Shown in pieces: positions 1 through 64,000 of a stretch of DNA of 64,000 bases; position 1 is the stretch's first letter, and every line of letters begins with the position of its first letter. The position numbers and the translations under genes were made by a program. The stretch spans positions 186,001-250,000 of the forward strand of contig NZ_JAPSKE010000006.1 in assembly GCF_031177825.1 (NCBI RefSeq), read 5' to 3'. The stretch comes from Paenibacillus sp. (GTDB taxonomy: Bacteria > Bacillota > Bacilli > Paenibacillales > YIM-B00363). The notes under the pieces were generated by a model that was not told the DNA's origin, did no database searches, and was given only the letters and a program-made list of their open reading frames with translations.

Positions 1-1183
1 TGGGGATCGAGGCGCTCTTGCGGTAATCGTAGCCGGTACCCGTCTTCCCCTGTACCCATTCCTTGACGACCTGTTTATAAAGGAGCGCATTTTGCGGATC
101 CGCGAATTCGCTTAAGATCAGCAAGGCATCGATCAATTTGTTGCCTTGAACATGGTCGCTGGAGCCCGGCCTTGCGATCGATCTTCCGTTCACCATATCC
201 ATCATGCGCCCTTGGTGCACCAGCGGAAGGTACCCGTCGTTCGTCCACCGGTATACATTGTCCACGCGCGGATCCGTAATCTTCCACGAGGAGCCGTCCA
301 GCAAATACATAAGCGATATGAGTATGCTGTACTGCTCCAACCCGTAGGTGCCGTTATAGGCATGACGATCGTGAGAGATGAAGGAACCGTCGCGATACCA
401 GCCGTTGCCGTCCTTCACGAATGGGTAAATCAAGGCTTCGAAATCCCCTAAGCGATCGCGGACGAGCGCCAGGCGGCTTCCGTCCTTGACCAGAATGCCT
501 CTAAGCGCGATCGGGAGGGACTCGGAGAGCCGGTTCGCTCCGTAGGACGGAACGGTGGACAGCGCATAAGTGGTCGGATCGTTCGCGAACTTGTGCACTG
601 CGTTCATATAGTTCGAGATTCTCGTTTCTCCCAGACGGTCATAGAGAAGCGTCGTGATGTTGGATAGCGTGGTCGGAATATTAATCTCCCAATGATGGTA
701 GTTGACCTTCCAATCCAACCGTTCATTGTATTGATTCTCGTATACCCAATCCAAGCCCTGGATCGTGTCCTTCAACAGCTCGGGGTTGCCTTCCAGCGCC
801 GATCCTTTCGTAGTGTAAGCCAACGCCATCCGGTACAACCGTTTGATATTTTCATAGATATGAGAGGAATCCGGAAAACGGGACGGAACGGCATCGGCCC
901 ATAAATAGGTCCGGTCCGCTTCCTTGTTCATGGTGCTCCAGGCCGACTGGCCGCCGCTTGCGATTCCGTCGATCCGGGCCGCGAGATCGGGGTCGGTCAC
1001 AGGCAGCTCATACCGATCTTCACCCGTAAGGGAATACCGCCACTTCATTCGAAGCCGATCGAATTCGTCTTGCTCTTCTAACGGATTGGACAATGCCGGC
1101 GGCAAAGACGAGAGCGCGAGGCTAATAAAAACTAGAAAACAAACGAACGACTTGAGTTTTCCGAGCCATTTCGCCAACTTCAT
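1..1183 (-). CDS. Polysaccharide lyase family 8 (hyaluronate/chondroitin/xanthan lyase type), 3' end outside window
   Basis: Reading the minus strand from the ATG at 1183 gives 394 codons without a stop, running off the window edge. The start follows an AGGAGGAA box and begins a signal peptide (hydrophobic core about residues 12-28). The visible part is the alpha-toroid catalytic domain of PL8: an NYHHWEINIP segment near residue 155, an NITTLLYD stretch, the segment ANRLSESLPIALRGILVKDG, and DGSFISHDRHAYNGTYG around residue 265-280, which holds the His and Tyr expected to act in beta-elimination. PL8 enzymes cleave uronic-acid polysaccharides outside the cell. The gene diverges from a sugar importer operon, which probably takes up the released oligosaccharides. 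The substrate cannot be told from this fragment; the C-terminal beta domains are missing only because the window ends. Confidence 0.85.
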   Translation of the reverse strand, partial: MKLAKWLGKLKSFVCFLVFISLALSSLPPALSNPLEEQDEFDRLRMKWRYSLTGEDRYELPVTDPDLAARIDGIASGGQSAWSTMNKEADRTYLWADAVPSRFPDSSHIYENIKRLYRMALAYTTKGSALEGNPELLKDTIQGLDWVYENQYNERLDWKVNYHHWEINIPTTLSNITTLLYDRLGETRISNYMNAVHKFANDPTTYALSTVPSYGANRLSESLPIALRGILVKDGSRLALVRDRLGDFEALIYPFVKDGNGWYRDGSFISHDRHAYNGTYGLEQYSILISLMYLLDGSSWKITDPRVDNVYRWTNDGYLPLVHQGRMMDMVNGRSIARPGSSDHVQGNKLIDALLILSEFADPQNALLYKQVVKEWVQGKTGTGYDYRKSASIP

Positions 1184-1513
1184 TTCCTCCTCTTCCTTCG
1201 GTGGTTTGCTTGTACGGTCCTTCGAAAACACAGTGGCATCTATAAATTTACCCGCTGCCCTCCTTTTTTTGTCTTGACATACGAAAAGACTCTGCATATT
1301 ATCTAATTGACAATACCATTTTATTTTTAGTTGGTAAGCGGTGTCAATCCATTCGAATTACAAACTGTGTTACATATCTACTTCATAAAGTTAACATTGT
1401 TCGTCATCCATTCGTTTCGCCGATTTGTCTTTTTGGGGATGGGAGTGCACCGCCACATAGATGGTCCATTGCTCTCAGAGTATTACTTTTGTCCAAAAAA
1501 GGGAGGAGAACGT
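1184..1513. other. Divergent intergenic region with long leader before the importer operon
   Basis: 330 bases separate the lyase gene from the binding-protein gene. It holds a good plus-strand promoter (1274-1302) and a roughly 200-base AT-rich untranslated leader. No open frame with a ribosome-binding site and no riboswitch or convincing operator was recognised in the leader. Confidence 0.6.
1274..1302 (+). promoter_or_regulatory. SigA-type promoter of the importer operon
   Basis: TTGACA at 1274-1279 and TATTAT at 1297-1302 are separated by exactly 17 bases, close to the housekeeping consensus. Transcription would start near 1309 and leave about 200 bases of leader before the ATG at 1514. 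Confidence 0.75.
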
Positions 1514-3142
1514 ATGTCAAGAAAGGTTCTAGCAACACTTCTAGCTTCTGTACTTGTCACTACATCGCTTGCGGCATGTAGCGGCGGAAACGGCTCCAAC
1601 AGCGGGAACGAAACCCCGCCTGCGACTTCCGAAAACGAAGCCCCTCCGGCTCAGGAAACCGAAAAACCCCCGGAAGAAGATCTTTCCGCCCAATACGGCG
1701 ATACGGGCGGCCTCAAGCTTCCGCTCGTAGACAAACCGACCACCATCAAAATGCTTGTCGTCAGCGATGCTTCCAATCTGAAGGACAAGTGGGTCGTCAA
1801 AGAATTGGAAGAAAGAACCGGCGTCAAAGTGGATCTCGAGTTTTACTCTACTGCGACTTATGCGGAAAAGCTCAAAGTAATCATGGCCTCCGGAAACCTT
1901 CCGGACATCATTCACGGGCCTAGCCTCGCGGAAATTAACGAGTTGGGCGGCAAGGGCGCCTTCGCTCCGATCAACGATTACCTCGATCAGCTGCCTAACT
2001 TTAAAGCGATGTACGTGGACAACCAGGAAAACAACTGGGTCATGAAGTCATATTCGGACGACAGCGGCAACATCTACACGTGGCCGATCTACGGATTGAA
2101 CCGCGAGGTGAACCACGGATTCCTGTACCGCAAAGATATTTTCGACAAACATAACATCCCGTTATGGACGAATACCGAAGAATTCTACCAAGCCTTGAAG
2201 AAATTGAAAGAGCTTTATCCGGATTCGATCCCTTACGCGTCGAAGACGCAAGCTTGGATTTTCCGGGATTGGGGATACGGTTGGAACATCGCGGGGTATC
2301 CGCACAACTTTAACGAAGATACGAAGAACTGGGAACTGGCGTTCACGAAGCCGGAATATAAAGAGATGCTCGACTTTATGAAGAAGCTTCGCCAGGAAGG
2401 ACTGCTCGATCCGGAATTCGTGACCGACACCTCGGCCAACTGGACGGCGAAGATGACGACGGATCAATCGTTCGTCACGTTCGACTGGATCGGCCGCTTG
2501 GATATGTTCTACAACCAAGCCAAAGAGACGAATCCGGAGTACGACCTGCGGTACGGCAACCCGATCGGACCGGTATTCAAAATTCGCAGTCTGCCGATGA
2601 TCTCCACCTACGGCCACGCGATCGCGAAGAACGAAAACACGGAAGTTTCGATGAAACTCATGGATTACTTGACCAGCCCGTCCGGCGCCGAACTGATGAC
2701 GGTGGGCCAGCAAGGCGAAAATTACGAGCTCGACGCCGAAGGCAAAGTCGTATATCCGGAGCTGAAGGATCTCGATTTGATCGAGATCAAAGTGTTGGAA
2801 GATAAATACGGCATGTGGGTACAAGGGTTCTATACGCGTACCGACCGTCGAAGCGTGTACTATAACTACACGGAGAAGGAACAAGAAGCGCAAGACATGA
2901 TGAAGGACATGAAGCTTCCGCTGGACCCCGTATTGAAATTTACGGATGAGGAAACTTCGACGATCGCCGACCTCGCCGCGACGCTGCAGAAGGCGGGCGA
3001 AGAATTCAGCGCGAAGTACGTGCTTACGGATTCTTACGGTCAAGCCGAGTGGGATGCATGGCTCCAGCAAGCGAAACAGCTGGGCGAAGACGACTTCGTC
3101 GGCGCGTACAATGCTGCGCAAGCCCGATTCGACGCTGAATAA
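1514..3142 (+). CDS. Extracellular sugar-binding lipoprotein of a CUT1 importer (LipO/YtcQ type)
   Basis: The 542-aa product starts at the ATG at 1514, seven bases after a GGGAGGAG box; an in-frame upstream extension to 1331 would lack both this site and the lipoprotein signal. The N-terminus is a lipoprotein signal ending in the lipobox LAAC at about residue 22, followed by a Ser/Gly/Glu/Pro-rich linker. The mature protein has the two-lobed family 1 binding-protein pattern (motifs such as SGNLPDIIHGP and the late segment SPSGAELMTVGQQGENYE). It should sit outside the membrane and deliver oligosaccharides to the two permeases encoded next. Given the divergent PL8 lyase, unsaturated uronic-acid oligosaccharides are a plausible ligand; that is inference. 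Confidence 0.9.
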   Translation: MSRKVLATLLASVLVTTSLAACSGGNGSNSGNETPPATSENEAPPAQETEKPPEEDLSAQYGDTGGLKLPLVDKPTTIKMLVVSDASNLKDKWVVKELEERTGVKVDLEFYSTATYAEKLKVIMASGNLPDIIHGPSLAEINELGGKGAFAPINDYLDQLPNFKAMYVDNQENNWVMKSYSDDSGNIYTWPIYGLNREVNHGFLYRKDIFDKHNIPLWTNTEEFYQALKKLKELYPDSIPYASKTQAWIFRDWGYGWNIAGYPHNFNEDTKNWELAFTKPEYKEMLDFMKKLRQEGLLDPEFVTDTSANWTAKMTTDQSFVTFDWIGRLDMFYNQAKETNPEYDLRYGNPIGPVFKIRSLPMISTYGHAIAKNENTEVSMKLMDYLTSPSGAELMTVGQQGENYELDAEGKVVYPELKDLDLIEIKVLEDKYGMWVQGFYTRTDRRSVYYNYTEKEQEAQDMMKDMKLPLDPVLKFTDEETSTIADLAATLQKAGEEFSAKYVLTDSYGQAEWDAWLQQAKQLGEDDFVGAYNAAQARFDAE

Positions 3143-3165
3143 AGGCTGCTAAATCAAATACAAAC

Positions 3166-3209
3166 GGCAGTACATCCGGAAGCGATGAACTCGAATCCGG
3201 TGTACTGCC
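3166..3209 (+). terminator. Intra-operon hairpin between binding protein and permeases
   Basis: GGCAGTACA plus CCGG pairs with CCGG plus TGTACTGCC around an 18-base loop, with no clear T-run after it. Its place between the binding-protein gene and the first permease fits a 3' stabiliser or partial attenuator that keeps binding-protein mRNA above permease mRNA. Confidence 0.55.
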
Positions 3210-3236
3210 TCATTCGTTCAAGGAGGAATCGCGGCG

Positions 3237-4202
3237 TTGACAAATCCGGAGATGAACACTGCTATGCTGAATCCGAAGCGGGGCCGAACGTCGAAGTGGA
3301 TCTCCATGCTGCAGCATATCAAACGAGATCGCCAATTCTTGCTCTTACTGCTCCCCTGCATCGCATTTTTCGCCATTTTTCGATACGGGCCGATCTATGG
3401 TTTGATTATCGCATTTAAGGATTTCAGCGTATACGACGGCATATTAGGCAGCGAATGGGTAGGATTAGAGCACTTTCAAAAATTTTTCAATAGCTTTGAT
3501 TTCTGGCTTCTTTTTAAAAACACCTTGCTGCTTGGCCTTTACAATTTATTATGGAGTTTTCCGTTCCCGATCATCTTCGCGATTCTTCTGAATGAAGTAA
3601 GAAGCCAGCGTTTCAAAAAATCGATTCAGACGTTCAGTTATCTTCCCGCCTTCTTGTCGATCGTAATTATCTGCAGTATGGTGATCGATTTTCTGTCCCC
3701 CAGTCGAGGGCTGATCAATCAGTTCATCTCGTTCCTCGGGTTTGAAAAGATCTACTTTATGATCGCTCCGGAATGGTTCCGAACGATCTTTATTTCATCG
3801 GACATCTGGGCTTCCATGGGCTATGAAGCCATTATATACCTGGCGGCCATCGCCGGAATCGACCCCACCCTCTACGAAGCGGCGAAGGTGGACGGCGCGA
3901 AGCGGTGGCATACGATGCGGTTCATTACGATCCCTTCGATCCTCCCGACGATTCTCATTATGTTCATTTTGAAAGCGGGATCGATGTTCCGGATCGGTTA
4001 CGAGAAGGTTCTATTATTGTACAATCCAATGACTTATGAAGTGGCGGACGTGTTTTCTACCTATGTCTACCGGAAAGGGCTTTTAGAGCGAGATTACAGC
4101 TATGCGGCCGCCGTGGGCATTTTCGAAGCGTTGATCGCATTGATCATGCTGCTTGGAGCCAATCTGCTGAGCAGAAGATTTGGGGGTAAGAGCCTATGGT
4201 AG
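3237..4202 (+). CDS. Sugar ABC transporter permease, LplB type
   Basis: The 321-aa membrane protein starts at TTG 3237, ten bases after AGGAGG at 3221; the next ATG (3252) is too far from that site. After a basic N-terminal tail come six predicted transmembrane helices beginning with FLLLLLPCIAFFAIF. The cytoplasmic EAA loop reads EAAKVDGAKRWHTMRFITIP, the coupling site for the shared importer ATPase. It pairs with the next permease, whose start overlaps its end by seven bases, and both follow a binding lipoprotein. LplB/YtcP-type permeases move oligosaccharides or oligogalacturonides; the substrate is not decidable here. No ATPase gene is linked. Confidence 0.9.
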   Translation: MTNPEMNTAMLNPKRGRTSKWISMLQHIKRDRQFLLLLLPCIAFFAIFRYGPIYGLIIAFKDFSVYDGILGSEWVGLEHFQKFFNSFDFWLLFKNTLLLGLYNLLWSFPFPIIFAILLNEVRSQRFKKSIQTFSYLPAFLSIVIICSMVIDFLSPSRGLINQFISFLGFEKIYFMIAPEWFRTIFISSDIWASMGYEAIIYLAAIAGIDPTLYEAAKVDGAKRWHTMRFITIPSILPTILIMFILKAGSMFRIGYEKVLLLYNPMTYEVADVFSTYVYRKGLLERDYSYAAAVGIFEALIALIMLLGANLLSRRFGGKSLW

Positions 4203-5059
4203 GAGAGAAGAGAATCACCCTGTTTACCGTCTTGAACACGATCATCCTTACCTGCGTCGCTGTCTTAACGATTTACCCCGTCATTTACATCATTTCCATC
4301 TCGTTCAGCGATACGACCGCCGTCGCGCAAGGGAAAGTGGTTTTATGGCCGGTCGGGTTCAGCTTGGATGCTTACCGGCACATTTTCTCGGAAGACCGTA
4401 TTCCTCGCGCGTATTTGAACACGATTCTCTATACGGCGCTTGGGACATTCATTAATCTATTAATGACCGCGATAGCTGCATACCCGTTATCCCGTACTCA
4501 TTTATTCGGTCGAAAATTTTGGGTCATCGCCATCGTTCTGACCATGTTTCTGAACGGCGGGATGATTCCGACGTATATTATCGTGCAGAAGCTCGGGCTG
4601 ATCAACTCCATCTGGGCGATCGTCCTGCCGAACGCCATCTGGACGCTGGAACTCCTTATCCTTAAGAGCTTCTATGAAAACATGTCGGAATCGTTGCGGG
4701 AATCGGCCGTGATCGACGGCGCGTCGGAATTCCGCATTCTGCGGAGTATCATTATTCCGCTTTCCAAGCCGGCTCTTGCATCCATCGGATTGTTTTACTT
4801 TATGGGCCATTGGAACAGCTACTTCATTCCGATGATTTATTTGAACGATACGGAAAAATATCCGCTGCAGGTCGTCCTGAGAGAGATGCTTATTTTTGCC
4901 TACGCGGAGGAAACCCAGGTGGAAGGAACGAAGGCGCTCACCCCGGAATCCCTTAAGAATGCCACGATCTTCATTTCCATGATTCCGGTTCTTATGATTT
5001 ATCCGTTCGCGCAAAAGTATTTCGCCAAAGGCGTTATGCTCGGTTCCGAAAAAGGGTAA
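4196..5059 (+). CDS. Sugar ABC transporter permease, LplC/YtcP type
   Basis: The 287-aa product overlaps the preceding permease gene by seven bases, implying translational coupling. It has six transmembrane helices and an EAA loop of the form ESAVIDGASEFRILRSIIIP, followed by the family ending FAKGVMLGSEKG. It is the second half of the membrane channel of this CUT1 importer. The next gene begins 20 bases after its stop behind AAGGAGG, so all four genes likely form one transcript. Confidence 0.9.
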   Translation: MVGEKRITLFTVLNTIILTCVAVLTIYPVIYIISISFSDTTAVAQGKVVLWPVGFSLDAYRHIFSEDRIPRAYLNTILYTALGTFINLLMTAIAAYPLSRTHLFGRKFWVIAIVLTMFLNGGMIPTYIIVQKLGLINSIWAIVLPNAIWTLELLILKSFYENMSESLRESAVIDGASEFRILRSIIIPLSKPALASIGLFYFMGHWNSYFIPMIYLNDTEKYPLQVVLREMLIFAYAEETQVEGTKALTPESLKNATIFISMIPVLMIYPFAQKYFAKGVMLGSEKG

Positions 5060-5079
5060 TTCTCTAAGGAGGTTGTGGC

Positions 5080-8000
5080 ATGACAAAGCGTTTCGCGAAA
5101 ACGACGATTCACTGCTTGCTGCTCGCTTTGATCGTGATGTCGTCCTCGTACTTCCCGGCGCCATCCGCATATGCGGATGGACCGCTGCCGAACGTGTTGG
5201 CCAACCCCGGATTCGAGGCGTTGTCGGAGGACGACGGCGCCATCCCGAATTGGAGGATCAACGGCGGCGCGGCAGCGCTCAAGCCCGGGCTCGCGGCGGA
5301 GGTTACCGAGGAGGCCAGCAGCTCCGGAAGTAAGAGCTTATACCTTGCGGACGACCTTACGAATGCAGCTATTGTCCTATACAGCGATCCGATCGAAGTC
5401 ACGGCAGGGCAAACCTATCGATTGTCCGTTAAGACGAAGGATGCTCGCGGCACGATCTACGTCGGGCTGCGCTATTACAAGCAGGCGACGGACAACGTGA
5501 TTTCGGGTTATATCCCAAGAGCGAACTTCGCCGCGCTTTCCTCTTCCCTGACGTGGATGGAAACGCCGCTCGAGGCTGTCGCCCCGGCTGAAGCGAGCTA
5601 TGCAAGGGTTTTGCTTTACACCGCATCGGCGACGACAGGCGCCGCCTACTTCGATGACCTGCACTTCAGTCTTAAGCCCGCCGATCAAGGAGGGGGCATC
5701 GATTACGAAATAACGGACTTAGGTTCCATGGTACATACGATTAACACGCATCGGGCGGCGTTCGGGAGGGATGCTTCCGGCCGGCTGCTCGCTTACTCGA
5801 CGATGGTCGGGATTCCCGCCAATCTCTTGGTGATCGATGTGGAAACCGATACGTTGATCGCTCAAATCCCGATCCGCGATACGGTGAACGGCACGGAATA
5901 TTCCTCCACCTACGTTCGAGGACTGGTCGTCCAGCCCGACGGCACGGTGTATATGGCCGGTTCGCCAAGCTATATGTTTAAATATGTGCCCGGCGCTTCG
6001 GAAGTAGAGTATGTGCGACGAGTAGCGGGCTCTCAAGTATTCGATATGAAAGCCGGTCCGGACGGGGTTCTCATCGGAGGCTCCTATAACCAGAGCGAAG
6101 CCTTCGAATATAACACGATCACCGGAGAGTATAAGAGTCTAGGCAGAGTGTTGGATGACGAACAGTATGCTTACTCCGTTGCATACGACGGCGTCCGCGA
6201 CGATATTTACTTCGGGATGGGCGCGAACGCCCGATTGGTGAAGCTGGATCGGGAAACCGGGGTCAAAACCGAAATCGCGGTGCCGGCTCCGTTCGCGGAA
6301 ACGAACTTTATTTTCGATATGGCGGTCGCGGGGGACAACCTGTTCGTGTACTTCTCGCCGGGCGGCGTCGTGGTCTATGATTTAACGACCGGCCGGTTCG
6401 AAGAGAACGTCTTTCCCGCATCGGGCGCCCAACTGTCCCGGCTCGTCTCCCCGGCGTCGCCGGTCGACGGCAAGGTGTATTTCACGTCCCATTCTCATCT
6501 CGGATATTACGACCCGAACACGCGGCAATATACGGTGATGGAGCATATCGATACGACCGGTCAGGTGTATGGCTTTACGTTCGCGGAGCTTTCCGATTCC
6601 GCTTACCCCGGATCTTCCTTGGTAGGGATTACTAGGGAAGGTCGCGTATTTAAATACAACCCTCAGACGGGAGCATCTCAATATACGGTCCTCCCGATCG
6701 AAGGGGAGCCTACTCAGCTGCAGATGGTCGCCTTAGGCAATGACGGCCGCATGCATATCAGCGGTTATTTGTCGGGCGGGAATGCGATCTACGACCCGTT
6801 GACGGGCATGCATCAAGAATACACGAACGAAACGATGGGTCTCGGGCAGAAGCTGCCGCAGACGGACCGGATCTATAGCTATAAAGACAAAGTTTATTAT
6901 GTCGCTTACCCGAATATGGAGGTTTACGAATTCGACCAATATGAGCCATGGGAACGTACGGCGGATCCGAACGCGTCGAACCCGAAGCTGCTGTTCTCCG
7001 CGCTCGACGTGGGCGAACAGGATCGCGGCCTTGCAGGGACGGTGATCGAGGAGGCAGGCAAGCTCGTCATCGGTACGGTACCGAAGTACGGGAAATTGGG
7101 CGGCGCCCTGATCATCTATGATCTGGAGACGAACGTACGCGAAGCTTACTACAATGTGATCGACCAGCAGAGCGTCACGGCGGTAACCTACAAGGACGGG
7201 CTCATTTACGCCGGTTCCAATATATGGGGCGGGCTCGGCGTCGATCCGACGCAGACGGAAGCGAAGTTGTTCATCTGGGATATGGAGAACCGGGAGAAGG
7301 TGTTCGAAACGGTTCCCGTCCCAGGGAAGAAAGGGATTACCGAATTGATCGTCGGACCGGACGGAAACATCTGGGGTTCGGCGGAAGGCATGCTGTTCAT
7401 CTTCGACCCGAATACCCGGCAGGTCATTCATACCCAATCGCTCATGCCGCGGAATTATACGGGGGCGGTGTGGCGCGACGCTCAATTCGCGATCGGAACG
7501 GACGGCAACGTCTACGGCTCGCAGGCGAATAAATTTTTCGTCATCGACTCGGCGACGAAGGAGATGACGGTGATCCGGGATGTCGGGATCCGGAACTGGA
7601 TGGCGATGGACGATTTCGGAAACTTCTATTTGACGGAAGAGTCGAACCTGCTGCGCATTACGATTCCGGAGCTGGTTCGTCAACCGGTCGGCTTGGAGCT
7701 CGCGGTTTCCTCCGCGTCGCTGCTCCGCGATCAGGTCGCTGCCCCTTCGGTGAAGCTGCTGCTTACCAAGGACGGGGCGGTCGACAACCTGGAGCGGAGG
7801 AACCCGCAATACTTCTCGAGCGACCCGTCCGTCGTTCGAGTGGATAACGGCAAATTTATAGCGGCGAATCCGGGTTCGGCCGAGGTTTGGAGCGAGTTTA
7901 TTTACAACGGCGTTACCTATGAAAGCAACCGGGTGCATGTGTCCGTCGTTACGACGCTCGATTCGGTCAGCGGCCGATTGCAGCAGTTCATCCAATCCGG

Positions 8001-8211
8001 CGATATCTCCGGCGCGATGTCTTCTCAGCTTACGAATTCGCTGGAGCAAGTTTCCCATTTCATGAATTTGGGCGATTCGAAGCAGGCTGCATTTCATTTG
8101 GATCGTTTCCTCATGCACTTGAATCATCAACCGTTGGCCGACCGAATTACGGAGCATGCGCGCAACATCCTCGATGCGGATGTTCGCGCGTTGGCCGCGA
8201 CCTTCCCGTAA
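5080..8211 (+). CDS. Large secreted beta-propeller protein with N-terminal carbohydrate-binding-like and C-terminal FIMAH-like domains
   Basis: The 1043-aa product has a Sec signal peptide (about residues 1-33, ending SAYA-DG). Visible regions are a jelly-roll, carbohydrate-binding-like module (about 38-205, starting NVLANPGFE), a long set of propeller-type repeats with DPxTG/YDLxT turns (about 210-865), an Ig-like region (about 870-960), and a helical C-terminus (about 960-1040) with the pattern LQQFIQSGDISG...FLMHLNHQPLADRI, resembling the FIMAH domain of secreted Bacillus-group proteins. No catalytic glycosidase motif was recognised. As the last gene of the operon facing a PL8 lyase it may bind or cleave the same polysaccharide; some propeller proteins are polysaccharide lyases, so lyase activity is an open possibility. 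Confidence 0.75.
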   Translation: MTKRFAKTTIHCLLLALIVMSSSYFPAPSAYADGPLPNVLANPGFEALSEDDGAIPNWRINGGAAALKPGLAAEVTEEASSSGSKSLYLADDLTNAAIVLYSDPIEVTAGQTYRLSVKTKDARGTIYVGLRYYKQATDNVISGYIPRANFAALSSSLTWMETPLEAVAPAEASYARVLLYTASATTGAAYFDDLHFSLKPADQGGGIDYEITDLGSMVHTINTHRAAFGRDASGRLLAYSTMVGIPANLLVIDVETDTLIAQIPIRDTVNGTEYSSTYVRGLVVQPDGTVYMAGSPSYMFKYVPGASEVEYVRRVAGSQVFDMKAGPDGVLIGGSYNQSEAFEYNTITGEYKSLGRVLDDEQYAYSVAYDGVRDDIYFGMGANARLVKLDRETGVKTEIAVPAPFAETNFIFDMAVAGDNLFVYFSPGGVVVYDLTTGRFEENVFPASGAQLSRLVSPASPVDGKVYFTSHSHLGYYDPNTRQYTVMEHIDTTGQVYGFTFAELSDSAYPGSSLVGITREGRVFKYNPQTGASQYTVLPIEGEPTQLQMVALGNDGRMHISGYLSGGNAIYDPLTGMHQEYTNETMGLGQKLPQTDRIYSYKDKVYYVAYPNMEVYEFDQYEPWERTADPNASNPKLLFSALDVGEQDRGLAGTVIEEAGKLVIGTVPKYGKLGGALIIYDLETNVREAYYNVIDQQSVTAVTYKDGLIYAGSNIWGGLGVDPTQTEAKLFIWDMENREKVFETVPVPGKKGITELIVGPDGNIWGSAEGMLFIFDPNTRQVIHTQSLMPRNYTGAVWRDAQFAIGTDGNVYGSQANKFFVIDSATKEMTVIRDVGIRNWMAMDDFGNFYLTEESNLLRITIPELVRQPVGLELAVSSASLLRDQVAAPSVKLLLTKDGAVDNLERRNPQYFSSDPSVVRVDNGKFIAANPGSAEVWSEFIYNGVTYESNRVHVSVVTTLDSVSGRLQQFIQSGDISGAMSSQLTNSLEQVSHFMNLGDSKQAAFHLDRFLMHLNHQPLADRITEHARNILDADVRALAATFP

Positions 8212-8225
8212 CGAAATCATTTAAG

Positions 8226-8265
8226 AAGCCCGCTATTGCGCGTTAGGTGCGATAGTGGGCTTTCT
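8226..8265 (+). terminator. Rho-independent terminator of the importer operon
   Basis: AAGCCCGCTAT pairs with ATAGTGGGCTT (one G-T pair) extended by an inner GCGC/GCG, followed by TTTCTTATT. It lies just after the propeller-protein stop. Confidence 0.8.
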
Positions 8266-8362
8266 TATTCCGATGCCTGCATCGGCCGTCCCTCCGGCCT
8301 ATGCAAGCGAATTATGGTATAGTGTTCATAGTTGTTTGGGAAAAGGAGTCGAGCGAAGCGTC

Positions 8363-10585
8363 ATGGCGAAACGGTTAATATTGGCGGAAAAGCCCTCGGT
8401 GGCGCGCGATCTGGCGCGGGTGCTGAGATGCGATAAGAAAGGCGACGGCTTCCTGGAAGGGGCGAACGACATCGTCACCTGGGCGCTGGGTCACTTGGTG
8501 ACGCTGGCGGACCCGGAAGCCTATGACGACAAATACAAAACGTGGCGGCTGGAGGATTTGCCGATGATGCCGGAGCGGCTGCAGCTGACGGTGATCAAGC
8601 AGTCGAGCCGGCAGTTCGCGGCGGTGAAGTCGCAGCTGACCCGCGGCGATGTGAACGAGATCGTCATCGCGACGGACGCCGGACGCGAGGGCGAGCTCGT
8701 CGCGCGTTGGATTCTCGAGAAGGCGAAGGTCGACAAGCCGATCAAGCGGCTGTGGATCAGCTCCGTGACGGACAAGGCGATTCTGGAAGGATTCCGTCAG
8801 CTCAAGCCGGGGAAAGACTACGAGAACCTCTACCACTCGGCGGTCGCTCGTTCGGAAGCCGACTGGTACGTCGGGCTGAACGCGAGTCGGGCGTTGTCGA
8901 CGAAGTTCAACGCGCAGCTGAACTGCGGCCGCGTCCAGACGCCGGTCGTGGCGATCATCGCACAGCGGGAAGAGGAGATCAATCGGTTCCAACCGAAGAC
9001 GTATTACGGCATCGAAGCGCGCACGAGCGACAACGTCACGCTGACGTGGCAGGATGCGAACGGGAACAGCCGGAGCTTCGACCAAGAGCGGATCGCCGCG
9101 ATCGTGAACAAGCTCGGGCGGCAGAACGCGGTCGTGACGTCGATCGATCGGAAGCCGAAGAAGTCCCATGCGCCGGCGCTGTACGACCTTACGGAGCTGC
9201 AGCGGGACGGCAATAAGCTGTTCGGCTATTCCGCGAAGGAAACGCTGAGCATTATGCAGAAGCTGTACGAACAACACAAGGCCGTTACGTATCCGCGTAC
9301 GGATTCGCGCTATCTCTCCAAGGACATGGCGAGCACGATTCCGGATCGGCTGCGGGGCTGCGGCGTCGGACCGTATCGGGCGCTGGCGGCGAAGGTGTGG
9401 AGCAAGCCGGTGCCTTCGTCCGCCGCGTTCATCGACGACAGCAAGGTCAGCGATCATCACGCGATCGTGCCGACGGAGGAGCCGGCGAATTTGTCCGCGA
9501 TGAGCGAGAAGGAGCGGAAAATTTACGATCTTGTAGTACGTCGATTCCTCGCGGTGCTGTACCCGGCGTTCGAGTACGAGCAGCTGACCGTGCATGCGGC
9601 GATCGGCGGCGAGTCGTTCGCGGCGCGGGGCAAGGCGGTGCTGCAGGCGGGCTGGAAGGAAGTATACGACGCTAGATTCGAGGACGAGGACGCGTCGGAC
9701 GACATTCGGGAGCAAATCCTGCCCCGCCTGGAAAAAGGGCAGACGCTCCCGATCCGCCTGATCGCTCAGACGTCGGGCCAGACGAAGCCGCCGGCTCGGT
9801 TCAACGAAGCGACGCTGTTGTCCGCGATGGAAAATCCGACGCCGTTCCTGACGCAGGATCAGAAACAGCTTAGCGAGACGCTGAAGTCGACGGGCGGTCT
9901 CGGAACGGTCGCGACGCGGGCGGACATTATCGAGAAGCTGTTCAACTCGTTCCTGATCGAGAAGCGCGGCGGCAAAGAAATTTACCTCACCAACAAGGGG
10001 CGGCAGCTGCTCGAGCTCGTCCCGGCCGACCTCCAATCGCCGGCGCTGACGGGGGAATGGGAGCGGAAGCTGGAACGGATCGCGAAGGGACAGCTCAAGA
10101 AGGACGTTTTCATCAGCGAGATTAAGCAGTATACAAAGACCGTCGTCTCGGAAATTAAGGGGAGCGACAAGCAATACAAGCATGACAACGTAACGCGGAC
10201 GGCGTGTCCGGATTGCGGGAAGCCGATGCTCGAGGTGAACGGGAAGAAGGGGAAGATGCTCGTCTGCCAAGACCGCGAATGCGGCAAGCGGAAGAATGTC
10301 TCGCGCGTGACGAACGCCCGTTGTCCGCAATGCCGGAAGAAGCTGGAGCTTCGCGGCGAGGGCGAAGGGCAAATTTTCGTCTGCGTCGGCGCCGGCTGCG
10401 GCTATCGGGAGAAGCTGTCGGCGTTCGAAGCGCGGCGGGCCAAGGAGACCGGCGGCGGCAAGATGGATAAGCGGTCAGTGCAGAAGTTCCTCCAGTCTCA
10501 GGAGAAGGAGGAAGCGCCGATCAACAACGCGCTCGCCGAGGCGCTGAAGAAGCTGCAGCTCGGCGGAGACGATCGGAAGAAGTAA
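8363..10585 (+). CDS. topB: DNA topoisomerase III (type IA)
   Basis: The 740-aa enzyme relaxes and decatenates DNA by transient single-strand cleavage. I chose ATG 8363, where the conserved start MAKRLILAEKPSVARDL begins; the open frame extends upstream to 8255 but across the preceding terminator and a likely -10 (TATAGT at 8318). The TOPRIM domain occupies about residues 1-140, with ATDAGREGELVAR carrying acidic metal ligands. The active-site tyrosine is in TYPRTDSRYL, at about residue 310. Two C-terminal Cys4 zinc ribbons follow (CPDCGKP...CQDREC and CPQCRKK...CVGAGC), typical of Bacillus-group TopB. The gene appears to be monocistronic and unrelated in function to its neighbours. Confidence 0.95.
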   Translation: MAKRLILAEKPSVARDLARVLRCDKKGDGFLEGANDIVTWALGHLVTLADPEAYDDKYKTWRLEDLPMMPERLQLTVIKQSSRQFAAVKSQLTRGDVNEIVIATDAGREGELVARWILEKAKVDKPIKRLWISSVTDKAILEGFRQLKPGKDYENLYHSAVARSEADWYVGLNASRALSTKFNAQLNCGRVQTPVVAIIAQREEEINRFQPKTYYGIEARTSDNVTLTWQDANGNSRSFDQERIAAIVNKLGRQNAVVTSIDRKPKKSHAPALYDLTELQRDGNKLFGYSAKETLSIMQKLYEQHKAVTYPRTDSRYLSKDMASTIPDRLRGCGVGPYRALAAKVWSKPVPSSAAFIDDSKVSDHHAIVPTEEPANLSAMSEKERKIYDLVVRRFLAVLYPAFEYEQLTVHAAIGGESFAARGKAVLQAGWKEVYDARFEDEDASDDIREQILPRLEKGQTLPIRLIAQTSGQTKPPARFNEATLLSAMENPTPFLTQDQKQLSETLKSTGGLGTVATRADIIEKLFNSFLIEKRGGKEIYLTNKGRQLLELVPADLQSPALTGEWERKLERIAKGQLKKDVFISEIKQYTKTVVSEIKGSDKQYKHDNVTRTACPDCGKPMLEVNGKKGKMLVCQDRECGKRKNVSRVTNARCPQCRKKLELRGEGEGQIFVCVGAGCGYREKLSAFEARRAKETGGGKMDKRSVQKFLQSQEKEEAPINNALAEALKKLQLGGDDRKK

Positions 10586-10812
10586 CGACAAATAGGCTCG
10601 GCATCGCCGGGCCGAATGTAAACTTGCCAAGCGGTCGGATTCGACGGTGTTTAGAAAATACTTCTGTATGTCTCCCAGCGGGTATCGGCACCGGAAGCGA
10701 GCCGATCCCGTCGGCAGCTCGCCGAACCGTGAGCTGTAAAAACCCTACCTGAACACTCGGAATTGTGGTACAATGCTCGCAAACGAGAGATTTCGGAAGG
10801 AGCGTACCCGTC

Positions 10813-11253
10813 ATGTCCAACAACGCCGCATCCGCTTACGATTGCGTAGACGAAGTTCCGCTGCATTGGGTTCGGGGGAATCAGCTCGGCATCCTGCTCA
10901 GCGTCATCGCGTGCGTGCTTACGCAGCAGGCTTGGGTGCTCGCGATTCCGTTAGCGGTGCAGTTGATCGGACGCTGGGCCGGCATCCGGTACAATCCTTT
11001 TGTTCGCTTGTTGTCCCCGCTCTTCCCGAAGAGCTCCCGCACGGAAAGCCGAGAGCTCCTTCGGTTCAATAACCTGCTCGCGATTCTCTTCCTCGCCGCG
11101 GCGTTGATCGCCTGGCTGCTGCAAGCGAAGACGGTCGCATACGCGAGCTTGGCCATGCTGACCGGCGCGGTGGTCGCCGCGTTATGCGGGTTTTGCGTCG
11201 GATGCTTCATGTATTTTCAGTGGAAGCAATTTCGGGCAAGGCGAATGCAATAG
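10813..11253 (+). CDS. DUF4395 family membrane protein
   Basis: The 146-aa integral membrane protein starts at ATG 10813 behind GGAAGGAG. An in-frame ATG at 10765 is ruled out because a likely extended -10 (TGGTACAAT, hexamer 10769-10774) overlaps it. After a short polar N-terminus with the segment VDEVPLHWVRGNQLG there are four hydrophobic helices in two pairs, separated by the loop around FPKSSRTESRELLRFNNL, and a C-terminal CGFCVGCFMYFQW segment. This matches the DUF4395 pattern, whose function is unknown. It is flanked by its own promoter and terminator, so it is probably monocistronic. Confidence 0.75.
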   Translation: MSNNAASAYDCVDEVPLHWVRGNQLGILLSVIACVLTQQAWVLAIPLAVQLIGRWAGIRYNPFVRLLSPLFPKSSRTESRELLRFNNLLAILFLAAALIAWLLQAKTVAYASLAMLTGAVVAALCGFCVGCFMYFQWKQFRARRMQ

Positions 11254-11266
11254 GTTTGGAAAAGGT

Positions 11267-11308
11267 AACGCCCCCGCCGGACTGACGTCTGCGCGGGGGC
11301 GTTTTCGT
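11267..11308 (+). terminator. Rho-independent terminator after the DUF4395 gene
   Basis: AACGCCCCCGC pairs with GCGGGGGCGTT around a 15-base loop, followed by TTCGTTTTT. It lies between two convergent genes; the opposite strand has only a weak T-rich tail (TTACCTTTTCC). Confidence 0.85.
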
Positions 11309-11310
11309 TT

Positions 11311-11721
11311 TTAGCGGGTCAAGAGGTGAACCAGCGCGAAGGCGGCGAAGACGAGCGCCGCGGCGAGATGAAATTTCCGGCGGAAGCCGGAGGCCCTCCG
11401 GCTGCGAAGGTACCCTGCCGCTACCGTAACGCCGAGCAGCAGGATTGCCGCGTAGCCGCTGACCATTTTCGGATGAACATAACCGACGTACCGTCCAAGC
11501 TGGGCGAGCATAACGCCAGCGTGAATAACGATAAGCGCCGTGCCGGCGATGCCGACGGGAATATGCGATTTCATGAGCTTCCTTGCAAGCTTCACGAAGG
11601 CGATCTTGACCGCTTTCCAAGCGCTCCGCTTAATGACGAAGAAGAGGAACGCCAAGCTCAGGTTGACGAGGAAGAGCGAGACCGCGAGCTGAGCCGCGAG
11701 CTGTCCGTAAGGGTCGATCAT
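11311..11721 (-). CDS. Small His-rich four-helix membrane protein (cytochrome b/ferric reductase-like)
   Basis: The 136-aa product starts at the ATG at 11721, four bases after the radical SAM stop codon, so it is the last gene of the operon and probably translationally coupled; the longer in-frame start at 11937 would lie inside that gene. It has four hydrophobic helices. Histidines fall at or near helix ends (SHIPVGIAG, VIHAGVML, VHPKMVSG, RKFHLAAAL, LVHLLTR), in a spacing that recalls b-type haem proteins such as ferric-reductase-like transmembrane domains. Haem binding is inference. A role as electron donor to, or membrane partner of, the neighbouring radical SAM enzyme would fit. Confidence 0.65.
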   Translation of the reverse strand: MIDPYGQLAAQLAVSLFLVNLSLAFLFFVIKRSAWKAVKIAFVKLARKLMKSHIPVGIAGTALIVIHAGVMLAQLGRYVGYVHPKMVSGYAAILLLGVTVAAGYLRSRRASGFRRKFHLAAALVFAAFALVHLLTR

Positions 11722-11725
11722 CGTC

Positions 11726-13153
11726 TTATATCGGACCGGCAAGACCGAACGCCTCGGCGACCTCCGCCTTCCGTTCCGCGAGAAGCTGCTCCTTGTCGTC
11801 CCGGTAAAACATGTTGAACGTGTCGAACGGAATGACGCGGCCGTCCGGGTGGACGATGTGTACGCACGACTTCTTGACGGATCGGACGTCGAAGTTATGC
11901 GCGTCCAGGAACTGCATGATGATGACGCGGAATACATTGTCGTAGCCGATCGCGTCAGGGACGGCCGCCATCGGCAGGCAGCAGAGCAGACTCTTCAGCG
12001 ACAGCGCGGACGATTCCGGGGAGTGCGCCGTCGAGAACAGCTTGAAGATATGCGACTTGAGCGTCTCGTCCGACTCGAACACGATCGTGTTGCGTCCGCC
12101 CTCGAGCAGAATGGCCGGATCGATCATGCCCGTGAGCGGAACGACCTCGTCTCCGAGCTTCAAGGCATACCCCATCGCCAGACAGTCCGGGTGGCAGGGG
12201 ACCGGCAGCATATCCTCTTCCCGGAAGATGCCGGATTGTTCAATAATGCCGCGGCGCACCTCGCTGAGCGTCAGTCGGTCCTTCGACGGATCGTACTCGT
12301 CGAGGCGCCCGGCCGCCTGGATCGGCTGGAAGGTGACGCCCCGCACCGCACGCTGTTTCAGTCCGTACCGGATTATATCACCGATTTCCCGGTCGTTCAG
12401 CCCTTTCTTGAGCGTAACGACGAGCGTCGTCGAGACGTTGAACTCGTTCAAGTGCTCGATCGCCTTCGCGCGGATGCCTCGCAGGTCGGCGCCTCGCAGC
12501 TCCTTGAGCGTATCCGCCTCGAAGCTGTCGAACTGCAAATACAGCTCGAATCCCGGCATGTAGGAAGCTAGCCGCTTGGCGAACTCGCGGTCCTGCGCAA
12601 TGCGGATGCCGTTCGTGTTCACCATCAGATGTTTGATCGGTTTCTTCTTCGCAAGATCGAGGATTTCGAAAAAGTTCGGATGCGTCGTCGGCTCCCCGCC
12701 GCTAATCTGCACGATGTCGGGCTCTCCTTCGTTACGCACGACCCTATCGAGCATCGCTTCGATCTGCTCGAGCGAGCGGTAGGTCGCCCGATGCGGTCCC
12801 GATTCCGCGTAGCATATCGGGCATTGCAGGTTGCATTGGTCCGTGACTTCGATCAAGGTGAGGCAGCTGTGCTGCTCGTGATCCGGGCACAGCCCGCAGT
12901 CGTAGGGGCAGCCGTAACGGATCGGAGTGTTCCATTGCAGCGGCATCTCCGACGGCTTGTTGAAGTCGCGGCATCGCTTGTAGTACTCGACGTCCGTCGA
13001 AAGAAGCACCTTTTCCGGCCCATGCCGCAAGCAGCGCTTGTGCATGAACACCTTCTCGTTTTCGATCACGATCTTAGCTTCTACCTTCCGGAAACACGTC
13101 GAGCAGATGCTGTTCGTCAGCTCGTGGAATACATAAGGTCGGTTAGCGGGCAT
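11726..13153 (-). CDS. Radical SAM enzyme of the MJ0619/tetraether-lipid-synthase (Tes) type
   Basis: The 475-aa protein begins with a Cys-rich domain (CSTC at about residue 18, then CLRHGP). A second Cys block, YGCPYDCGLCPDHEQHSCL (about 96-115), precedes the radical SAM motif CNLQCPIC (about residue 127), the SAM-binding ISGGEPT (about 170) and VNTNGIR. This order of Cys clusters before the CxxxCxxC motif is that of the MJ0619 family, whose characterised archaeal member (Tes) joins lipid chains by C-C bond formation between unactivated carbons. Bacterial members are poorly characterised. It overlaps the Lgt-like gene by 11 bases. A reaction on membrane lipid or a lipid-bearing molecule is inference from family and neighbours; methylation of another substrate is the main alternative. 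Confidence 0.8.
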   Translation of the reverse strand: MPANRPYVFHELTNSICSTCFRKVEAKIVIENEKVFMHKRCLRHGPEKVLLSTDVEYYKRCRDFNKPSEMPLQWNTPIRYGCPYDCGLCPDHEQHSCLTLIEVTDQCNLQCPICYAESGPHRATYRSLEQIEAMLDRVVRNEGEPDIVQISGGEPTTHPNFFEILDLAKKKPIKHLMVNTNGIRIAQDREFAKRLASYMPGFELYLQFDSFEADTLKELRGADLRGIRAKAIEHLNEFNVSTTLVVTLKKGLNDREIGDIIRYGLKQRAVRGVTFQPIQAAGRLDEYDPSKDRLTLSEVRRGIIEQSGIFREEDMLPVPCHPDCLAMGYALKLGDEVVPLTGMIDPAILLEGGRNTIVFESDETLKSHIFKLFSTAHSPESSALSLKSLLCCLPMAAVPDAIGYDNVFRVIIMQFLDAHNFDVRSVKKSCVHIVHPDGRVIPFDTFNMFYRDDKEQLLAERKAEVAEAFGLAGPI

Positions 13154-13934
13154 GGCGTATCCCCCGTTTCTTCGGATCGATCCATCCGGACAGCAGCGGG
13201 GCGTAGTACATCAGCCCCGCCGCGCAGGCAAGCTGGATGTTGTTGAGTCCCAGATAGAAGTGTGGCGTAGGCTTAATAAAATCGATTGCGAATCGGAACA
13301 GCAAATAAGCGGCCATGAACAGTTGGAACACCGCTCCCGGAGGGAGGGACGCATCGCCGCGCCGGATGCGGAGAACGTGCAGCGCCGTTCCCAACCCGAT
13401 CAGGAAGGCGATCTCGTACAGCTGCGCCGGATGGCGCGGAACGCCGTCGCCGAAGTCGACGCCTATGGGCCAGCTCGTCGGCGTGCCGTGCGTACCGTCC
13501 TCGAGCCCGGTCAAGAAGCAGCCGATGCGGCCGATGCACATGCCGACGATGAGCGGCAGCACGAAGTCGTCGCCGGTCGACGACTTCCAGCCGGCCAGCT
13601 TCTTCGCGAGCTCCACGCCGATCAGCCCGCCGAGCAGCCCTCCGACGATCGTCTTGCCCGCGAGCAACGCGGTCCAATCGCCGGCGGCGACGTGCGACGC
13701 GGTCAGCAGCGGATCCTCCAGCCAGAACAGCAGCTTCGAGCCCGCCGCCGCTCCGACCATGGCGCCGGCGATGATCTGCAGGCCGACCAGCGGCGGGATG
13801 CCGCCTTTGGTCCGGGACCATAGATACACCCGGAAGCCGATGAAGTACGACAGCGACTCGAAGACGATGTGCGGATGCAGCTGCCACGAGCCTATGGCGA
13901 TGTATACAGGGAACGACAACCGATCCGCCTCCAA
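13143..13934 (-). CDS. Divergent Lgt-like (prolipoprotein diacylglyceryl transferase family) membrane protein
   Basis: The 263-aa polytopic membrane protein has the Lgt family layout: FPVYIAIGSWQLHPHIVFESLSY at the N-terminus (shown by its landmarks FPVY and HIVFES), a GGLLGGLIG loop at about residue 97, the signature region IGRIGCFLTGLEDG near 135, and HPAQLYE near 168. Canonical Lgt carries an essential His before the GGL loop and an Asn in the R-I-A-N part of the signature. Here those places read V and C, so it is probably not the housekeeping lipoprotein enzyme but a paralogue with changed chemistry or acceptor. Its 3' end overlaps the radical SAM gene and its start lies seven bases after the zinc-finger gene. 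Confidence 0.75.
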   Translation of the reverse strand: MEADRLSFPVYIAIGSWQLHPHIVFESLSYFIGFRVYLWSRTKGGIPPLVGLQIIAGAMVGAAAGSKLLFWLEDPLLTASHVAAGDWTALLAGKTIVGGLLGGLIGVELAKKLAGWKSSTGDDFVLPLIVGMCIGRIGCFLTGLEDGTHGTPTSWPIGVDFGDGVPRHPAQLYEIAFLIGLGTALHVLRIRRGDASLPPGAVFQLFMAAYLLFRFAIDFIKPTPHFYLGLNNIQLACAAGLMYYAPLLSGWIDPKKRGIRHAR

Positions 13935-13941
13935 CTCAGCC

Positions 13942-14202
13942 TTATTTCGTAAAGAGGATTCCGGCGCACAACGCCAGAAGCAGCACCGTAATGGCGCCGA
14001 TGATGGCGAGAATGGAGACGAGCGTCTTCACCCAGACGTTGCGTCCGGGGATAAGGTGACCTCCCACGCTTGAGGGAGGCGTATGCTCGCATCCGTCTCG
14101 GCAGGAGCTCGTCCCAGGGTCGAAGCAGCTTTCGCACAGGGGCGCTCCGCATTGCCGACAGGTTTGCGTCGCGGCGGCGCCCGGGTGGCGTTTGCATTCC
14201 AA
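13942..14202 (-). CDS. Small B-box-like zinc-finger protein with C-terminal membrane anchor
   Basis: The 86-aa product starts at ATG 14202, 12 bases after GGAGGG. Residues 1-40 hold a Cys/His pattern (C3, H6, C15, C18, C23, C26, C33, then C38-EH) like the short B-box zinc finger found at the N-terminus of many Bacillus-group membrane proteins. Residues about 57-85 form one transmembrane helix. The zinc finger would face the cytoplasm if the helix is inserted N-in. It is the first gene of a four-gene operon with the Lgt-like, radical SAM and His-rich membrane genes and may tether or regulate them. Confidence 0.7.
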   Translation of the reverse strand: MECKRHPGAAATQTCRQCGAPLCESCFDPGTSSCRDGCEHTPPSSVGGHLIPGRNVWVKTLVSILAIIGAITVLLLALCAGILFTK

Positions 14203-14288
14203 TGGCGAACCCTCCTAACCTTCTGTTCGTTCCTTCCATTATATAGCAAGGCGGGGGAGGAATTATACGGAATCATGGACGCGAATAT

Positions 14289-14328
14289 GAAAAAAAGCGG
14301 AGCCGCATGACGAATGCGCGCTCCGCTT
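14289..14328 (-). terminator. Rho-independent terminator of the SLH-protein gene
   Basis: On the minus strand AAGCGGAGC pairs with GCTCCGCTT around a GC-rich loop and runs straight into a T-tract (complement of 14289-14295). It lies directly after the SLH gene stop at 14336 and before the zinc-finger operon. Confidence 0.85.
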
Positions 14329-14335
14329 CTGTGTC

Positions 14336-17300
14336 TTAGTCGTCGATAAATTGAAGAGACTTTAGCATACGCCGCAGCGCGGCGGCGCATTGCGCGCGCG
14401 TAGCCGTCGCTTGCGACAGGAAGAGCGCGTCCGGACCGCCCTGCAGCACTTCCGATTCGACCAGCCTCGCGAGGGAGGCGCTCGCCCAATCGGATACGTC
14501 GTCGATATCCTTGAACCGCGCCGCCGGGGTAGCAGCCTGGGTAGCACCCGGGGCCGCCCCGCCGGAAGCGAACGCCGTCGCCCGGTCGAGCAGGACCGCC
14601 ATCTGCTCCCGCGTCACGGGGGCGTCCGGACGGAACGTGCCGTCCTCGTATCCCGTCAGGAGCCCCGCTCCGACCGCCGCGCCCGCCGCCCCTGCGTACC
14701 AGTCGCGGCTCGAGACGTCGGCGAAGCGCGCGCCTCGCGTCGTCTCGGACAGCCCGAGCGATCGCACGAGCAAGTCGACGAATTCGGCGCGAGTGACCGG
14801 ATCCTCGGGACGGAACGCGTTCTCCGCCGCGCCCTCGACGATCAGCTTGTTCGCGAGGAGCTCGATGTCGCCTTGGGCCCAATGTCCTTGGACGTCGGAG
14901 AATGTCCGCTCCGTTCGAACGACGGTGTACAAGCTGTTATGCGGCGCGTAAAATTCCGCTTCGCCGCCCCCGTTCCCGGTCGGTCGGAAGGTCGACGGGA
15001 TGTAATGCGGCCGGCCCTTCGCGTCGACCCACACGACGGTAGACGCGCGAGGATCGGGGGAGACGTCCAGGGCGATCGTCCGCACGGTATACGCTTCGCC
15101 TCGCTCGGTCATCTCCGTCCCGTCGCGATACAGCGCGAAGTCGACGGGAAGGGCGAGCATCTCGTAGCCTTGCTTCGCAAGCTCGCCCTTCACGCCGTCC
15201 TGGACGCCGGCTGCGGCTTTCGCGATCGCGACCGTGAGCGTGCCCGAATCCGGGAGAGACGGCCAATAGCGCAGCGGAAGCCGGTAGCTTGCGCCTTTCA
15301 CCCGAAGCTCCAGCGCCGCGTCGGGAGACGCCTTCCGCGCCTCCCTTAGTGCCGAGGCGGGCAGATCGAGCTTCACGATCGGGTCGTCGACGTTCGCCTC
15401 GACGACGGCGATGCCGCCGGCCGCGAGCAGTTCGCGCACGATTGCCGCGTCCGCGAGCAACCGCAGCGCGCTGCGCCCGTCGGGAGCGGTCTCCCGTCGA
15501 ACGGGGATCGCCAGGCTCGTTCCGTTCAGCTTGACTTGCATCGTCTCGACTGCCGGGGACGCCGGCGCCGGCGAAGCCGGGGAGCCGTCGTTATCGTCGT
15601 CGTCGTCCGAGCGGACGGCGGACAAGGCGATCGTTCCGACGTCGACCGTCTCGCCCGCGACGACGACGGCGGAGACGTCCTTCGACTCGTATCCGGTGGC
15701 GCTCGCGCGTACCGTCCGGCTGCCCGGCGCGACGTTCGTCAGCGCGAAGCTTCCCCGAGCGTCGGTCGTCGCCTCGATACCGTCGACGGACACCGTCGCG
15801 CCGGCGAGCGGATTGCCGTTCGCGCCGTATACCGCGCCGGTCACCGAGCCGACGGTCGGCGGCACGGGCAACACCGTCACGACGACGCGATCCGTATGCG
15901 CGCCGTCCGCCGTCGTCGCCGCGATCGTCGCGACGCCCGGCGCGACGGCCGATACCTCGCCCGAGGGGCTGATCGCCGCGACGTCCTCGCGGTCGGAGCT
16001 CCAGACGACGGACGGGTCGGAAGCGTCCGCCGGTTCGACCGTCGCGGTCAACCGCCGCGGCGGATCGCCGACGGTCATCGCGAAGTCGGACGCGTCGATG
16101 CGGATGCCGGCGGCCGGGATCGGCGTCGGAGAGAGCGAGACGCGTCCGATATCGACGGTCTCGCCCGCGACGACGGCGACGGCGACGTTCGCCGGATCGT
16201 ATCCGCCGGCGCTCGCCAGCAGCGTGCGGCCGCCTTCCGCGACGTTCGCGAGCGCGAAGCGTCCGTACGCGTCCGTCGTCGTCGACGCGGCGTCGATGGA
16301 GACGGTCGCGCCGTGGATCGGAACGTCGCCGACGCCGTAGACCGTTCCCGTCACCGTGCCGAAGGACGACTTGATGTGCCCCGCCTCGAGTGCGACGCTC
16401 CCCCATGCCGCGACCCGCCCTTGCCCATCGACTTCGTAGAGGGCGAGGTATTGTCCGACGCTCGCCGCCGGAATGTCGCTGCCCGCCGCATACGCGATCG
16501 CCTCCCCGGGAACGGCGCCGCCGACGAACGGACGCTCGGGGGCAGAGCCGGTAAGCGTATACCGGAACGTATGCCCGGCCGCGCCGGGAACCGCGGTCGC
16601 CCGGGTCGACCCGTAGGCGGCGCCAGGTTCGACCGCGAACGAGGCCGGCTCCGAAGCGAATTCCTCGACGATCAATTCGAACGTGCGCTCGTCGCCGACG
16701 CCCGCCGCGTCGGCGGCCGAGACGGTTACCTCGAACGCGCCCGACTGCTCGGGCGTCCCTTGCAGTACGCCCGCCTCGTTCAACGTCAGTCCGTTCGGCA
16801 GCCCGTCGGCGCTCCAGCTTAGCGTCGTATCCGCGCCTTCGAAGGCGCCGAGCGTATAGGAATAGGGGACATCCTTCGTTGCGGCGGGCAGCGATTCCGT
16901 CGCGATCTCGTGCCGTAAGTACGGGTACCCGTCGTTCACCGACGGATGGATGGCCCACGTATCCGCGAAATCCCACCCCGCGTAACTGGACGATAACTTC
17001 ATCGAAGCGGTCGACAAGCCGATCGCGCCTCCCGCGCCGCCATTCGTCGTCCCGCTCGTATCGAGATCGAAATACGAGCTCGCGACGGCGCCGAGAGAGG
17101 CGACCGAGGCGATAAATCCGCGGACGACCGGGTAAGTCGTCCCCGCGGTATCGGTCGCGACCGGCCCGGTCGAATAGGCGTCTCGAATTTCTCCATAGAT
17201 AAGGAACGCCGCGAGACCTGCGGAGTGCGCATAGGTGCCCCCGGGTCGGTGGGTCACGGCCCCTCTCGCATACGCGTCGTCGACGTCGCCCGCGCCTTTG

Positions 17301-17944
17301 CTTCCGACGAGGCCCGCGACATAAATATTAGGCGCGGTCCCGCTTTCGACGGAGGCCGTCGAGTAGGAGCGCATAATGCCCGCGCTATTCGACGAGCCGA
17401 CCAATCCCGCGACGACGGAGGCGGAACCGGCGGCCGGAAGCTTCCCTCTCACGCTTCCTATCGAATATGAGCGGTCGATGAGGCCGCCGCTCTGCACCCC
17501 GGCCAACCCGCCGGCGTATTCGCCGGCGAAGATGTCGACCGACACGCCGAGATTCTTGACGGTACCGCGAGTGTCGCCGAAAAATCCGACGTACGCGTAA
17601 TCGTCGCCGCTGTCTCCGGCGTCGTCGACGATCGAGACGCCGGTAACGCGGTGTCCCCCGCCGTCGAAGACGCCGCCGAAAGCCGGGATGCCGTTGCCGC
17701 CGAACGGCTTCCACTCGAAGCCTTCCGGCAGCGCGATATCGTTCGCGAGCCGAATGTTTCGCGCGACGTATTCCGTTTGATTTTCATTCAGGTACATCAG
17801 CTGCGCGGCGGTGGACACTTGCACCCACCCGTCGACGACGGGCGGAAGCGGCTCGGCGGCGCGGGCCGTCGGCATGTGCCATCCCGGCGGGATCGCGAGC
17901 GCCAGGACGATCGTCCAGACTACGATTAAGGAAACGCGTTTCAT
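14336..17944 (-). CDS. S-layer-homology surface protein with GLUG-like, Ig-like and two carboxypeptidase-regulatory-like domains
   Basis: The 1202-aa secreted protein starts at ATG 17944, ten bases after GGAGGAG; the in-frame ATG at 17998 lacks such a site. Order: signal peptide (1-30, ending ARA), GLUG-type repeats about 140-290 (AGLVGS...SYSTASV pattern), a putative He_PIG Ig domain about 345-430, a carboxypeptidase-regulatory-like domain about 528-605, a Big_2-type Ig domain about 617-692, a second regulatory-like domain about 697-775, an Asp-rich linker near 781, a beta-rich region, and three SLH repeats about 1013-1200 for cell-wall anchoring. GLUG and Ig modules suggest adhesion or substrate binding; no catalytic motif was seen. 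It diverges from an NTPase regulator gene that may control it. Confidence 0.85.
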   Translation of the reverse strand: MKRVSLIVVWTIVLALAIPPGWHMPTARAAEPLPPVVDGWVQVSTAAQLMYLNENQTEYVARNIRLANDIALPEGFEWKPFGGNGIPAFGGVFDGGGHRVTGVSIVDDAGDSGDDYAYVGFFGDTRGTVKNLGVSVDIFAGEYAGGLAGVQSGGLIDRSYSIGSVRGKLPAAGSASVVAGLVGSSNSAGIMRSYSTASVESGTAPNIYVAGLVGSKGAGDVDDAYARGAVTHRPGGTYAHSAGLAAFLIYGEIRDAYSTGPVATDTAGTTYPVVRGFIASVASLGAVASSYFDLDTSGTTNGGAGGAIGLSTASMKLSSSYAGWDFADTWAIHPSVNDGYPYLRHEIATESLPAATKDVPYSYTLGAFEGADTTLSWSADGLPNGLTLNEAGVLQGTPEQSGAFEVTVSAADAAGVGDERTFELIVEEFASEPASFAVEPGAAYGSTRATAVPGAAGHTFRYTLTGSAPERPFVGGAVPGEAIAYAAGSDIPAASVGQYLALYEVDGQGRVAAWGSVALEAGHIKSSFGTVTGTVYGVGDVPIHGATVSIDAASTTTDAYGRFALANVAEGGRTLLASAGGYDPANVAVAVVAGETVDIGRVSLSPTPIPAAGIRIDASDFAMTVGDPPRRLTATVEPADASDPSVVWSSDREDVAAISPSGEVSAVAPGVATIAATTADGAHTDRVVVTVLPVPPTVGSVTGAVYGANGNPLAGATVSVDGIEATTDARGSFALTNVAPGSRTVRASATGYESKDVSAVVVAGETVDVGTIALSAVRSDDDDDNDGSPASPAPASPAVETMQVKLNGTSLAIPVRRETAPDGRSALRLLADAAIVRELLAAGGIAVVEANVDDPIVKLDLPASALREARKASPDAALELRVKGASYRLPLRYWPSLPDSGTLTVAIAKAAAGVQDGVKGELAKQGYEMLALPVDFALYRDGTEMTERGEAYTVRTIALDVSPDPRASTVVWVDAKGRPHYIPSTFRPTGNGGGEAEFYAPHNSLYTVVRTERTFSDVQGHWAQGDIELLANKLIVEGAAENAFRPEDPVTRAEFVDLLVRSLGLSETTRGARFADVSSRDWYAGAAGAAVGAGLLTGYEDGTFRPDAPVTREQMAVLLDRATAFASGGAAPGATQAATPAARFKDIDDVSDWASASLARLVESEVLQGGPDALFLSQATATRAQCAAALRRMLKSLQFIDD

Positions 17945-18072
17945 AGATGCTTTGCTCCTCCATTGCGTGCAAGATGAAATGTAATCAGACCTTTTCATAG
18001 TATAGAATAATAATAGGATCGGTGATGTTTCGTTTTTGTTTCATATTTTGCGAGAAGAAAGTAGGGGGCGTT

Positions 18073-20133
18073 ATGAATCGAGCGCCTGTGATCGGCTTCG
18101 CCGAAGAGATGGCGAGCTTCGAGGAGTGGATGACGGATCCGGCCGCCGAGACGACGGTATTTTCCATCTCGGGCATCGGGGGAATCGGCAAGACGACGCT
18201 GCTCATGGAGATGGCGCGCGGCGCCGGTCGGGTTTCGGCGATGACGCTGTGGCTGGACGGATCGGGCGAGACGTCCACGTCCGGAGCGTTCCTGACCGGC
18301 CTCGAGACGACGCTGGAGAGCGAGTACGGCCGTGCGCGTCCGGCGGACATGCCGCTGCTATCCTTCATCGTCGCCGAATTGTCGCGGCAGCGGACCGTGC
18401 TGCTGCTGGACAACGGAGAGCGGATCGACCGTCTCGAGGGCTGGCTGCTGTCCAGCTTCCTGCCGAAGCTGGCATCCGCTCAGGTGCTGCTCGCGGCGGC
18501 GTCTCGGAACGGTCTGCCCTTGACCTGGCGAACGAACCCGCATTGGGGACCTCGCGTTCGCTCCTTCCCGCTGCAGCCGTTCTCGCGGCGGGAGGTGCAG
18601 TCGTATTTGAGGCACAGCGGCCTCGCGGAGGAGGTACAGGCGGAGATCGCGCGAAAGTCGGAGGGGCATCCGCTGTTGCTCGCGCTTACCGTCGAATGGA
18701 TGCGTTCGAACGGCGAAGCCGCGCCTCGAGGGATCCCTTCGATCGTGACGGCCGATTTGCTGCGGGAAGCGACCGCGCCGTCGCTGCACCGCGTCTTGAC
18801 CGTCATGTCGCTGTTGCCGCCGGCGGACCCTCAGACGCTGAATCGGATGCTGGACGCTTCCCTCGACGTCGCCGACGTTCATGCGTTGGGTCGGCTGTCG
18901 TTCGTCCTGACGACGCCCCAAGGATGGGCGCTGCATCCGCTGGTCGCCCGTCTGCTGCGGGACGATTATGCCGCCGCGTTCCCGGAGGCGTTCCGGCAGC
19001 TGCGCCGGAAGGCGCTCGCGCTGCTGGAGGAGCGGTTCCACGCGGTGGATAAGAAGTCGCAAATGCGAATCGCGGGTCATGTGCTGGAGCTGTACCGCGA
19101 GTTTCTGCCTTCGGCCAACGCGTACGCCGCCTTTACGTCTAAGGTAGACGTCGGGGAGCAACGTCCCTACGAGCCGGAGGATTTGCCGGCGCTGCAGCGG
19201 CTGCTGGCCGCGTCTCTGGAGGAGAACAATTGGCAATCGGAGCTTGCGCTTGCGGGGCAATATGCCGCGCTGCTCGAGGACATCGCGTGCCATTCCCCCG
19301 AAGGGATCTGCGTCGTGCGGGACGAGGAGGGACGGCCGCTCGCTTTCAGCGCCGGCATCCTGCTGCATGCGGCGACGATGCCGCTGCTGGAGCGGTATAC
19401 GCCCGAATATTCGGTATTGCTCGGGGAAGAGGCGGAATCGCTCCGGGCGCTTCCTCCCGAGGCGGCGGATACGATGTTCGTGGCGCTCGCCGCCGTCGAC
19501 TCCAGCCGCTCGGTCTATCAGCCGGAGGAAATCGGCGGCGTCTTGATGCTGCAATGGTTCATTATGATGACCGGCGGCTGGAGGGGCGTGATGGTGTCGG
19601 CCGATCCGCAGCTGAACGAGCTGCTGACGGTTTTCGGCTTTCACGATAGGGGACGGATCGGCGACATGACGAAGTGGGAGATCGACTTCCGGCACATTCG
19701 ATTCGACGATTGGGTGAAGACGGTCATTCGGCACACGGCGGCGGACGGCGGCGGGGAAGCGCGGCCGGCCGCCGGGGCGGTCTGCGGAACGGGCGAACGG
19801 GCGAACATAAGCTCGACGGACGCGAAGCTCATCCTGCAGCGGCTCTACGACGAAGGCGGCGCGCTGGATCCGTACGTCGGCGACGGACGGCCGTATCGGT
19901 CGAAGGACGAGCTGCGCGAGAAGGTAAGGGCGCTGCTGACGGAAGAGCGGCCTCAGCATCCCTTATCGCCGCTGGATCAGCGGATGCTGCGGGAAAGCTA
20001 CCTGACGAAGGCTCGAAATAAAAATGAACTGGCCGACGATTTCCATATGAGCCGCACGACGTTTTACCGACATAGCCAATCCGCCCTGCTGCGTCTCGCT
20101 CAGGCGTTGAACTGTCGGACGAAATCAACATAA
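18073..20133 (+). CDS. STAND-like P-loop NTPase regulator with GNAT-like segment and C-terminal HTH
   Basis: The 686-aa protein starts at ATG 18073 behind AGGGGG. The Walker A motif GIGGIGKTTL lies at about residue 37 and a Walker B-like strand TVLLLDNGE at about 112. The following winged-helix-like region (SFPLQPFSRREVQSYL and beyond) fits STAND/AAA NTPases of the NB-ARC/MalT kind. Residues about 400-550 resemble an acetyltransferase-type fold (VVRDEEGRPLAFSAG, then PQLNELLTVFGFHDRG). The C-terminus ends in a helix-turn-helix (NELADDFHMSRTTFYRHSQ, about 650-668). It probably acts as an ATP-controlled transcription factor. It diverges from the SLH surface-protein gene across about 130 bases, its likeliest target. 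Confidence 0.7.
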   Translation: MNRAPVIGFAEEMASFEEWMTDPAAETTVFSISGIGGIGKTTLLMEMARGAGRVSAMTLWLDGSGETSTSGAFLTGLETTLESEYGRARPADMPLLSFIVAELSRQRTVLLLDNGERIDRLEGWLLSSFLPKLASAQVLLAAASRNGLPLTWRTNPHWGPRVRSFPLQPFSRREVQSYLRHSGLAEEVQAEIARKSEGHPLLLALTVEWMRSNGEAAPRGIPSIVTADLLREATAPSLHRVLTVMSLLPPADPQTLNRMLDASLDVADVHALGRLSFVLTTPQGWALHPLVARLLRDDYAAAFPEAFRQLRRKALALLEERFHAVDKKSQMRIAGHVLELYREFLPSANAYAAFTSKVDVGEQRPYEPEDLPALQRLLAASLEENNWQSELALAGQYAALLEDIACHSPEGICVVRDEEGRPLAFSAGILLHAATMPLLERYTPEYSVLLGEEAESLRALPPEAADTMFVALAAVDSSRSVYQPEEIGGVLMLQWFIMMTGGWRGVMVSADPQLNELLTVFGFHDRGRIGDMTKWEIDFRHIRFDDWVKTVIRHTAADGGGEARPAAGAVCGTGERANISSTDAKLILQRLYDEGGALDPYVGDGRPYRSKDELREKVRALLTEERPQHPLSPLDQRMLRESYLTKARNKNELADDFHMSRTTFYRHSQSALLRLAQALNCRTKST

Positions 20134-20142
20134 CCCGATTGG

Positions 20143-20167
20143 AACCCGCTTAAAACGCGGGTTTTTC
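20143..20167 (+). terminator. Terminator after the NTPase regulator gene
   Basis: AACCCGC and GCGGGTT pair around a seven-base loop and are followed by TTTTCCTTT, ten bases after the stop codon. Confidence 0.8.
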
Positions 20168-20176
20168 CTTTGAATC

Positions 20177-20216
20177 GGACATGTTCTTGTCGCGTGCGAG
20201 CGACAAGAACATGTCC
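20177..20216. repeat. Perfect 17-bp palindrome with 6-base loop
   Basis: GGACATGTTCTTGTCGC is followed by a six-base loop and its exact reverse complement. There is no T-run on either side, so a plain terminator is unlikely in spite of the adjacent one. The 10-mer TCGGACATGT at its left edge recurs, inverted, twice upstream of the YesM gene at 22910. It may be a dispersed palindromic repeat or an insertion-element remnant. Confidence 0.7.
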
Positions 20217-20276
20217 CTATTGTAAACTGCGAGAAGGGGTTGGATTTAATCGAATAGTAAAAGATTATATTCACTA

Positions 20277-20307
20277 TTGACCTAGAGTTTACTCTAGGTC
20301 TTAATAT
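20277..20307 (+). promoter_or_regulatory. MerR-type promoter/operator of the MFS gene remnant
   Basis: TTGACC (20277-20282) and TAATAT (20302-20307) are separated by an overlong 19-base spacer centred on a perfect palindrome, GACCTAGAG-TTTA-CTCTAGGTC (20279-20300). A long spacer with a central dyad is the hallmark of promoters activated by MerR-family proteins through DNA twisting. No merR gene remains beside it. Confidence 0.75.
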
Positions 20308-20602
20308 CATTCCCAGCAAGGTATGAATTGATAAAATCGTTAGGGTAGACAACTGGCCAATAGACAAGCACAAGCCCATGGGGATTCACGCTCCTTATCG
20401 CTTTCACATTTTTGGGATCGATTAGTCCGAACATGGAGGGTGTCAAAAATGAATAGTGGCCGTCAATTAATCATGGCACTTGATTACACGATTATTTTCG
20501 TAGCTATGCCTTCTCTGGGCGAGGCTCTGGGCTTCTCCGCCAACCATCTTCAATGGGTCGTTAGCGCGTATTCCCTGACGTTCGGCAATCGGGCTTGCAG
20601 TC

Positions 20603-20607
20603 ATTAT
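20603..20607. repeat. Target-site duplication, left copy (ATTAT)
   Basis: ATTAT directly precedes the TGT left terminus of the element and is repeated directly after its ACA right terminus. Five-base duplications are usual for the Tn7/Tn5053/Mu group. Confidence 0.75.
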
Positions 20608-20675
20608 TGTCCGGTGAAAATAAAGTATTAGACTAAAAAATATAGTTTTAGACTGAGAAAATAAAGTATTAGACT
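20608..20675 (+). repeat. Left end of the element: three tandem ~21-bp transposase-site-like repeats
   Basis: The three units end in TTAGACT. Units 1 and 3 share GAAAATAAAGTATTAGACT exactly; unit 2 is diverged (AAAAAATATAGTTTTAGACT). The first begins eight bases inside the terminus. Confidence 0.75.
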
Positions 20676-21053
20676 CGTTGGCCGGTGCTGAACTAAACCA
20701 GCTAATATCTTGTCAAGATTTTTCATATAGTAGCTTGTGAACATCATGTTATACTTGTTTCTTTGTTTCTGTGCATGGCAAATAACGCTACATAATCGTC
20801 CCTTGCCCCTGTTATGCCGGGAGCCTGTCGGTGATCGGAAGCCAGTATCGGAAGCTGTCCCAATCCACTGGGGAGCAGAGACTGTTGGTTGTCCGAAGAA
20901 TACGTTTCTATTATTCCTCTTTCCACATACCCTCACATAGTTAGATTGGCCGTCAATAGCAGGACAATTTATGCCGTCAGCCGCTGGACATTGCGCATTC
21001 GCAGTAACACTAAGACTGATTTTCCGGTCCATGATTGCCGCTAGTATTATTCT
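20676..21053. other. Element interior without a recognisable gene
   Basis: About 380 AT-rich bases hold only short overlapping open frames on both strands, none with a ribosome-binding site, a transmembrane pattern or a recognisable domain. It may be decayed sequence from the ancestral transposon. I see nothing functional in it. Confidence 0.5.
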
Positions 21054-21153
21054 TGACTCAGCCTAATACTTATTTAAGCGGACTCGGCACTTTATGAGAC
21101 GCAAATCCTTCGAATCAACACATAACGAGTGTAAAACTTTATTACCCTGAACA
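21054..21153 (+). repeat. Internal diverged copy of the element's right end
   Basis: This roughly 100-base stretch aligns with the true right end (22308-22409) in the same orientation over its whole length. Shared blocks are CTAATACTTA, AGCGGAC, TGAGACGC and ATCC, then GAGT...ACTTTATT and the terminal CTGAACA. The following bases do not match ATTAT. The nuclease-like gene lies between the two copies. Confidence 0.65.
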
Positions 21154-21195
21154 CCCTGATGTCTTAGTATGTTTCCTTTTAGTTTCCATGAAATA

Positions 21196-21239
21196 CAAAA
21201 AGCACGGATCGCCCTCTTGTTGTGGGGCTGCATCCGTGC
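21196..21239 (-). terminator. Terminator of the NucA/NucB-like gene
   Basis: On the minus strand GCACGGAT and ATCCGTGC pair, with an inner GCCCC/GGGC arm, followed by TTTTTGTATTTC. It lies about 150 bases after the stop of the cargo gene and inside the element. Confidence 0.75.
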
Positions 21240-21390
21240 CTTATATCATTGAACTACAAGAAGTCCTGACAAATTTAAATCGTTGTAGGTTGCGGTTGCA
21301 AGTTTATATTGATCCAACTGTACATCTCTATCTCGCATTCGCAAACAGTGGTAGTAGAGGTAAATAGGCCTCCGCGACCCCCACGTACGT

Positions 21391-21996
21391 TTATTTTTCC
21401 TTCACAGGGATCTTTACGAGATGCGGTCCACCTTCAATTATTTCCACAGCACCTGGACCTAACCTTACGTTTGTTTCGTCGGGTAGCACGAAATACACGC
21501 GAGTACCATCTGAGTATGGTTTGAGCTTTTCCCTCAACCACGCACCTACTTCATAATTGTCAGACGATTTGACATAAGCAACATCTGCGCCCTCGCGACC
21601 TTCTTCGCAAATTACCATTGGCCATTGTGTTAGGAAATCAGCTGTTTCCTTTTTCTGATTTTCGTCTTCACCATCTCTGTCAATGGTACACACAGATGGC
21701 TTCCCAGCTGCAATCGCTACTTTTATATGGGCTGCCGGTTCAGGGAATCGATCTACAGGGAACTCGACAATCGCTTCATATCTATTATCTTGGGTCCCCC
21801 CGGTGCTTGTTATCACTTCCTTCATATGTTCATCATAATGAACTGTTGCCCCGAATGCCTCACCGTCCACAATTTTTGGGGATTGGCTAAAATTATACCG
21901 TAATCCATCAATTTGAACGGCGATCGAGTCGGAAGAATTAACTTGCGTCGACAACGATACAACCAGAATAATACCCAATAACTTATATTTGACCAT
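21391..21996 (-). CDS. Secreted NucA/NucB deoxyribonuclease-family protein, cargo of the mobile element
   Basis: The 201-aa product starts at the ATG at 21996, nine bases after GGAGGGG. Residues 1-22 are a signal peptide (KLLGIILVVSLSTQV). The family signature covers about residues 80-180: FPVDRFPEPAAHI, VCTIDRDGE, QWPMVICEEG, ADVAYV, SSDN and YSDGTRVYFVL. In active NucA/NucB the central motif reads DEWP; here it is TQWP, so an acidic residue likely to matter for metal binding or catalysis is absent and activity is doubtful. The Cys pair in VCTI and VICEEG is kept. NucB-type enzymes degrade extracellular or biofilm DNA. An inactive nuclease-fold protein could instead bind DNA or act as an inhibitor; that is speculation. 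Confidence 0.75.
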   Translation of the reverse strand: MVKYKLLGIILVVSLSTQVNSSDSIAVQIDGLRYNFSQSPKIVDGEAFGATVHYDEHMKEVITSTGGTQDNRYEAIVEFPVDRFPEPAAHIKVAIAAGKPSVCTIDRDGEDENQKKETADFLTQWPMVICEEGREGADVAYVKSSDNYEVGAWLREKLKPYSDGTRVYFVLPDETNVRLGPGAVEIIEGGPHLVKIPVKEK

Positions 21997-22307
21997 GCGT
22001 ACGTGCCCCTCCAAAGAAAAAGATCATTTTTACTTGTATAACTTCCAAGTGACACCGATGTGCAAAGCATTTACATAATAGACGCCAGGATCAAGAAAAG
22101 GTTACACCCATTTTCGAAACCACAAGGGTGTAATTATCGTAGTCAACGGTCTGGGAAAGGCATATGCACTTGTAAGCCGTCGAACTTAGGACCACCCACT
22201 CTAGACCCTCAGAAAACGAGACACTGTTTTTATCCAAACACACCTCTTAACCCTTTTGGTTGGGAGTTGAAAAATCTTCGGTCTTATGCTGCCGCAGTTT
22301 TTATTTC

Positions 22308-22409
22308 AGGCTCAGTCTAATACTTAATTTAGCGGACCTGATACCTTCTTGAGACGCGGATCCGGCTTGGATCAGCGAATCGAGTCTAATACTTTATTTT
22401 CACTGAACA
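22308..22409 (+). repeat. Right end of the element
   Basis: It contains two ~21-base motifs, inverse to those at the left end, and terminates in CACTGAACA. The last 27 bases are the inverted repeat of the left terminus. Confidence 0.75.
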
Positions 22410-22414
22410 ATTAT
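22410..22414. repeat. Target-site duplication, right copy (ATTAT)
   Basis: The matching copy of ATTAT directly follows the ACA terminus; sequence then continues into the MFS C-terminal remnant. Confidence 0.75.
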
Positions 22415-22691
22415 GGCTATTATCTCCGCTCCCCATGGTTCCGACGCAACCATGGAGACGATTAGTCCGACTGCTCTTAATTCGTCTATCCATACCGCAT
22501 TTATTGTTTCGGCAGCGGTTACGCTGATTGGTATAGTAGTCGCATTCGCTGCCTTAAAACGACAACATTATCAGTCGTACGGTCAACGAGAAACTAAAAA
22601 AAATAAATGCAGCCGATCGCTATGATCGAGCGCGACATCCAGCGAGCGCTCAAGGAACGGCGGAAGGCCGCCGATAAATATTGTATAGAGG

Positions 22692-22718
22692 GGACGTCCT
22701 TAGCGGGCGTCCTTTTTT
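22692..22718 (+). terminator. Terminator after the MFS remnant
   Basis: GGACGTCC pairs with GGGCGTCC (one G-T pair) around a five-base loop and is followed by six T. It lies about 65 bases after the last MFS codon and probably ended the ancestral exporter transcript. Confidence 0.75.
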
Positions 22719-22909
22719 AATTCCAATATAATCACTCCATAGAAGATCCTGACGCCGTGAAACCGGTGCAGGTTCGTTCTTTTCTGCCGTAATATTCTGG
22801 AGTTGGCCGAATACACCCCGTTACATGTCCGAATAGTCCCCAAGTCTCCATATTTTCGCATTGTAGAATAAGAGCGAATGCCACTATTTTACATGTCCGA
22901 GGGGTTCAG
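22719..22909. other. Upstream region of the first YesMN module, with a repeated 12-mer
   Basis: About 190 bases without a gene. TTACATGTCCGA occurs at 22821-22832 and again at 22889-22900, the second copy abutting the ribosome-binding site of the kinase gene. No good promoter was recognised. Confidence 0.5.
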
Positions 22910-24688
22910 ATGCGGAGATATCCGGCGGAATTCACCATCTTCAAAAAGCTCGTTTTGACCTTTCTGCTCGTACTTACGCCACTCTACGTCACAAGTATGA
23001 TGATGAATGAAACCGGGTCGAAGACGCTAAAAACGGAAATTTCGAATTCCATGTATTCGAAGGTCAGCTATTACATGAATACGATCGATTCCGAGTTCCA
23101 GCGAATCGTGACCCAGCAATTCGAGTTGATGTACGATGAGGATCTTTCGAAATTGAGCGTCGCCTACTCTACCATGAGCAATATCCAGCGTATGGACTCG
23201 ATTCTGCGGCTGAGCAAACGACTTGTCATACTAAAAAGCTCTACCCGTTATGTAAAGGATATAGCCGTCTACATTCAAGCCATCGATCGAACGATCTCGA
23301 CAGCGAGTTCTTCGATTTCTTTTCCGACCAATGAGTTATTCGATAAAGAACTGTCGCGGATAACGGCAGAAGTACCCATACGTCTCTGGAATGATCGAAT
23401 GTTCATCAGCATCCCCTACCCGGAGAGGCAGTACTGGAGCGCACTGAACGGCCCCTCTTTTGTGATTCACGCCGAGATCGACGCCAAAGCGTTAACGGAC
23501 GATCTTAACCGGTTTGTTTCTCATGCGGACGGGGGATCCCTATTGGCCGGCGTAAAGCGCGACTGGTTTCTGACGGACGGCCTGCTCTCGGAACGTAAAA
23601 ATCAGCTGCTGGATTGGCTGGAGGAAAAATCGGAGGATGATCGGAACCATGGGTCCGGCACTTTCGTCATGGACAATCGCCCCTTTATGGTTACCTATCA
23701 GAAAGCGCCTGCCATGGATGCGGTCATGTTGACGTATACGCCGGAGGAGCAGGCACTTGGTCCGATGCTGAAATATCAACGTTGGTATTGGGTGCTGTCC
23801 GTCATTTCCGTCATCGTCGTATTTGCATTTTCCTCTTCGATTTACGGGTTGATTCACCGTCCGCTCGTTCGCCTGCTGCAGTCGTTCAGAAGCGCCGAGC
23901 GGGGTCATTTCGAGCGCATCGGTCCTTACCGATTCAAGGATGAATTCTCTTATCTGTACCTTCATTTCAATCAAATGATCGACCGGCTAAATGTGCTCGT
24001 TCACGAAGTATATGAGCAGAAATATCGTGCGCAGCTGGCGGAGCTGCGGAAGCTTCAATCGCAGATCAACCCGCATTTTTTCTATAACAGCTTCTTTATT
24101 CTGTATCGTATGGCGCAATCGGAGGACTATGAAAGCGTCATGAGGCTTGCCCGTCATCTGGGCGATTATTACCGGTATATCGCTCGCGACGGCAAAGATT
24201 TGATCGGCCTGGGAGCGGAAGTACAGTTTACAAGAACCTATGCGGAGATTCAGAACATGCGTTTCGGCAAACGCATTCGCGTCGAATTCGCGGATCTCCC
24301 CGAAGCGCTGTACAAGATACCTATACCTCGGTTGACCTTGCAGCCGATCCTGGAAAACGTCTATGAGCATGGTCTGGAGAAAAAAGCGGCGGACGGCTGG
24401 ATCGGCGTGTCCTTTGAAGAAGGTGACGACCGAATTGCAATCGTAATCGAAGATAACGGGGATCAACTGGACGACCGGCAGTTGGATGAGCTGAACAGCC
24501 GGCTGAATTCGCCGGAATCGGTGGAGGAAAGCACAGGACTCATCAATATTCATCGCCGGATTCGCATTTACGGCAAAGGAAGAGGAGGGCTGACGCTCGC
24601 CCGAAGCGAACGTGGAGGGTTAAAGGTTAGGGTGTCGATTCCGAAGGAGGGCGAAGCGCATGTACAGACTGCTGCTGGTGGACGATGA
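22910..24688 (+). CDS. Sensor histidine kinase, YesM family
   Basis: The 592-aa membrane kinase has a first transmembrane helix at about residues 11-31, an extracellular sensor region of about 255 residues, a second helix at about 288-311, a HAMP-like linker, then the LytS/YesM-type histidine kinase domain. The phosphorylated His is in the motif INPHFFYN, at about residue 389. The ATPase part includes LILENVYEHG and later EDNGDQL, with a somewhat eroded G-box for the family. It overlaps the response regulator gene by 29 bases. YesM kinases sense extracellular sugars, often together with binding proteins, and switch on the linked importer. The ligand cannot be inferred. Confidence 0.9.
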   Translation: MRRYPAEFTIFKKLVLTFLLVLTPLYVTSMMMNETGSKTLKTEISNSMYSKVSYYMNTIDSEFQRIVTQQFELMYDEDLSKLSVAYSTMSNIQRMDSILRLSKRLVILKSSTRYVKDIAVYIQAIDRTISTASSSISFPTNELFDKELSRITAEVPIRLWNDRMFISIPYPERQYWSALNGPSFVIHAEIDAKALTDDLNRFVSHADGGSLLAGVKRDWFLTDGLLSERKNQLLDWLEEKSEDDRNHGSGTFVMDNRPFMVTYQKAPAMDAVMLTYTPEEQALGPMLKYQRWYWVLSVISVIVVFAFSSSIYGLIHRPLVRLLQSFRSAERGHFERIGPYRFKDEFSYLYLHFNQMIDRLNVLVHEVYEQKYRAQLAELRKLQSQINPHFFYNSFFILYRMAQSEDYESVMRLARHLGDYYRYIARDGKDLIGLGAEVQFTRTYAEIQNMRFGKRIRVEFADLPEALYKIPIPRLTLQPILENVYEHGLEKKAADGWIGVSFEEGDDRIAIVIEDNGDQLDDRQLDELNSRLNSPESVEESTGLINIHRRIRIYGKGRGGLTLARSERGGLKVRVSIPKEGEAHVQTAAGGR

Positions 24689-26336
24689 ATATCGCATTGT
24701 GGACGGCTTGTATGAGGTATTTTCAGCATTTGACGATCCCGAGCTACAAGTGCACAAAGCGTATTCCGGAGAAGAGGCGATCGCGATCCTGAGCGGGACC
24801 AGGATCGATATCGTACTTTCCGATATCCGCATGCCCGGACTCAGCGGCCTTGAACTGCAAGATGAGATCGTTAGGCGGCGGCAGGAATGCAAAATCATTT
24901 TTCTGACAGGATACGATGAATCGGAACTGGTACGCAAGGCGGTGAGGGAAGGGGCGATCAACTACATTTTAAAATCGGAAGAGGATACGGTCATTATCGA
25001 TGCCGTGAAGAAAGCGATTGCCGGTATTCGCGAAGAGAGACGAAGCAAGAAATTTCTTGAAACGGCCAAGCTGCAGCTTTCGCTTGCGTTGCCCGTCCTG
25101 CGGGGCGAGCATCTGAAAAAGATGTGCGAAGGCTCGAGGACGGTCCAATCGCTGACGGCGGATATGTTCGATGATATGGCCGAACGGCCCGATCTGTCAA
25201 AACCGGTCATCCCAGTGCTGGGAAAAGTCGATGCGTGGCGGCCGAACGACAGCTCTGCGGACCGGCTGCTGCTGCTTGGCGCAATCGAGAACATCGGCGA
25301 AGAATGCTTCAAGGATTTCATCATTCTGAAAGCCGTTTTTGACGATCGTTCGTTTGTCTGGGCGCTGCAGCCTACGGCGCGAGCCCGCGAAGCAAATGAA
25401 AAATCGGGACCGGCAAGCATGCAGCTTTACGTTCCCAGCATTCTGGAAACCGTTCAACAAATCGTCAGCGAGATTCTGCAGATGACGGTTTCTTTCGCGA
25501 CGATTCGTGAACCGATCCCATGGAGCCGCCTGCAAGCCGGCTACGCCGGCATGCATAAAGCGATGGCGCGCAAACTCGATGGAGAGCTGATCGTGGTCGT
25601 CGATGTCGAAGAAGCCCATGACCGGGACGAGCAGAGCCTACAGTCCGAGCAGCAAATCCGAACGTTGTTCGGGAGGCTGCTGGAGGAGGGAGGACTTCAG
25701 CCGGAAGGTGTGGAGGAATGCTTCCGGATCATCGGGGAAATCCAGCAGCTGCTGGCTGTATCGAACCTGGACCGATCGCTATATTCGGAAATGTACGTAT
25801 CGTTCGTATCCGGTCTTCTGTTCCAACTGAATACGCGCGGCGGTTCTGGCGGTGCGCCTGGCGCGGACCGTGTATGGCGATTACTCGACAGCGATTATAT
25901 TTTTCATCCGGAAGCAGGCCTGGAGGAAGCGAAGAAGCTGCTTGCCGGGTGGGGAGAATGGCGAAAGGCCGAGCGAATGGAAGCGAGCAGCCGAATTGTC
26001 GCGACCGTCAACCGGTATATTGAAGAGCATCTGTCCGACGACCTGTCCCTGACCGTCCTTTCCAAGAAAGTGTTCTTGAATCCCGCTTATTTATCCCGGG
26101 TGTACAAGGCCAGAACGGGACAAAATCTCATCGATCATATCAACGATCGACGGATTGCAAAGGGGAAGGAACTGCTTGATGGAACCTTGATGAAGGTCGC
26201 CGATATCGCCCGCTCCGTCGGATTCGATTCGCCGGCTTATTTTACCCGATTGTACAAAAAAATGACCGGACTGACGCCTCAAGAGTATCGCGACGCGGTA
26301 ATCGGGAATCAGGTAAAAAACGAACAAGGATCGTAA
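24660..26336 (+). CDS. Response regulator, YesN family (receiver plus AraC-type DNA-binding domain)
   Basis: The 558-aa product has an N-terminal receiver (LLLVDDE, phospho-acceptor Asp in VLSDIRMPG at about residue 55, the conserved Lys in YILKSEED at about 104), a long middle region, and two AraC-type HTH motifs at the C-terminus (about 445-545; SLTVLSKKVFLNPAYLSRVY and VADIARSVGFDSPAYFTRLY). It should bind upstream of the importer genes; the best candidate site is the inverted repeat at 26341. The start ATG 24660 follows GAAGGAGGG. Confidence 0.9.
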   Translation: MYRLLLVDDEYRIVDGLYEVFSAFDDPELQVHKAYSGEEAIAILSGTRIDIVLSDIRMPGLSGLELQDEIVRRRQECKIIFLTGYDESELVRKAVREGAINYILKSEEDTVIIDAVKKAIAGIREERRSKKFLETAKLQLSLALPVLRGEHLKKMCEGSRTVQSLTADMFDDMAERPDLSKPVIPVLGKVDAWRPNDSSADRLLLLGAIENIGEECFKDFIILKAVFDDRSFVWALQPTARAREANEKSGPASMQLYVPSILETVQQIVSEILQMTVSFATIREPIPWSRLQAGYAGMHKAMARKLDGELIVVVDVEEAHDRDEQSLQSEQQIRTLFGRLLEEGGLQPEGVEECFRIIGEIQQLLAVSNLDRSLYSEMYVSFVSGLLFQLNTRGGSGGAPGADRVWRLLDSDYIFHPEAGLEEAKKLLAGWGEWRKAERMEASSRIVATVNRYIEEHLSDDLSLTVLSKKVFLNPAYLSRVYKARTGQNLIDHINDRRIAKGKELLDGTLMKVADIARSVGFDSPAYFTRLYKKMTGLTPQEYRDAVIGNQVKNEQGS

Positions 26337-26340
26337 ATAT

Positions 26341-26376
26341 TGTCTCATTGAGACATACCGGAGCAGGGCGGATAAT
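26341..26376 (+). promoter_or_regulatory. Promoter with overlapping inverted repeat before the binding-protein gene
   Basis: TTGAGA (26348-26353) and GATAAT (26371-26376) are 17 bases apart. The inverted repeat TGTCTC-ATT-GAGACA (26341-26355) overlaps the -35 box, the place for a regulator that blocks or recruits polymerase. This separate promoter lets the importer be transcribed independently of yesMN. Confidence 0.65.
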
Positions 26377-26408
26377 GAAAGCGTACACAAAACAAGGAGG
26401 AATGAAAG

Positions 26409-28124
26409 ATGATTAAACGACCGAACCGCATGCGGGCGGCAACGAGTTTCTTGCTCGCTTTGGCGCTTCTGTTATCCGCATGCTCCGGGGTCGGAACCGG
26501 TGACGAAAAGGGGAGCACGCCTTCGGCGCCATCCGAGCCGGCCGCGGGCAAAGAAGCCCCCGTTACCGCTTCCGCAGCGGATGCCGATCCCCATTTCGGA
26601 AAGTACCCGGAGCCGATCGAAATTACGACCGTTCGCTCCCAGGACGATACGTTCAAGTTCGATCAAGGGGAATCGCTGGACAATAACGTCTGGACGCGTA
26701 CGCTCGAGAATGAGCTGAATATCAAGGTGAAGAATTTGTGGATCGCGAACAGCGAGCAATTCGGACAGAAGATGAACGTCTCGATCGCATCCGGCGATCT
26801 GCCGCAAATTATTCCGGTTACGGCCGTGCAGCTGAAGCAGTTGGTCGATTCGGACCTCATCATGGACCTTACGGACATCTATGAGAAGCATGCCTCTCCC
26901 TTTCTGAAGGAAATCGTGAACCAGGGAGGACCGGAGGTGCTGGATTCGGCAAAGTTTGACGGCAAGCTGATGGCGATGCCTTTTACCGGCTCCTCGCAGG
27001 ACGGCTACTCCATGTATTGGGCGCGTACGGACTGGCTGGAGAAGCTCGGTCTGGAAGCCCCGAAGACGATGGATGAGTTCTACAACGTGATGGAGGCGTT
27101 CGCCAAGCAGGATCCGGACGGTAACGGCCAAGCGGATACGATCGGATTGTCGCTGTCGAAAGGGTTATTCGGTGTCGGGTACGCGACGCTGGAGGGGTTC
27201 TTTAACGGGTTCCGCGCTTATCCCCGCCTGTGGCTGGACGACGGAAGCGGGAATCTGGTATACGGCTCGATACAGCCGGAAGTGAAGGAGGCGCTCGCGA
27301 AAGCCCAGGAGCTGTATAAGGCGGGGTTGATCGATCAGGAATTCGGTACGAAGGATGGCGGCAAAGCCGCCGAGCTCGCAGCTTCCGGCAAGGCGGGGCT
27401 TCATTTCGGCGGCATGGCCAACTCGATCTGGCCGCTTCAGCCTAGCCGGCAGAACGATCCGAAGGCGCAGTGGAGAGCTCTTCCGCTTCCTTCGATCGAC
27501 GCCGAGCCGGCCAAGACGCCTCATAATCTCGCGGTCGGATCGTATTATGCCGTGCTGAAGGGAACGGAGCACCCGGAGGCGCTGGTAAAAGCGCTGAACG
27601 TCTTCGTGGAGAAGGGATGGGGAGAGAATACGACTCCCGAGATCTACTCCGAGCATTTCAACAAAGGCGGCGTTGAACGTCACAAGTACGCTCCGTTCCA
27701 GGCATGGCCGTCGCGCAAAAATCTGGATGCCCACCTGGCCGTTTCCGCGGCGCTGCAGAGCGGCGATACATCCGATCTCAACGCGGAGGAAACCGACTAT
27801 TACAACCGCATCAAAAACCATCTCGACGGAGGAACGGACACGCTGGATTGGGCGTATGACCGCGTGTTCGGCATCGAGGGCTCCTTCTCCGTAACTAATC
27901 ATTACGTGGAAGAGGACCTAGTCGTCCGCAACGGATTCTATGGCGCGCCTATGCCGACAATGGCATCCAAGAAGTCGACGCTCGACAAGATCGAAGAGGA
28001 GACATTTACGCGAATCATTATGGGAGAACCGATCGAACTGTTCGATAAATTCGTATCCGATTGGAAAAAGCTTGGCGGCGATCAGATGACGGCTGAAGTG
28101 AACGAATGGGCCAAGAACAAATGA
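26409..28124 (+). CDS. Extracellular sugar-binding lipoprotein (LplA type)
   Basis: The 571-aa product has a lipoprotein signal with lipobox LSAC at about residue 22 and a Gly/Ser/Ala linker. The mature part has family features such as SGDLPQIIPV, WLEKLGLEAPKTMDEFYNVM, and an EF-hand-like DPDGNGQADTIGL loop (about residue 238), a calcium site seen in several LplA/AlgQ-type binding proteins. The calcium loop suggests recognition of larger or acidic oligosaccharides. It is followed by two permeases with an overlapping start and preceded by its own promoter. No glycoside hydrolase is linked. Confidence 0.9.
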   Translation: MIKRPNRMRAATSFLLALALLLSACSGVGTGDEKGSTPSAPSEPAAGKEAPVTASAADADPHFGKYPEPIEITTVRSQDDTFKFDQGESLDNNVWTRTLENELNIKVKNLWIANSEQFGQKMNVSIASGDLPQIIPVTAVQLKQLVDSDLIMDLTDIYEKHASPFLKEIVNQGGPEVLDSAKFDGKLMAMPFTGSSQDGYSMYWARTDWLEKLGLEAPKTMDEFYNVMEAFAKQDPDGNGQADTIGLSLSKGLFGVGYATLEGFFNGFRAYPRLWLDDGSGNLVYGSIQPEVKEALAKAQELYKAGLIDQEFGTKDGGKAAELAASGKAGLHFGGMANSIWPLQPSRQNDPKAQWRALPLPSIDAEPAKTPHNLAVGSYYAVLKGTEHPEALVKALNVFVEKGWGENTTPEIYSEHFNKGGVERHKYAPFQAWPSRKNLDAHLAVSAALQSGDTSDLNAEETDYYNRIKNHLDGGTDTLDWAYDRVFGIEGSFSVTNHYVEEDLVVRNGFYGAPMPTMASKKSTLDKIEEETFTRIIMGEPIELFDKFVSDWKKLGGDQMTAEVNEWAKNK

Positions 28125-29038
28125 CGGGACGGCAGGGCGTTTCGATGGGAGGCCGCTTGCGCAGCCTCCCGCTTCATCTCATGCTTCTGCCCGGCGTGAT
28201 CCTTGTCCTGATCTACAGTTATTTTCCCATGTTCGGCATCGTTATCGCCTTTCAGCAATACATTCCCGCGAAAGGCATTTTCGATTCCGATTGGGTCGGG
28301 CTGGATAATTTCCGTTTCGTTTGGGAGCTGCCGGGGTCACGGCTGGTGCTGCGCAATACGGTGTGGATTGCCTTTATGAAGATTGCGGCGGGCATGGCCG
28401 TTCCGATCGTGATTTCGCTCCTGCTGAACGAAGTGCGCAAGGAATTCGTCAAGCGGGGAATCCAAACGCTTATCTATTTGCCGCACTTTCTTTCCTGGAT
28501 CATACTGGGCGGCATTCTGATCGACATCCTTTCGCCCTCCGCCGGCATCGTGAACCAGGCGATCAAATCGCTCGGGGCCGAACCTGTCTACTTTCTGGGC
28601 AACAACGATGTATTTCCGTATGTGCTCGTCATATCGGACGTGTGGAAAGAATTCGGTTTCAATACGATCGTATTTCTGGCCGCACTGACCTCGATTAACC
28701 CGGCGCTGTACGAAGCCGCGATCGTGGACGGAGCGAACCGATGGAAGCAGACGTTGCATATCACGCTACCCGGCATGATGCCGATTATCGTATTGACGGC
28801 AACGCTGAGCTTGGGCAACGTGCTGAACGCAGGTTTCGATCAGGTATTCAACCTGTATAGCCCGCAGGTGTACGAAAGCGGCGATATTATCGATACGCTT
28901 GTATACCGAATCGGCTTGGTCGATGCCCAATACGGCACCGCGACAGCCGTCGGACTGCTGAAATCCGTCGTTTCCCTGCTGTTCATATCGATTTCGTATG
29001 TGCTCGCCTATCGATATGCGAACTATCGCATTTTCTAA
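28121..29038 (+). CDS. Sugar ABC transporter permease, LplB type
   Basis: The 305-aa permease is started here at ATG 28121, which overlaps the stop of the binding-protein gene as ATGA; the frame also allows ATG 28106 and 28145. It has six transmembrane helices and an EAA loop EAAIVDGANRWKQTLHITLP, and ends with a YANYRIF tail typical of LplB. It forms a channel with the next gene product; the ATPase is not encoded nearby. Confidence 0.88.
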   Translation: MTGRQGVSMGGRLRSLPLHLMLLPGVILVLIYSYFPMFGIVIAFQQYIPAKGIFDSDWVGLDNFRFVWELPGSRLVLRNTVWIAFMKIAAGMAVPIVISLLLNEVRKEFVKRGIQTLIYLPHFLSWIILGGILIDILSPSAGIVNQAIKSLGAEPVYFLGNNDVFPYVLVISDVWKEFGFNTIVFLAALTSINPALYEAAIVDGANRWKQTLHITLPGMMPIIVLTATLSLGNVLNAGFDQVFNLYSPQVYESGDIIDTLVYRIGLVDAQYGTATAVGLLKSVVSLLFISISYVLAYRYANYRIF

Positions 29039-29052
29039 GGGAGGATGCCCAG

Positions 29053-29937
29053 ATGACCGAGCGTCTTTCCGTAGGCAGACGCGTGTTTACAATATTCAAT
29101 TATACGTTTCTTGTTGTCCTGTCCCTGCTGTGCGTCGTGCCGCTCGTCCATGTATTCGCGTTGTCGTTAAGCTCGAATGCGGCGGCGACCGCAGGCATGG
29201 TGAAGCTGTGGCCGGTGGAGTTCACGCTGAAATCTTATGAGTTCGTGCTGAATCGGCCTGAATTTGTCCGGTCTTTGTGGGTTACGATCCAGCGGGTGGC
29301 GATCGGGCTGCCCCTGAATCTGTTGCTGACGGTGCTGATCGCGTATCCGTTGTCCAAGGAGTCCGCCAAGTTTAAACCGCGAACAGCGTATGTCTGGTTC
29401 TTCGTCTTCACCATGCTGTTTCACGGCGGACTCATTCCGTCCTATATGACGATCCGGTCGACAGGGCTACTGGATTCGATCTGGGCGCTGATCCTGCCGG
29501 GGGCCGTCCCGGTGTTCAACGTCGTGCTGCTGCTGAATTTCTTCCGCGGACTGCCGAAAGAACTGGAAGAAGCGTCGTTCATGGACGGGGCCGGACATAT
29601 GCGAACGCTGGCGCAGATTTACTTGCCGTTATCGCTGCCCGCCCTGGCGACGATCGCGCTGTTTACGACGGTCGGCCATTGGAACTCCTGGTTCGACGGG
29701 CTGATCTACATGAATTCGCCTGAACGCTATCCCCTGCAGAGCTACCTTCAAACCGTAATCGCGCAACGGGATATGACGCTGGCTTCCTCCACCGATCTGG
29801 AGCTCCTGGCCGAAGTGTCCGACCGGACGGTCAAGGCGGCACAAATCTTTATGGGGGCGCTGCCGATTCTGATGGTCTATCCGTTTCTGCAACGGTTTTT
29901 TATGAAAGGGATCGTGCTGGGCAGCGTGAAGGAGTAA
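29053..29937 (+). CDS. Sugar ABC transporter permease, LplC/YtcP type
   Basis: The 294-aa permease starts behind GGGAGGA, 14 bases after the previous stop. Six helices are visible, with an EAA-type loop EEASFMDGAGHMRTLAQIYLP and the family ending FMKGIVLGSVKE. It completes the importer of the first YesMN module and is followed by a strong hairpin. Confidence 0.9.
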   Translation: MTERLSVGRRVFTIFNYTFLVVLSLLCVVPLVHVFALSLSSNAAATAGMVKLWPVEFTLKSYEFVLNRPEFVRSLWVTIQRVAIGLPLNLLLTVLIAYPLSKESAKFKPRTAYVWFFVFTMLFHGGLIPSYMTIRSTGLLDSIWALILPGAVPVFNVVLLLNFFRGLPKELEEASFMDGAGHMRTLAQIYLPLSLPALATIALFTTVGHWNSWFDGLIYMNSPERYPLQSYLQTVIAQRDMTLASSTDLELLAEVSDRTVKAAQIFMGALPILMVYPFLQRFFMKGIVLGSVKE

Positions 29938-29940
29938 TAC

Positions 29941-29979
29941 AAAGGTACAGCTTTCGCGCGCTGCGGAAGCTGTACCTTT
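29941..29979. terminator. Strong hairpin ending the first YesMN importer operon
   Basis: AAAGGTACAGCTT pairs perfectly with AAGCTGTACCTTT (13 bp) around a 13-base loop, four bases after the stop codon. The following T content is low (GGCCATTTAT), so termination may be only partly factor-independent. Confidence 0.65.
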
Positions 29980-30018
29980 GGCCATTTATCGATGGTAGCG
30001 GATGAGGAAAGGGAAGAA

Positions 30019-30049
30019 TTGAATCGTTCGTTAAGAACGACTGTATGTT
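30019..30049 (+). promoter_or_regulatory. Candidate promoter/operator of the second importer operon
   Basis: TTGAAT at 30019-30024 is followed by an inverted repeat TCGTTC-GTTAA-GAACGA (30024-30040) in the spacer and by TATGTT at 30044-30049 (19-base spacing; TGTATG would give 17). An operator between -35 and -10 suits a repressor. The -10 match is weak. Confidence 0.4.
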
Positions 30050-30176
30050 CCACTGCCGTCCGAAGGCTCGCCGCAACTCCCGAAAAAAAGGGAGCAAACA
30101 TGAATTTTACGCAATTATGCCCGAAGCCGCTTTCCGGTACCATGTCAGTACAGGCGTGTGCGACATACGGAAAGGA

Positions 30177-31079
30177 ATGAGGGCATTGGGGAAATGGTCG
30201 ATGGCCGGGAAGGAGCATCTCGCACTGGCTTGTTTCATCGCGCCGGCGCTGGCGGTGTACAGCTTGTTCCTGCTGGGCCCCGTGTTGGGGAGCTTCTTCT
30301 ACAGCCTTACGAATTGGAACGGCTTCTATCAGACGATGGACTTCGTCGGGTTGAAGAACTTCGTTAACCTAGGATCCGACAAGGTGTTTATGAAGGCGAT
30401 TCGAAATACGCTCGTCTTTACGCTCTTCGTCGTCGTCATTCAGAACGCGCTGGCGGTGCCGCTGGCGGTGGCGCTCGACTCGAAGATCCGAGGCAAGCAG
30501 CTCTTGAGGACGTTGTTTTTCGTCCCCGCCGTCTTAAGTCCGTTGGTCGTCGGCTATACGTGGATGTACATCTACGAGCCGCAGGACGGAGTCCTGAATA
30601 CGCTGCTCCGCGTCCTCGGTCTCTCGGGCTGGGAGCAGACGTGGCTGGGGGATCCTCAATTCGCGTTATACAGCATCGTAGCGATGGCGGTATGGCAGTT
30701 CGCGGGCTATTCGATGATCATCTATCTCGCGAATTTGCAGACGATTCCGGCGGACTTGTACGAGGCGGCCGACATCGACGGGGCGAGCGGCTGGCAGCGG
30801 TTCCGGTCGGTCACGTTCCCGCTGCTGGCGCCGTCGGTGACGATCAACGTCGTCCTGTCGAGCATCGGGACGCTGAAGGCGTTCGACATCATCTTCGTGA
30901 CGACGAAGGGCGGTCCGTACTACGCGACGGAGACGATGACGACGCTGCTGTATTCCACGGCGTTCACGAAGGGAAGCTTCGGCTACGGGACGGCGATCGG
31001 CGTCGTCATGTTTCTGTTCGTCTTCGTTATTTCCCTGGCGCAGATTTTACTGCTGAGAAGAAGGGAGGTGCACGGTTAG
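30177..31079 (+). CDS. Sugar ABC transporter permease, UgpA/MalF type
   Basis: The 300-aa permease (from ATG 30177, after GGAAAGGA; ATG 30201 is an alternative) has six helices starting LALACFIAPALAVYSLFLL and an EAA loop EAADIDGASGWQRFRSVTFP. It belongs to the UgpA/MalF-like branch of CUT1 rather than to the LplB branch of the other three systems here. Partners are the next permease and the family 1 binding protein at 35378. The long upstream frame back to 30045 has no ribosome-binding site. Confidence 0.88.
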   Translation: MRALGKWSMAGKEHLALACFIAPALAVYSLFLLGPVLGSFFYSLTNWNGFYQTMDFVGLKNFVNLGSDKVFMKAIRNTLVFTLFVVVIQNALAVPLAVALDSKIRGKQLLRTLFFVPAVLSPLVVGYTWMYIYEPQDGVLNTLLRVLGLSGWEQTWLGDPQFALYSIVAMAVWQFAGYSMIIYLANLQTIPADLYEAADIDGASGWQRFRSVTFPLLAPSVTINVVLSSIGTLKAFDIIFVTTKGGPYYATETMTTLLYSTAFTKGSFGYGTAIGVVMFLFVFVISLAQILLLRRREVHG

Positions 31080-31910
31080 ATGCGGACGATGCGACGCTCG
31101 AACCGGCGATGGCTGGAGCTTCTGATGGCGCTGCTTGCGGGGATTAGCGTCTACCCGTTGTTTTTCATCGTCTCGATGACGTTCAAGACGCCGGAGCAGA
31201 TGGCGGGCTCGCCGCTGTCGCTGCCGACCTCCTTCTCCTTGCACAACTATATCGCGGCATGGGAAAATATGCGGTTCTACGCAGTGTTCGGCAACACACT
31301 GCTGATTACGGCGGGCGCGGTGCTGCTTCTCACGGTGCTGGGTTCCTTGGCTTCTTATCCTCTGGCGAGAAGGACGGAGAAGGTTTATTATATGGTATAC
31401 ATTACCTTCATCGCCGGCATTATGCTGCCGTTCCAGCTGGCGATGGTGCCGCTGTACAAGCTGATTAACGGCTTCCATATGGTGAATACGTACCATGGCG
31501 CGATTCTGATCTTCACGGCGCTCAACCTGCCGCTCACGATCTTTCTTTACTCGGGCTTCTTGCGCACGTCGCCGAAAGAGTTGGAGGAAGCCGCGAAGAT
31601 CGACGGCTGCGGGCTGTTCCGAGCGTTCTGGCTCGCGGTGTTCCCGGTCGTCAAGCCGGTGACGGCGACGGTCGTCGTCCTATGCTCGTTGAACACATGG
31701 AACGACTTGATCGTGCCGCTGCTGTTCCTGCAGGACCAGAGCTATCGGACGATTACGATCGCATTATATATGTTCGTCGGGGAGCACGTGACGGATTGGT
31801 CGCTGCTTTTTCCAGGAATGGTGTTGTCCGTGCTGCCGTTGACGCTGGTGTATATCGCGCTGCAGAAGTTCATTATTAAGGGCATCGCGGCCGGTGCCGT
31901 CAAAGGATGA
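31080..31910 (+). CDS. Sugar ABC transporter permease, UgpE/MalG type
   Basis: The 276-aa permease begins on the base after the preceding stop codon, with GGGAGGTG upstream. Six helices and an EAA loop EEAAKIDGCGLFRAFWLAVFP are visible, followed by the ending FIIKGIAAGAVKG. It forms the heterodimeric channel with the preceding protein. The kinase gene starts within or just after its last codons. Confidence 0.9.
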   Translation: MRTMRRSNRRWLELLMALLAGISVYPLFFIVSMTFKTPEQMAGSPLSLPTSFSLHNYIAAWENMRFYAVFGNTLLITAGAVLLLTVLGSLASYPLARRTEKVYYMVYITFIAGIMLPFQLAMVPLYKLINGFHMVNTYHGAILIFTALNLPLTIFLYSGFLRTSPKELEEAAKIDGCGLFRAFWLAVFPVVKPVTATVVVLCSLNTWNDLIVPLLFLQDQSYRTITIALYMFVGEHVTDWSLLFPGMVLSVLPLTLVYIALQKFIIKGIAAGAVKG

Positions 31911-31927
31911 AGCGAGGGATGCCGACC

Positions 31928-33739
31928 ATGAAGATCGGGTGGAAGACGCCGGCGGGAGCGAGATCGTTCCGCCATTGGGGGCTGGAGAAGAAGCTCATTC
32001 TCGTCTACGGGCTCATGATGATCGTCTCGGCGTGGATCGTGACGTGGATCGGCTTCCGGCAGTATCATCACAATCTGACCGAACGCGTCGGCGAATTCGG
32101 ATTGAACCTGGCGGACCAAGTGAGCCGCAACCTCGACAATTACCTCGCGGAGATCGACGGCCTGTCGATGACCTTCTACTTGGACGGAGTGGACGGGCTG
32201 CGCGGGAAGAAGGACCCGTTGGATCTCTATATGGAGCGGATCGCCGTCGACGAGGCGCTTCGCAACATTATGTTTTTCATGCCGTTCCGGCATATTCAGG
32301 GCATCTATTGGATCAGCGACGGAGAAGTGCAGTACTCCCAATACGGCGTGGGCAAGTGGGTCGACCATAGCGATTTCGTAGCGGAAGGCGGGTACGACCG
32401 GGTGCTGACCGCGGATGGAAGCGGTGTCATTCTGCCGCCGTACCGCCCGGACCCGGCCGAGACCGGGGAACGGTTTATTTTCTCGTATGCGCGAAGCATC
32501 GTGAACGTGGCCAACCGGGCGTCGTACGGCGTGCTGCTCATCGACTTGTCGACCGACCATCTGCTCGAGCTGCTGGAGGAGACGAAGGCGAAGACGTCGT
32601 CCACGCTGTTCATCGTGGACGACGCCGGCACGATCGTATTTCATCCGGATGCGCGGCTTATCGGAACGGCGTTCTCCCCGGCGTTACCCGGCGCGTACGG
32701 GACATTCGAGACCGACTGGAACGAAGGGCGGACGATGGTGCAGTACGTCCGGTCCGACCGTTCCGGATGGACGGTCGTCAATACGGTCCCCACGCGGCAG
32801 CTGTCCGACGAGCTCGCGATGTTGCGCAATCTGTCGATCGCGTTCACGGCCGTGGCAGCGTTGTTATCCATCTTCTTGTCCTCCCTCTTCACAGTCACGG
32901 TCATTAAACCTCTCAAAGGCATGGAACGGCTGATGCGCCGCGTCGAGATGGGCGATTACAGCGTCCGCTTCCCGCAGCAGACGCAGGACGAGATCGGGCG
33001 CCTCGGCCGAAGCTTCAACCATATGGTCGAGAAGATCAACGAGCTCGTCAACCGGGTGCTGACGATGAAGATCTATCGGCAGCAGGCGGAAGTGAAAGTG
33101 CTTCGCAGTCAGATCAATCCCCATTTTCTGTATAACACGCTTGAATCGATTAATATGAAGGCCGAGCTGAACGAGGATTACGAGGTGGCGGACATGGTGT
33201 CGCTGCTCGGCAAGCTGTTCCGGTTATCCCTTCAGGAGAACGCGGAATACATTCCGTTGTCCCGGGAAGCGGAATATACCGAGGTGTATATGCGCCTGCA
33301 GCGGATCCGCTTCCCGAAGCTGCGGTATACCGCGGCGTTCGACGAAGAGGTTCTTCGCGCGTATACGCTGCCGTGGATCATACAACCTCTCGTGGAAAAT
33401 GCACTCGTCCACGGCATCGCGCCCGCCCGCGGGCAAGGCGCGATCGAAATATCGGCCGAACGGCGCGGAGACGATCTGGCGATCCGGATCGCGGACGACG
33501 GCTGCGGGCTCGACGAGGCGCGGCTCGCGGAGGTGAACGGGCGGCTGCGGGACGCGGAGCGGAACGACGACGACCGGCATGACGGCCATATCGGGTTGAC
33601 GAACGTCCATAAGCGAATTTATCGCGCGTACGGGGAAGGATACGGTCTTACGATCGAGCGGCGGCCGGGCGGGGGCACGGTCGCGACGATACGGATGCGC
33701 TTTACGCGCGAAGGAGGAGACGTCGAATGCTTAAGCTGA
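31928..33739 (+). CDS. Sensor histidine kinase, YesM family
   Basis: The kinase is about 603 aa from ATG 31928, nine bases after GAGGG; ATG 31907 (overlapping the permease stop as ATGA) is an alternative. It has a transmembrane helix at about 22-42, an extracellular dCache-like sensor region, a second helix at about 300-322, a HAMP domain (MRRVEMGDYSVRFPQ), and a His-kinase domain with the phospho-His in INPHFLYNTLES, at about residue 399. The ATPase includes PLVENALVHG and ADDGCGLD. It overlaps the response regulator by 13 bases. It probably senses rhamnose-containing material, given the linked rhamnosidase; that is inference. Confidence 0.9.
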   Translation: MKIGWKTPAGARSFRHWGLEKKLILVYGLMMIVSAWIVTWIGFRQYHHNLTERVGEFGLNLADQVSRNLDNYLAEIDGLSMTFYLDGVDGLRGKKDPLDLYMERIAVDEALRNIMFFMPFRHIQGIYWISDGEVQYSQYGVGKWVDHSDFVAEGGYDRVLTADGSGVILPPYRPDPAETGERFIFSYARSIVNVANRASYGVLLIDLSTDHLLELLEETKAKTSSTLFIVDDAGTIVFHPDARLIGTAFSPALPGAYGTFETDWNEGRTMVQYVRSDRSGWTVVNTVPTRQLSDELAMLRNLSIAFTAVAALLSIFLSSLFTVTVIKPLKGMERLMRRVEMGDYSVRFPQQTQDEIGRLGRSFNHMVEKINELVNRVLTMKIYRQQAEVKVLRSQINPHFLYNTLESINMKAELNEDYEVADMVSLLGKLFRLSLQENAEYIPLSREAEYTEVYMRLQRIRFPKLRYTAAFDEEVLRAYTLPWIIQPLVENALVHGIAPARGQGAIEISAERRGDDLAIRIADDGCGLDEARLAEVNGRLRDAERNDDDRHDGHIGLTNVHKRIYRAYGEGYGLTIERRPGGGTVATIRMRFTREGGDVECLS

Positions 33740-35232
33740 TGATCGTCGACGACGAGGAGACGATTCGGGCGGGCTTGTCGCAGCTCGTCGGGCGCTTGCT
33801 GCCGGAGTGGGAAGTGACGCGGACGTGCGAGGACGGAGAGGCGGCGCTCGAATGTTTGGAGGAAGCCGCGCCCGACCTTGCGATCATCGATATCCGCATG
33901 CCGGTCATGGACGGGCTGGAGCTGTCGAAGGAGCTGGAACGCGTTCGGCCGGAGCTGCACAAGATCATTCTGTCCGGCCACGAGGAATTTACGTACTTGC
34001 AGACGGCGATGCGGTACGGCGTCGCGGACTATCTGCTGAAGCCGATCCAACGGGAGGAGCTCGTGCAGGCGGTGCGGAAGGTCGAGGCGCGCCTGCAGGA
34101 GAGGCGTCGCCGTTCGGCGGCCCGCCTCGAGAAGCTGCTGCTCGAATGGATCGTCAGCCAGAGGGAGGACCGATTCCGGGAGCTGCGCGAGGCGTTCCGC
34201 GAGGAGGCGGGCTCGCCGGGGGAGCGAGCGTACGTCGTCGCGGCGTTCCTATGGGAGGAGGGGGGCTCGACCGGCCTCGGCTCCGACGGTCGGCTTCGAG
34301 CGGAGCGCGCGGATCGGGAGCTGGAGCGGCTCCTGCCGGGAGCGCGGGCGCTGGCGAGCGTGGAGCTGGCGGAAGCCTGCACGTTGACGGTCGCGGAGGG
34401 AAGCGCCTTGCCCGGCGATGCCTTCCCGGCGGAGCCGGCGCCCCGCTGCGGTCAAGGCAACGGCTTGATCGGCTTCGGCCGCTCCGCGCCGTTCCGCGAC
34501 TTCGACGACTTGAAGGAAGCGTATCATCGGGCGATGACGTTAGCCGCGTCAAGGGATGCGGTACCGGGAGGGGAGGCAGAGGAGCCGGACTGGAGCAGGC
34601 GGTTGACGTTGGCCGCGGAGCTGAACGACGAAGGCGAGCTTCTGGACGGCCTTCGCGGTTGGACGCGGGACATCCGCGCGCTGTCGGAGCGCCAGCCGTC
34701 GCGGATGGCGATGCGCTGCTTCCAATTGCTCGGGTTTCTCTCCGGACCCGCTCTCGCGGCCGTCCGGACGACGCTGGGCGCTCAGCTGCGCGAAGCGGGC
34801 GCGAGGTTCGGGGAACGGCTCCCGATCGCGTTGACGCCGTCCGCTCTGCTGCAGTCAATCGAGCGATTCGTCGACGAGCTCCAATGGGAGGCGTCGGCGG
34901 AGCGGAATTCGCGGAAGGTCATCCGGAAGGCGCTGCAGCTTATCAAGGAGGCTTACGCAGATCCGGGGTTGAACCTTGAGATGTTGGCGCACCAGGTATA
35001 CTTGCACCCGACCTATTTCAGCGAGCTGTTCAAGGAGACGACGGGGCGGAAGTTTATCGAATACGTGACCGAGGTTCGGCTGGAGGAGGCGCGTCGGATG
35101 CTGCGGGAGACGGACATGAAGATGTACGAGGTGGCGTGCGCCGTCGGGTACACGAGTCCGAAATATTTCGGAACGTTGTTTCGGAAGCGATTCGGCGTCA
35201 CGCCGATGGAGTACCGAGAGAAGGGGCAGTGA
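33727..35232 (+). CDS. Response regulator, YesN family
   Basis: The 501-aa product has a receiver domain (LMIVDDEE, phospho-acceptor in IIDIRMPVMDG at about residue 57, Lys in YLLKPIQ at about 108), a variable middle, and a C-terminal AraC-type HTH pair (about 400-498; LEMLAHQVYLHPTYFSELF and VACAVGYTSPKYFGTLF). The start ATG 33727 follows AAGGAGG. It likely activates the importer and the binding-protein/rhamnosidase genes downstream. A candidate promoter for those genes (TTTTCC-17-TACGCT, 35304-35332) lies in the following 145-base gap. Confidence 0.9.
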   Translation: MLKLMIVDDEETIRAGLSQLVGRLLPEWEVTRTCEDGEAALECLEEAAPDLAIIDIRMPVMDGLELSKELERVRPELHKIILSGHEEFTYLQTAMRYGVADYLLKPIQREELVQAVRKVEARLQERRRRSAARLEKLLLEWIVSQREDRFRELREAFREEAGSPGERAYVVAAFLWEEGGSTGLGSDGRLRAERADRELERLLPGARALASVELAEACTLTVAEGSALPGDAFPAEPAPRCGQGNGLIGFGRSAPFRDFDDLKEAYHRAMTLAASRDAVPGGEAEEPDWSRRLTLAAELNDEGELLDGLRGWTRDIRALSERQPSRMAMRCFQLLGFLSGPALAAVRTTLGAQLREAGARFGERLPIALTPSALLQSIERFVDELQWEASAERNSRKVIRKALQLIKEAYADPGLNLEMLAHQVYLHPTYFSELFKETTGRKFIEYVTEVRLEEARRMLRETDMKMYEVACAVGYTSPKYFGTLFRKRFGVTPMEYREKGQ

Positions 35233-35377
35233 GGGGGGATGCCGCGAAGCCGGGCGGAACGGGAACAACCGAAAAAAAGGGAAGAAAGCGGAATTTTGCG
35301 TCGTTTTCCAGGAATGGCCGATCCGGTACGCTAGGGGGGAAGCTAAGGAGCCGATACTCTTGGGGAGGTTACAAGAA

Positions 35378-36724
35378 ATGACGAAGTGGAAACGGTCGTA
35401 TGCATTGCTGACGGGAATGTCGCTGCTTCTGGCGGCATGCTCCGGCGCGAGCGGCGGCGGAACCGGCGATGCAGGGGGGGACGGAACGACGGCCTCGGCG
35501 GAAAATGGAAGCGGATCCAACCGCGGCGGCGCGGCCGATTCGGGGGAGAAGGTGACGCTGAAGGTCAGCGGCTTCAAGTCCGGCTCGGAGCTCGGGGCGA
35601 TTCCGGAAATCAACGAGTCGTTCATGGAAGCGAATCCGAACATCGAGGTCGTCTACGAAGGCATGCCGGGCACGCAGTTTAAGGAGTTTCTAAAGGCGCG
35701 CTTCGCGGCGAACGACGCTTCCGACGTCATTATGATCCATCCGGGGATGTCCGACGTCATCGCGTACGGGAAGGCCGGATACTTGCTCGATTTGTCCGGC
35801 GAGCCTTGGATCGGGAACTTCACGGAGGCGTCGCTGAAGGCGACGTCGTCGGACGGCCAAGTATATGCGATCCCGAACGACATGAACGTGTTAGGGGTGT
35901 ATTACAACCAGAAGATGTTCGACGAGCTCGGCGTCGCCGTGCCCGAGACGTGGGATCAGTTCATGCAGGCGGCGGAGCGGCTCAAGGCGTCCGGCGTCAC
36001 GCCGATCTCCATCGGCAACAACGACGGGTGGATGACGCTGGCCGCGCTGTATACGATGGCGCCCGGCTTGGTGTACGCGGACAACCCCGACTTCGACGCG
36101 CAGCTGAACGCCGGCGAGACGACGTTCGCCGAGGGCTGGAAGACGATGGTCGAACGGTGGTTCGCGCTGGACGAAGCGGGCTACCTGACCGCGAAGAGCA
36201 CGGGCGTCAACCTGGAGCAAGCGCAGCAGGCGTTCGCGACGGGCGAAGCGGCGATGTACATTGACGGCAATTGGTCGCTGCCGGGCATTCAGAGCGCGAA
36301 CCCGGATCTGGCGGTCGGCATGTTCCCGATGCCTTCGAACGGAGAAGGGCAGGACGCGATCGCCTCCGCGGCGGTCGGTACGACGTTCGCGATCAATAAG
36401 AACACCAAGGTCGCCGATGCGGCCAAGAAATACTTAGAGTTCTGGTCGCAGACGGAGACGCAGAAGGCATGGGCGAAGAGCCAGCAAGCGTTCATGACGA
36501 TCAAGGGCGAGACGGGCGAAGTGAATCCGGCGCTGCAGAGAATCGCCGACGTCGTGGCGAGCGGCCGCAGCTACCCGTTCCTCGACCAAGGCTGGGCGTT
36601 CGGCGGCGCGGCGACGGCGGAGATGATGACGTCCGCGCAAGGCGTGTATCTGAAAGCCATCACGCCGGCCGAGATGCTGGAAAACATGGACAACGCGTGG
36701 TCTTCGGCGGCTAGCAATCAATAA
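35378..36724 (+). CDS. Family 1 extracellular sugar-binding lipoprotein
   Basis: The 448-aa product starts at ATG 35378 behind GGGGAGG; the in-frame start at 35360 lies upstream of that site. Lipobox LAAC at about residue 23 is followed by a Gly/Ser-rich linker. The mature protein fits the smaller MalE/UgpB-type family 1 fold (EANPNIEVVYEGMPG, YNQKMFDELGVAVPETWDQF, FATGEAAMYIDGNW). It matches the UgpA/UgpE-type permeases encoded 4 kb upstream on the other side of the two-component genes, so they form one importer. No other binding protein lies in this module. Confidence 0.9.
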   Translation: MTKWKRSYALLTGMSLLLAACSGASGGGTGDAGGDGTTASAENGSGSNRGGAADSGEKVTLKVSGFKSGSELGAIPEINESFMEANPNIEVVYEGMPGTQFKEFLKARFAANDASDVIMIHPGMSDVIAYGKAGYLLDLSGEPWIGNFTEASLKATSSDGQVYAIPNDMNVLGVYYNQKMFDELGVAVPETWDQFMQAAERLKASGVTPISIGNNDGWMTLAALYTMAPGLVYADNPDFDAQLNAGETTFAEGWKTMVERWFALDEAGYLTAKSTGVNLEQAQQAFATGEAAMYIDGNWSLPGIQSANPDLAVGMFPMPSNGEGQDAIASAAVGTTFAINKNTKVADAAKKYLEFWSQTETQKAWAKSQQAFMTIKGETGEVNPALQRIADVVASGRSYPFLDQGWAFGGAATAEMMTSAQGVYLKAITPAEMLENMDNAWSSAASNQ

Positions 36725-36749
36725 AAAATTCTTATTCCGGGGTGGTACC

Positions 36750-39700
36750 ATGATTGGAAGAAAGAATCGTTCTTGGTTCGCGCGGATGGTCACCGTCAGC
36801 TTGCTGCTTACGTCGATATGGGGGGGGCCTGCCATGGCCGAGGAGACCGCGGCCACGGATGCCGCAGCCGCGGAAGCCGACGGGAACGTCGCATTCGGGA
36901 AAACCGTCACCTCCTCCTCCAGCTACGATGCGGACGGATGGGGGAAGCCGTATCTCGTCGACGGCTCGAAGACGGGCCCGGGCTTGCATGCGCTCGGATT
37001 CACGACGTTCCCGGCGGCGGGCCAGCCCCCCGCCGGCTCGCCGGCTTGGGTCATGATCGATCTGGGGAACGCGTACCTGATCGACCGGGTCGCCCTCTGG
37101 CCGCGCAGCGATAACGGCATGTCGAACGTCGGCATGGGCTTTCCCGTCGACTTCAAGGTGCTCGCTTCCGCCGACGGCGCGGCATGGACGACGCTGTACG
37201 AGACGACCGGCTACCCGACGCCTTCGGACGGCCGCAGTTTGGAGATTTCGTTTACCAAGCAGCAGGCTCGTTACGTTAGAGTGGAAGCGACGCGGCTGCA
37301 GGCGGATAACTTCGGCCAGACGGTCATGCAGCTTAGGGAGATGGAAGTGTTTCTCGCGCCGAACGACATGCCGGATCAAGAGGTCGTCGACCGCGACGCC
37401 GCCGAGCTGACGATCGGCGAGACCGAGAACGTCTCGACGTACTTCGCGCTGCCGACGTACGGAGCCTGGGGCTCGGTCATCGCGTGGAGCAGCTCCGATC
37501 CGTCCGTCGTGGACGCGGCGGGGCGCGTCGTTCGCCCGGTCGCCGGGGAGCCCCCGGCCGCCGTCACGTTGACGGCGACGATCCGAAGCGGAGACGTCGT
37601 TCAGGAGAAGGCGTTCCCCGTCACGGTGAAGCCGCATAAGCCCCGGGAGCCGGAGCCGGAGAAGTTCACCGTCGGCGTGTTCTGGCCTCCGACTTGGGAA
37701 TACACGAACGAGCAGCAGTACCAGTGGCTGCAAGAAGCGAACGTAGACGTGCTGCAGAACGTGCTCGGCTCCGGGCTGGACACGGAGGAGCGCAACGTCA
37801 AGATGCTGGATTTGGCGGAGCGGTACGGACTGAAGGTGAACGTCGCCGATCCGCGCATCCGCGGGACGGATGAGCAAATCGCGGAAGTCGTGAACACGTA
37901 CAAAAATTATTGGGGCACGGCCGGGTACTACATCCGAGACGAACCCGGCATCTCCGAGCTGCCTGCGCAGGCGCATATGTACCACGAGGTGCTGAAGCAC
38001 GACGGCGAGAGGAATCCGTACGTCAATCTGCTGCCGAACATTTACGGCGACCGCTACGAGCCGGATTACGTCCGGGCGTTCGTCGAGCTGGTCGGCGCGG
38101 ACCGGTTGAAATCCTTGTCGTACGATAACTATCCGTTCCTGGCGAACAACGCGTTCGACAACGGTTGGTACGATACGGCGGACATCATTCGCCGCGTCGG
38201 ACTCGCGTACGATGTAAAGACGGGATCGTACTTACAATCGGTCGGATACGGCAGTTCCCCGACGAACGTGCATCATCGCGATCCGAGCGAAGCGGATATG
38301 CGGTTCAACGTCTATTCGTACCTGGCGTACGGCTTTAAGTACGTGACGTGGTTTACGTATTGGACGCCGACGAATCGAGGGGAACATTTCGAAAATGCGA
38401 TCATCGACGCCGAAGGCAACAAGACGGCGAAGTACGAGCCGTTCCAGCGGCTGAACGGCGAGATGAAGCAGCTCGGCAAGACGTTGATTCGCTTGGACGC
38501 GAAGGAAGTGTATCACACGGGCGCGGCGATGCCGACCGCCTCCGCGAAGCGGCTGCCGGAGAATTTCTATTTAGCGCCCGCGAACGCGGCGGACGAGACG
38601 CTCGTCTCCTACCTGGTGCATAAGGATACGGCTAGATCGTACGTCATGGTCGTCAACAAGTCGCTGACGGACAGCAAGACGTTCACGTTTAAGGCGGATC
38701 CGAGAATTAGCGGCGTGAACGAAGTGTCGAAGGTGGACGGCGCGGAAGCGCCGGCCGCGGGCTACGACGCGAAGAGCCGGACGCTGACCGATACGTTCTT
38801 GCCGGGCGAAGGGAAGCTGTACGCCTTGGTCGGGAACGTGCCCGAGTACGTCGGCCCGCAGACGCCGACCGTGCTCGAGGCGCCTTCGTCCGACGACCGC
38901 CATCCGCTGTCCAACTTGGCGTCGGGCGGGCGAGTTACGGCTTCTTCCGACATTAAGAATTGGGGCTGGCACGGCGACAACCTCGTGGACGGGAAGCGCA
39001 TCGGAGAGAGCGGCGATTTCGCGCCGAAGGGCTGGACCAGCCAGCCGTCGAAGACGCAACCGGCGTCTCCGGAGTGGGTCGGCGTCGACCTGGGCGCGAA
39101 TTACTTGGTGGACCGCGTCGTATTGTGGCCGCGGAACGATAACGGGACGAATCGAGGACTGGGCTTCCCGGTCGACTACAAGGTGCAGCTGTCGAACGAC
39201 CGGCAATCGTGGACGACCGCCGTCGTCGTAACGGGCGCGGCGTTGCCGAGCGAAGGCGAAGCGACGGAGCTGACCTTCGAAGCGACGCACGCCCGGTATG
39301 TGAGAGTCGAGGCGTCGAAGCTGCGCACCGATCCGTTCGGGGACTACGTGTTCCAGCTCGCGGAGCTCGAGGTTTATCAGCAAGATCCGGGCACGCGGCT
39401 GCGGCTGCAAGCGGGGACGACCGAGCTGGTGACCGGTCAGACGACGACGCTGCGCGTCGAACGATGGCTGGACGACGGCACGCTGGAGCCGGTACCGGGC
39501 GCGACCTTCGCCAGCAGCCGTCCGGACGTCGCCGTCATAGACGCCGCGGGCCGCGTGACGGCGGTCGCCCCCGGTACGACCGACATTGAAATAACGGCGA
39601 CGGCGGAGGACGGGACGGCAGATTCGCGCACGGTGCGGCTGACGGTGCGCTCGCTGGAGGCGCCTTGGTCGCTGACGACGTTCGGGGGCGCCGAAGCGGT

Positions 39701-40259
39701 TATCGTCTCCGAGCCGGGCGTCTTGGAGGTATCGGCGTCCGGCGCGTTCGGCGATGCCGGCGCGGAACGGTTCGCGTTCGTCCATCGACCGGGTCAAGGG
39801 AAAAACCAAGAATTGACCGGGACGATCCGCTCCTTCGGCATCCCGGGTGCGGCCGGCGGGCTCGACGGACGTTCGGGCCTCTTGTTCAGACAGACCGATA
39901 AGGGAACGACCGACGTCTTCCTGTCCGTCAGTCCGGAGGGGAGATTGGAGCTTCGAAGCGCGGCGTCCGACGACAAATCCGACGCCCTCGCGCAAGGCGA
40001 CTACGCTCCGCTGCCGGTCGAGCTGAAGCTCGTGCAGGACGGGAATCGATTCACTGGCTACTATAAGAAAGACGGAACGTGGCTGCCGATCGCCGGGGAC
40101 GTCGAGGCGTCCACCGTGAAGGCGAAGATGTCCGACGGTTGGCAGGCGGGCTTCGCCGCGTACTCGAACGTCGAGGCGGCGTTCCAGCGGACGACGGTCG
40201 ACGGGCTGACGCTGACGGCGCTTCCGCCGAACCCTAAGGCGCAAGATCCGCAAGAGTAA
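36750..40259 (+). CDS. Large secreted glycosidase-like protein with two discoidin (F5/8C) domains
   Basis: The 1169-aa protein has a signal peptide (about 1-30, ending AMAEE). Domain order as read: F5/8C discoidin (about 48-195, NVAFGKTVTSSSSYD ... RYVRVEATRL), an Ig-like domain (about 208-296), a TIM-barrel-like region (about 303-560) with YYIRDEPG near residue 395 and a conspicuous YWTPTNRGEHF segment, a beta domain (about 560-690), a second discoidin domain (about 720-880), a Big_2-type Ig domain (about 885-968) and a C-terminal LamG-like sandwich. The DEP motif places a Glu where acid/base residues lie in clan-A glycosidases, but I cannot name the family. It presumably binds and trims a rhamnose-containing polymer outside the cell before uptake. 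Confidence 0.75.
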   Translation: MIGRKNRSWFARMVTVSLLLTSIWGGPAMAEETAATDAAAAEADGNVAFGKTVTSSSSYDADGWGKPYLVDGSKTGPGLHALGFTTFPAAGQPPAGSPAWVMIDLGNAYLIDRVALWPRSDNGMSNVGMGFPVDFKVLASADGAAWTTLYETTGYPTPSDGRSLEISFTKQQARYVRVEATRLQADNFGQTVMQLREMEVFLAPNDMPDQEVVDRDAAELTIGETENVSTYFALPTYGAWGSVIAWSSSDPSVVDAAGRVVRPVAGEPPAAVTLTATIRSGDVVQEKAFPVTVKPHKPREPEPEKFTVGVFWPPTWEYTNEQQYQWLQEANVDVLQNVLGSGLDTEERNVKMLDLAERYGLKVNVADPRIRGTDEQIAEVVNTYKNYWGTAGYYIRDEPGISELPAQAHMYHEVLKHDGERNPYVNLLPNIYGDRYEPDYVRAFVELVGADRLKSLSYDNYPFLANNAFDNGWYDTADIIRRVGLAYDVKTGSYLQSVGYGSSPTNVHHRDPSEADMRFNVYSYLAYGFKYVTWFTYWTPTNRGEHFENAIIDAEGNKTAKYEPFQRLNGEMKQLGKTLIRLDAKEVYHTGAAMPTASAKRLPENFYLAPANAADETLVSYLVHKDTARSYVMVVNKSLTDSKTFTFKADPRISGVNEVSKVDGAEAPAAGYDAKSRTLTDTFLPGEGKLYALVGNVPEYVGPQTPTVLEAPSSDDRHPLSNLASGGRVTASSDIKNWGWHGDNLVDGKRIGESGDFAPKGWTSQPSKTQPASPEWVGVDLGANYLVDRVVLWPRNDNGTNRGLGFPVDYKVQLSNDRQSWTTAVVVTGAALPSEGEATELTFEATHARYVRVEASKLRTDPFGDYVFQLAELEVYQQDPGTRLRLQAGTTELVTGQTTTLRVERWLDDGTLEPVPGATFASSRPDVAVIDAAGRVTAVAPGTTDIEITATAEDGTADSRTVRLTVRSLEAPWSLTTFGGAEAVIVSEPGVLEVSASGAFGDAGAERFAFVHRPGQGKNQELTGTIRSFGIPGAAGGLDGRSGLLFRQTDKGTTDVFLSVSPEGRLELRSAASDDKSDALAQGDYAPLPVELKLVQDGNRFTGYYKKDGTWLPIAGDVEASTVKAKMSDGWQAGFAAYSNVEAAFQRTTVDGLTLTALPPNPKAQDPQE

Positions 40260-40282
40260 CGAATACACGCACTTTCGCGAAG

Positions 40283-40312
40283 CCTGGCTGCGTAGAGACG
40301 CAGCCAGGTTTT
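40283..40312 (+). terminator. Terminator between the discoidin protein and the rhamnosidase
   Basis: CCTGGCTGCG pairs perfectly with CGCAGCCAGG around a six-base loop, followed by TTTT. The rhamnosidase gene starts only 28 bases later, so either it relies on read-through or this hairpin sets a lower level of the intracellular enzyme. Confidence 0.75.
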
Positions 40313-40340
40313 GCGGCATTCGAAGGAGGCATTCGCGGAG

Positions 40341-42995
40341 ATGAACAACGGATTGTCGATCGTCGAGATGAAGGTACGCGGCTGTGACGCTTCGGATCTG
40401 ACGTTCTCGTGGCGCCTGGCGTCTACCGCCAGAGGAAGAAGGCAGTCGGCTTGGACGATTCGGGTGGCGGAGACGGCGGAAGCGCTATCCTCGGCCGACG
40501 GAGAGGCGATATGGATCGAGAGCAGTTCGGAGGGCGGTTCGGGCTCGACGGCCCGGTACGACGGTCCGCCGCTTGCCGGCAATCGCCGGTATTGGTGGTC
40601 GGTAGACGTGCGCGACGAGCGCGGCGGCCGGACCGTCTCGGCCCCTTCCGCGTTCGACACGGCGCTCGCCCCGGCCGACTGGAAGGCGCAGTGGATTTGG
40701 AAGCCGGGGCCGGTTCGCCCCAACGATTTCGCTTACTTCCGGAAGACGTTCGCGATCGCTCCGGTTCGCCTGGAACGCGCCCGGCTGTTCGTCTCGGCGC
40801 ATCACTATTTCCAGTTGTTCGCGAACGGGACGCGCGTCGGCGGGTACGGGTCGCCGGCGCCGACGCTGCCGACGGACCGGAAGCTTTATTTGACCTACGA
40901 TATTGCCGGCTTGCTCCGCGACGGCGAGAACGCCATCGGCGTCATCGTCCACTACCTCGGGGGCAGCGGACAGAACTACGTGAACGGCGCGCCCGGGCTG
41001 ATCGTGCAAGGACAGTTCGACGGGGCGGACGGAACGACGCGCACGATCGTCACCGACGAGACGTGGGAAGTCGTTCGCGACATCCCGCATCGCGTCGGAA
41101 CGCCGTATCAACAAAACCGCCGCATCTCCGCCGTCGAGCAATACGACGCTAGAAGGTGGGACGGCCGCTGGCTCGAGCCGGACGATCGCGGCCGGTTCGT
41201 CGAGGCGGTCGTAATCGCGGATCGGAACGGAGAGACGTGGCCCCTGCGGCCTCAAGAGCTCCCGGAGGGCGCCGCGGAGGAACGAATCGTACCGGCGCCG
41301 GTCGGCGTCCAGATGCCCGGACGGCAGGTATTCGACGCGGGGAAGATCGTCTCCGGCTGGCCCTCTTTGCGGGTGAAAGGATTCGAAGGCGTAACGGTGC
41401 GGATGCGCTATTCCGAAGCGCTGGACGAGGAGGGCGGCGTGAAGCATAACGTATGCAACGAGACGTCCGAGACGTACTACGACGAGTACACGATGGCGGG
41501 CCGGCAGTCGGAGACTTGGGAGCCGGACCTCTCTTACAAGGCGTTCCGGTACGTCGAGGTGACCGGGTATCCGGAGCCGCTGAACGGCGATAACGTCCGG
41601 ATCGTCTCCGCGCATACGGACGTGGCGCACACCGGGTCGTTCGCCTCGTCCAACGCGCTGCTCGATGCGATCTACGCCGCGTGCATCCAGACGCAGAAGA
41701 ACAACGTGCTCGGTCAGCTCGTCGACTGCCCGCATCGCGAGCAGGCGCAGTATTTGGCCGACGCCGATCTGCAGGCGGAGACGCTGCTGTACTTTTTCGA
41801 CGGAATGACCGCGCTGGATAAGCTGCTCGCGGACTTCGAAGGCGCCCAGCGCGCCGACGGCACCTTCCCGTTCGTCTTCCCGTCCAACGTCGATCACCCC
41901 GACTTCGCGATCGACATCCCGGAGTGGGATCTCCATTTCGTGACGGTCTTATGGAAAATGTACCGCTTCTCCGGCGACTCCTCCTACGTATCCCGGCATT
42001 ATGCGGCGGCGAAGCGCCTCATGGACGGCGTCGCGGCCCGGATCGACGAGACGGGGCTCGTGCCCAAAGGGGCGGGCTGGCATATCAGCGACTGGCCGTA
42101 CCCTACGATCGATCAAGAAGGCGCGTATCTGACCGCGCAAAACTTGAAGTCGTACCGGAACTTCGAGCTGCTGGCGCGAATGGCGGAGCTGCTCGGTCTG
42201 CGCGAGGATGCGGCTTCGTTCGCCGCGCGACAGGCGTCGCTCGGCGCGGCGATCCGCGAGCGGTTATACGACGAGACGAGCGGGCTGTTCCTCGATTGCA
42301 GCGGATCGGAGCGGCGCCACCAAGGCGTCAATGTCCTCGCGCTGGAATACGGGCTCGTCCCGGAGGAGCGCCGTACGGCGGTCTTGGATTACATTGTCCG
42401 CGAAGGGCATCAATGCAAGACGCTGCTGTCCCTGAATTTGCTGCGGGCGCTGTTCGAAAACGGGAGGGAAGAAGACGCCTACCGACTGCTGAACCATACG
42501 CAGTACCCCGGATGGGGATACATGATCGCGCAAGGCTCGAAGACGATCTGGGAAGGCTTCGACGACATCGAGTCGCACTCCCATGCATGGAACGCGTACC
42601 CGGCGAGACTGTTCGTCGAATACATCGTCGGCATCCGGATCGGCGCGCCAGGCTTCGCGACGGCGGAGCTCCGGCCGTGGCTGCCGGAGGATATACGATT
42701 CGCGGAAGGCTCTGTGCTGACGCCGGCCGGGCGGGTACAGCTGCGCTGGGAGCGGATCGGCGAACGCGAGCTTTCGATCGAAGCGGACATTCCCGCGAAC
42801 GGTTCGGCCGCGCTGGTTCTCCCTTGGTCGGCGCTGCGCATCGACCGGATCGTCGAGTCCGGCCGGGAGCTGTATCGCGACGGCGCGTTCATTCGCGGTA
42901 CCGCGGGAATCGCGGGCCTCGCGGAGGCGCAGGACGGTTCCGTCGCGTTGACGCTTGGGTCGGGGAGCTATTCGTTTACGGTGTTCGAAGCGTAG
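40341..42995 (+). CDS. Alpha-L-rhamnosidase, glycoside hydrolase family 78
   Basis: The product is 884 aa from ATG 40341, 11 bases after AAGGAGG; it has no signal peptide, so it is intracellular. N-terminal Ig-like and rhamnosidase-N domains (about 1-330) precede the (alpha/alpha)6 catalytic barrel. The region DCPHREQAQYLADA at about residue 465 corresponds to the GH78 motif with the general-acid Glu (the RE pair), and the late IWEGFDDIESHSHAW at about 735 carries the putative base Glu. The enzyme inverts and releases L-rhamnose from imported oligosaccharides (pectin RG-I, glycosides). Its motif differs from the well-known DERLGW form, as in a second GH78 subgroup. Confidence 0.85.
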   Translation: MNNGLSIVEMKVRGCDASDLTFSWRLASTARGRRQSAWTIRVAETAEALSSADGEAIWIESSSEGGSGSTARYDGPPLAGNRRYWWSVDVRDERGGRTVSAPSAFDTALAPADWKAQWIWKPGPVRPNDFAYFRKTFAIAPVRLERARLFVSAHHYFQLFANGTRVGGYGSPAPTLPTDRKLYLTYDIAGLLRDGENAIGVIVHYLGGSGQNYVNGAPGLIVQGQFDGADGTTRTIVTDETWEVVRDIPHRVGTPYQQNRRISAVEQYDARRWDGRWLEPDDRGRFVEAVVIADRNGETWPLRPQELPEGAAEERIVPAPVGVQMPGRQVFDAGKIVSGWPSLRVKGFEGVTVRMRYSEALDEEGGVKHNVCNETSETYYDEYTMAGRQSETWEPDLSYKAFRYVEVTGYPEPLNGDNVRIVSAHTDVAHTGSFASSNALLDAIYAACIQTQKNNVLGQLVDCPHREQAQYLADADLQAETLLYFFDGMTALDKLLADFEGAQRADGTFPFVFPSNVDHPDFAIDIPEWDLHFVTVLWKMYRFSGDSSYVSRHYAAAKRLMDGVAARIDETGLVPKGAGWHISDWPYPTIDQEGAYLTAQNLKSYRNFELLARMAELLGLREDAASFAARQASLGAAIRERLYDETSGLFLDCSGSERRHQGVNVLALEYGLVPEERRTAVLDYIVREGHQCKTLLSLNLLRALFENGREEDAYRLLNHTQYPGWGYMIAQGSKTIWEGFDDIESHSHAWNAYPARLFVEYIVGIRIGAPGFATAELRPWLPEDIRFAEGSVLTPAGRVQLRWERIGERELSIEADIPANGSAALVLPWSALRIDRIVESGRELYRDGAFIRGTAGIAGLAEAQDGSVALTLGSGSYSFTVFEA

Positions 42996-43070
42996 CTTCG
43001 CGATCCGAAGCGCCGCCGCTTGGACAACGCGCCGCGCTTCCTACATAATGAATGGCGGAGGTGCATGAAT

Positions 43071-43679
43071 ATGGCAGAGACGAACCGTCCGGACGAGGAA
43101 GTGCGGGAAGCCCGGCCGACCGCATACGAGGTTCATCCGAACGTGCTGCAGCGTTGGTCCCCCCGCGCGTTCGACGAGCGGGAGGTGCCGGAGGAGCTTC
43201 TGTTCGGTTTGTTCGAAGCGGCGCGGTATGCGCCGTCGGCGAACAACGAGCAGCCTTGGCGTTACGTCCTCGCTCGAACGAAGCAGGACCGAGAAGCGTT
43301 CTACGAATTCATCAACGAAGGGAATCGGAGCTGGTGCGAGCGCGCGCCCGCGCTGGCGGTGCTGGCGGCGAAGAAGACGTCGTCGCGGAACGGCAATCCG
43401 ATGCGTACGTACGCGTTCGACGCGGGAGCGTCGTGGGCGACGTTAGCGCTCGAGGCGACGAACAAAGGGCTGGTCACGCATGCGATGGGCGGCTTCGACG
43501 CCGCTAAGGCGAAGGAGGCGCTTGGCTTCTCCGACGACTACGAGCCGATGATCGTCATCGCGATCGGCTACCGCGGCGATCCCGCCGTCTTGACCGAGGG
43601 ACAGCGCGAGCGGGAGAAGCCGTCGTCGCGTAAGGCGTTAAGCGAGGTCGTGCACGAAGGGAAGTTCCAAGGCGAGTAA
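43071..43679 (+). CDS. Nitroreductase family FMN oxidoreductase
   Basis: The 202-aa product starts at ATG 43071, eight bases after GGAGGT; the ATG at 43065 is too close to it and the frame start at 43020 lacks a site. The fold is visible from RWSPRAFDEREVPEELL and EAARYAPSANNEQPWRYVLAR (the FMN-contact arginine/serine segment) to EALGFSDDYEPMIVIAIGY. It likely reduces quinones, nitro compounds or other electrophiles with NAD(P)H; the natural substrate is unknown. It has its own terminator, separate from the sugar genes. Confidence 0.9.
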   Translation: MAETNRPDEEVREARPTAYEVHPNVLQRWSPRAFDEREVPEELLFGLFEAARYAPSANNEQPWRYVLARTKQDREAFYEFINEGNRSWCERAPALAVLAAKKTSSRNGNPMRTYAFDAGASWATLALEATNKGLVTHAMGGFDAAKAKEALGFSDDYEPMIVIAIGYRGDPAVLTEGQREREKPSSRKALSEVVHEGKFQGE

Positions 43680-43684
43680 AAGCG

Positions 43685-43713
43685 AAGGCGTCCTGAACAA
43701 GGGCGCCTTTCTT
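43685..43713 (+). terminator. Terminator after the nitroreductase gene
   Basis: AAGGCGTCC pairs with GGGCGCCTT (one G-T pair), loop of seven, then TCTTC. It starts five bases after the stop codon. Confidence 0.7.
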
Positions 43714-43882
43714 CATGGGGAAGCCGACGCTGAACGGGAAATCCTCCCCCTCATCGGCAGGATCGGAGCGGTATTCGCTTGCCGAACGGGAAAACCTCCG
43801 TCTTATTCATGCGAAATGGACGATAACCGTTCGTTTTGGCGGAATTCTCGAAGCGCAGTCGTCCCACATTGCGGTTATCGCC

Positions 43883-44227
43883 CTACGTCCACCGAGCCGC
43901 CCATAACTTCATCTCGTGGCAGATTTTATGCAAGTCGTGGCCTTTGGGCGTTAGCTTATACTCGACGGTCACCGGAACGGTCGGAAACACGTGCCGCTCC
44001 AGCACGCCGTGGTCCTCGAGGTGGCGAAGCGTGCTCGTCAGCGCCCGAGGGCTGACGGCGGGGATGAGCCGCTGCAGCTCGCCGAATCGGCGCGTTCCGC
44101 AGAACAACTCGCGAATGACGAGGAAGGCCCATTTTCCGCCCAACACGTCCAAGGTTTTCTCGATATTGCAGTCGATCACGTCGGGCGTCTTCGGGATATA
44201 GCTGCTTGCTTTCTTCATGACGGTCAT
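43883..44227 (-). CDS. HxlR-family winged-helix transcriptional regulator
   Basis: The 114-aa product starts at ATG 44227, eight bases after GGAGG. It matches the HxlR pattern: the CNIEKTLDVLGGKWAFLVIRELFCGTRRF helix pair (landmarks: Cys near residue 20, GGKW), then SPRALTSTLRHLEDHGVLER and the wing VEYKLTPKGHDL. The Cys near residue 20 can serve as a redox/electrophile sensor in the HypR/YodB branch. It diverges from an aldo/keto reductase gene, with an inverted repeat between them, and lies next to a nitroreductase, so it may control detoxification of reactive carbonyls or quinones. Confidence 0.9.
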   Translation of the reverse strand: MTVMKKASSYIPKTPDVIDCNIEKTLDVLGGKWAFLVIRELFCGTRRFGELQRLIPAVSPRALTSTLRHLEDHGVLERHVFPTVPVTVEYKLTPKGHDLHKICHEMKLWAARWT

Positions 44228-44248
44228 GCGTACGTCCTCCTAATCCTA

Positions 44249-44265
44249 ACTATAAAATGTATAGT
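44249..44265. promoter_or_regulatory. Likely HxlR operator
   Basis: The perfect inverted repeat ACTATA-AAATG-TATAGT lies 22 bases upstream of the HxlR start, in the divergent region shared with the aldo/keto reductase gene. Size and AT-rich composition fit operators of HxlR/MarR-type proteins and suggest autoregulation. Confidence 0.65.
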
Positions 44266-44395
44266 AGATACACTCCATATAATTAAGTGAAAAGGTTTTC
44301 CCTTCTTCACATCTTATAGGAACTGTCCTAAGATTTAAAGAGTAAGAACCTAAATCTGCTTCGGCGGCATCGTCGGAAAGAAGGAGGATGTACAC

Positions 44396-45334
44396 ATGAA
44401 TTACAGAAAGCTAGGCGGCACCGGCCTGAAGGTGAGCGAGATCAGCTTGGGGAGCTGGCTTACATATGGAGGCTATGTCGAGCGGGAGAACGCGGTCAAC
44501 GCGATCAAGACGGCGTACGAGCTCGGCATTAATTTCTTCGACACGGCGAACGTATACGAGCGAGGCGCCGCGGAAGAGGTCGTCGGGGAGACGCTGAGAG
44601 CGTATCCTCGCGAGTCGTACGTGCTGGCGACGAAGGTGTTTTGGCCAATGGGCGACGGACCGAACGACCGCGGCTTGTCCCGCAAGCACGTGATGGAACA
44701 GGCGCATGCGAGCTTGAAGCGACTGGGCCTCGACTACGTCGACATCTACTACTGCCACCGTCACGATCCGGAGACGCCGCTGTACGAGACGCTGCGCGCG
44801 ATCGACGATCTGGTGCGCCAAGGGAAGGTGCTGTACGTCGGCGTCAGCGAATGGCAGGCGTCGCAGATCGCGGAAGCGCTCGGCACGGCAGACAAGTATT
44901 TGCTCGACCGGATCGTCGTCAACCAGCCGGTGTACAACATGTTTAATCGCTATATCGAAAAGGAGATCATCCCCCTCAGCGAACGCTCCGGCATCGGCCA
45001 GGTCGTCTTCTCGCCGCTGGCGCAAGGGCTGCTGACGGGCAAGTACACGTCGGCGACCGACGTGCCGGCCGACAGCCGCGCCGCGAAGCTCGAGTGGATG
45101 CGGAGCGGCATCACCGAGGAGAAGCTGGAGAAGGTGCGGCAGCTCGAAGGCATCGCGAAGGAGCGCGACATCTCCGTCGGCAACTTGGCGCTCGCTTGGA
45201 TTTTGCGACAGCCGAACGTCGCCAGCGCGCTCGTCGGCGCCAGTCGTCCGGAGCAGGTCGTCGAGAACGCGAAGGCGTCGGGCGTGAAGCTCGAAGCCGA
45301 CGTGTTGGAGCGGATCGAAGCGATCTTGGCATAG
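44396..45334 (+). CDS. Aldo/keto reductase (YghZ/Kv-beta-like branch)
   Basis: The 312-aa NADPH-dependent reductase starts behind AAGGAGG. The catalytic tetrad can be read as Asp and Tyr in [11 protein letters not shown] (about residues 52 and 57), Lys in VLATKVF (about 83) and His in [11 protein letters not shown] (about 120). The cofactor end is [18 protein letters not shown]. It likely reduces small aldehydes such as methylglyoxal, or sugars; the HxlR regulator opposite supports a stress role. The following TTG-started TolB-like gene may be cotranscribed. Confidence 0.9.
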
Positions 45335-45371
45335 CAGTCGAGGCAAGTTCGACGCGAGGGAGGACGAACCA

Positions 45372-46223
45372 TTGCGCAGCACGACGAGCAGCCTTGAAAT
45401 CATGGACGTAGACACCGGCGAGCGGACGACGCTGGCGGCGTTCGACCGAGTGATCGAAGCGCCGAATTGGACGCGGGACGGGAAGCTCGTCTATAACAGC
45501 GCAGGCGGCCTCTTCTCCTTCGATCTCGAGACGCGCCTCAGCGCCCGGATCGATACTGGGTTCGCTTCAGCCTGCAACAACGACCATGTCCTGTCCCCCG
45601 ATCACCGTTCCATCGCGATCAGCCATCATACGGCCGAGGACGGCCGATCCCGGATTTACGTCCTCCCGCTGGCAGGGGGATATCCTACGCTCGTTACGCC
45701 GCTGGGGCCGTCCTACCTTCACGGATGGTCGCCGGACGGCCGAACGCTGGCGTATTGCGCCGAACGCAACGGGCAATACGACATCTATACGATCCCGGCG
45801 GTCGGCGGCGTGGAGACGCAGCTGACGGATCTGCCCGGGCTGGACGACGGACCGGAATATTCGCCGGACGGGAAGCACATCTGGTTCAACTCGACGCGTT
45901 CCGGCCTCATGCAGGTGTGGCGCATGAACGCGGACGGCAGCGAACCGACGAGGATGACGTACGAGGACAGCAATAATTGGTTCCCGCACGCGTCTCCGGA
46001 CGGGGAGCGCGTCGTCTACCTCGCCTATCGAACGGGCGACGTCGCGCCCGGCGATCATCCGCCGGACAAGGACGTCGAGCTGCGGATCATGCCGAGCGCC
46101 GGCGGTCCGTCCCGGACGCTGGCGAAGCTGTTCGGCGGACAGGGGACGATTAACGTAAACTCCTGGTCCCCCGACAGCAAGCGGATCGCCTTCGTCAGTT
46201 ACGGAATGCCGTCGAATTCATAA
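45372..46223 (+). CDS. TolB-like beta-propeller protein
   Basis: The 283-aa product starts at TTG 45372 behind GGGAGG. It consists of five or six WD40/PD40-type repeats with the signatures [49 protein letters not shown] and [10 protein letters not shown]. There is no signal peptide, so it is cytoplasmic, unlike true TolB. Members are annotated as biopolymer-transport TolB-like proteins without known function. It follows the aldo/keto reductase by 37 bases, so cotranscription is likely, and a large terminator closes the unit. Confidence 0.8.
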
Positions 46224-46290
46224 AACCTCCCGCTGCTCCTCCGCTCGGGGCCGACGATCGGCCTGCGGAGAGGAGCGGGAGGTTTTTTTC
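46223..46290. terminator. Large terminator between convergent genes
   Basis: AAAACCTCCCGCTGCTCC and GGAGCGGGAGG plus seven T form a long imperfect stem with an inner GGCCGA/TCGGCC arm. The opposite strand also ends in TTTT, so it could serve the AraC gene coming from the other side. Confidence 0.8.
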
Positions 46291-46342
46291 TACGACAGCC
46301 CCATTGGCGCAAAATCGGGGAGAAGCTCCTCACCCTAAGTTC

Positions 46343-47221
46343 CTACCCCTTCATCTTCCTCCGATATGCGGTCGGGGACATGCCGATCTCCTTCCGAAAC
46401 ACCCTCGAGAAGTACAACGAGTCCCCGTACCCCAGCTTCGCTCCGATCTCCTTAGCGCTCCAGGCGGACAAATCGAGATAGGTGCACGCTTGCTGCATCT
46501 TCAGCTTGGTGAAGTAATGCAGCGGCGAGGCGCCGGTCACGCGCTTGAACACGGCCGAATAATGGGAGCGCGATAAATTCGCTTGCTCCGAGAGCTGACG
46601 TAAACTCAGGTTAGCGCCTAAGTTCAGCGTCATGTAGCGGATGGAGCGCTCGACCGTCTCCTTCGACACGTTGTCTCCGCCCGGCGCATGCTGCATGGCG
46701 AGAAAGCTTAACATCTGCTGCAGCTGTTGATTCGCGAACAGGCAATGCGCGAGCGAATACCCTTGCCGAGACAGAAGCTCGAAGCAAGGTTGGAACCATT
46801 CGATCAGAAGCACCGCATCCTCTCCGGATACCTGCAGCGTATGGCCCGCGAGCGGAAGCAGGTCGACGAAATCCCGAGCGGACTCCCCCTGGAAATGAAT
46901 CCAGTAAATGCTCCAAGGATGTTCCTCGGAAGCCCCATATCGATGCCTTATGCCGGGAGGCAGCACGACGACGTCGTACTTTCGCACCGCCTTCCGTTTC
47001 TCCTCCCCGACTTGGATCCACCCGGCGCCGCCGACGCAGAGCATAAGAATGTACGTATCGCAGCCTTCGAATCGTTCGCGGTAGTGATATTTTGCATGCG
47101 GGAAGTAACCGATGTCCGTCGTCGTCAGCGGTTTGAGGAGCGGATGCTGCGACAGCTCTCGGATGCGCGACTCAGGCAAGACAAGAATTTTCTCCGATTC
47201 GAAGCCCTCTCTTTTCCGCAA
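46343..47221 (-). CDS. AraC-family transcriptional regulator with cupin sensor domain
   Basis: The 292-aa product starts at TTG 47221, nine bases after AGGAGGG. The N-terminal half is a cupin-type sugar-sensing domain (YILMLCVGGAGWIQVGEE, DVVVLPPGIRHRY); the C-terminal half has two HTH motifs (LRQLSEQANLSRSHYSAVF at about 215 and IGAKLGYGDSLYFSRVFR at about 262). It resembles one-component sugar regulators (AraC/RhaS type). It diverges from the SDR/mutarotase pair, its probable targets, across about 145 bases. Confidence 0.9.
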   Translation of the reverse strand: MRKREGFESEKILVLPESRIRELSQHPLLKPLTTTDIGYFPHAKYHYRERFEGCDTYILMLCVGGAGWIQVGEEKRKAVRKYDVVVLPPGIRHRYGASEEHPWSIYWIHFQGESARDFVDLLPLAGHTLQVSGEDAVLLIEWFQPCFELLSRQGYSLAHCLFANQQLQQMLSFLAMQHAPGGDNVSKETVERSIRYMTLNLGANLSLRQLSEQANLSRSHYSAVFKRVTGASPLHYFTKLKMQQACTYLDLSAWSAKEIGAKLGYGDSLYFSRVFRKEIGMSPTAYRRKMKG

Positions 47222-47368
47222 CGCGGGTTTCCCTCCTACTTCCGAGCCGATGACCCGATCATCGGATCATTGTCCATATGCTTCGGATGATTGTGAATTT
47301 TAAAACACGCGCCCTAGGAAGTAAAGTGGAAGCATACGCGCGATTTGTAAAGTAAAGGAGAGGTCCGT

Positions 47369-48151
47369 ATGCGTTTAAGCGGGAAGGTAGCGATCGTCAC
47401 GGGAGCCGGAAGAGGCATCGGGAAGGGTATTGCGGTCGAATTCGCGAAGGAGGGCGCGACGGTCGTCGTAGGTACGCTGGTCGAGGAGGAAGGGAGGCAG
47501 GTCGTCCAAGAAATCGCGGAGACGGGGGGGCGGGCCCGATTCATACCGGTCGACGTCGCCTCCGAGGACAGCGTGCGGGAGCTCGTACGACAGGCGACGG
47601 AGGCCTATGGGAGGATCGACGCGCTGGTGAACAATGCCGGCATTACGTTGTTTAAGCCGCTGTTGGAATCGACGCTCGACGATTGGGACGCGGTCATGAA
47701 CATCGACCTGCGCGGCGTATTTCTATGCAGTAAATACGTCGCGGCGGAGATGGTGAAGCGAGGCGCGGGGTCGATCATTAACATCTCGTCGAATCATGCG
47801 AAGGCGACGCTGCCGAACACGGAGCTGTACGCGGCGGCGAAGGCGGGAGTGAACGGGCTGACGCGCAGCATGGCGCTCAGCCTCGGGAAGTCCGGCATTC
47901 GGGTGAACGCGATTTGCCCGGGCTTTACGGATACGCCGCATTACCGCGCTTGGCTCGAAAGCAGCGGCAACGCCCGCGAGATCGAACGGGAAGTCGCTTG
48001 GCTGCACGCAGGCAGCCGCATCGCCTCGCCTTCGGACATCGGCAGGCTTGCGTTGTATTTGGCTTCGGACGAGGCGGAGATGATTACGGGCGAGGAAATC
48101 GTCATCGACGGCGGATTGTCGGCGCGGCTGTATCATTCCAGGCTTTGTTAA
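47369..48151 (+). CDS. SDR-family NAD(P)-dependent oxidoreductase
   Basis: The 260-aa protein has the classical SDR motifs: cofactor glycine motif VTGAGRGIGKGIA (about residue 12), NNAGIT (about 90), catalytic Ser in NISSNH (about 142) and YAAAK (about 155-159), with the C-terminal VIDGGLSARL. It starts behind AAAGGAGAGG. With the next gene (mutarotase-like) and a divergent AraC regulator it probably oxidises a sugar or sugar alcohol in a small catabolic operon. Confidence 0.9.
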   Translation: MRLSGKVAIVTGAGRGIGKGIAVEFAKEGATVVVGTLVEEEGRQVVQEIAETGGRARFIPVDVASEDSVRELVRQATEAYGRIDALVNNAGITLFKPLLESTLDDWDAVMNIDLRGVFLCSKYVAAEMVKRGAGSIINISSNHAKATLPNTELYAAAKAGVNGLTRSMALSLGKSGIRVNAICPGFTDTPHYRAWLESSGNAREIEREVAWLHAGSRIASPSDIGRLALYLASDEAEMITGEEIVIDGGLSARLYHSRLC

Positions 48152-48167
48152 GAGGGAGGCGAGCGGC

Positions 48168-49130
48168 ATGGAGAGGGTACGGGACGGCGTGACGGTAAAG
48201 CCTACGGTTCATGGGGGATGGAAGGCGATCGAGCTGGCGTCGAGGGCGATCCGGGCCGTCGTCGTCCCGGAGCTGGGCGCGAAGATCGTCTCGCTGCGGT
48301 ATCGGCCGTCGGGGAAGGAGTGGCTGATCGACCCGGGCGAAAGGGCGCTGCGGAAGCCGGACTACGGCTCCGCCTTCGCGGAGGCGGATATGAGCGGATG
48401 GGACGAATGCTTTCCGACGATCGATGCGTGCGCGTATCCGGCGGAAGGGGCGTTCGCCGGCCGTCCGCTGCCCGACCACGGCGAGCTGTGGTCGCTTCCC
48501 TGGAGCGCCGACGTCCAAGACGGCTCGCTCGTCTGCGCGGCGGCGGGCCGCGCGCTGCCGTACGCGTTCGCGCGAAGGATGTTTTTCGCGGCGGACGATA
48601 CGCTGCGGTTGGAGTACGCCGTCGAGAATCGAGGCGCGGAACCGCTGGCGGCGTTATGGGCGGCGCATCCCCAATTCCGAGCGACGGAGCAGACGCGAAT
48701 TCGCCTGCCGCGTACCGTCGATCGGGTGCTCTGCGTCTACGGCGGGCGGACGATGGAAGCGGGCACGCGGCTCGCGTGGCCGGAGGGGCTCGATCGCATC
48801 GGTTCGGCCGCACGGCGGGATTCGCGCAAGTTGTATGTAGACGGACCGGCGGGCCTTGGTTGGGCGGGACTGTACGAAGCGGACAGCGGAGATTATCTAA
48901 CGATGGAATGGCGGCCGGAGGAGCTTCCGTACCTTGGCGTCTGGATCGACGAAGGCGACTTCAACGATCGGGCCGTGTGCGCCTTGGAGCCTAGCAACGG
49001 ATTTTACGACGACTTGTCCGAGGCGGCGGCGCGGGGCATGACACTCTCGATCCCGCCGGGCGGAACCGCGGCATGGCGATTGAACGTGCGCCTCGGCCGC
49101 GGCTCTCCCGAAGAGATGGGGGACGGCTGA
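48168..49130 (+). CDS. Aldose-epimerase-like (galactose mutarotase fold) protein
   Basis: The 320-aa product begins 16 bases after the SDR stop behind GGGAGGCG. PELGAKIVSLRYRPSGKEWLIDPG near residue 35, MSGWDECFPTIDA near 75 and PLPDHGELWSLPW near 105 are the landmarks of the mutarotase-like supersandwich. ALEPSNGFYDDLSEA is near the C-terminus. A His in PDHGELW could act in ring opening. It is probably a mutarotase or a lyase/epimerase relative for the SDR substrate; exact activity is unknown. Confidence 0.75.
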   Translation: MERVRDGVTVKPTVHGGWKAIELASRAIRAVVVPELGAKIVSLRYRPSGKEWLIDPGERALRKPDYGSAFAEADMSGWDECFPTIDACAYPAEGAFAGRPLPDHGELWSLPWSADVQDGSLVCAAAGRALPYAFARRMFFAADDTLRLEYAVENRGAEPLAALWAAHPQFRATEQTRIRLPRTVDRVLCVYGGRTMEAGTRLAWPEGLDRIGSAARRDSRKLYVDGPAGLGWAGLYEADSGDYLTMEWRPEELPYLGVWIDEGDFNDRAVCALEPSNGFYDDLSEAAARGMTLSIPPGGTAAWRLNVRLGRGSPEEMGDG

Positions 49131-49190
49131 GCGGGAAGCGCTCCCGTCTATGCTTCGATCCGGTGCGCAATCGGCCGGCGTCGCGAGGTC

Positions 49191-50084
49191 TTAACTCTTA
49201 ATGGCGCCCATCATGATGCCCTTGACGAAGTAACGCTGGATGAAAGGATACACCATCACGATCGGGATCGTCGCGACCATCGTCACCGCCATTCGAATGC
49301 TCTCGCCGGAGACGGGGATCCGCTTCGAGCTGTTCGCGAGCTGCTCCGCCTCCGACACCATGGCGCCGGTCTGGAACTGGTTTAAAATTTTGACGAGCAC
49401 CGCCTGCAGCGTCTTCAACTCCGGCTTATACGTGTAGATATATGAATCGTACCACGCGTTCCAATGCCCGATACCGACGAACAGCGCGATGGTGGCGAGG
49501 ACGGGCACGCAGAGCGGCAGGACGATGCGCGCGAAGACGGCCAGGTCGTTCGCGCCGTCCATCTTGGCGGATTCCTCGAGCTCGCCCGGCAGCTGCTCCA
49601 TATACGTCCGGACCAGAATCATCAGGAAGACGCCGATCAAGCCCGGGAAGATGAACACGCCGAACGTATCGATCAGACCCAGCGATTGAATGACCATATA
49701 CGTCGGGATGAGTCCTCCGCCGAAATACATCGTGAAGATGAAGAACAACGTCAGCGGCCGCCAGAGGATCAGCTTCCGCTTGCTGAGCGAGTACGCCATC
49801 ATGCTGATGGCGAGCACGGACAGCGGGGTGCCGACGATCGTGCGCAGCACGGTGACGCGGACGGAGAGAAGCAGCTCGTCGTTGCGGAAGATCGAGCGGT
49901 AGCTCTCGAACGAAAACTCGCGTGGCCATAAGTATAAGCCGCCCCGCACGGAGTCGGTGGCATCGTTCAGCGAGACGACGAGAATGTTCCAGAACGGGTA
50001 GAACGTAACGACGAAGACGGCGGACAGGAACGCGTACAGCAAGACGTTAAACGCATGGTCGGAGAGCGAAGCGTTGCGAAGCAT
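49191..50084 (-). CDS. Sugar ABC transporter permease, LplC/YtcP type
   Basis: The 297-aa permease has six transmembrane helices, an EAA-type loop ESAKMDGANDLAVFARIVLP and the ending FVKGIMMGAIKS. It is the second gene of a minus-strand pair; its start lies 21 bases after the stop of the LplB-type gene, behind AAGGAGG. Its binding protein is most likely the lipoprotein at 54542, encoded on the other strand beyond the two-component genes. Confidence 0.9.
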   Translation of the reverse strand: MLRNASLSDHAFNVLLYAFLSAVFVVTFYPFWNILVVSLNDATDSVRGGLYLWPREFSFESYRSIFRNDELLLSVRVTVLRTIVGTPLSVLAISMMAYSLSKRKLILWRPLTLFFIFTMYFGGGLIPTYMVIQSLGLIDTFGVFIFPGLIGVFLMILVRTYMEQLPGELEESAKMDGANDLAVFARIVLPLCVPVLATIALFVGIGHWNAWYDSYIYTYKPELKTLQAVLVKILNQFQTGAMVSEAEQLANSSKRIPVSGESIRMAVTMVATIPIVMVYPFIQRYFVKGIMMGAIKS

Positions 50085-50105
50085 AAGCGGGAAGCCTCCT
50101 TCTTG

Positions 50106-51077
50106 TTAGAACAGCGATTGATCGTTCAGCTTCTTGGATGCGTAGTTGACCAAGACGACCATCAAGAATGCGACGACGGAGTTGAACAAGCCGACCGCCG
50201 AAGCGTACGAGAACATGGAGTTCTGCAGGCCGTAGCGGAACGAATACGTGGAGAGCACGTCGGAAAAGTCTTGATTCAGCCCGTTGCCGAGCAGGTAATG
50301 TTGGTCGAACCCCGCGTTCAGGACGCCGCCGAGCGCCAGAATAAGCAGAATCACGATCGTCGGCTTTAGATGCGGCAGCGTAATGTACCGGATTTGCTGG
50401 AAGCGGTCGGCGCCGTCCACCTTCGCAGCCTCGAACAGCTCCAGGTTGATCGAGGAGATCGCCGCGAGGAAGATGATCGAGTTGTAGCCCATCTCCTTCC
50501 ACGTATTGCCGAGCGCCACGATCCACCAGAAATAGCGGCCCTCCTGCAAAAACAGAATGCTCGTATCCGTCAGGTTCAGCCATTTCAAAATGTCGTTGAC
50601 GATGCCGCCGGAGGACAGCATCGTGACGATGATGTTCGCCGCGATGACCCAAGAGATGAAGTGGGGCAGGTAGGACACGGTCTGCACCGTCTTCTTGAAC
50701 AGCGCCCCTCGTACCTCGTTGAGCGCGATCGCGATCAGGATCGGGACGGGGAAGGAGATGACCAGCGTCAGCATCGTGGATGCGATCGTGTTGCGCATGA
50801 TTTTGTAGAAATCGCCGTTCTGGAAAAAGTACCGGAACCAGTCCAAGCCGACGAATTCGCTCTGGAACAGCTTGGTCCAGAAGCCGCCGAGGGACGGCTG
50901 ATAGTTGACGAAAGCCATGTACAGGCCGGCCATCGGCAAATAGCAGAAGAAGATCGCCCAGAGCAGGGCCGGCAGCAGCATCAGCAGCAGATATCGCTGT
51001 TCGATTACAACCGTTTTCCAATTGCGCCGTCGTTCGGTCTTCGTCCGTTGCGGGGGAATCGTTGCCGCACGTTCCAT
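50106..51077 (-). CDS. Sugar ABC transporter permease, LplB type
   Basis: The 323-aa permease starts at the ATG at 51077 (after GAGGTG); an extended frame to 51158 would run through the divergent promoter region. A basic N-terminus (QRTKTERRRNWK) leads into six helices; the EAA loop reads EAAKVDGADRFQQIRYITLP. It diverges from the yesN-type gene and shares about 120 bases of intergenic sequence with it. Confidence 0.9.
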   Translation of the reverse strand: MERAATIPPQRTKTERRRNWKTVVIEQRYLLLMLLPALLWAIFFCYLPMAGLYMAFVNYQPSLGGFWTKLFQSEFVGLDWFRYFFQNGDFYKIMRNTIASTMLTLVISFPVPILIAIALNEVRGALFKKTVQTVSYLPHFISWVIAANIIVTMLSSGGIVNDILKWLNLTDTSILFLQEGRYFWWIVALGNTWKEMGYNSIIFLAAISSINLELFEAAKVDGADRFQQIRYITLPHLKPTIVILLILALGGVLNAGFDQHYLLGNGLNQDFSDVLSTYSFRYGLQNSMFSYASAVGLFNSVVAFLMVVLVNYASKKLNDQSLF

Positions 51078-51117
51078 GTGTACACCTCGTTCGTTGGGAA
51101 TGAGGAAATTATACGGG

Positions 51118-51146
51118 TTTCGGAAAAGCGCTCTCAATAATACAAT
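51118..51146 (+). promoter_or_regulatory. Candidate promoter of the third two-component operon
   Basis: TACAAT (51141-51146) is a good -10; the -35 position 17 bases upstream reads TTTCGG, a poor match, as expected of an activator-dependent promoter. It lies in the divergent region between the permeases and the regulator gene. Confidence 0.4.
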
Positions 51147-51197
51147 GTGCGGATTCATACGGGAAAACGTCTAATCTTCAACAGGGAGAGATGCGAT

Positions 51198-52709
51198 GTG
51201 AATACGATCTTCCTCGTCGAGGACGAGGTCGTGGAATTAGAGCACTTGCAGGAGCATATAGCGTGGGAGGACATGGGCCTGCGGGTCGTGGGCGCCGCGC
51301 GGAACGGGAAGCGGGCTTGGGCGCAAATTCAGGAACTGCGGCCGGACATCGTGCTGACGGATGTCCGCATGCCGATCATGGACGGGCTGCGGCTCGCGGC
51401 GCTCGTGCAAGAGCGCTTCGATGGGATAAAGGTCGTGTTCCTCAGCGGGCACGACGAATTCGCATACGTGAAGTCGGCGCTGGAATCCGGGGCGATCGGA
51501 TATTTGCTCAAACCGATCGATCCGGGGGAGCTCGCGAACGTCATGGCGAAGGTGAAGGCCGAGGTGTCGAAGGCGCGGCTGGTTCGGCGATCGAAGCAAG
51601 CGTTGGTCGAGAAGCAGGTCGAGGCGCTGCTGACGGCCGGCGACCCGGAACGCCGCCGATCGGCTTGGGGCGAGCTGACGGGCGTCGCGCCGGCATACCG
51701 CGATCGCCTGTTCGAAGGCGGGGTGCTTCGCTGCGCCGCCGCCCCGGACGCGATCGATCGGCTCGCGAGGGAAGCGATGGGAGCGGCCGATGACGACGTC
51801 GTCGTCGCGACGTCCGGGGAGGGCGAGCGCTTCGTCGCGATTTCGGTAAGCGCTTCCGACGGGCGGGCGTGGGACCGCCTGGCCGCCGCCTTCGCCGAGC
51901 GAGGACTTCTCGCGTCGGTCGGCGTGCGCAACCGCGCAGGCCCGTTGTCGGATGCGCCCGACATGCTTGCGGAAGCGAGGCTTGCGGCGGAACAGTGCTT
52001 CTACGACGGCTTCGGCCGCGCCTACCGGTCTGGAGAGACCTCGGTTCCGCTGGAGGCCGAGGAGGGGGACGACGGAATGGTCGATGTAGCGGCGAAGATG
52101 AGCCCGGAGGGGTTGCCCGGCCTGCTCGAGGCGATCGAGGCGGCGTTCGACCGGATGGCCGAGCGGCGCGTACCGCGCGAGCTCGTATGCAAGCGGGCGG
52201 CGGAGTGGCTGCAGGGCTTGTCCGCCGAACTCGAGAAGTACGGCGATTGGCCGGAACGGGGGCTCGGCGGCTTCGAGTCGTGGCGCCGGGCGGTCGAGGC
52301 GCAGCGGACGATCGGCGAGGCGAAGACGTATGTCGCCTCCTTGCTCCGAAACGTCTGCGCATACGTCGAAGACAAAGCGCGGGACCGGAACGCGCAGGTC
52401 GTGACGGAGGTCGCGGCGTACATAGACGCGCATTACGCCGAGCCGCTGACCATCGAATCGCTGGCCGGGAAGGCGTACCTGTCTCCGAACTACCTGCGGT
52501 CGCTGTTCAAGGAGAAGCGGGGCGTTACCATTCACGATTACTTGACGTCGGTCCGCCTGCGGCGATCGCTCGAGCTGCTGCGCGACCGATCGCTGAAGAT
52601 CAAGGACGTCGCGGGCGGCGTCGGGTACGATAATACGTCGTATTTCTGTTCCCTGTTCTATAAAACCCAAGGGGTTACGCCGAATGAGTATCGCAAAAAG
52701 TTTCTATAG
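51198..52709 (+). CDS. Response regulator, YesN family
   Basis: The 503-aa product starts at GTG 51198 (AGGGAGA upstream), where the receiver begins NTIFLVEDE. The phospho-acceptor Asp lies in VLTDVRMPIMDG at about residue 54 and the conserved Lys in YLLKPIDP at about 105. The C-terminal AraC HTH pair covers about 405-500 (IESLAGKAYLSPNYLRSLF, VAGGVGYDNTSYFCSLF). In this module the regulator precedes the kinase, opposite to the other two; the genes overlap by 26 bases. It likely controls the divergent permeases and the downstream binding protein and galactosidase. Confidence 0.9.
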   Translation: MNTIFLVEDEVVELEHLQEHIAWEDMGLRVVGAARNGKRAWAQIQELRPDIVLTDVRMPIMDGLRLAALVQERFDGIKVVFLSGHDEFAYVKSALESGAIGYLLKPIDPGELANVMAKVKAEVSKARLVRRSKQALVEKQVEALLTAGDPERRRSAWGELTGVAPAYRDRLFEGGVLRCAAAPDAIDRLAREAMGAADDDVVVATSGEGERFVAISVSASDGRAWDRLAAAFAERGLLASVGVRNRAGPLSDAPDMLAEARLAAEQCFYDGFGRAYRSGETSVPLEAEEGDDGMVDVAAKMSPEGLPGLLEAIEAAFDRMAERRVPRELVCKRAAEWLQGLSAELEKYGDWPERGLGGFESWRRAVEAQRTIGEAKTYVASLLRNVCAYVEDKARDRNAQVVTEVAAYIDAHYAEPLTIESLAGKAYLSPNYLRSLFKEKRGVTIHDYLTSVRLRRSLELLRDRSLKIKDVAGGVGYDNTSYFCSLFYKTQGVTPNEYRKKFL

Positions 52710-54420
52710 ACCGTTCGCGGCGCTCCGTCGGCGGATGAGCGATCAGCGGCTGCGGAGCAAGCTGTTCGTCGTGTATTTGCTCGTCACGTTCTTGCCGATC
52801 TCGTTCCTGGTCGCCTATTCGTATCATACGGTGAAGGAGCAGCTGACGCGGCAGGCGGTGGACAACATCGGCAGCACGATCGATCAGATCAACAACAATA
52901 TCCAGAACAGGCTGAGCATGTACTCCCAGATCGCCACGCTGATCTACATGGACGAACAGATGCGCAACTATTTGTCCTACCGGTACGAGAAGAACGACCT
53001 GCACTATCTCGACGCATACGATTACATCAACGACACGCTCTACAAGATGCTCGCGATGAACCCGAACCTGAAGTCGATCTCGATTTACACGGAAAATAAG
53101 ACGCTGCATTCGGACGGCTTTTTTATTCAATACATGGACGACTTTCCCGAACGGTTGCGCGCGGAGACGTTCGCGGCGGAAGGCAACATTACGTCGTTCC
53201 TGTCGCGGGCGGACGACGGGGAGAGGACCGTGACGCTGGCGCGCTCGCTCAACTACCTCAGCCTCAACTTCCCGTACGGCATCCTGACGATGGAGATCTC
53301 GGAGCGCGAGCTGTATTCGCTGATCGAGAAAGAGAACCAAAACAAAACGATCCTGCTCGCGGACGAACGCGGGGACATCATTACCTCCGGTTTGGAGGAT
53401 CGGGGGATAACGAACGTCTCGGAGCTGGACGTGTCGAAGACGGAGTTTATGGTCGTGACGAAGGCGCTGCCGAACGGGTGGCGGACCGTCGTCCTGCTGC
53501 CGTACGCGACGCTGCTGGGGGACGCGCGGAAGGCGTCGACGAACATGCTCCTCATTTCGCTCGCGTGCATCGCCGCCGCGATCGTGCTCATTTTCTTCAC
53601 GAGCCGTCTGATGACGAAGCGGATCGAGACGCTGCTGCAGTTCATCCGCAAGGTCGAGCGCGGCACGTTCGAGCTTCCCGACCGCGCGATGGGGGGCGAC
53701 GAGATCGGACAGCTGGCGATCGCGCTGAAGCGAATGGCCTCCACGATCCAAGACCTAATTCAAGACGTGTACAAGAAGGAGCTGCTGAGGAGCGAAGCGG
53801 AGATGACTACGCTGCAAGCGCAAATCAAGCCTCACTTTCTGTACAACGCGCTCGCTTCGATCTCCGCGCTTGCGGTCAAGCATAAGACGCCGCACGTGCA
53901 CCGGATGGCGGACGAGCTGGCGCGGTTTTACCGCATCTCGCTGAACAAGGGGAAGAAGAGCGTCACGCTCGGGGACGAGCTGAAGCTGACCGAGCACTAC
54001 GTCTCTATTCAGAAAATGAGGTTCCAAGGCATGTTCCGCGTCCACTATGCGCTCGACGAGTCGTTATTCCCGTATACGACGCCGAAGCTGATCATCCAGC
54101 CGTTCATCGAGAACTGCATCAATCACGCGATCTGGGACGACGAAGCCGCGATCAACATCGTCGTGAGTCTGGCGGAGGACAGGAACGACGTCCTGATCGC
54201 CGTCGTCGACGACGGCGCGGGCATGCCGCGGGAGACGGCCGAGCGGCTGTCGGCGTTCGCCGAGCCTTCGGACGAGCCGCCGGCGGGGTACGGCATCTAC
54301 AACGTGAACCGGCGCATTCGATTGGCGTACGGGGAGCGTTACGGGGTCGAGCTGTACAGCCGGCCGGGCATCGGGACGGCGGCGCGCATCCGCCTTCCGA
54401 AGACGACGCGGTTTCTATGA
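52684..54420 (+). CDS. Sensor histidine kinase, YesM family
   Basis: The 578-aa kinase has transmembrane helices at about 25-47 and 280-302, an extracellular sensor region between them with a coiled start (NIGSTIDQINNNIQNRLSMY), a HAMP domain (FIRKVERGTFELPD), and a His-kinase domain with IKPHFLYNALAS, phospho-His at about residue 384. The ATPase region shows PFIENCINHA and VDDGAGMP. It starts inside the regulator gene, nine bases after AAGGGG. It is the third YesM kinase in the window and the only one with KPHF instead of NPHF. Confidence 0.9.
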   Translation: MSIAKSFYRPFAALRRRMSDQRLRSKLFVVYLLVTFLPISFLVAYSYHTVKEQLTRQAVDNIGSTIDQINNNIQNRLSMYSQIATLIYMDEQMRNYLSYRYEKNDLHYLDAYDYINDTLYKMLAMNPNLKSISIYTENKTLHSDGFFIQYMDDFPERLRAETFAAEGNITSFLSRADDGERTVTLARSLNYLSLNFPYGILTMEISERELYSLIEKENQNKTILLADERGDIITSGLEDRGITNVSELDVSKTEFMVVTKALPNGWRTVVLLPYATLLGDARKASTNMLLISLACIAAAIVLIFFTSRLMTKRIETLLQFIRKVERGTFELPDRAMGGDEIGQLAIALKRMASTIQDLIQDVYKKELLRSEAEMTTLQAQIKPHFLYNALASISALAVKHKTPHVHRMADELARFYRISLNKGKKSVTLGDELKLTEHYVSIQKMRFQGMFRVHYALDESLFPYTTPKLIIQPFIENCINHAIWDDEAAINIVVSLAEDRNDVLIAVVDDGAGMPRETAERLSAFAEPSDEPPAGYGIYNVNRRIRLAYGERYGVELYSRPGIGTAARIRLPKTTRFL

Positions 54421-54541
54421 AAGACGTTTTCCGATACGTTTCGTTATTTTGTTTTATAGATAACCGAGAGAGCGGGTAGGTACAATGGGTCCACAGCGAA
54501 TGGAACCGCTGTCAACTCAACGGAGGAGGAATAGAGATACG

Positions 54542-56200
54542 ATGAAGGTTCAGGGTCATTTCCGATTGGCGATCCTATCGGCGGCAATTGTGGCGTTGCT
54601 GGCCGCATGCAGCGGCGGCGCGGCTCCCGAGAACGGCGCGTCCGGCGACAACGGGGGGACGGACGGCGCGGGCGCCCCGACCGAAGCCGAGGGCGGCGCT
54701 CCCGATACGAGCCCGGTTACGTTCACGTTCTTCGACAAGAACGTCGGGGACAAATTCGACAATCCCGTCGCGAAGGCGATCACCGAGAAAACCGGCGTAT
54801 TCCTTGAAATTCAGCAGCCGACGGGCAATCCTTCGGAGAAGCTGAACTTGATGCTTGCGAGCAACGACTTGCCGGATTTCCTCGCGATCGGCCGCGGCGA
54901 CATTCTCGACAAGTATATCGCCGCGGGCGCGCTGACGCCGCTGAACGACTTGATCGACCAATACGGTCCGAACATTAAGGAAATGTACGGAGACATGCTG
55001 AATAAGACGAGGTCGGCGGACGGGAACAACTACTACCTCGCCAACTGGTACGGCCTCGAGCAATATCCGGTCTTCGGATTCCTGATGCGGATGAACGTCA
55101 TGAAGGAGTTGGGCGCCGGCGCCAAGGTCGATAACGGCGAGGCGTTCGCGGCCGACGAGTTCGTGGCGCTGCTGAAGGCGTATCAAGCGAAAGCTCCGGC
55201 GGTCGACGGCAAGCCGGCGTACGCGATGACGTTCAACGGCGAGAACATGGGGGCCATCACCGGCACGTTCAAAGGCATGTTCGGCATCCGCCCGTACTAC
55301 GAGACGGACGGCGGTCTGCAGAGCGACGTCCGGGATCCGAAATATATCGAGATGATCAAATTCATGAACTCGCTGTACCGCGACGGACTCATCGATCCGG
55401 AATGGGCGACGAACAAGACGCAGCAGTACGAGCAGAAGCTTGCGAGCGGCGCGTTCTTCTCGACGGCGGACGCGTTCTGGAATCTCGGCAAGCCGAACAC
55501 GATCTTGAAGGAAGAAGCCGCGGACCCGGCGACGCAGGACGAAGCGCAGTTTTACCCGTACAAGGTCGTCGCGCCGGGCGTCGATCCGAAGGAGACGACG
55601 TACGGTCCGAAGAGCTCGCTCGGCTGGGACGGCATCGGCATCTCGAAGAGCAATAAGGATCCGGTCCGCGCGATTCGGTTCCTCGACTTCCTCGCCAGCG
55701 AGGAAGGGCAGTATTTGATGATGTGGGGCGTCGAAGGCGTCCACTGGGACATGAAGGACGGCAAGCATACGCCTCGACCGGAAGTGCTCGAAGGCTTCAA
55801 GAAGGATTGGGCCAACTATTCCAAGGAGACGGGCATCCGCAAGTGGACGTGGACGATCAAGAACGGTCCGGGCTCCGACGGCACGCCGTACGATCTGATC
55901 GGACGTTACGAGACGGATCCGGTGTCCAGCCTCGCGATCAAGAACCTGGCCGATTCCTCTTTCGATACGGCGCCTTACGATAACTTGGGACCGGCCGGCG
56001 GCACGCCGGAAGCGATCATGCAGCAGAAGGTGAACGAGACGTCCTCGAAGTATTTCCCGAGAATGGTCATGGCGCCGTCCGAAGCCGAGGCGGTCGCGCT
56101 GTACGAGACGATGATGAAGGAGCTGGAGGCGGCGGGGCTGCCGGAGCTCGAGAACATTTACACGAAAAACTACAACGAGCGCAAAGAGCTTTGGAAATAA
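54542..56200 (+). CDS. Extracellular sugar-binding lipoprotein (LplA type)
   Basis: The 552-aa product starts at ATG 54542 behind GGAGGAA; a longer frame from 54485 begins at a likely -10 (TACAAT, 54481-54486) and is rejected. Lipobox LAAC lies at about residue 21, with a Gly/Ala/Glu-rich linker. The mature part has SNDLPDFLAIGRGDILDKY, GYGTWT-like family landmarks such as SSLGWDGIGISKSNKDP, and the ending NYNERKELWK. It probably feeds the LplB/LplC permeases at 49.2-51.1 kb. The linked alpha-galactosidases make alpha-galactosides a likely ligand. Confidence 0.9.
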   Translation: MKVQGHFRLAILSAAIVALLAACSGGAAPENGASGDNGGTDGAGAPTEAEGGAPDTSPVTFTFFDKNVGDKFDNPVAKAITEKTGVFLEIQQPTGNPSEKLNLMLASNDLPDFLAIGRGDILDKYIAAGALTPLNDLIDQYGPNIKEMYGDMLNKTRSADGNNYYLANWYGLEQYPVFGFLMRMNVMKELGAGAKVDNGEAFAADEFVALLKAYQAKAPAVDGKPAYAMTFNGENMGAITGTFKGMFGIRPYYETDGGLQSDVRDPKYIEMIKFMNSLYRDGLIDPEWATNKTQQYEQKLASGAFFSTADAFWNLGKPNTILKEEAADPATQDEAQFYPYKVVAPGVDPKETTYGPKSSLGWDGIGISKSNKDPVRAIRFLDFLASEEGQYLMMWGVEGVHWDMKDGKHTPRPEVLEGFKKDWANYSKETGIRKWTWTIKNGPGSDGTPYDLIGRYETDPVSSLAIKNLADSSFDTAPYDNLGPAGGTPEAIMQQKVNETSSKYFPRMVMAPSEAEAVALYETMMKELEAAGLPELENIYTKNYNERKELWK

Positions 56201-56226
56201 GCGCGTCGTCGTCGGAGGGATCGAGC

Positions 56227-58358
56227 ATGACGATTGCCGTACACGAGGATTTACGGCTGTTCGAGATTCAAACCGCCCGAACGTCCTACGTCTTCGGGTT
56301 GAACGAACGAGGCATCTTGCATCAATTGCACTGGGGAGAGCGGATCGTCGGGCGCGAAAGCGCCCTTCGGCTCCGCAGCGTCCACCACAGCTCGTTCGAC
56401 GCCGAGGTGGAGCGCGAGTACGAGGAGTACAGCTTCTGGGCGGCGTCGGGTACGTCGAGCCCGGCCTTAAGGTTCGCTTCGCCGATGGCGTGCGCGATCT
56501 GTCGATGCGGCTCGAGCGTTGGCGGGTCGATGCGGATGACGCCTCGGAAGGCGAGCGCTTGGTCGTCACGATGAAGGATGCGCGTTACCCGCTGACGGTG
56601 CATCTCCATTATCGGACGTTCCCCGCGCTCGACCTGATCGAGCGGTACGCCGAAGCCGTGAACGAGGGCGCCGACGACATCGTGCTGGAGTCGTTCCAAT
56701 CGGCCGCCTGGTCGGTTCCCGTGCGTCCCCGCTATCGGATGACGCATGTGACCGGCCGCTGGGCCGGCGAGTTCCAGCTTCGGGAGACGATGCTGTCGGA
56801 GGGCAAGAAGACGATCGAATCGCGCAGGGGCTTCACCGGTCCTCATGCGAATCCGTGGTTCGCGATCGACGGCGGCGACGCGACGGAGCGGTCGGGCGAC
56901 GTCTGGTTCGGCGCGCTCGGCTGGAGCGGGAACTGGAGCATCGTCGCGGAGAAGTCGAGCTTCGGCCACGTCCGGGTGACGGGCGGCATGAACGGCTTCG
57001 ACAGCGAATGGCGGCTCGGTCCCGGGGAGACGTTCCGGACGCCGGCGTTCGTCGGCGGCTTCACCGGCGCGGGCTTCGGCGGCATGAGCCGTACGCTGCA
57101 TCGGTACCAGCGAGAGCACGTACTGCCGTCCCGGGCGCTTCGCAAGGTGCTGTACAACTCCTGGGAGGCGACGACGTTCGACGTAACGGCGGCGGGGCAG
57201 ATCGAGCTGGCTCGGAAAGCCGCGAGCCTGGGCGTCGAACGATTCGTCGTCGACGACGGCTGGTTCGGAGAGAGGCATAGCGACCGAGCGGGGCTCGGCG
57301 ACTGGACGGTCAATCCGGAGAAGTTCCCGAACGGGCTCGGGGCGTTGATCGAAGAGGTGCATCGCCTCGGCATGGATTTCGGCATCTGGGTCGAGCCCGA
57401 GTCGGTCAATCCCGACAGCGAGCTGTACCGGAACCATCCCGATTGGGTGTACGGCTTCCCGACGCGGGAAGGCACGCAGCTGCGCAATCAGCTGCTGCTG
57501 AACCTGTCGCTGCCGGAAGTGCGGGCCTATATTTTGGAGTTCATGACGAGGCTGCTGAGCGAGCATCCGATCGCCTTCGTCAAGTGGGACATGAATCGGA
57601 CGATCACCGAACCGGGCCTCGGCGCCGGGCTTCCGCCGGAGCGGCAGAAGGAAATCTGGATCCGGCACGTCCAGGCGATCTACGACATCTGGGCGGAGCT
57701 GCGGGCGCGGTTCCCGCGCGTCGAGTTCGAGACGTGCGCCGGCGGCGGCGGCCGCATCGATCTCGGCATGCTGCGCTTCGCCGATCAGGCGTGGCCCAGC
57801 GACAATACGGACGCGTTCGACCGGCTCGCGATCCAAGAGGGCTTCACGTACGTATACAGCCCGCGCGTCATGATGTGTTGGGTGACCGATTCGCCCAACG
57901 GGCTGAACGGGCGCCGGCTTCCGCTGTCCTTCCGGTTCCGCAGCGCGATGACGGGCTCCCTCGGCGTCGGCGGCAACCTGAAGGAATGGTCCGACGCGGA
58001 GCTGGAAGAGGCGGCGAAGCATATCGCCTTGTATAAGGACATTCGACCGCTCGTGCAAGAGGGCATGCAGTACCGTCTATCGACGCAACGCGATTCCGCG
58101 CTCGCCGCGGTGCAATACGTGAACGAGGAGCGGACGGAGAGCGTCGCGTTCGCGTTCCTGCACGCCCAGCGATTCGCCGGACGGCTGCCCGCCCTGCGGC
58201 TGCAGGGACTGGACGAGGACAAGCGTTACGAGATTACCGGAATCGGGGAGCACGTCGCGACGGCGCATGGCAGCACCTTGATGCATGCGGGAGTTCCTTT
58301 GCCGATGCGCGGCGATTACGACAGTCTCTTGATTCGAATCAGAGCACTGGAGGCGTAA
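56227..58358 (+). pseudogene. Alpha-galactosidase GH36 with a single-base frameshift near 56438
   Basis: From ATG 56227 the frame encodes the GH36 N-terminal domain as far as EREYEEYSFW, then derails and stops at 56574. The next frame continues GVGYVEPGLKVRFADGVRDL and runs to 58358 with all catalytic parts: the nucleophile Asp in VKWDMNR (about residue 455) and the acid/base Asp in PSDNTDAF (about 515), preceded by ETCAGGGGRID. One extra G in the GGG run at 56438-56440 would restore WGG and a 710-aa enzyme, the normal length for the family. There is no signal peptide, so it is intracellular. The loss of a G may be a real mutation or a sequencing error; the rest shows no decay. Confidence 0.85.
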
Positions 58359-58359
58359 C

Positions 58360-61300
58360 ATGCTGAACAATCGATGGTTTCGCACCCTTGCGGTCTTGTT
58401 GATCCTCGGGATGGGAGTGACGATGATGCTTGAGACGCGGCCGACCGCGACCGCGAATGCGGCTGCGAACGAGGCAGGCGTCAAGCCGAGCCTAACACCG
58501 GTGTCGGTCGAAGAGAAGGACGGCGTCGTAACGGCGACGAACGGCTCGTATACGGTCGCCTACGATCTCGCGACGGGCCTCGGGAGCGTCGCTTGGAACG
58601 GTCAGCTCGCGATCCGGGATTTCCACTCGAACTACAAGCTCGCCGGGACGCAGGCGCGGTTCCGGTCCTCCGACCCGGCGGCGCGTACGGCCGCATGGGA
58701 GGGCATCGAGACGAACGGATACGGCAGCGACGGCGTCCGGCTTACGATCTCGAGCGCGCTCGAAGCCGGTCCGACGATCCGCTTGTCGCTGGAGCTGTAC
58801 CCGAACCGAGCGTATTTCTTGACCGACCTGACGGTGGAGAGCCCGGACGCTTTGGACATCGAAATTCTCGAGCCGATCGCGGCGCCGTTCCTCGACATCG
58901 AGGCGGGGACGGACCGCCGCATCTTCACGACGCCGTACAGCAACAACTTCGACTTCGGCGTCGCGCCCGTCCACGACTTCGGCCACAGCCAGAACGGCGC
59001 GGACCGGTTCGAGGGCGAGCAGCTGCGTTGGGAGCCGTTCAACGGCGTCAGCCACTGGGTGGCGGCGGTGTTCGACAACGCCGGAAGGCAAGGGCTCGTG
59101 GCCGGCGCGGCGACGGCGGTCAACTGGAAGAGCGCGCAGAAGCTCGGCCAGGCGGCGGCTCCGAACGGCCCGTTGACCGAGTTTAGCGTCTATAACTGGG
59201 GAGGCTCGCAGCGAGGAACGGCCGTGGCGTCCGACAAATTTTTCTTCGGATACTATGCGGATTACCAAGCCGGCCTCGAGGAATACGGCAACGTGTATAA
59301 CATCGGCGAGCCGCGCATGGCGTGGGAAGGCGATGTGCCCATAGGCTTCAACACGTACTACTCTCACTACGGCTACGCGTCCGCGGAAGCGATGTACCCG
59401 CTCGTCGACTACATGGCGGAGCATCTGCAGCCGCTCGGTTACGAATATTTCAACCTCGACGGCGGCTTTACCCCGGAGGCGGGACTGCCGTTCGACGACG
59501 GCATGAAGAAGTTCGCGGATTATGTGCATGCTAAAGGGCTGAAGGTCGGCGGGTATCAGACGCCGTTCACGATCTACAACGAATGGCTGGATCTGCCGAT
59601 CCCCGGCACGCCGTATACGCATCGGGACATCTGCCTGCGCGACGAGAACGGCGAGCTGATTCGCACGTACCTCGGCACGTACGCGATGGACGTGACGCAT
59701 CCGGGGGCGCAGGCCGCGCTTCGGAGCGCGATACAGAAATATATCGACTGGGGCTTCGACTACTTGAAGCTCGACTTCATCGACATGGGCATGTACGACG
59801 GAGCGCGCTTCGACCCGTCGATGAACGGGATGCAGGCGTATCGGCTCGGCATGGGCATCATTCGCGAGACGGTGCTCGCGGCCGACCGCCCGATCTACAT
59901 CAACGAGTCGATCGCGCCGCTGCTGCCCGCCGCCTTCGCGCACGGCCGCCGCGCGGCGTGCGATACGACGATCGGCGTAGACGGCTACTCCGGCCTCGAG
60001 CGGCAGGCGTTCAACAGCGCGGCGTCGTGGTGGACGAACGGCACGCTGTACGAATATAACGATGCGGACATGATTCTTCCGGAAAATTTCGCGCAAGGGT
60101 TCTGGTATAAGTTCAGCCAGAAGGAAGGCAAGCTGCTCGGGACGACCGTCGCCCTCGGCGGCGGGCATTGGCTCGCCGGCGACAACTTCCCGTTCCTCGC
60201 CGAAGATCGCATGCGCTTGCTGGAAAACGAGGAGCTGCTGAAGCTGGTCGCGACCGGCAAGGCGGCGAAGCCGCTCGACCTGCCGAACGTGTACCACAAG
60301 GGCGAGCGTTCGCCTTCGGTCATTCATTACCTGGACGATCGCGGCGATGCGATCGTCGGATTATCGAACTGGAGCGCGGCGGAGGAGCTGGAGCTGAGCG
60401 TAGCGTTGGGCGACTTGGGCCTCGACCCGAACGGCAACTACGCCCTGACGGAGCTGTACAGCGGGCGCAAGCTCGGCAAGGCGAAAGGCGAGTTCCGCTA
60501 TACGCTTCCGCCGAAGGGCGCTGCGATCGTAAAAGTGGAGCGCGGCGGCGGGCAGGGGCATAAGGACGATACGCCGCCGGCGAACCTCGCGCTCGGGAAG
60601 CCGGCGACCGCGTCTTCGACTTGGAGCGGCGCCGGGTACGAAGCGTCCAAGCTGACGGACGGCGATTGGCGGACGCGATGGAGCGCGGCCGACGGGGCGA
60701 AGGACGATCAATGGGTCGAGGTCGACTTCGGCGCGGAGACGGCGGTGAACCGGGTCGTCGTCAAGGAGCATAAGGGCGATTACTTTCAGACCGCGAACTG
60801 GGCGCTGCAGTACTGGGATGCCGAGCGGCAGCAATTCGTCGACTTGACGAAAGGGTTCACGTTAGGCGACGACAAGGTCATCGACTTCGATGCCGTGCGG
60901 ACGACGAAGCTGCGTCTCTCCCTGAGGAGCAATTATATCCTCCCTTCGATCGAAGAGGTTGAAGCCTATTACATCGAAGGAAACGGCGGTCCGACGCTTG
61001 TGCAGGACAACAGTAACGCGCCGTACGCTAGCTACTCCGACATTCGCGCGCAGGTGCAGCGGATGCAGGTGTTTACGCTCAAGCACAGCGATCTGCCGAA
61101 GCTGGACGTGTACATTTATGAGAGCTACGTCAATGCCGTTCCGGCGGACGCGTACTTTTTCGACATCGTGACCTTGGACGCGAACGACGAGCCGCTGGAT
61201 ACGTTGTTCACCGCTTCGCTGCCGGCGTATAACATTCCGGGGACGGTCAGTCCGTATTCGATCTATCCCAGATTGAAAAATCTAGATACGAACCTTCGAT

Positions 61301-61491
61301 ACGGGCTCGTCCTGAAGTCTCCGAAGTCGGCGGATACCGGGTCCACGGACAACCAATACGGCTTCGCGTACAATGACGACGACTCTTATGCGGACGGTTA
61401 CGAGCGGCTGTCGTCGGACGGCGGAAACACTTGGATCACCGAAAACGGCGGCCGGCGCGACCTGGTGTTCAGCCTGTATTCGGAACAATAA
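58360..61491 (+). CDS. Secreted clan-D glycosidase (alpha-galactosidase-like) with discoidin domain
   Basis: The 1043-aa protein starts at ATG 58360 behind GGAGG, directly after the GH36 stop, and has a signal peptide (about 1-34, ending ANAA). An N-terminal beta-sandwich (about 45-300) precedes a TIM barrel (about 310-640) with IGFNTYYSHYG, YFNLDGGF and DYLKLDFID; the Asp near residue 472 is the likely nucleophile, and INESIAP follows. The pattern is that of GH27/GH36-like enzymes, but the family number is unsure. A C-terminal beta domain, an F5/8C discoidin domain (about 745-880, NLALGKPATASSTW) and an unassigned 160-aa tail follow. It probably removes alpha-linked galactose from polymers outside the cell, upstream of uptake and the GH36 enzyme. 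Confidence 0.8.
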   Translation: MLNNRWFRTLAVLLILGMGVTMMLETRPTATANAAANEAGVKPSLTPVSVEEKDGVVTATNGSYTVAYDLATGLGSVAWNGQLAIRDFHSNYKLAGTQARFRSSDPAARTAAWEGIETNGYGSDGVRLTISSALEAGPTIRLSLELYPNRAYFLTDLTVESPDALDIEILEPIAAPFLDIEAGTDRRIFTTPYSNNFDFGVAPVHDFGHSQNGADRFEGEQLRWEPFNGVSHWVAAVFDNAGRQGLVAGAATAVNWKSAQKLGQAAAPNGPLTEFSVYNWGGSQRGTAVASDKFFFGYYADYQAGLEEYGNVYNIGEPRMAWEGDVPIGFNTYYSHYGYASAEAMYPLVDYMAEHLQPLGYEYFNLDGGFTPEAGLPFDDGMKKFADYVHAKGLKVGGYQTPFTIYNEWLDLPIPGTPYTHRDICLRDENGELIRTYLGTYAMDVTHPGAQAALRSAIQKYIDWGFDYLKLDFIDMGMYDGARFDPSMNGMQAYRLGMGIIRETVLAADRPIYINESIAPLLPAAFAHGRRAACDTTIGVDGYSGLERQAFNSAASWWTNGTLYEYNDADMILPENFAQGFWYKFSQKEGKLLGTTVALGGGHWLAGDNFPFLAEDRMRLLENEELLKLVATGKAAKPLDLPNVYHKGERSPSVIHYLDDRGDAIVGLSNWSAAEELELSVALGDLGLDPNGNYALTELYSGRKLGKAKGEFRYTLPPKGAAIVKVERGGGQGHKDDTPPANLALGKPATASSTWSGAGYEASKLTDGDWRTRWSAADGAKDDQWVEVDFGAETAVNRVVVKEHKGDYFQTANWALQYWDAERQQFVDLTKGFTLGDDKVIDFDAVRTTKLRLSLRSNYILPSIEEVEAYYIEGNGGPTLVQDNSNAPYASYSDIRAQVQRMQVFTLKHSDLPKLDVYIYESYVNAVPADAYFFDIVTLDANDEPLDTLFTASLPAYNIPGTVSPYSIYPRLKNLDTNLRYGLVLKSPKSADTGSTDNQYGFAYNDDDSYADGYERLSSDGGNTWITENGGRRDLVFSLYSEQ

Positions 61492-61503
61492 TACGACTTT
61501 AGA

Positions 61504-61539
61504 GAAGACCGAATCCTCAGGCGGAGGATGCGGTCTTTT
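61504..61539 (+). terminator. Terminator of the galactosidase operon
   Basis: AAGACCG and CGGTCTT flank an inner ATCCTC/GAGGAT arm, followed by TTTTCC. It lies about 12 bases after the stop codon. Confidence 0.8.
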
Positions 61540-61651
61540 CCGTCGAAAAAGTAAAAGAAGTTGCCCCCAAAGACAAACCTTCGGCCTACGAAACCGCCCG
61601 CCGACCCCGATATAATAGGAAGCAAGCGAAAGACGCGTGGGAGGAGACGCC

Positions 61652-62008
61652 ATGGAACTGTATCCGGTAGCCGCGGTAGAAAACATACCGGAAGGGACGT
61701 CGAAGATCGTAGAAGTGAAGGGGCGCTCCATCGGCGTCTACAACGTCGGCGGAACGTATTACGCGATCCAGAACTATTGTCCGCATCAGGGGGCGGAGCT
61801 GTGCGCCGGACCCGTATGCGGCACGACGCTCGAATCGCAAGTGTACGAGTTTACTTACGGCCGCGACCGCGAGATCGTCCGCTGCCCGTGGCACGGATGG
61901 GAGTTCGATCTGAAGACGGGGAAGTCGCTGTTCAGCGACCGCGTCCGCGTCCGGAGCTACGCCGTGGAAGTGTCGAACGGGCAAGTGCGCATCGCGCTAG
62001 GAACGTAA
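61652..62008 (+). CDS. Rieske [2Fe-2S] ferredoxin-like protein
   Basis: The 118-aa product starts at ATG 61652 behind GGAGGAG. The Rieske ligands are present: CPHQGA near residue 45 and CPWHGW near residue 77. It is soluble and has the size of oxygenase-type ferredoxins. The next gene is a stub of an amidohydrolase of the DCDVH type; pairs of a Rieske protein and such an amidohydrolase occur in other Bacillus-group genomes (from memory), suggesting a shared catabolic route whose partner is lost here. No oxygenase is linked. Confidence 0.88.
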   Translation: MELYPVAAVENIPEGTSKIVEVKGRSIGVYNVGGTYYAIQNYCPHQGAELCAGPVCGTTLESQVYEFTYGRDREIVRCPWHGWEFDLKTGKSLFSDRVRVRSYAVEVSNGQVRIALGT

Positions 62009-62028
62009 GAGAAGAGGAGGACGCAGCC

Positions 62029-62196
62029 ATGACGCAAGAGAAGGACATTCGGGGCATCGTCGACTGCGATGTGCATAACGGCTTTCGCAGCGGCGACGAT
62101 TTGTTCCCGTATTTGGACGAGACCTGGAAGAGCCAAGCGGGCCTCAGGGGCGGCGGTCTGCCCTATAGACGAATGGGGGAGATCGGCGCGTTGTAA
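62029..62196 (+). pseudogene. Truncated amidohydrolase, N-terminal stub
   Basis: ATG 62029 behind GAGGAGG opens a 55-codon frame encoding RGIVDCDVHNGFRSGDDLFP and then YLDETWKSQ, the start of amidohydrolase-2-type proteins with the metal-binding DxDxH motif. It ends after a short stretch (GGLPYRRMGEIGAL) where the family runs on for about 300 residues. The remaining two-thirds or more of the gene is absent and a terminator-like hairpin follows at once, so this looks like a deletion remnant. It could still be translated but cannot be an active hydrolase. Confidence 0.7.
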
Positions 62197-62203
62197 CGAT
62201 AGG

Positions 62204-62242
62204 AGGGGCCGTCCGGAGGGGACTTGCCCCTTCTTATTTTTT
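62204..62242 (+). terminator. Terminator after the amidohydrolase stub
   Basis: AGGGGC and GCCCCT pair around a 16-base region and are followed by TCTTATTTTTTC. Confidence 0.6.
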
Positions 62243-62310
62243 CAAACCGTTCCGTTCGCCGGAGGTGTATAATGGAAGGGAATTGCAAGGAAACGGAGGG
62301 AATTGACATT

Positions 62311-63258
62311 ATGTTTCGCCACACGTCGAAGCCGTCGGTCGATTACGCCGCCCCGAGGCAAGGATCGACTCGGCGCGACGCCGGTCCGGCGGCCGATCGC
62401 CGCCTCCTGCAGATGCAGTCGCTCGTCGGGAATCAAGCGATGGTGCGGATGCTGCAGGCGCGCGGCGGCGCGAACCCGATCCAGCGCAAGTCGAGCCGAG
62501 ACGTCGTGCAGCTCACCGCGAAGGAAGGGCAGCCGACGACCCCGAAGTGGGAAAATAACGCGAACGGATCGATGGCGGGCGCGCCGGAAATTCAAAACAA
62601 GAAAAACCATCCCGGCGTACTCAAAGGCGGTCAGCCGTCCGTGAAGCCCGAGGGCTGGAACCATGTGTTGTCCAATGCCGGGAAGGTGAAGGGGGCTTGG
62701 GTTCGTTTCCACCTGATCAACGAAAACGTAGGCGGCCCCGGCAACAACGTCAATAACCTCGTTCCGACGACGCATGCGATCAATACCGGCTCGACGTGGA
62801 GCGGGTACGAGACGGATTTGAAGTCGCATTACGAAAATAACGAATGGATCTGGACGAAAACCAACGTGACCTACGACGCCAGCTATCCGAGCGGATTCCC
62901 GAAGAAGATTCAGGGGATCTCGCAATATTACGACACGGGGAAGCAAGCCTGGGTACCGACGGCCAAGAGCGGCACCTCGCTCGATCTGACCCCGCCGCAG
63001 TTCGCCGGAGGCATCAAGACGAGGACGCTGGACGAAATGACGGCGTCGACGTGGGCGCTGCTGCTCGGCATGGGCGAAGGCACGAAGCTTGTCCATTTCT
63101 TAAATCATCTGAGCAGCAGCGCCTCGAGCATCGACGACTTCAACGAAGCTTTGTATGAAGAAAACGCGCCGGACCTCGACGATTCGGCGTTGAAGAGCAT
63201 TAACGCCGCGATCAAGGGCAGTCATCCCCTCGTTCATATCGCGGTCGATTACGCATAA
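62311..63258 (+). CDS. Putative nuclease-type toxin with GNQAM leader (contractile-injection-system cargo-like)
   Basis: The product is 315 aa from ATG 62311, ten bases after GGAGGG; a likely -10 (TATAAT, 62268-62273) overlaps the alternative ATG at 62272. The N-terminus has no Sec signal but carries LLQMQSLVGNQAMVRMLQ followed by IQRKSSRDVVQ, the GNQAV/M-x-x-L...QR leader seen on many proteins linked to extracellular contractile injection systems. The middle holds FHLINENVGGPGNNVNNLVP, then THAIN, resembling a nonspecific endonuclease/His-Me-finger core (His, Gly-Gly-Pro-Gly-Asn, Asn-Leu-x-Pro). The C-terminal 70 residues are a helical region of unknown role. Nuclease activity is inference; no immunity gene is recognised beside it. 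Confidence 0.6.
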   Translation: MFRHTSKPSVDYAAPRQGSTRRDAGPAADRRLLQMQSLVGNQAMVRMLQARGGANPIQRKSSRDVVQLTAKEGQPTTPKWENNANGSMAGAPEIQNKKNHPGVLKGGQPSVKPEGWNHVLSNAGKVKGAWVRFHLINENVGGPGNNVNNLVPTTHAINTGSTWSGYETDLKSHYENNEWIWTKTNVTYDASYPSGFPKKIQGISQYYDTGKQAWVPTAKSGTSLDLTPPQFAGGIKTRTLDEMTASTWALLLGMGEGTKLVHFLNHLSSSASSIDDFNEALYEENAPDLDDSALKSINAAIKGSHPLVHIAVDYA

Positions 63259-63288
63259 GCTTCGTGAGACGAAGTTGCATTTCGGGCG

Positions 63289-63317
63289 GGCCTTCCGGCG
63301 ACGGGGGCCTATTTTTT
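63289..63317 (+). terminator. Terminator after the putative toxin gene
   Basis: GGCCTTCCG and CGGGGGCC form an imperfect stem with a GCGA loop, followed by TATTTTTTT, about 30 bases after the stop. Confidence 0.75.
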
Positions 63318-63491
63318 TGCTCGCGGCGCCGGGCAGGGCGGTGCGAGGCTTCGCTGACGTTCGTATAGGAAGGACCTGCGTCATCCAGGATTCGGCAGAA
63401 GGAAAACAAGGGAAATCGGTTAATGTCGTCGAATATTTACCTAATTATTCAGATTCGTGGAAGAGCAGGGAACCGAAGGAGGATGTGCCGA

Positions 63492-64000
63492 GTGACGAGG
63501 GAGACGACGCTGGAGTGCCGGTGGGAGTACGGCCGGACGGTCAACTTCGCGATGCAGCAAAATCATGTGCCCGTCGTACGAAAACTGTGGCTGCGCAACG
63601 GCGGGGACGCCGACCTGGAGGACGTGACGGTGTCGATCGCTTCCGCGCCGGCCTTCGCGTCGCCTTGGAGCAAGACGTTGGATGTCGTTCCGGCGGGGGC
63701 GACGGTGGACGTCGGCGTCGTCGACCTGCGCCTGTCGCCGACGGCGTTGGCGGAGCTGACGGAGCGCGTGGCCGGCAGCTTGGAGATTACGGTGACGAAG
63801 CCTGCGTCTTTGGAGGCCGGCGCGGATGCGCAAGCGGGCCGGGAGACGTTGTTCGCCGCGTCGGCGCCGGTCGACGTGCTCGCTTTCGACGAATGGAGCG
63901 GTCTCGCGGCGTTGCCGGAGATGATCGCGGCCTTCGTCGCGCCGAACCATCCGGAGATCGCGCGAATCGTCCGTTCCGCCGCCGATATTTTGACGATGTG
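63492..64000 (+). CDS. DUF4011-type large helicase/nuclease protein, N-terminus only
   Basis: GTG 63492 lies nine bases after AAGGAGG and opens a frame that runs off the window after about 169 codons. The sequence VNFAMQQNHVPVVRKLWLRN, SAPAFASPWSKTLDVVPAG, LTERVAGSLEITV, DVLAFDEWSGLAALPEM and AFVAPNHPEIARI matches the beginning of very long DUF4011-containing proteins, which usually continue into an Upf1-like helicase with a C-terminal restriction-endonuclease-like domain. Such proteins are suspected or shown to take part in anti-phage defence in some systems. The identification rests on the N-terminal segment only; the domains that would prove it are outside the window. Confidence 0.7.
   Translation, partial: MTRETTLECRWEYGRTVNFAMQQNHVPVVRKLWLRNGGDADLEDVTVSIASAPAFASPWSKTLDVVPAGATVDVGVVDLRLSPTALAELTERVAGSLEITVTKPASLEAGADAQAGRETLFAASAPVDVLAFDEWSGLAALPEMIAAFVAPNHPEIARIVRSAADILTM

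Follow-up and report, generated by a model that had tools for sequence, protein, structure and literature searches.

A Tes-fold radical SAM protein, a divergent Lgt-like protein and a small tail-cysteine membrane protein as a candidate lipid-modification cassette in Bacilli

Tes couples lipid tails through their unactivated sp3 carbons. Homologues have been noted in bacteria from which no biphytanyl chains are known (PMC9433317), and tail coupling by Mss, together with iso-diabolic lipids, has been published for clostridial Bacillota (PMC13274423, available in part). A 64,000-nt stretch of Paenibacillus DNA, hereafter the window, holds a locus in which the gene of a Tes-like radical SAM protein (rSAM) adjoins that of a divergent Lgt-like protein. 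The first-pass annotation knew of no such pathway described in Firmicutes; this stands for the rSAM/Lgt-like gene pair, of which we found no description in the literature searched, but not for tail coupling, given the clostridial work.

Three genes conserved as a unit

The window locus comprises four minus-strand open reading frames (Table 1), with an 11-nt overlap between the Lgt-like and rSAM genes and 4 nt from the rSAM stop to the start of the fourth gene. The close packing described in the first-pass annotation loosens at one place: the TTG at 13919 is a likelier start for the Lgt-like gene than the called one, since GGAGG precedes it and relatives begin there, so that the gap to the zinc-finger gene would be about 22 nt. 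A promoter scan gave 1 hit against 1.0 expected. The hairpin after the fourth gene is missing from the minus-strand scan output because only shorter loops are admitted there.

Table 1. Features of the locus, in window coordinates
Feature	Coordinates	Strand	Evidence or remark
Zinc-finger-type small membrane partner, 86 aa	13942..14202	-	TTG start after AGGAGG; sequence
Tail cysteine Cys79 codon	13966..13968	-	Sequence and alignment
Lgt-like protein, 263 aa as called	13143..13934	-	Pfam LGT, structure model, PDB match 5azb
Lgt signature region G135-G150	13485..13532	-	R136 (R143 equivalent) kept; C139 replaces N146
Tes-fold radical SAM protein, 475 aa	11726..13153	-	7tol profile and structure match; Pfam domains
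Radical SAM CX3CX2C motif, C107/C111/C114	12812..12835	-	Sequence; invariant in 39 aligned
Four-helix membrane protein, downstream passenger	11311..11721	-	Absent from 80/80 loci (best 80 of 215 relatives)
GC-rich hairpin and T-rich stretch, possible terminator	11267..11303	-	After the fourth gene; read by eye

Of 348 Bacilli genomes, 25 have the rSAM gene and the Lgt-like gene together, adjacent in every case, and the other 323 have neither; the two genes likewise adjoin in all 80 loci drawn as the best 80 of 215 relatives. These counts, double absences included, argue that the adjacency is not due to chance. Clustering of the neighbours of the Bacilli loci shows that only three parts are widely shared; the conserved unit is rSAM, the Lgt-like protein and a small membrane partner with a cysteine in its C-terminal tail. 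Carriers are some Paenibacillus- and Bacillus-related bacteria of soil, together with a few bacteria elsewhere. Because cultured Paenibacillus, Brevibacillus, Tumebacillus and Neobacillus strains possess the cassette, it is amenable to deletion followed by analysis of lipid extracts.

Two enzymes: a Tes fold and a divergent Lgt fold

The rSAM matches 7tol along its whole length (profile E 2e-79; structure match E 2.0e-34, TM 0.79/0.76), and 7tol/7tom, the structures of Tes/GDGT-MAS (MJ0619), are the only full-length structural relatives found. Its sequence contains a rubredoxin-type CX2C...CX2H set (C17, C20, C41, H44), an N-terminal set (C82/C86/C89) with a nearby His, H92, and the radical SAM motif listed in Table 1. 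When compared with the Tes ligand pattern given in the accessible text of PMC9433317, all of these metal-ligand positions are kept in 39/39 aligned rSAMs (the window, 33 of the 80 loci and 5 outside rows, with L058 dropped and L062 unused), bearing out the earlier observation of an MJ0619/Tes cysteine pattern. Both Zn_ribbon_HMPTM and Radical_SAM exceed their Pfam cut-offs.

By family test, however, the protein cannot be filed as Tes, since it scores 295.6 bits against the NCBIfam cut-off of 450 (NF045702), nor as TrsS, with 325.7 bits against 490 (NF045646). TrsS is nevertheless the best-scoring named family, slightly above Tes, which speaks against a lipid-modifying role. Identity to MJ0619 is about 30% and the partner genes differ. 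Met439 of Tes corresponds to M413, kept in 34/39 aligned sequences, whereas the place of Tyr459 is held by Ile in 34 (the window among them), Val in 4 and Gln in 1; both residues are conserved in archaeal Tes and neither is essential in vitro, as far as the available part of PMC9433317 describes. The cysteine pair C391-C392 and C320 have no aligned counterpart in MJ0619. TrsS, a radical SAM (seleno)protein family, aligns along the length of the rSAM, and the TrsS of one genome (G430) shares C320, C391, C392 and C430; no cassette genes were seen beside that TrsS gene, and the window protein has Cys throughout. A tree of Tes and TrsS sequences has very long branches and gave false-join warnings, so only one grouping is used here, that of two loci (L082 and L084) with the Bacilli rSAMs (support 100/99).

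Several candidate peculiarities of rSAM genes were rejected. One TGA reported in G514 suggested selenocysteine or a broken gene, but the aligned stretch has no stop, and an apparent rSAM-partner fusion in L062 came from extending the coordinates past a stop. A phage link was rejected as well: no match was found in a phage collection at E 1e-30, and PHROGs returned generic radical SAM families alone.

The Lgt-like protein scores 73.5 bits with Pfam LGT (cut-off 24.9), and its structure model (pLDDT 90.9) has a single PDB match with E < 0.001, namely Lgt, 5azb (E 1.1e-07, TM 0.59/0.55). It falls below both NCBIfam Lgt equivalog cut-offs (NF000778, 43.0 vs 334; TIGR00544, 30.3 vs 118.9). An alignment of 49 rows (the window, 45 of the 80 loci and 3 clostridial rows) was read against E. 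coli Lgt, in which, according to the available text of PMC4728403, R143, R239, Y235 and E202 contact or activate phosphatidylglycerol (PG), R143, R239, H103, E151 and R246 are essential, and R246K does not complement. Equivalents of R143, R239, Y235 and E202 are kept in 49/49 sequences, the essential R143 and R239 being R136 and R214 in the window, and equivalents of G142, G145 and G154 are shared as well. In contrast, the H103 place is Val, Ile or Leu in 49/49, the E151 place is Glu in 0/49 and the R246 place is Lys in 46/49, all of which weigh against an active transferase within a lipid-modification system. The absence of the canonical His and Asn, already recognized in the earlier reading, is confirmed, with Val97 at H103 and Cys139 at N146. 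These two losses alone do not imply lost Lgt activity, because Tyr takes the H103 place even in the conventional Lgt that the window genome encodes, and the sole LGT-family protein of another genome (G044; GRIGCFLNGCCYG) lacks both residues. Separate conventional Lgt proteins are present in the window genome and in G105, G186, G309 and G408, indicating that the Lgt-like copy, with its fixed partner genes, is specialised.

The membrane partner and its tail cysteine

The third part, a small membrane protein, has a transmembrane (TM) helix at its C-terminal end and a Cys close to the C-terminus. In the window it combines a Cys/His-rich N-terminal domain with a single C-terminal TM helix, and Cys79 is the 8th residue from the C-terminus; zf-B_box reaches 22.3 bits, under its cut-off of 24.1. 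This zinc-finger type lies beside the cassette in 4/4 relatives carrying it (60 searched), and Cys79 is invariant in 8 aligned sequences. Most partners, however, are 3-TM proteins that lack the zinc finger. Because 81 of the 104 picked partners lie downstream and have no zinc finger, against 20 that lie upstream and are zinc-type by Cys count, we reject the idea that the zinc finger is essential. The zinc-finger/TM gene proposed earlier as a component thus marks a conserved slot, but what is kept in that slot is the TM-Cys tail, which had been missed, and only a subset has the zinc finger.

A last TM helix with a Cys 4-16 residues from the C-terminus was found in the partner at 104/104 loci and in 13/13 further relatives, one of these read by eye. 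The pattern was first seen in the 80 loci and then made a rule, so those 80 are no independent test; two sets of new records, of 13 and of 5, come closer to one. A stricter tail rule, devised after the pattern was seen and used identically on the real and the null set, holds at 96/104 loci versus 5/88 around unrelated genes, the 8 failures apparently being due to polar helix residues. For the clostridial and Persicobacter partners the tail was assessed by visual inspection. In G186 the Cys is the second residue counted from the C-terminus, which the 4-16 range does not cover; the Persicobacter partner, on a Bacteroidota plasmid, has 59 aa, and there is a 4-nt overlap between its gene and the rSAM stop.

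Among 88 unique tails, the final Lys/Arg lies 19-21 residues ahead of the Cys in 59, and the net charge is +2.3 on the stretch ahead of the helix and 0.03 on the stretch behind it, the same layout of charge and spacing as in a lipoprotein signal peptide. Because basic residues precede the helix, hydropathy and charge predict an N-in helix with the Cys towards the outer face. A canonical lipobox precedes the Cys in only 4/88 unique tails, which argues against lipidation. Single-linkage phmmer at E 1e-3 joins 96/99 partner sequences in one cluster, which may reflect true kinship or mere similarity of helices.

Candidate functions of the cassette

The strict coupling in Bacilli of a Tes-fold rSAM to an Lgt fold makes a lipid or lipoprotein-lipid system the natural reading, as the first-pass annotation had proposed. 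As to the chemistry, we infer a dedicated three-part lipid-modification cassette, to which we assign a probability of about 0.42: rSAM would alter lipid tails, and the Lgt-like protein would bind phosphatidylglycerol and perhaps transfer diacylglyceryl, with its tails either native or modified, to the partner's tail Cys, yielding an uncleaved lipoprotein. Against this, the rSAM is predicted to be cytosolic and the Cys to lie near the outer face, which would put the enzymes on opposite sides of the membrane. Clostridial relatives also have an ICMT-like methyltransferase with DUF4395, or Se/S-type genes, which the three-part scheme does not explain. Only tentatively do we propose a novel lipidation, in which rSAM and the divergent Lgt would place a diacylglyceryl group, maybe radical-modified or membrane-spanning, on a Cys in a C-terminal TM helix without signal-peptide cleavage. 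To our knowledge, it would be without precedent both as a lipoprotein whose tail box is C-terminal and as a case of Tes-type chemistry on a protein-bound lipid.

Whatever the product, the cassette gives one bacterial branch of the Tes superfamily two fixed partners that narrow its job, an Lgt fold of the PG-binding type and a membrane thiol at near-constant depth. If the product is a lipid, the cassette could bear on the bacterial origins of tetraether-like biomarkers; if it is a lipidated protein, the few lipoprotein enzymes of bacteria would be joined by a new route.

A doubtful but serious alternative is that free membrane-spanning lipids are made, with rSAM acting as the aerobic-Bacilli counterpart of Mss/Tes and linking two phospholipids by their tails, while the Lgt-like protein would do no more than present PG and the partner would serve as scaffold rather than substrate. 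The Tes fold and ligands suit this, as do PG residues retained amid altered catalytic surroundings; Mss, likewise a Tes-like radical SAM protein of Bacillota, here likened by description rather than by sequence, is linked to iso-diabolic lipids probably derived from PG (PMC13274423, in its available part). Yet the fixed place of the partner Cys would be left unexplained, and no spanning lipids were found for Paenibacillus in the literature searched, whose coverage was partial.

It is unlikely that the system serves sulfur or selenium chemistry, in which rSAM would leave a lipid with a C-S bond and the thiol would be handled by the tail Cys together with the ICMT-like enzymes. Tes makes a thiolated lipid intermediate, as reported in the available text of PMC9433317, and TrsS is nearest to the rSAM by score; moreover, ArsP/SaoE-type permease, Se/S carrier and YedE-like/ICMT genes occur in the vicinity of the G186 cassette, and an ICMT-like methyltransferase occurs in G309 and G408. 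Such genes were, however, not noticed as a constant feature of Bacilli loci, where clustering shows the three parts alone to be widely shared. Nor do we know of any sulfur lipids from these bacteria.

Peptide modification, in which rSAM would act on the partner as RiPP maturases act on precursors before the Lgt-like protein lipidates or exports it, is quite improbable. A short protein gene does lie beside rSAM, most strikingly in the overlapping Persicobacter pair, but peptide maturases match the rSAM core alone (TM 0.37), with no full-length match, and the cytosol-facing parts of the partners range from a zinc finger to short loops with no shared peptide site beyond the tail helix.

A four-gene pathway with the four-helix protein as its own electron donor, the remaining earlier proposal, has very little to commend it: the gene closely follows rSAM in the window and adjoins it in G778, but among 60 relatives these are the two such cases, it lies 16 kb from rSAM in G779, no homologue occurs in any of the best 80 of 215 loci, and the protein is under all Pfam cut-offs (best DUF4405, 11 bits vs 26.7). 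G815 has a weak match to the protein and no rSAM match. Of the proposed four-gene operon, the co-occurrence of rSAM and Lgt-like genes stands, and the four-helix gene is a passenger outside the conserved unit.

Gene organization of the cassette

The first-pass annotation had described four adjacent minus-strand genes, and all four are present at 11311-14202, the gene for a divergent relative of prolipoprotein diacylglyceryl transferase Lgt (Lgt-like) overlapping that for the radical SAM protein (rSAM) by 11 nt. The probable start codon of the Lgt-like gene is the TTG at 13919, which is preceded by GGAGG and lies where relatives' proteins begin. A single transcript would fit the hairpin after the fourth gene and a promoter-like match 5' of the first (one found in the scan, 1.0 expected by chance). 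Upstream, a large gene (14336-17998) that by eye resembles one for an S-layer-homology surface protein ends, ahead of the cassette, in a hairpin that carries a T run. Two further window regions (1331-8211 and 22910-40259) hold ABC transporter parts (SBP_bac_1, BPD_transp_1), a FIMAH-domain protein, two His_kinase-type sensors and one protein with F5/8 type C domains.

Features of the four-gene region in the window
Feature	Position	Strand	Remark
Zinc-finger/TM protein gene	13942-14202	minus	first of four genes
Lgt-like gene	13143-13934	minus	Pfam LGT 73.5 bits
Radical SAM gene	11726-13153	minus	best solved sequence relative 7tol
Four-helix protein gene	11311-11721	minus	fourth gene
Hairpin 3' of fourth gene	11267-11303		by-eye reading

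A scan of genome contigs for rSAM relatives, from which the best 80 of 215 were kept, yielded loci from Paenibacillus, Saccharibacillus, Cohnella, Brevibacillus, Tumebacillus, Shimazuella, Neobacillus, Bacillus, Fictibacillus and Aeribacillus, among others, and from two MAGs of other phyla. In all 80 kept loci the Lgt-like gene lies immediately 5' of rSAM, with gaps of -44 to +165 nt under the start choices made. Among 348 Bacilli genomes drawn evenly (thresholds E up to 1e-70 for rSAM and 1e-35 for Lgt-like), rSAM was found in 25 and Lgt-like in the identical 25, adjacent every time; 323 have neither. Co-occurrence, the check proposed for the four-gene operon, holds for the pair and fails for the four-helix protein, which has no homologue in any of these best 80 of 215 loci. 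Among 60 relatives, the latter is adjacent in G778, lies 16 kb from rSAM in G779 and gives a weak match in G815; we call it a passenger rather than a member of the conserved unit. Since just 16 of the 60 relatives carry rSAM, the cassette is patchy even close to home.

Relationships of the two enzymes

The best solved relative of rSAM by sequence is the M. jannaschii tetraether synthase (Tes; 7tol), with E 1.6e-68 as a single sequence and 2e-79 as a profile. The AlphaFold model (pLDDT 80.2; residues 352-401 under 50) matches 7tol (E 2.0e-34, TM 0.79/0.76) and 7tom, the next PDB matches spanning the core only (TM 0.37). Residues C17, C20, C41, H44, C82, C86, C89, H92, C107, C111, C114, C320, C391, C392 and C430 are invariant in 39/39 aligned sequences, C324 is kept in 37 and the Met439 equivalent in 34; the invariant ligand positions confirm the MJ0619/Tes Cys pattern noted at first pass. 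Its fold is common to Tes over the full length. It falls short of the curated cut-offs of both named families, scoring 295.6 bits against 450 for Tes and 325.7 against 490 for TrsS, a radical SAM (seleno)protein family. Within the Tes/TrsS superfamily we treat rSAM as a third branch, one that has no name. The sole other rSAM match in the window genome is weak (38.6 bits).

The Lgt-like protein exceeds the Pfam LGT cut-off of 24.9 bits, and its model (pLDDT 90.9) matches just one PDB entry at an E value below 0.001, that of E. coli Lgt. The two share the fold and the equivalents of R143, R239, Y235 and E202, which together with those of G142, G145 and G154 are invariant across 49 aligned Lgt-like sequences. 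They differ at N146 (Cys, 49/49), H103 (Val/Ile/Leu, 49/49) and R246 (Lys, 46/49), bearing out the reported loss of the canonical His and Asn; the E243 place is Asp in 41/49. Passages in PMC4728403 report that R143 and R239 of E. coli Lgt are essential, and that H103, E151 and R246 mutants, R246K included, give no complementation. Because these residues are partly kept and partly replaced, phosphatidylglycerol (PG) binding looks retained and the catalytic surroundings altered. We do not conclude inactivity, since the His is also absent from the window genome's conventional Lgt, which reads AIYGAL, and from the only LGT-family protein of G044 (L110; GRIGCFLNGCCYG type, without H103 or N146). 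Judged from this last sequence, not every LGT-family protein keeps the residues described as essential for E. coli Lgt. Conventional, higher-scoring Lgt genes lie elsewhere in the window genome and in G105, G186, G309 and G408.

The tail-cysteine partner and a candidate pathway

In the window, as in P. lautus- and Saccharibacillus-like genomes, the small membrane partner is a zinc-finger/TM protein 5' of the pair; elsewhere it is mostly a 2-3-TM protein of 80-145 aa 3' of it. The types seem unrelated at first, yet all end in a TM helix that bears a Cys (LLLALCAGILFTK; FLLNAACFGLLLSG; LLLTICGAILFSY). A protein on the same strand in the flanks, with a C-terminal TM by hydropathy and a Cys within 16 residues of its end, was found in 104/104 loci (80 kept as best of 215 and a further 24 drawn from the Bacilli sample, of which 11 are the same records). 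A stricter rule identified one at 96/104 cassette loci versus 5/88 when the same search was run around unrelated genes of at least 300 aa in the same loci. Of 32 other called genes with a terminal TM helix, 3 have such a Cys. In 13 further relatives, 8 of them repeats, the rule finds the partner in 12, and in L170 the tail was read by eye at the end of a longer protein; distinct tail-Cys records total 98 besides the window.

The distance from the Cys to the C-terminus is 4-16 residues, and that from the last preceding Lys/Arg to the Cys is 19-21 residues in 59/88 unique tails; mean net charge drops from +2.3 ahead of the helix to 0.03 beyond it. This layout is that of a lipoprotein signal peptide; a canonical lipobox precedes the Cys in just 4/88 unique tails. 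The zinc-finger type occurs in 4/60 relatives, each time adjoining a cassette, and is absent from all 44 of the 60 without rSAM; searches for a second copy in the window genome, G778, G105 and G744 gave none better than E 0.06. Both types occur in the genus to which the window belongs, the zinc type in G778 and the other in G780.

Passages in PMC9433317 describe Tes as taking H from a lipid tail end, forming a C-S bond with the C-terminal cluster and then joining a second tail, and passages in PMC13274423 propose that the bacterial membrane-spanning lipid synthase Mss joins iso-C15 lipids, with head groups probably PG. Together with the cassette anatomy, these accounts lead us to favour, by analogy, a pathway in which rSAM would change a lipid tail and Lgt-like would move a PG-derived diacylglyceryl group onto the partner's tail Cys, the former step being the likelier. 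The main difficulty is geometry, as rSAM is predicted to be cytosolic and the Cys to lie near the outer face. A hypothetical lipid that spans the membrane could be reached from both sides and would remove this difficulty. Several partners per locus, as in L020 and L082, would fit a substrate role.

At first pass, such a pathway was said not to be known from Firmicutes. We found no published account of the Lgt-like/radical SAM pair or of Paenibacillus spanning lipids, which is weak evidence of absence because subscription papers and preprints lay outside the search; joining of iso-C15 lipids of the Mss type, on the other hand, has already been proposed in those passages of PMC13274423. The families are known, and it is the fixed trio with its tail-Cys partner that appears undescribed.

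Other lineages and gene settings

Because the rSAM tree is dominated by long branches, only one grouping was taken from it: L082 (Verrucomicrobiota MAG) and L084 (Actinomycetota MAG) fall with Bacilli sequences (support 100/99). By eye, L082 has two tail-Cys ORFs (59 and 110 aa) and L084 one (124 aa). In the Bacteroidota, Lgt-like and rSAM (rSAM identity 57%) are present on plasmid pPP1 of Persicobacter psychrovividus, with a 59-aa protein ending YFVIGTGICGSLLS that overlaps the rSAM stop by 4 nt (by eye). In a phylum sample (n = 398), the four best Lgt-like matches belong to the window genome, G105, G309 and G186, and all four have an rSAM above 400 bits nearby. The clostridial-type G309 and G408 show the order rSAM, ICMT-like methyltransferase, DUF4395 (the search for which covered G309), Lgt-like and a small protein ending, by eye, LLGTCSVLF or VGACVLLFIPFSG. 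In G186 the order is a small protein of 96 aa, ending TVVLCF (by eye), followed by rSAM, Lgt-like, an ArsP-type permease and Se/S-carrier genes.

In Brevibacillus dissolubilis (L020), the first tail-Cys protein is succeeded by another small ORF of 78 aa, which ends VLLLMSACYGFLYLS and lies ~369 nt past the rSAM match end. G300, in the phylum sample, has a 373-bit, TrsS-like rSAM (L095) without a nearby Lgt-like gene; it adjoins a SelD-like gene (by eye), and its neighbours include an ArsM/DVU_1556-like methyltransferase and a 4Fe-4S membrane protein. A Mycolicibacterium vanbaalenii JOB5 plasmid (L184) is another gene setting of this superfamily, its rSAM (39.5% identity) lying beside genes annotated as methyltransferase, CcdA and disulfide oxidoreductase.
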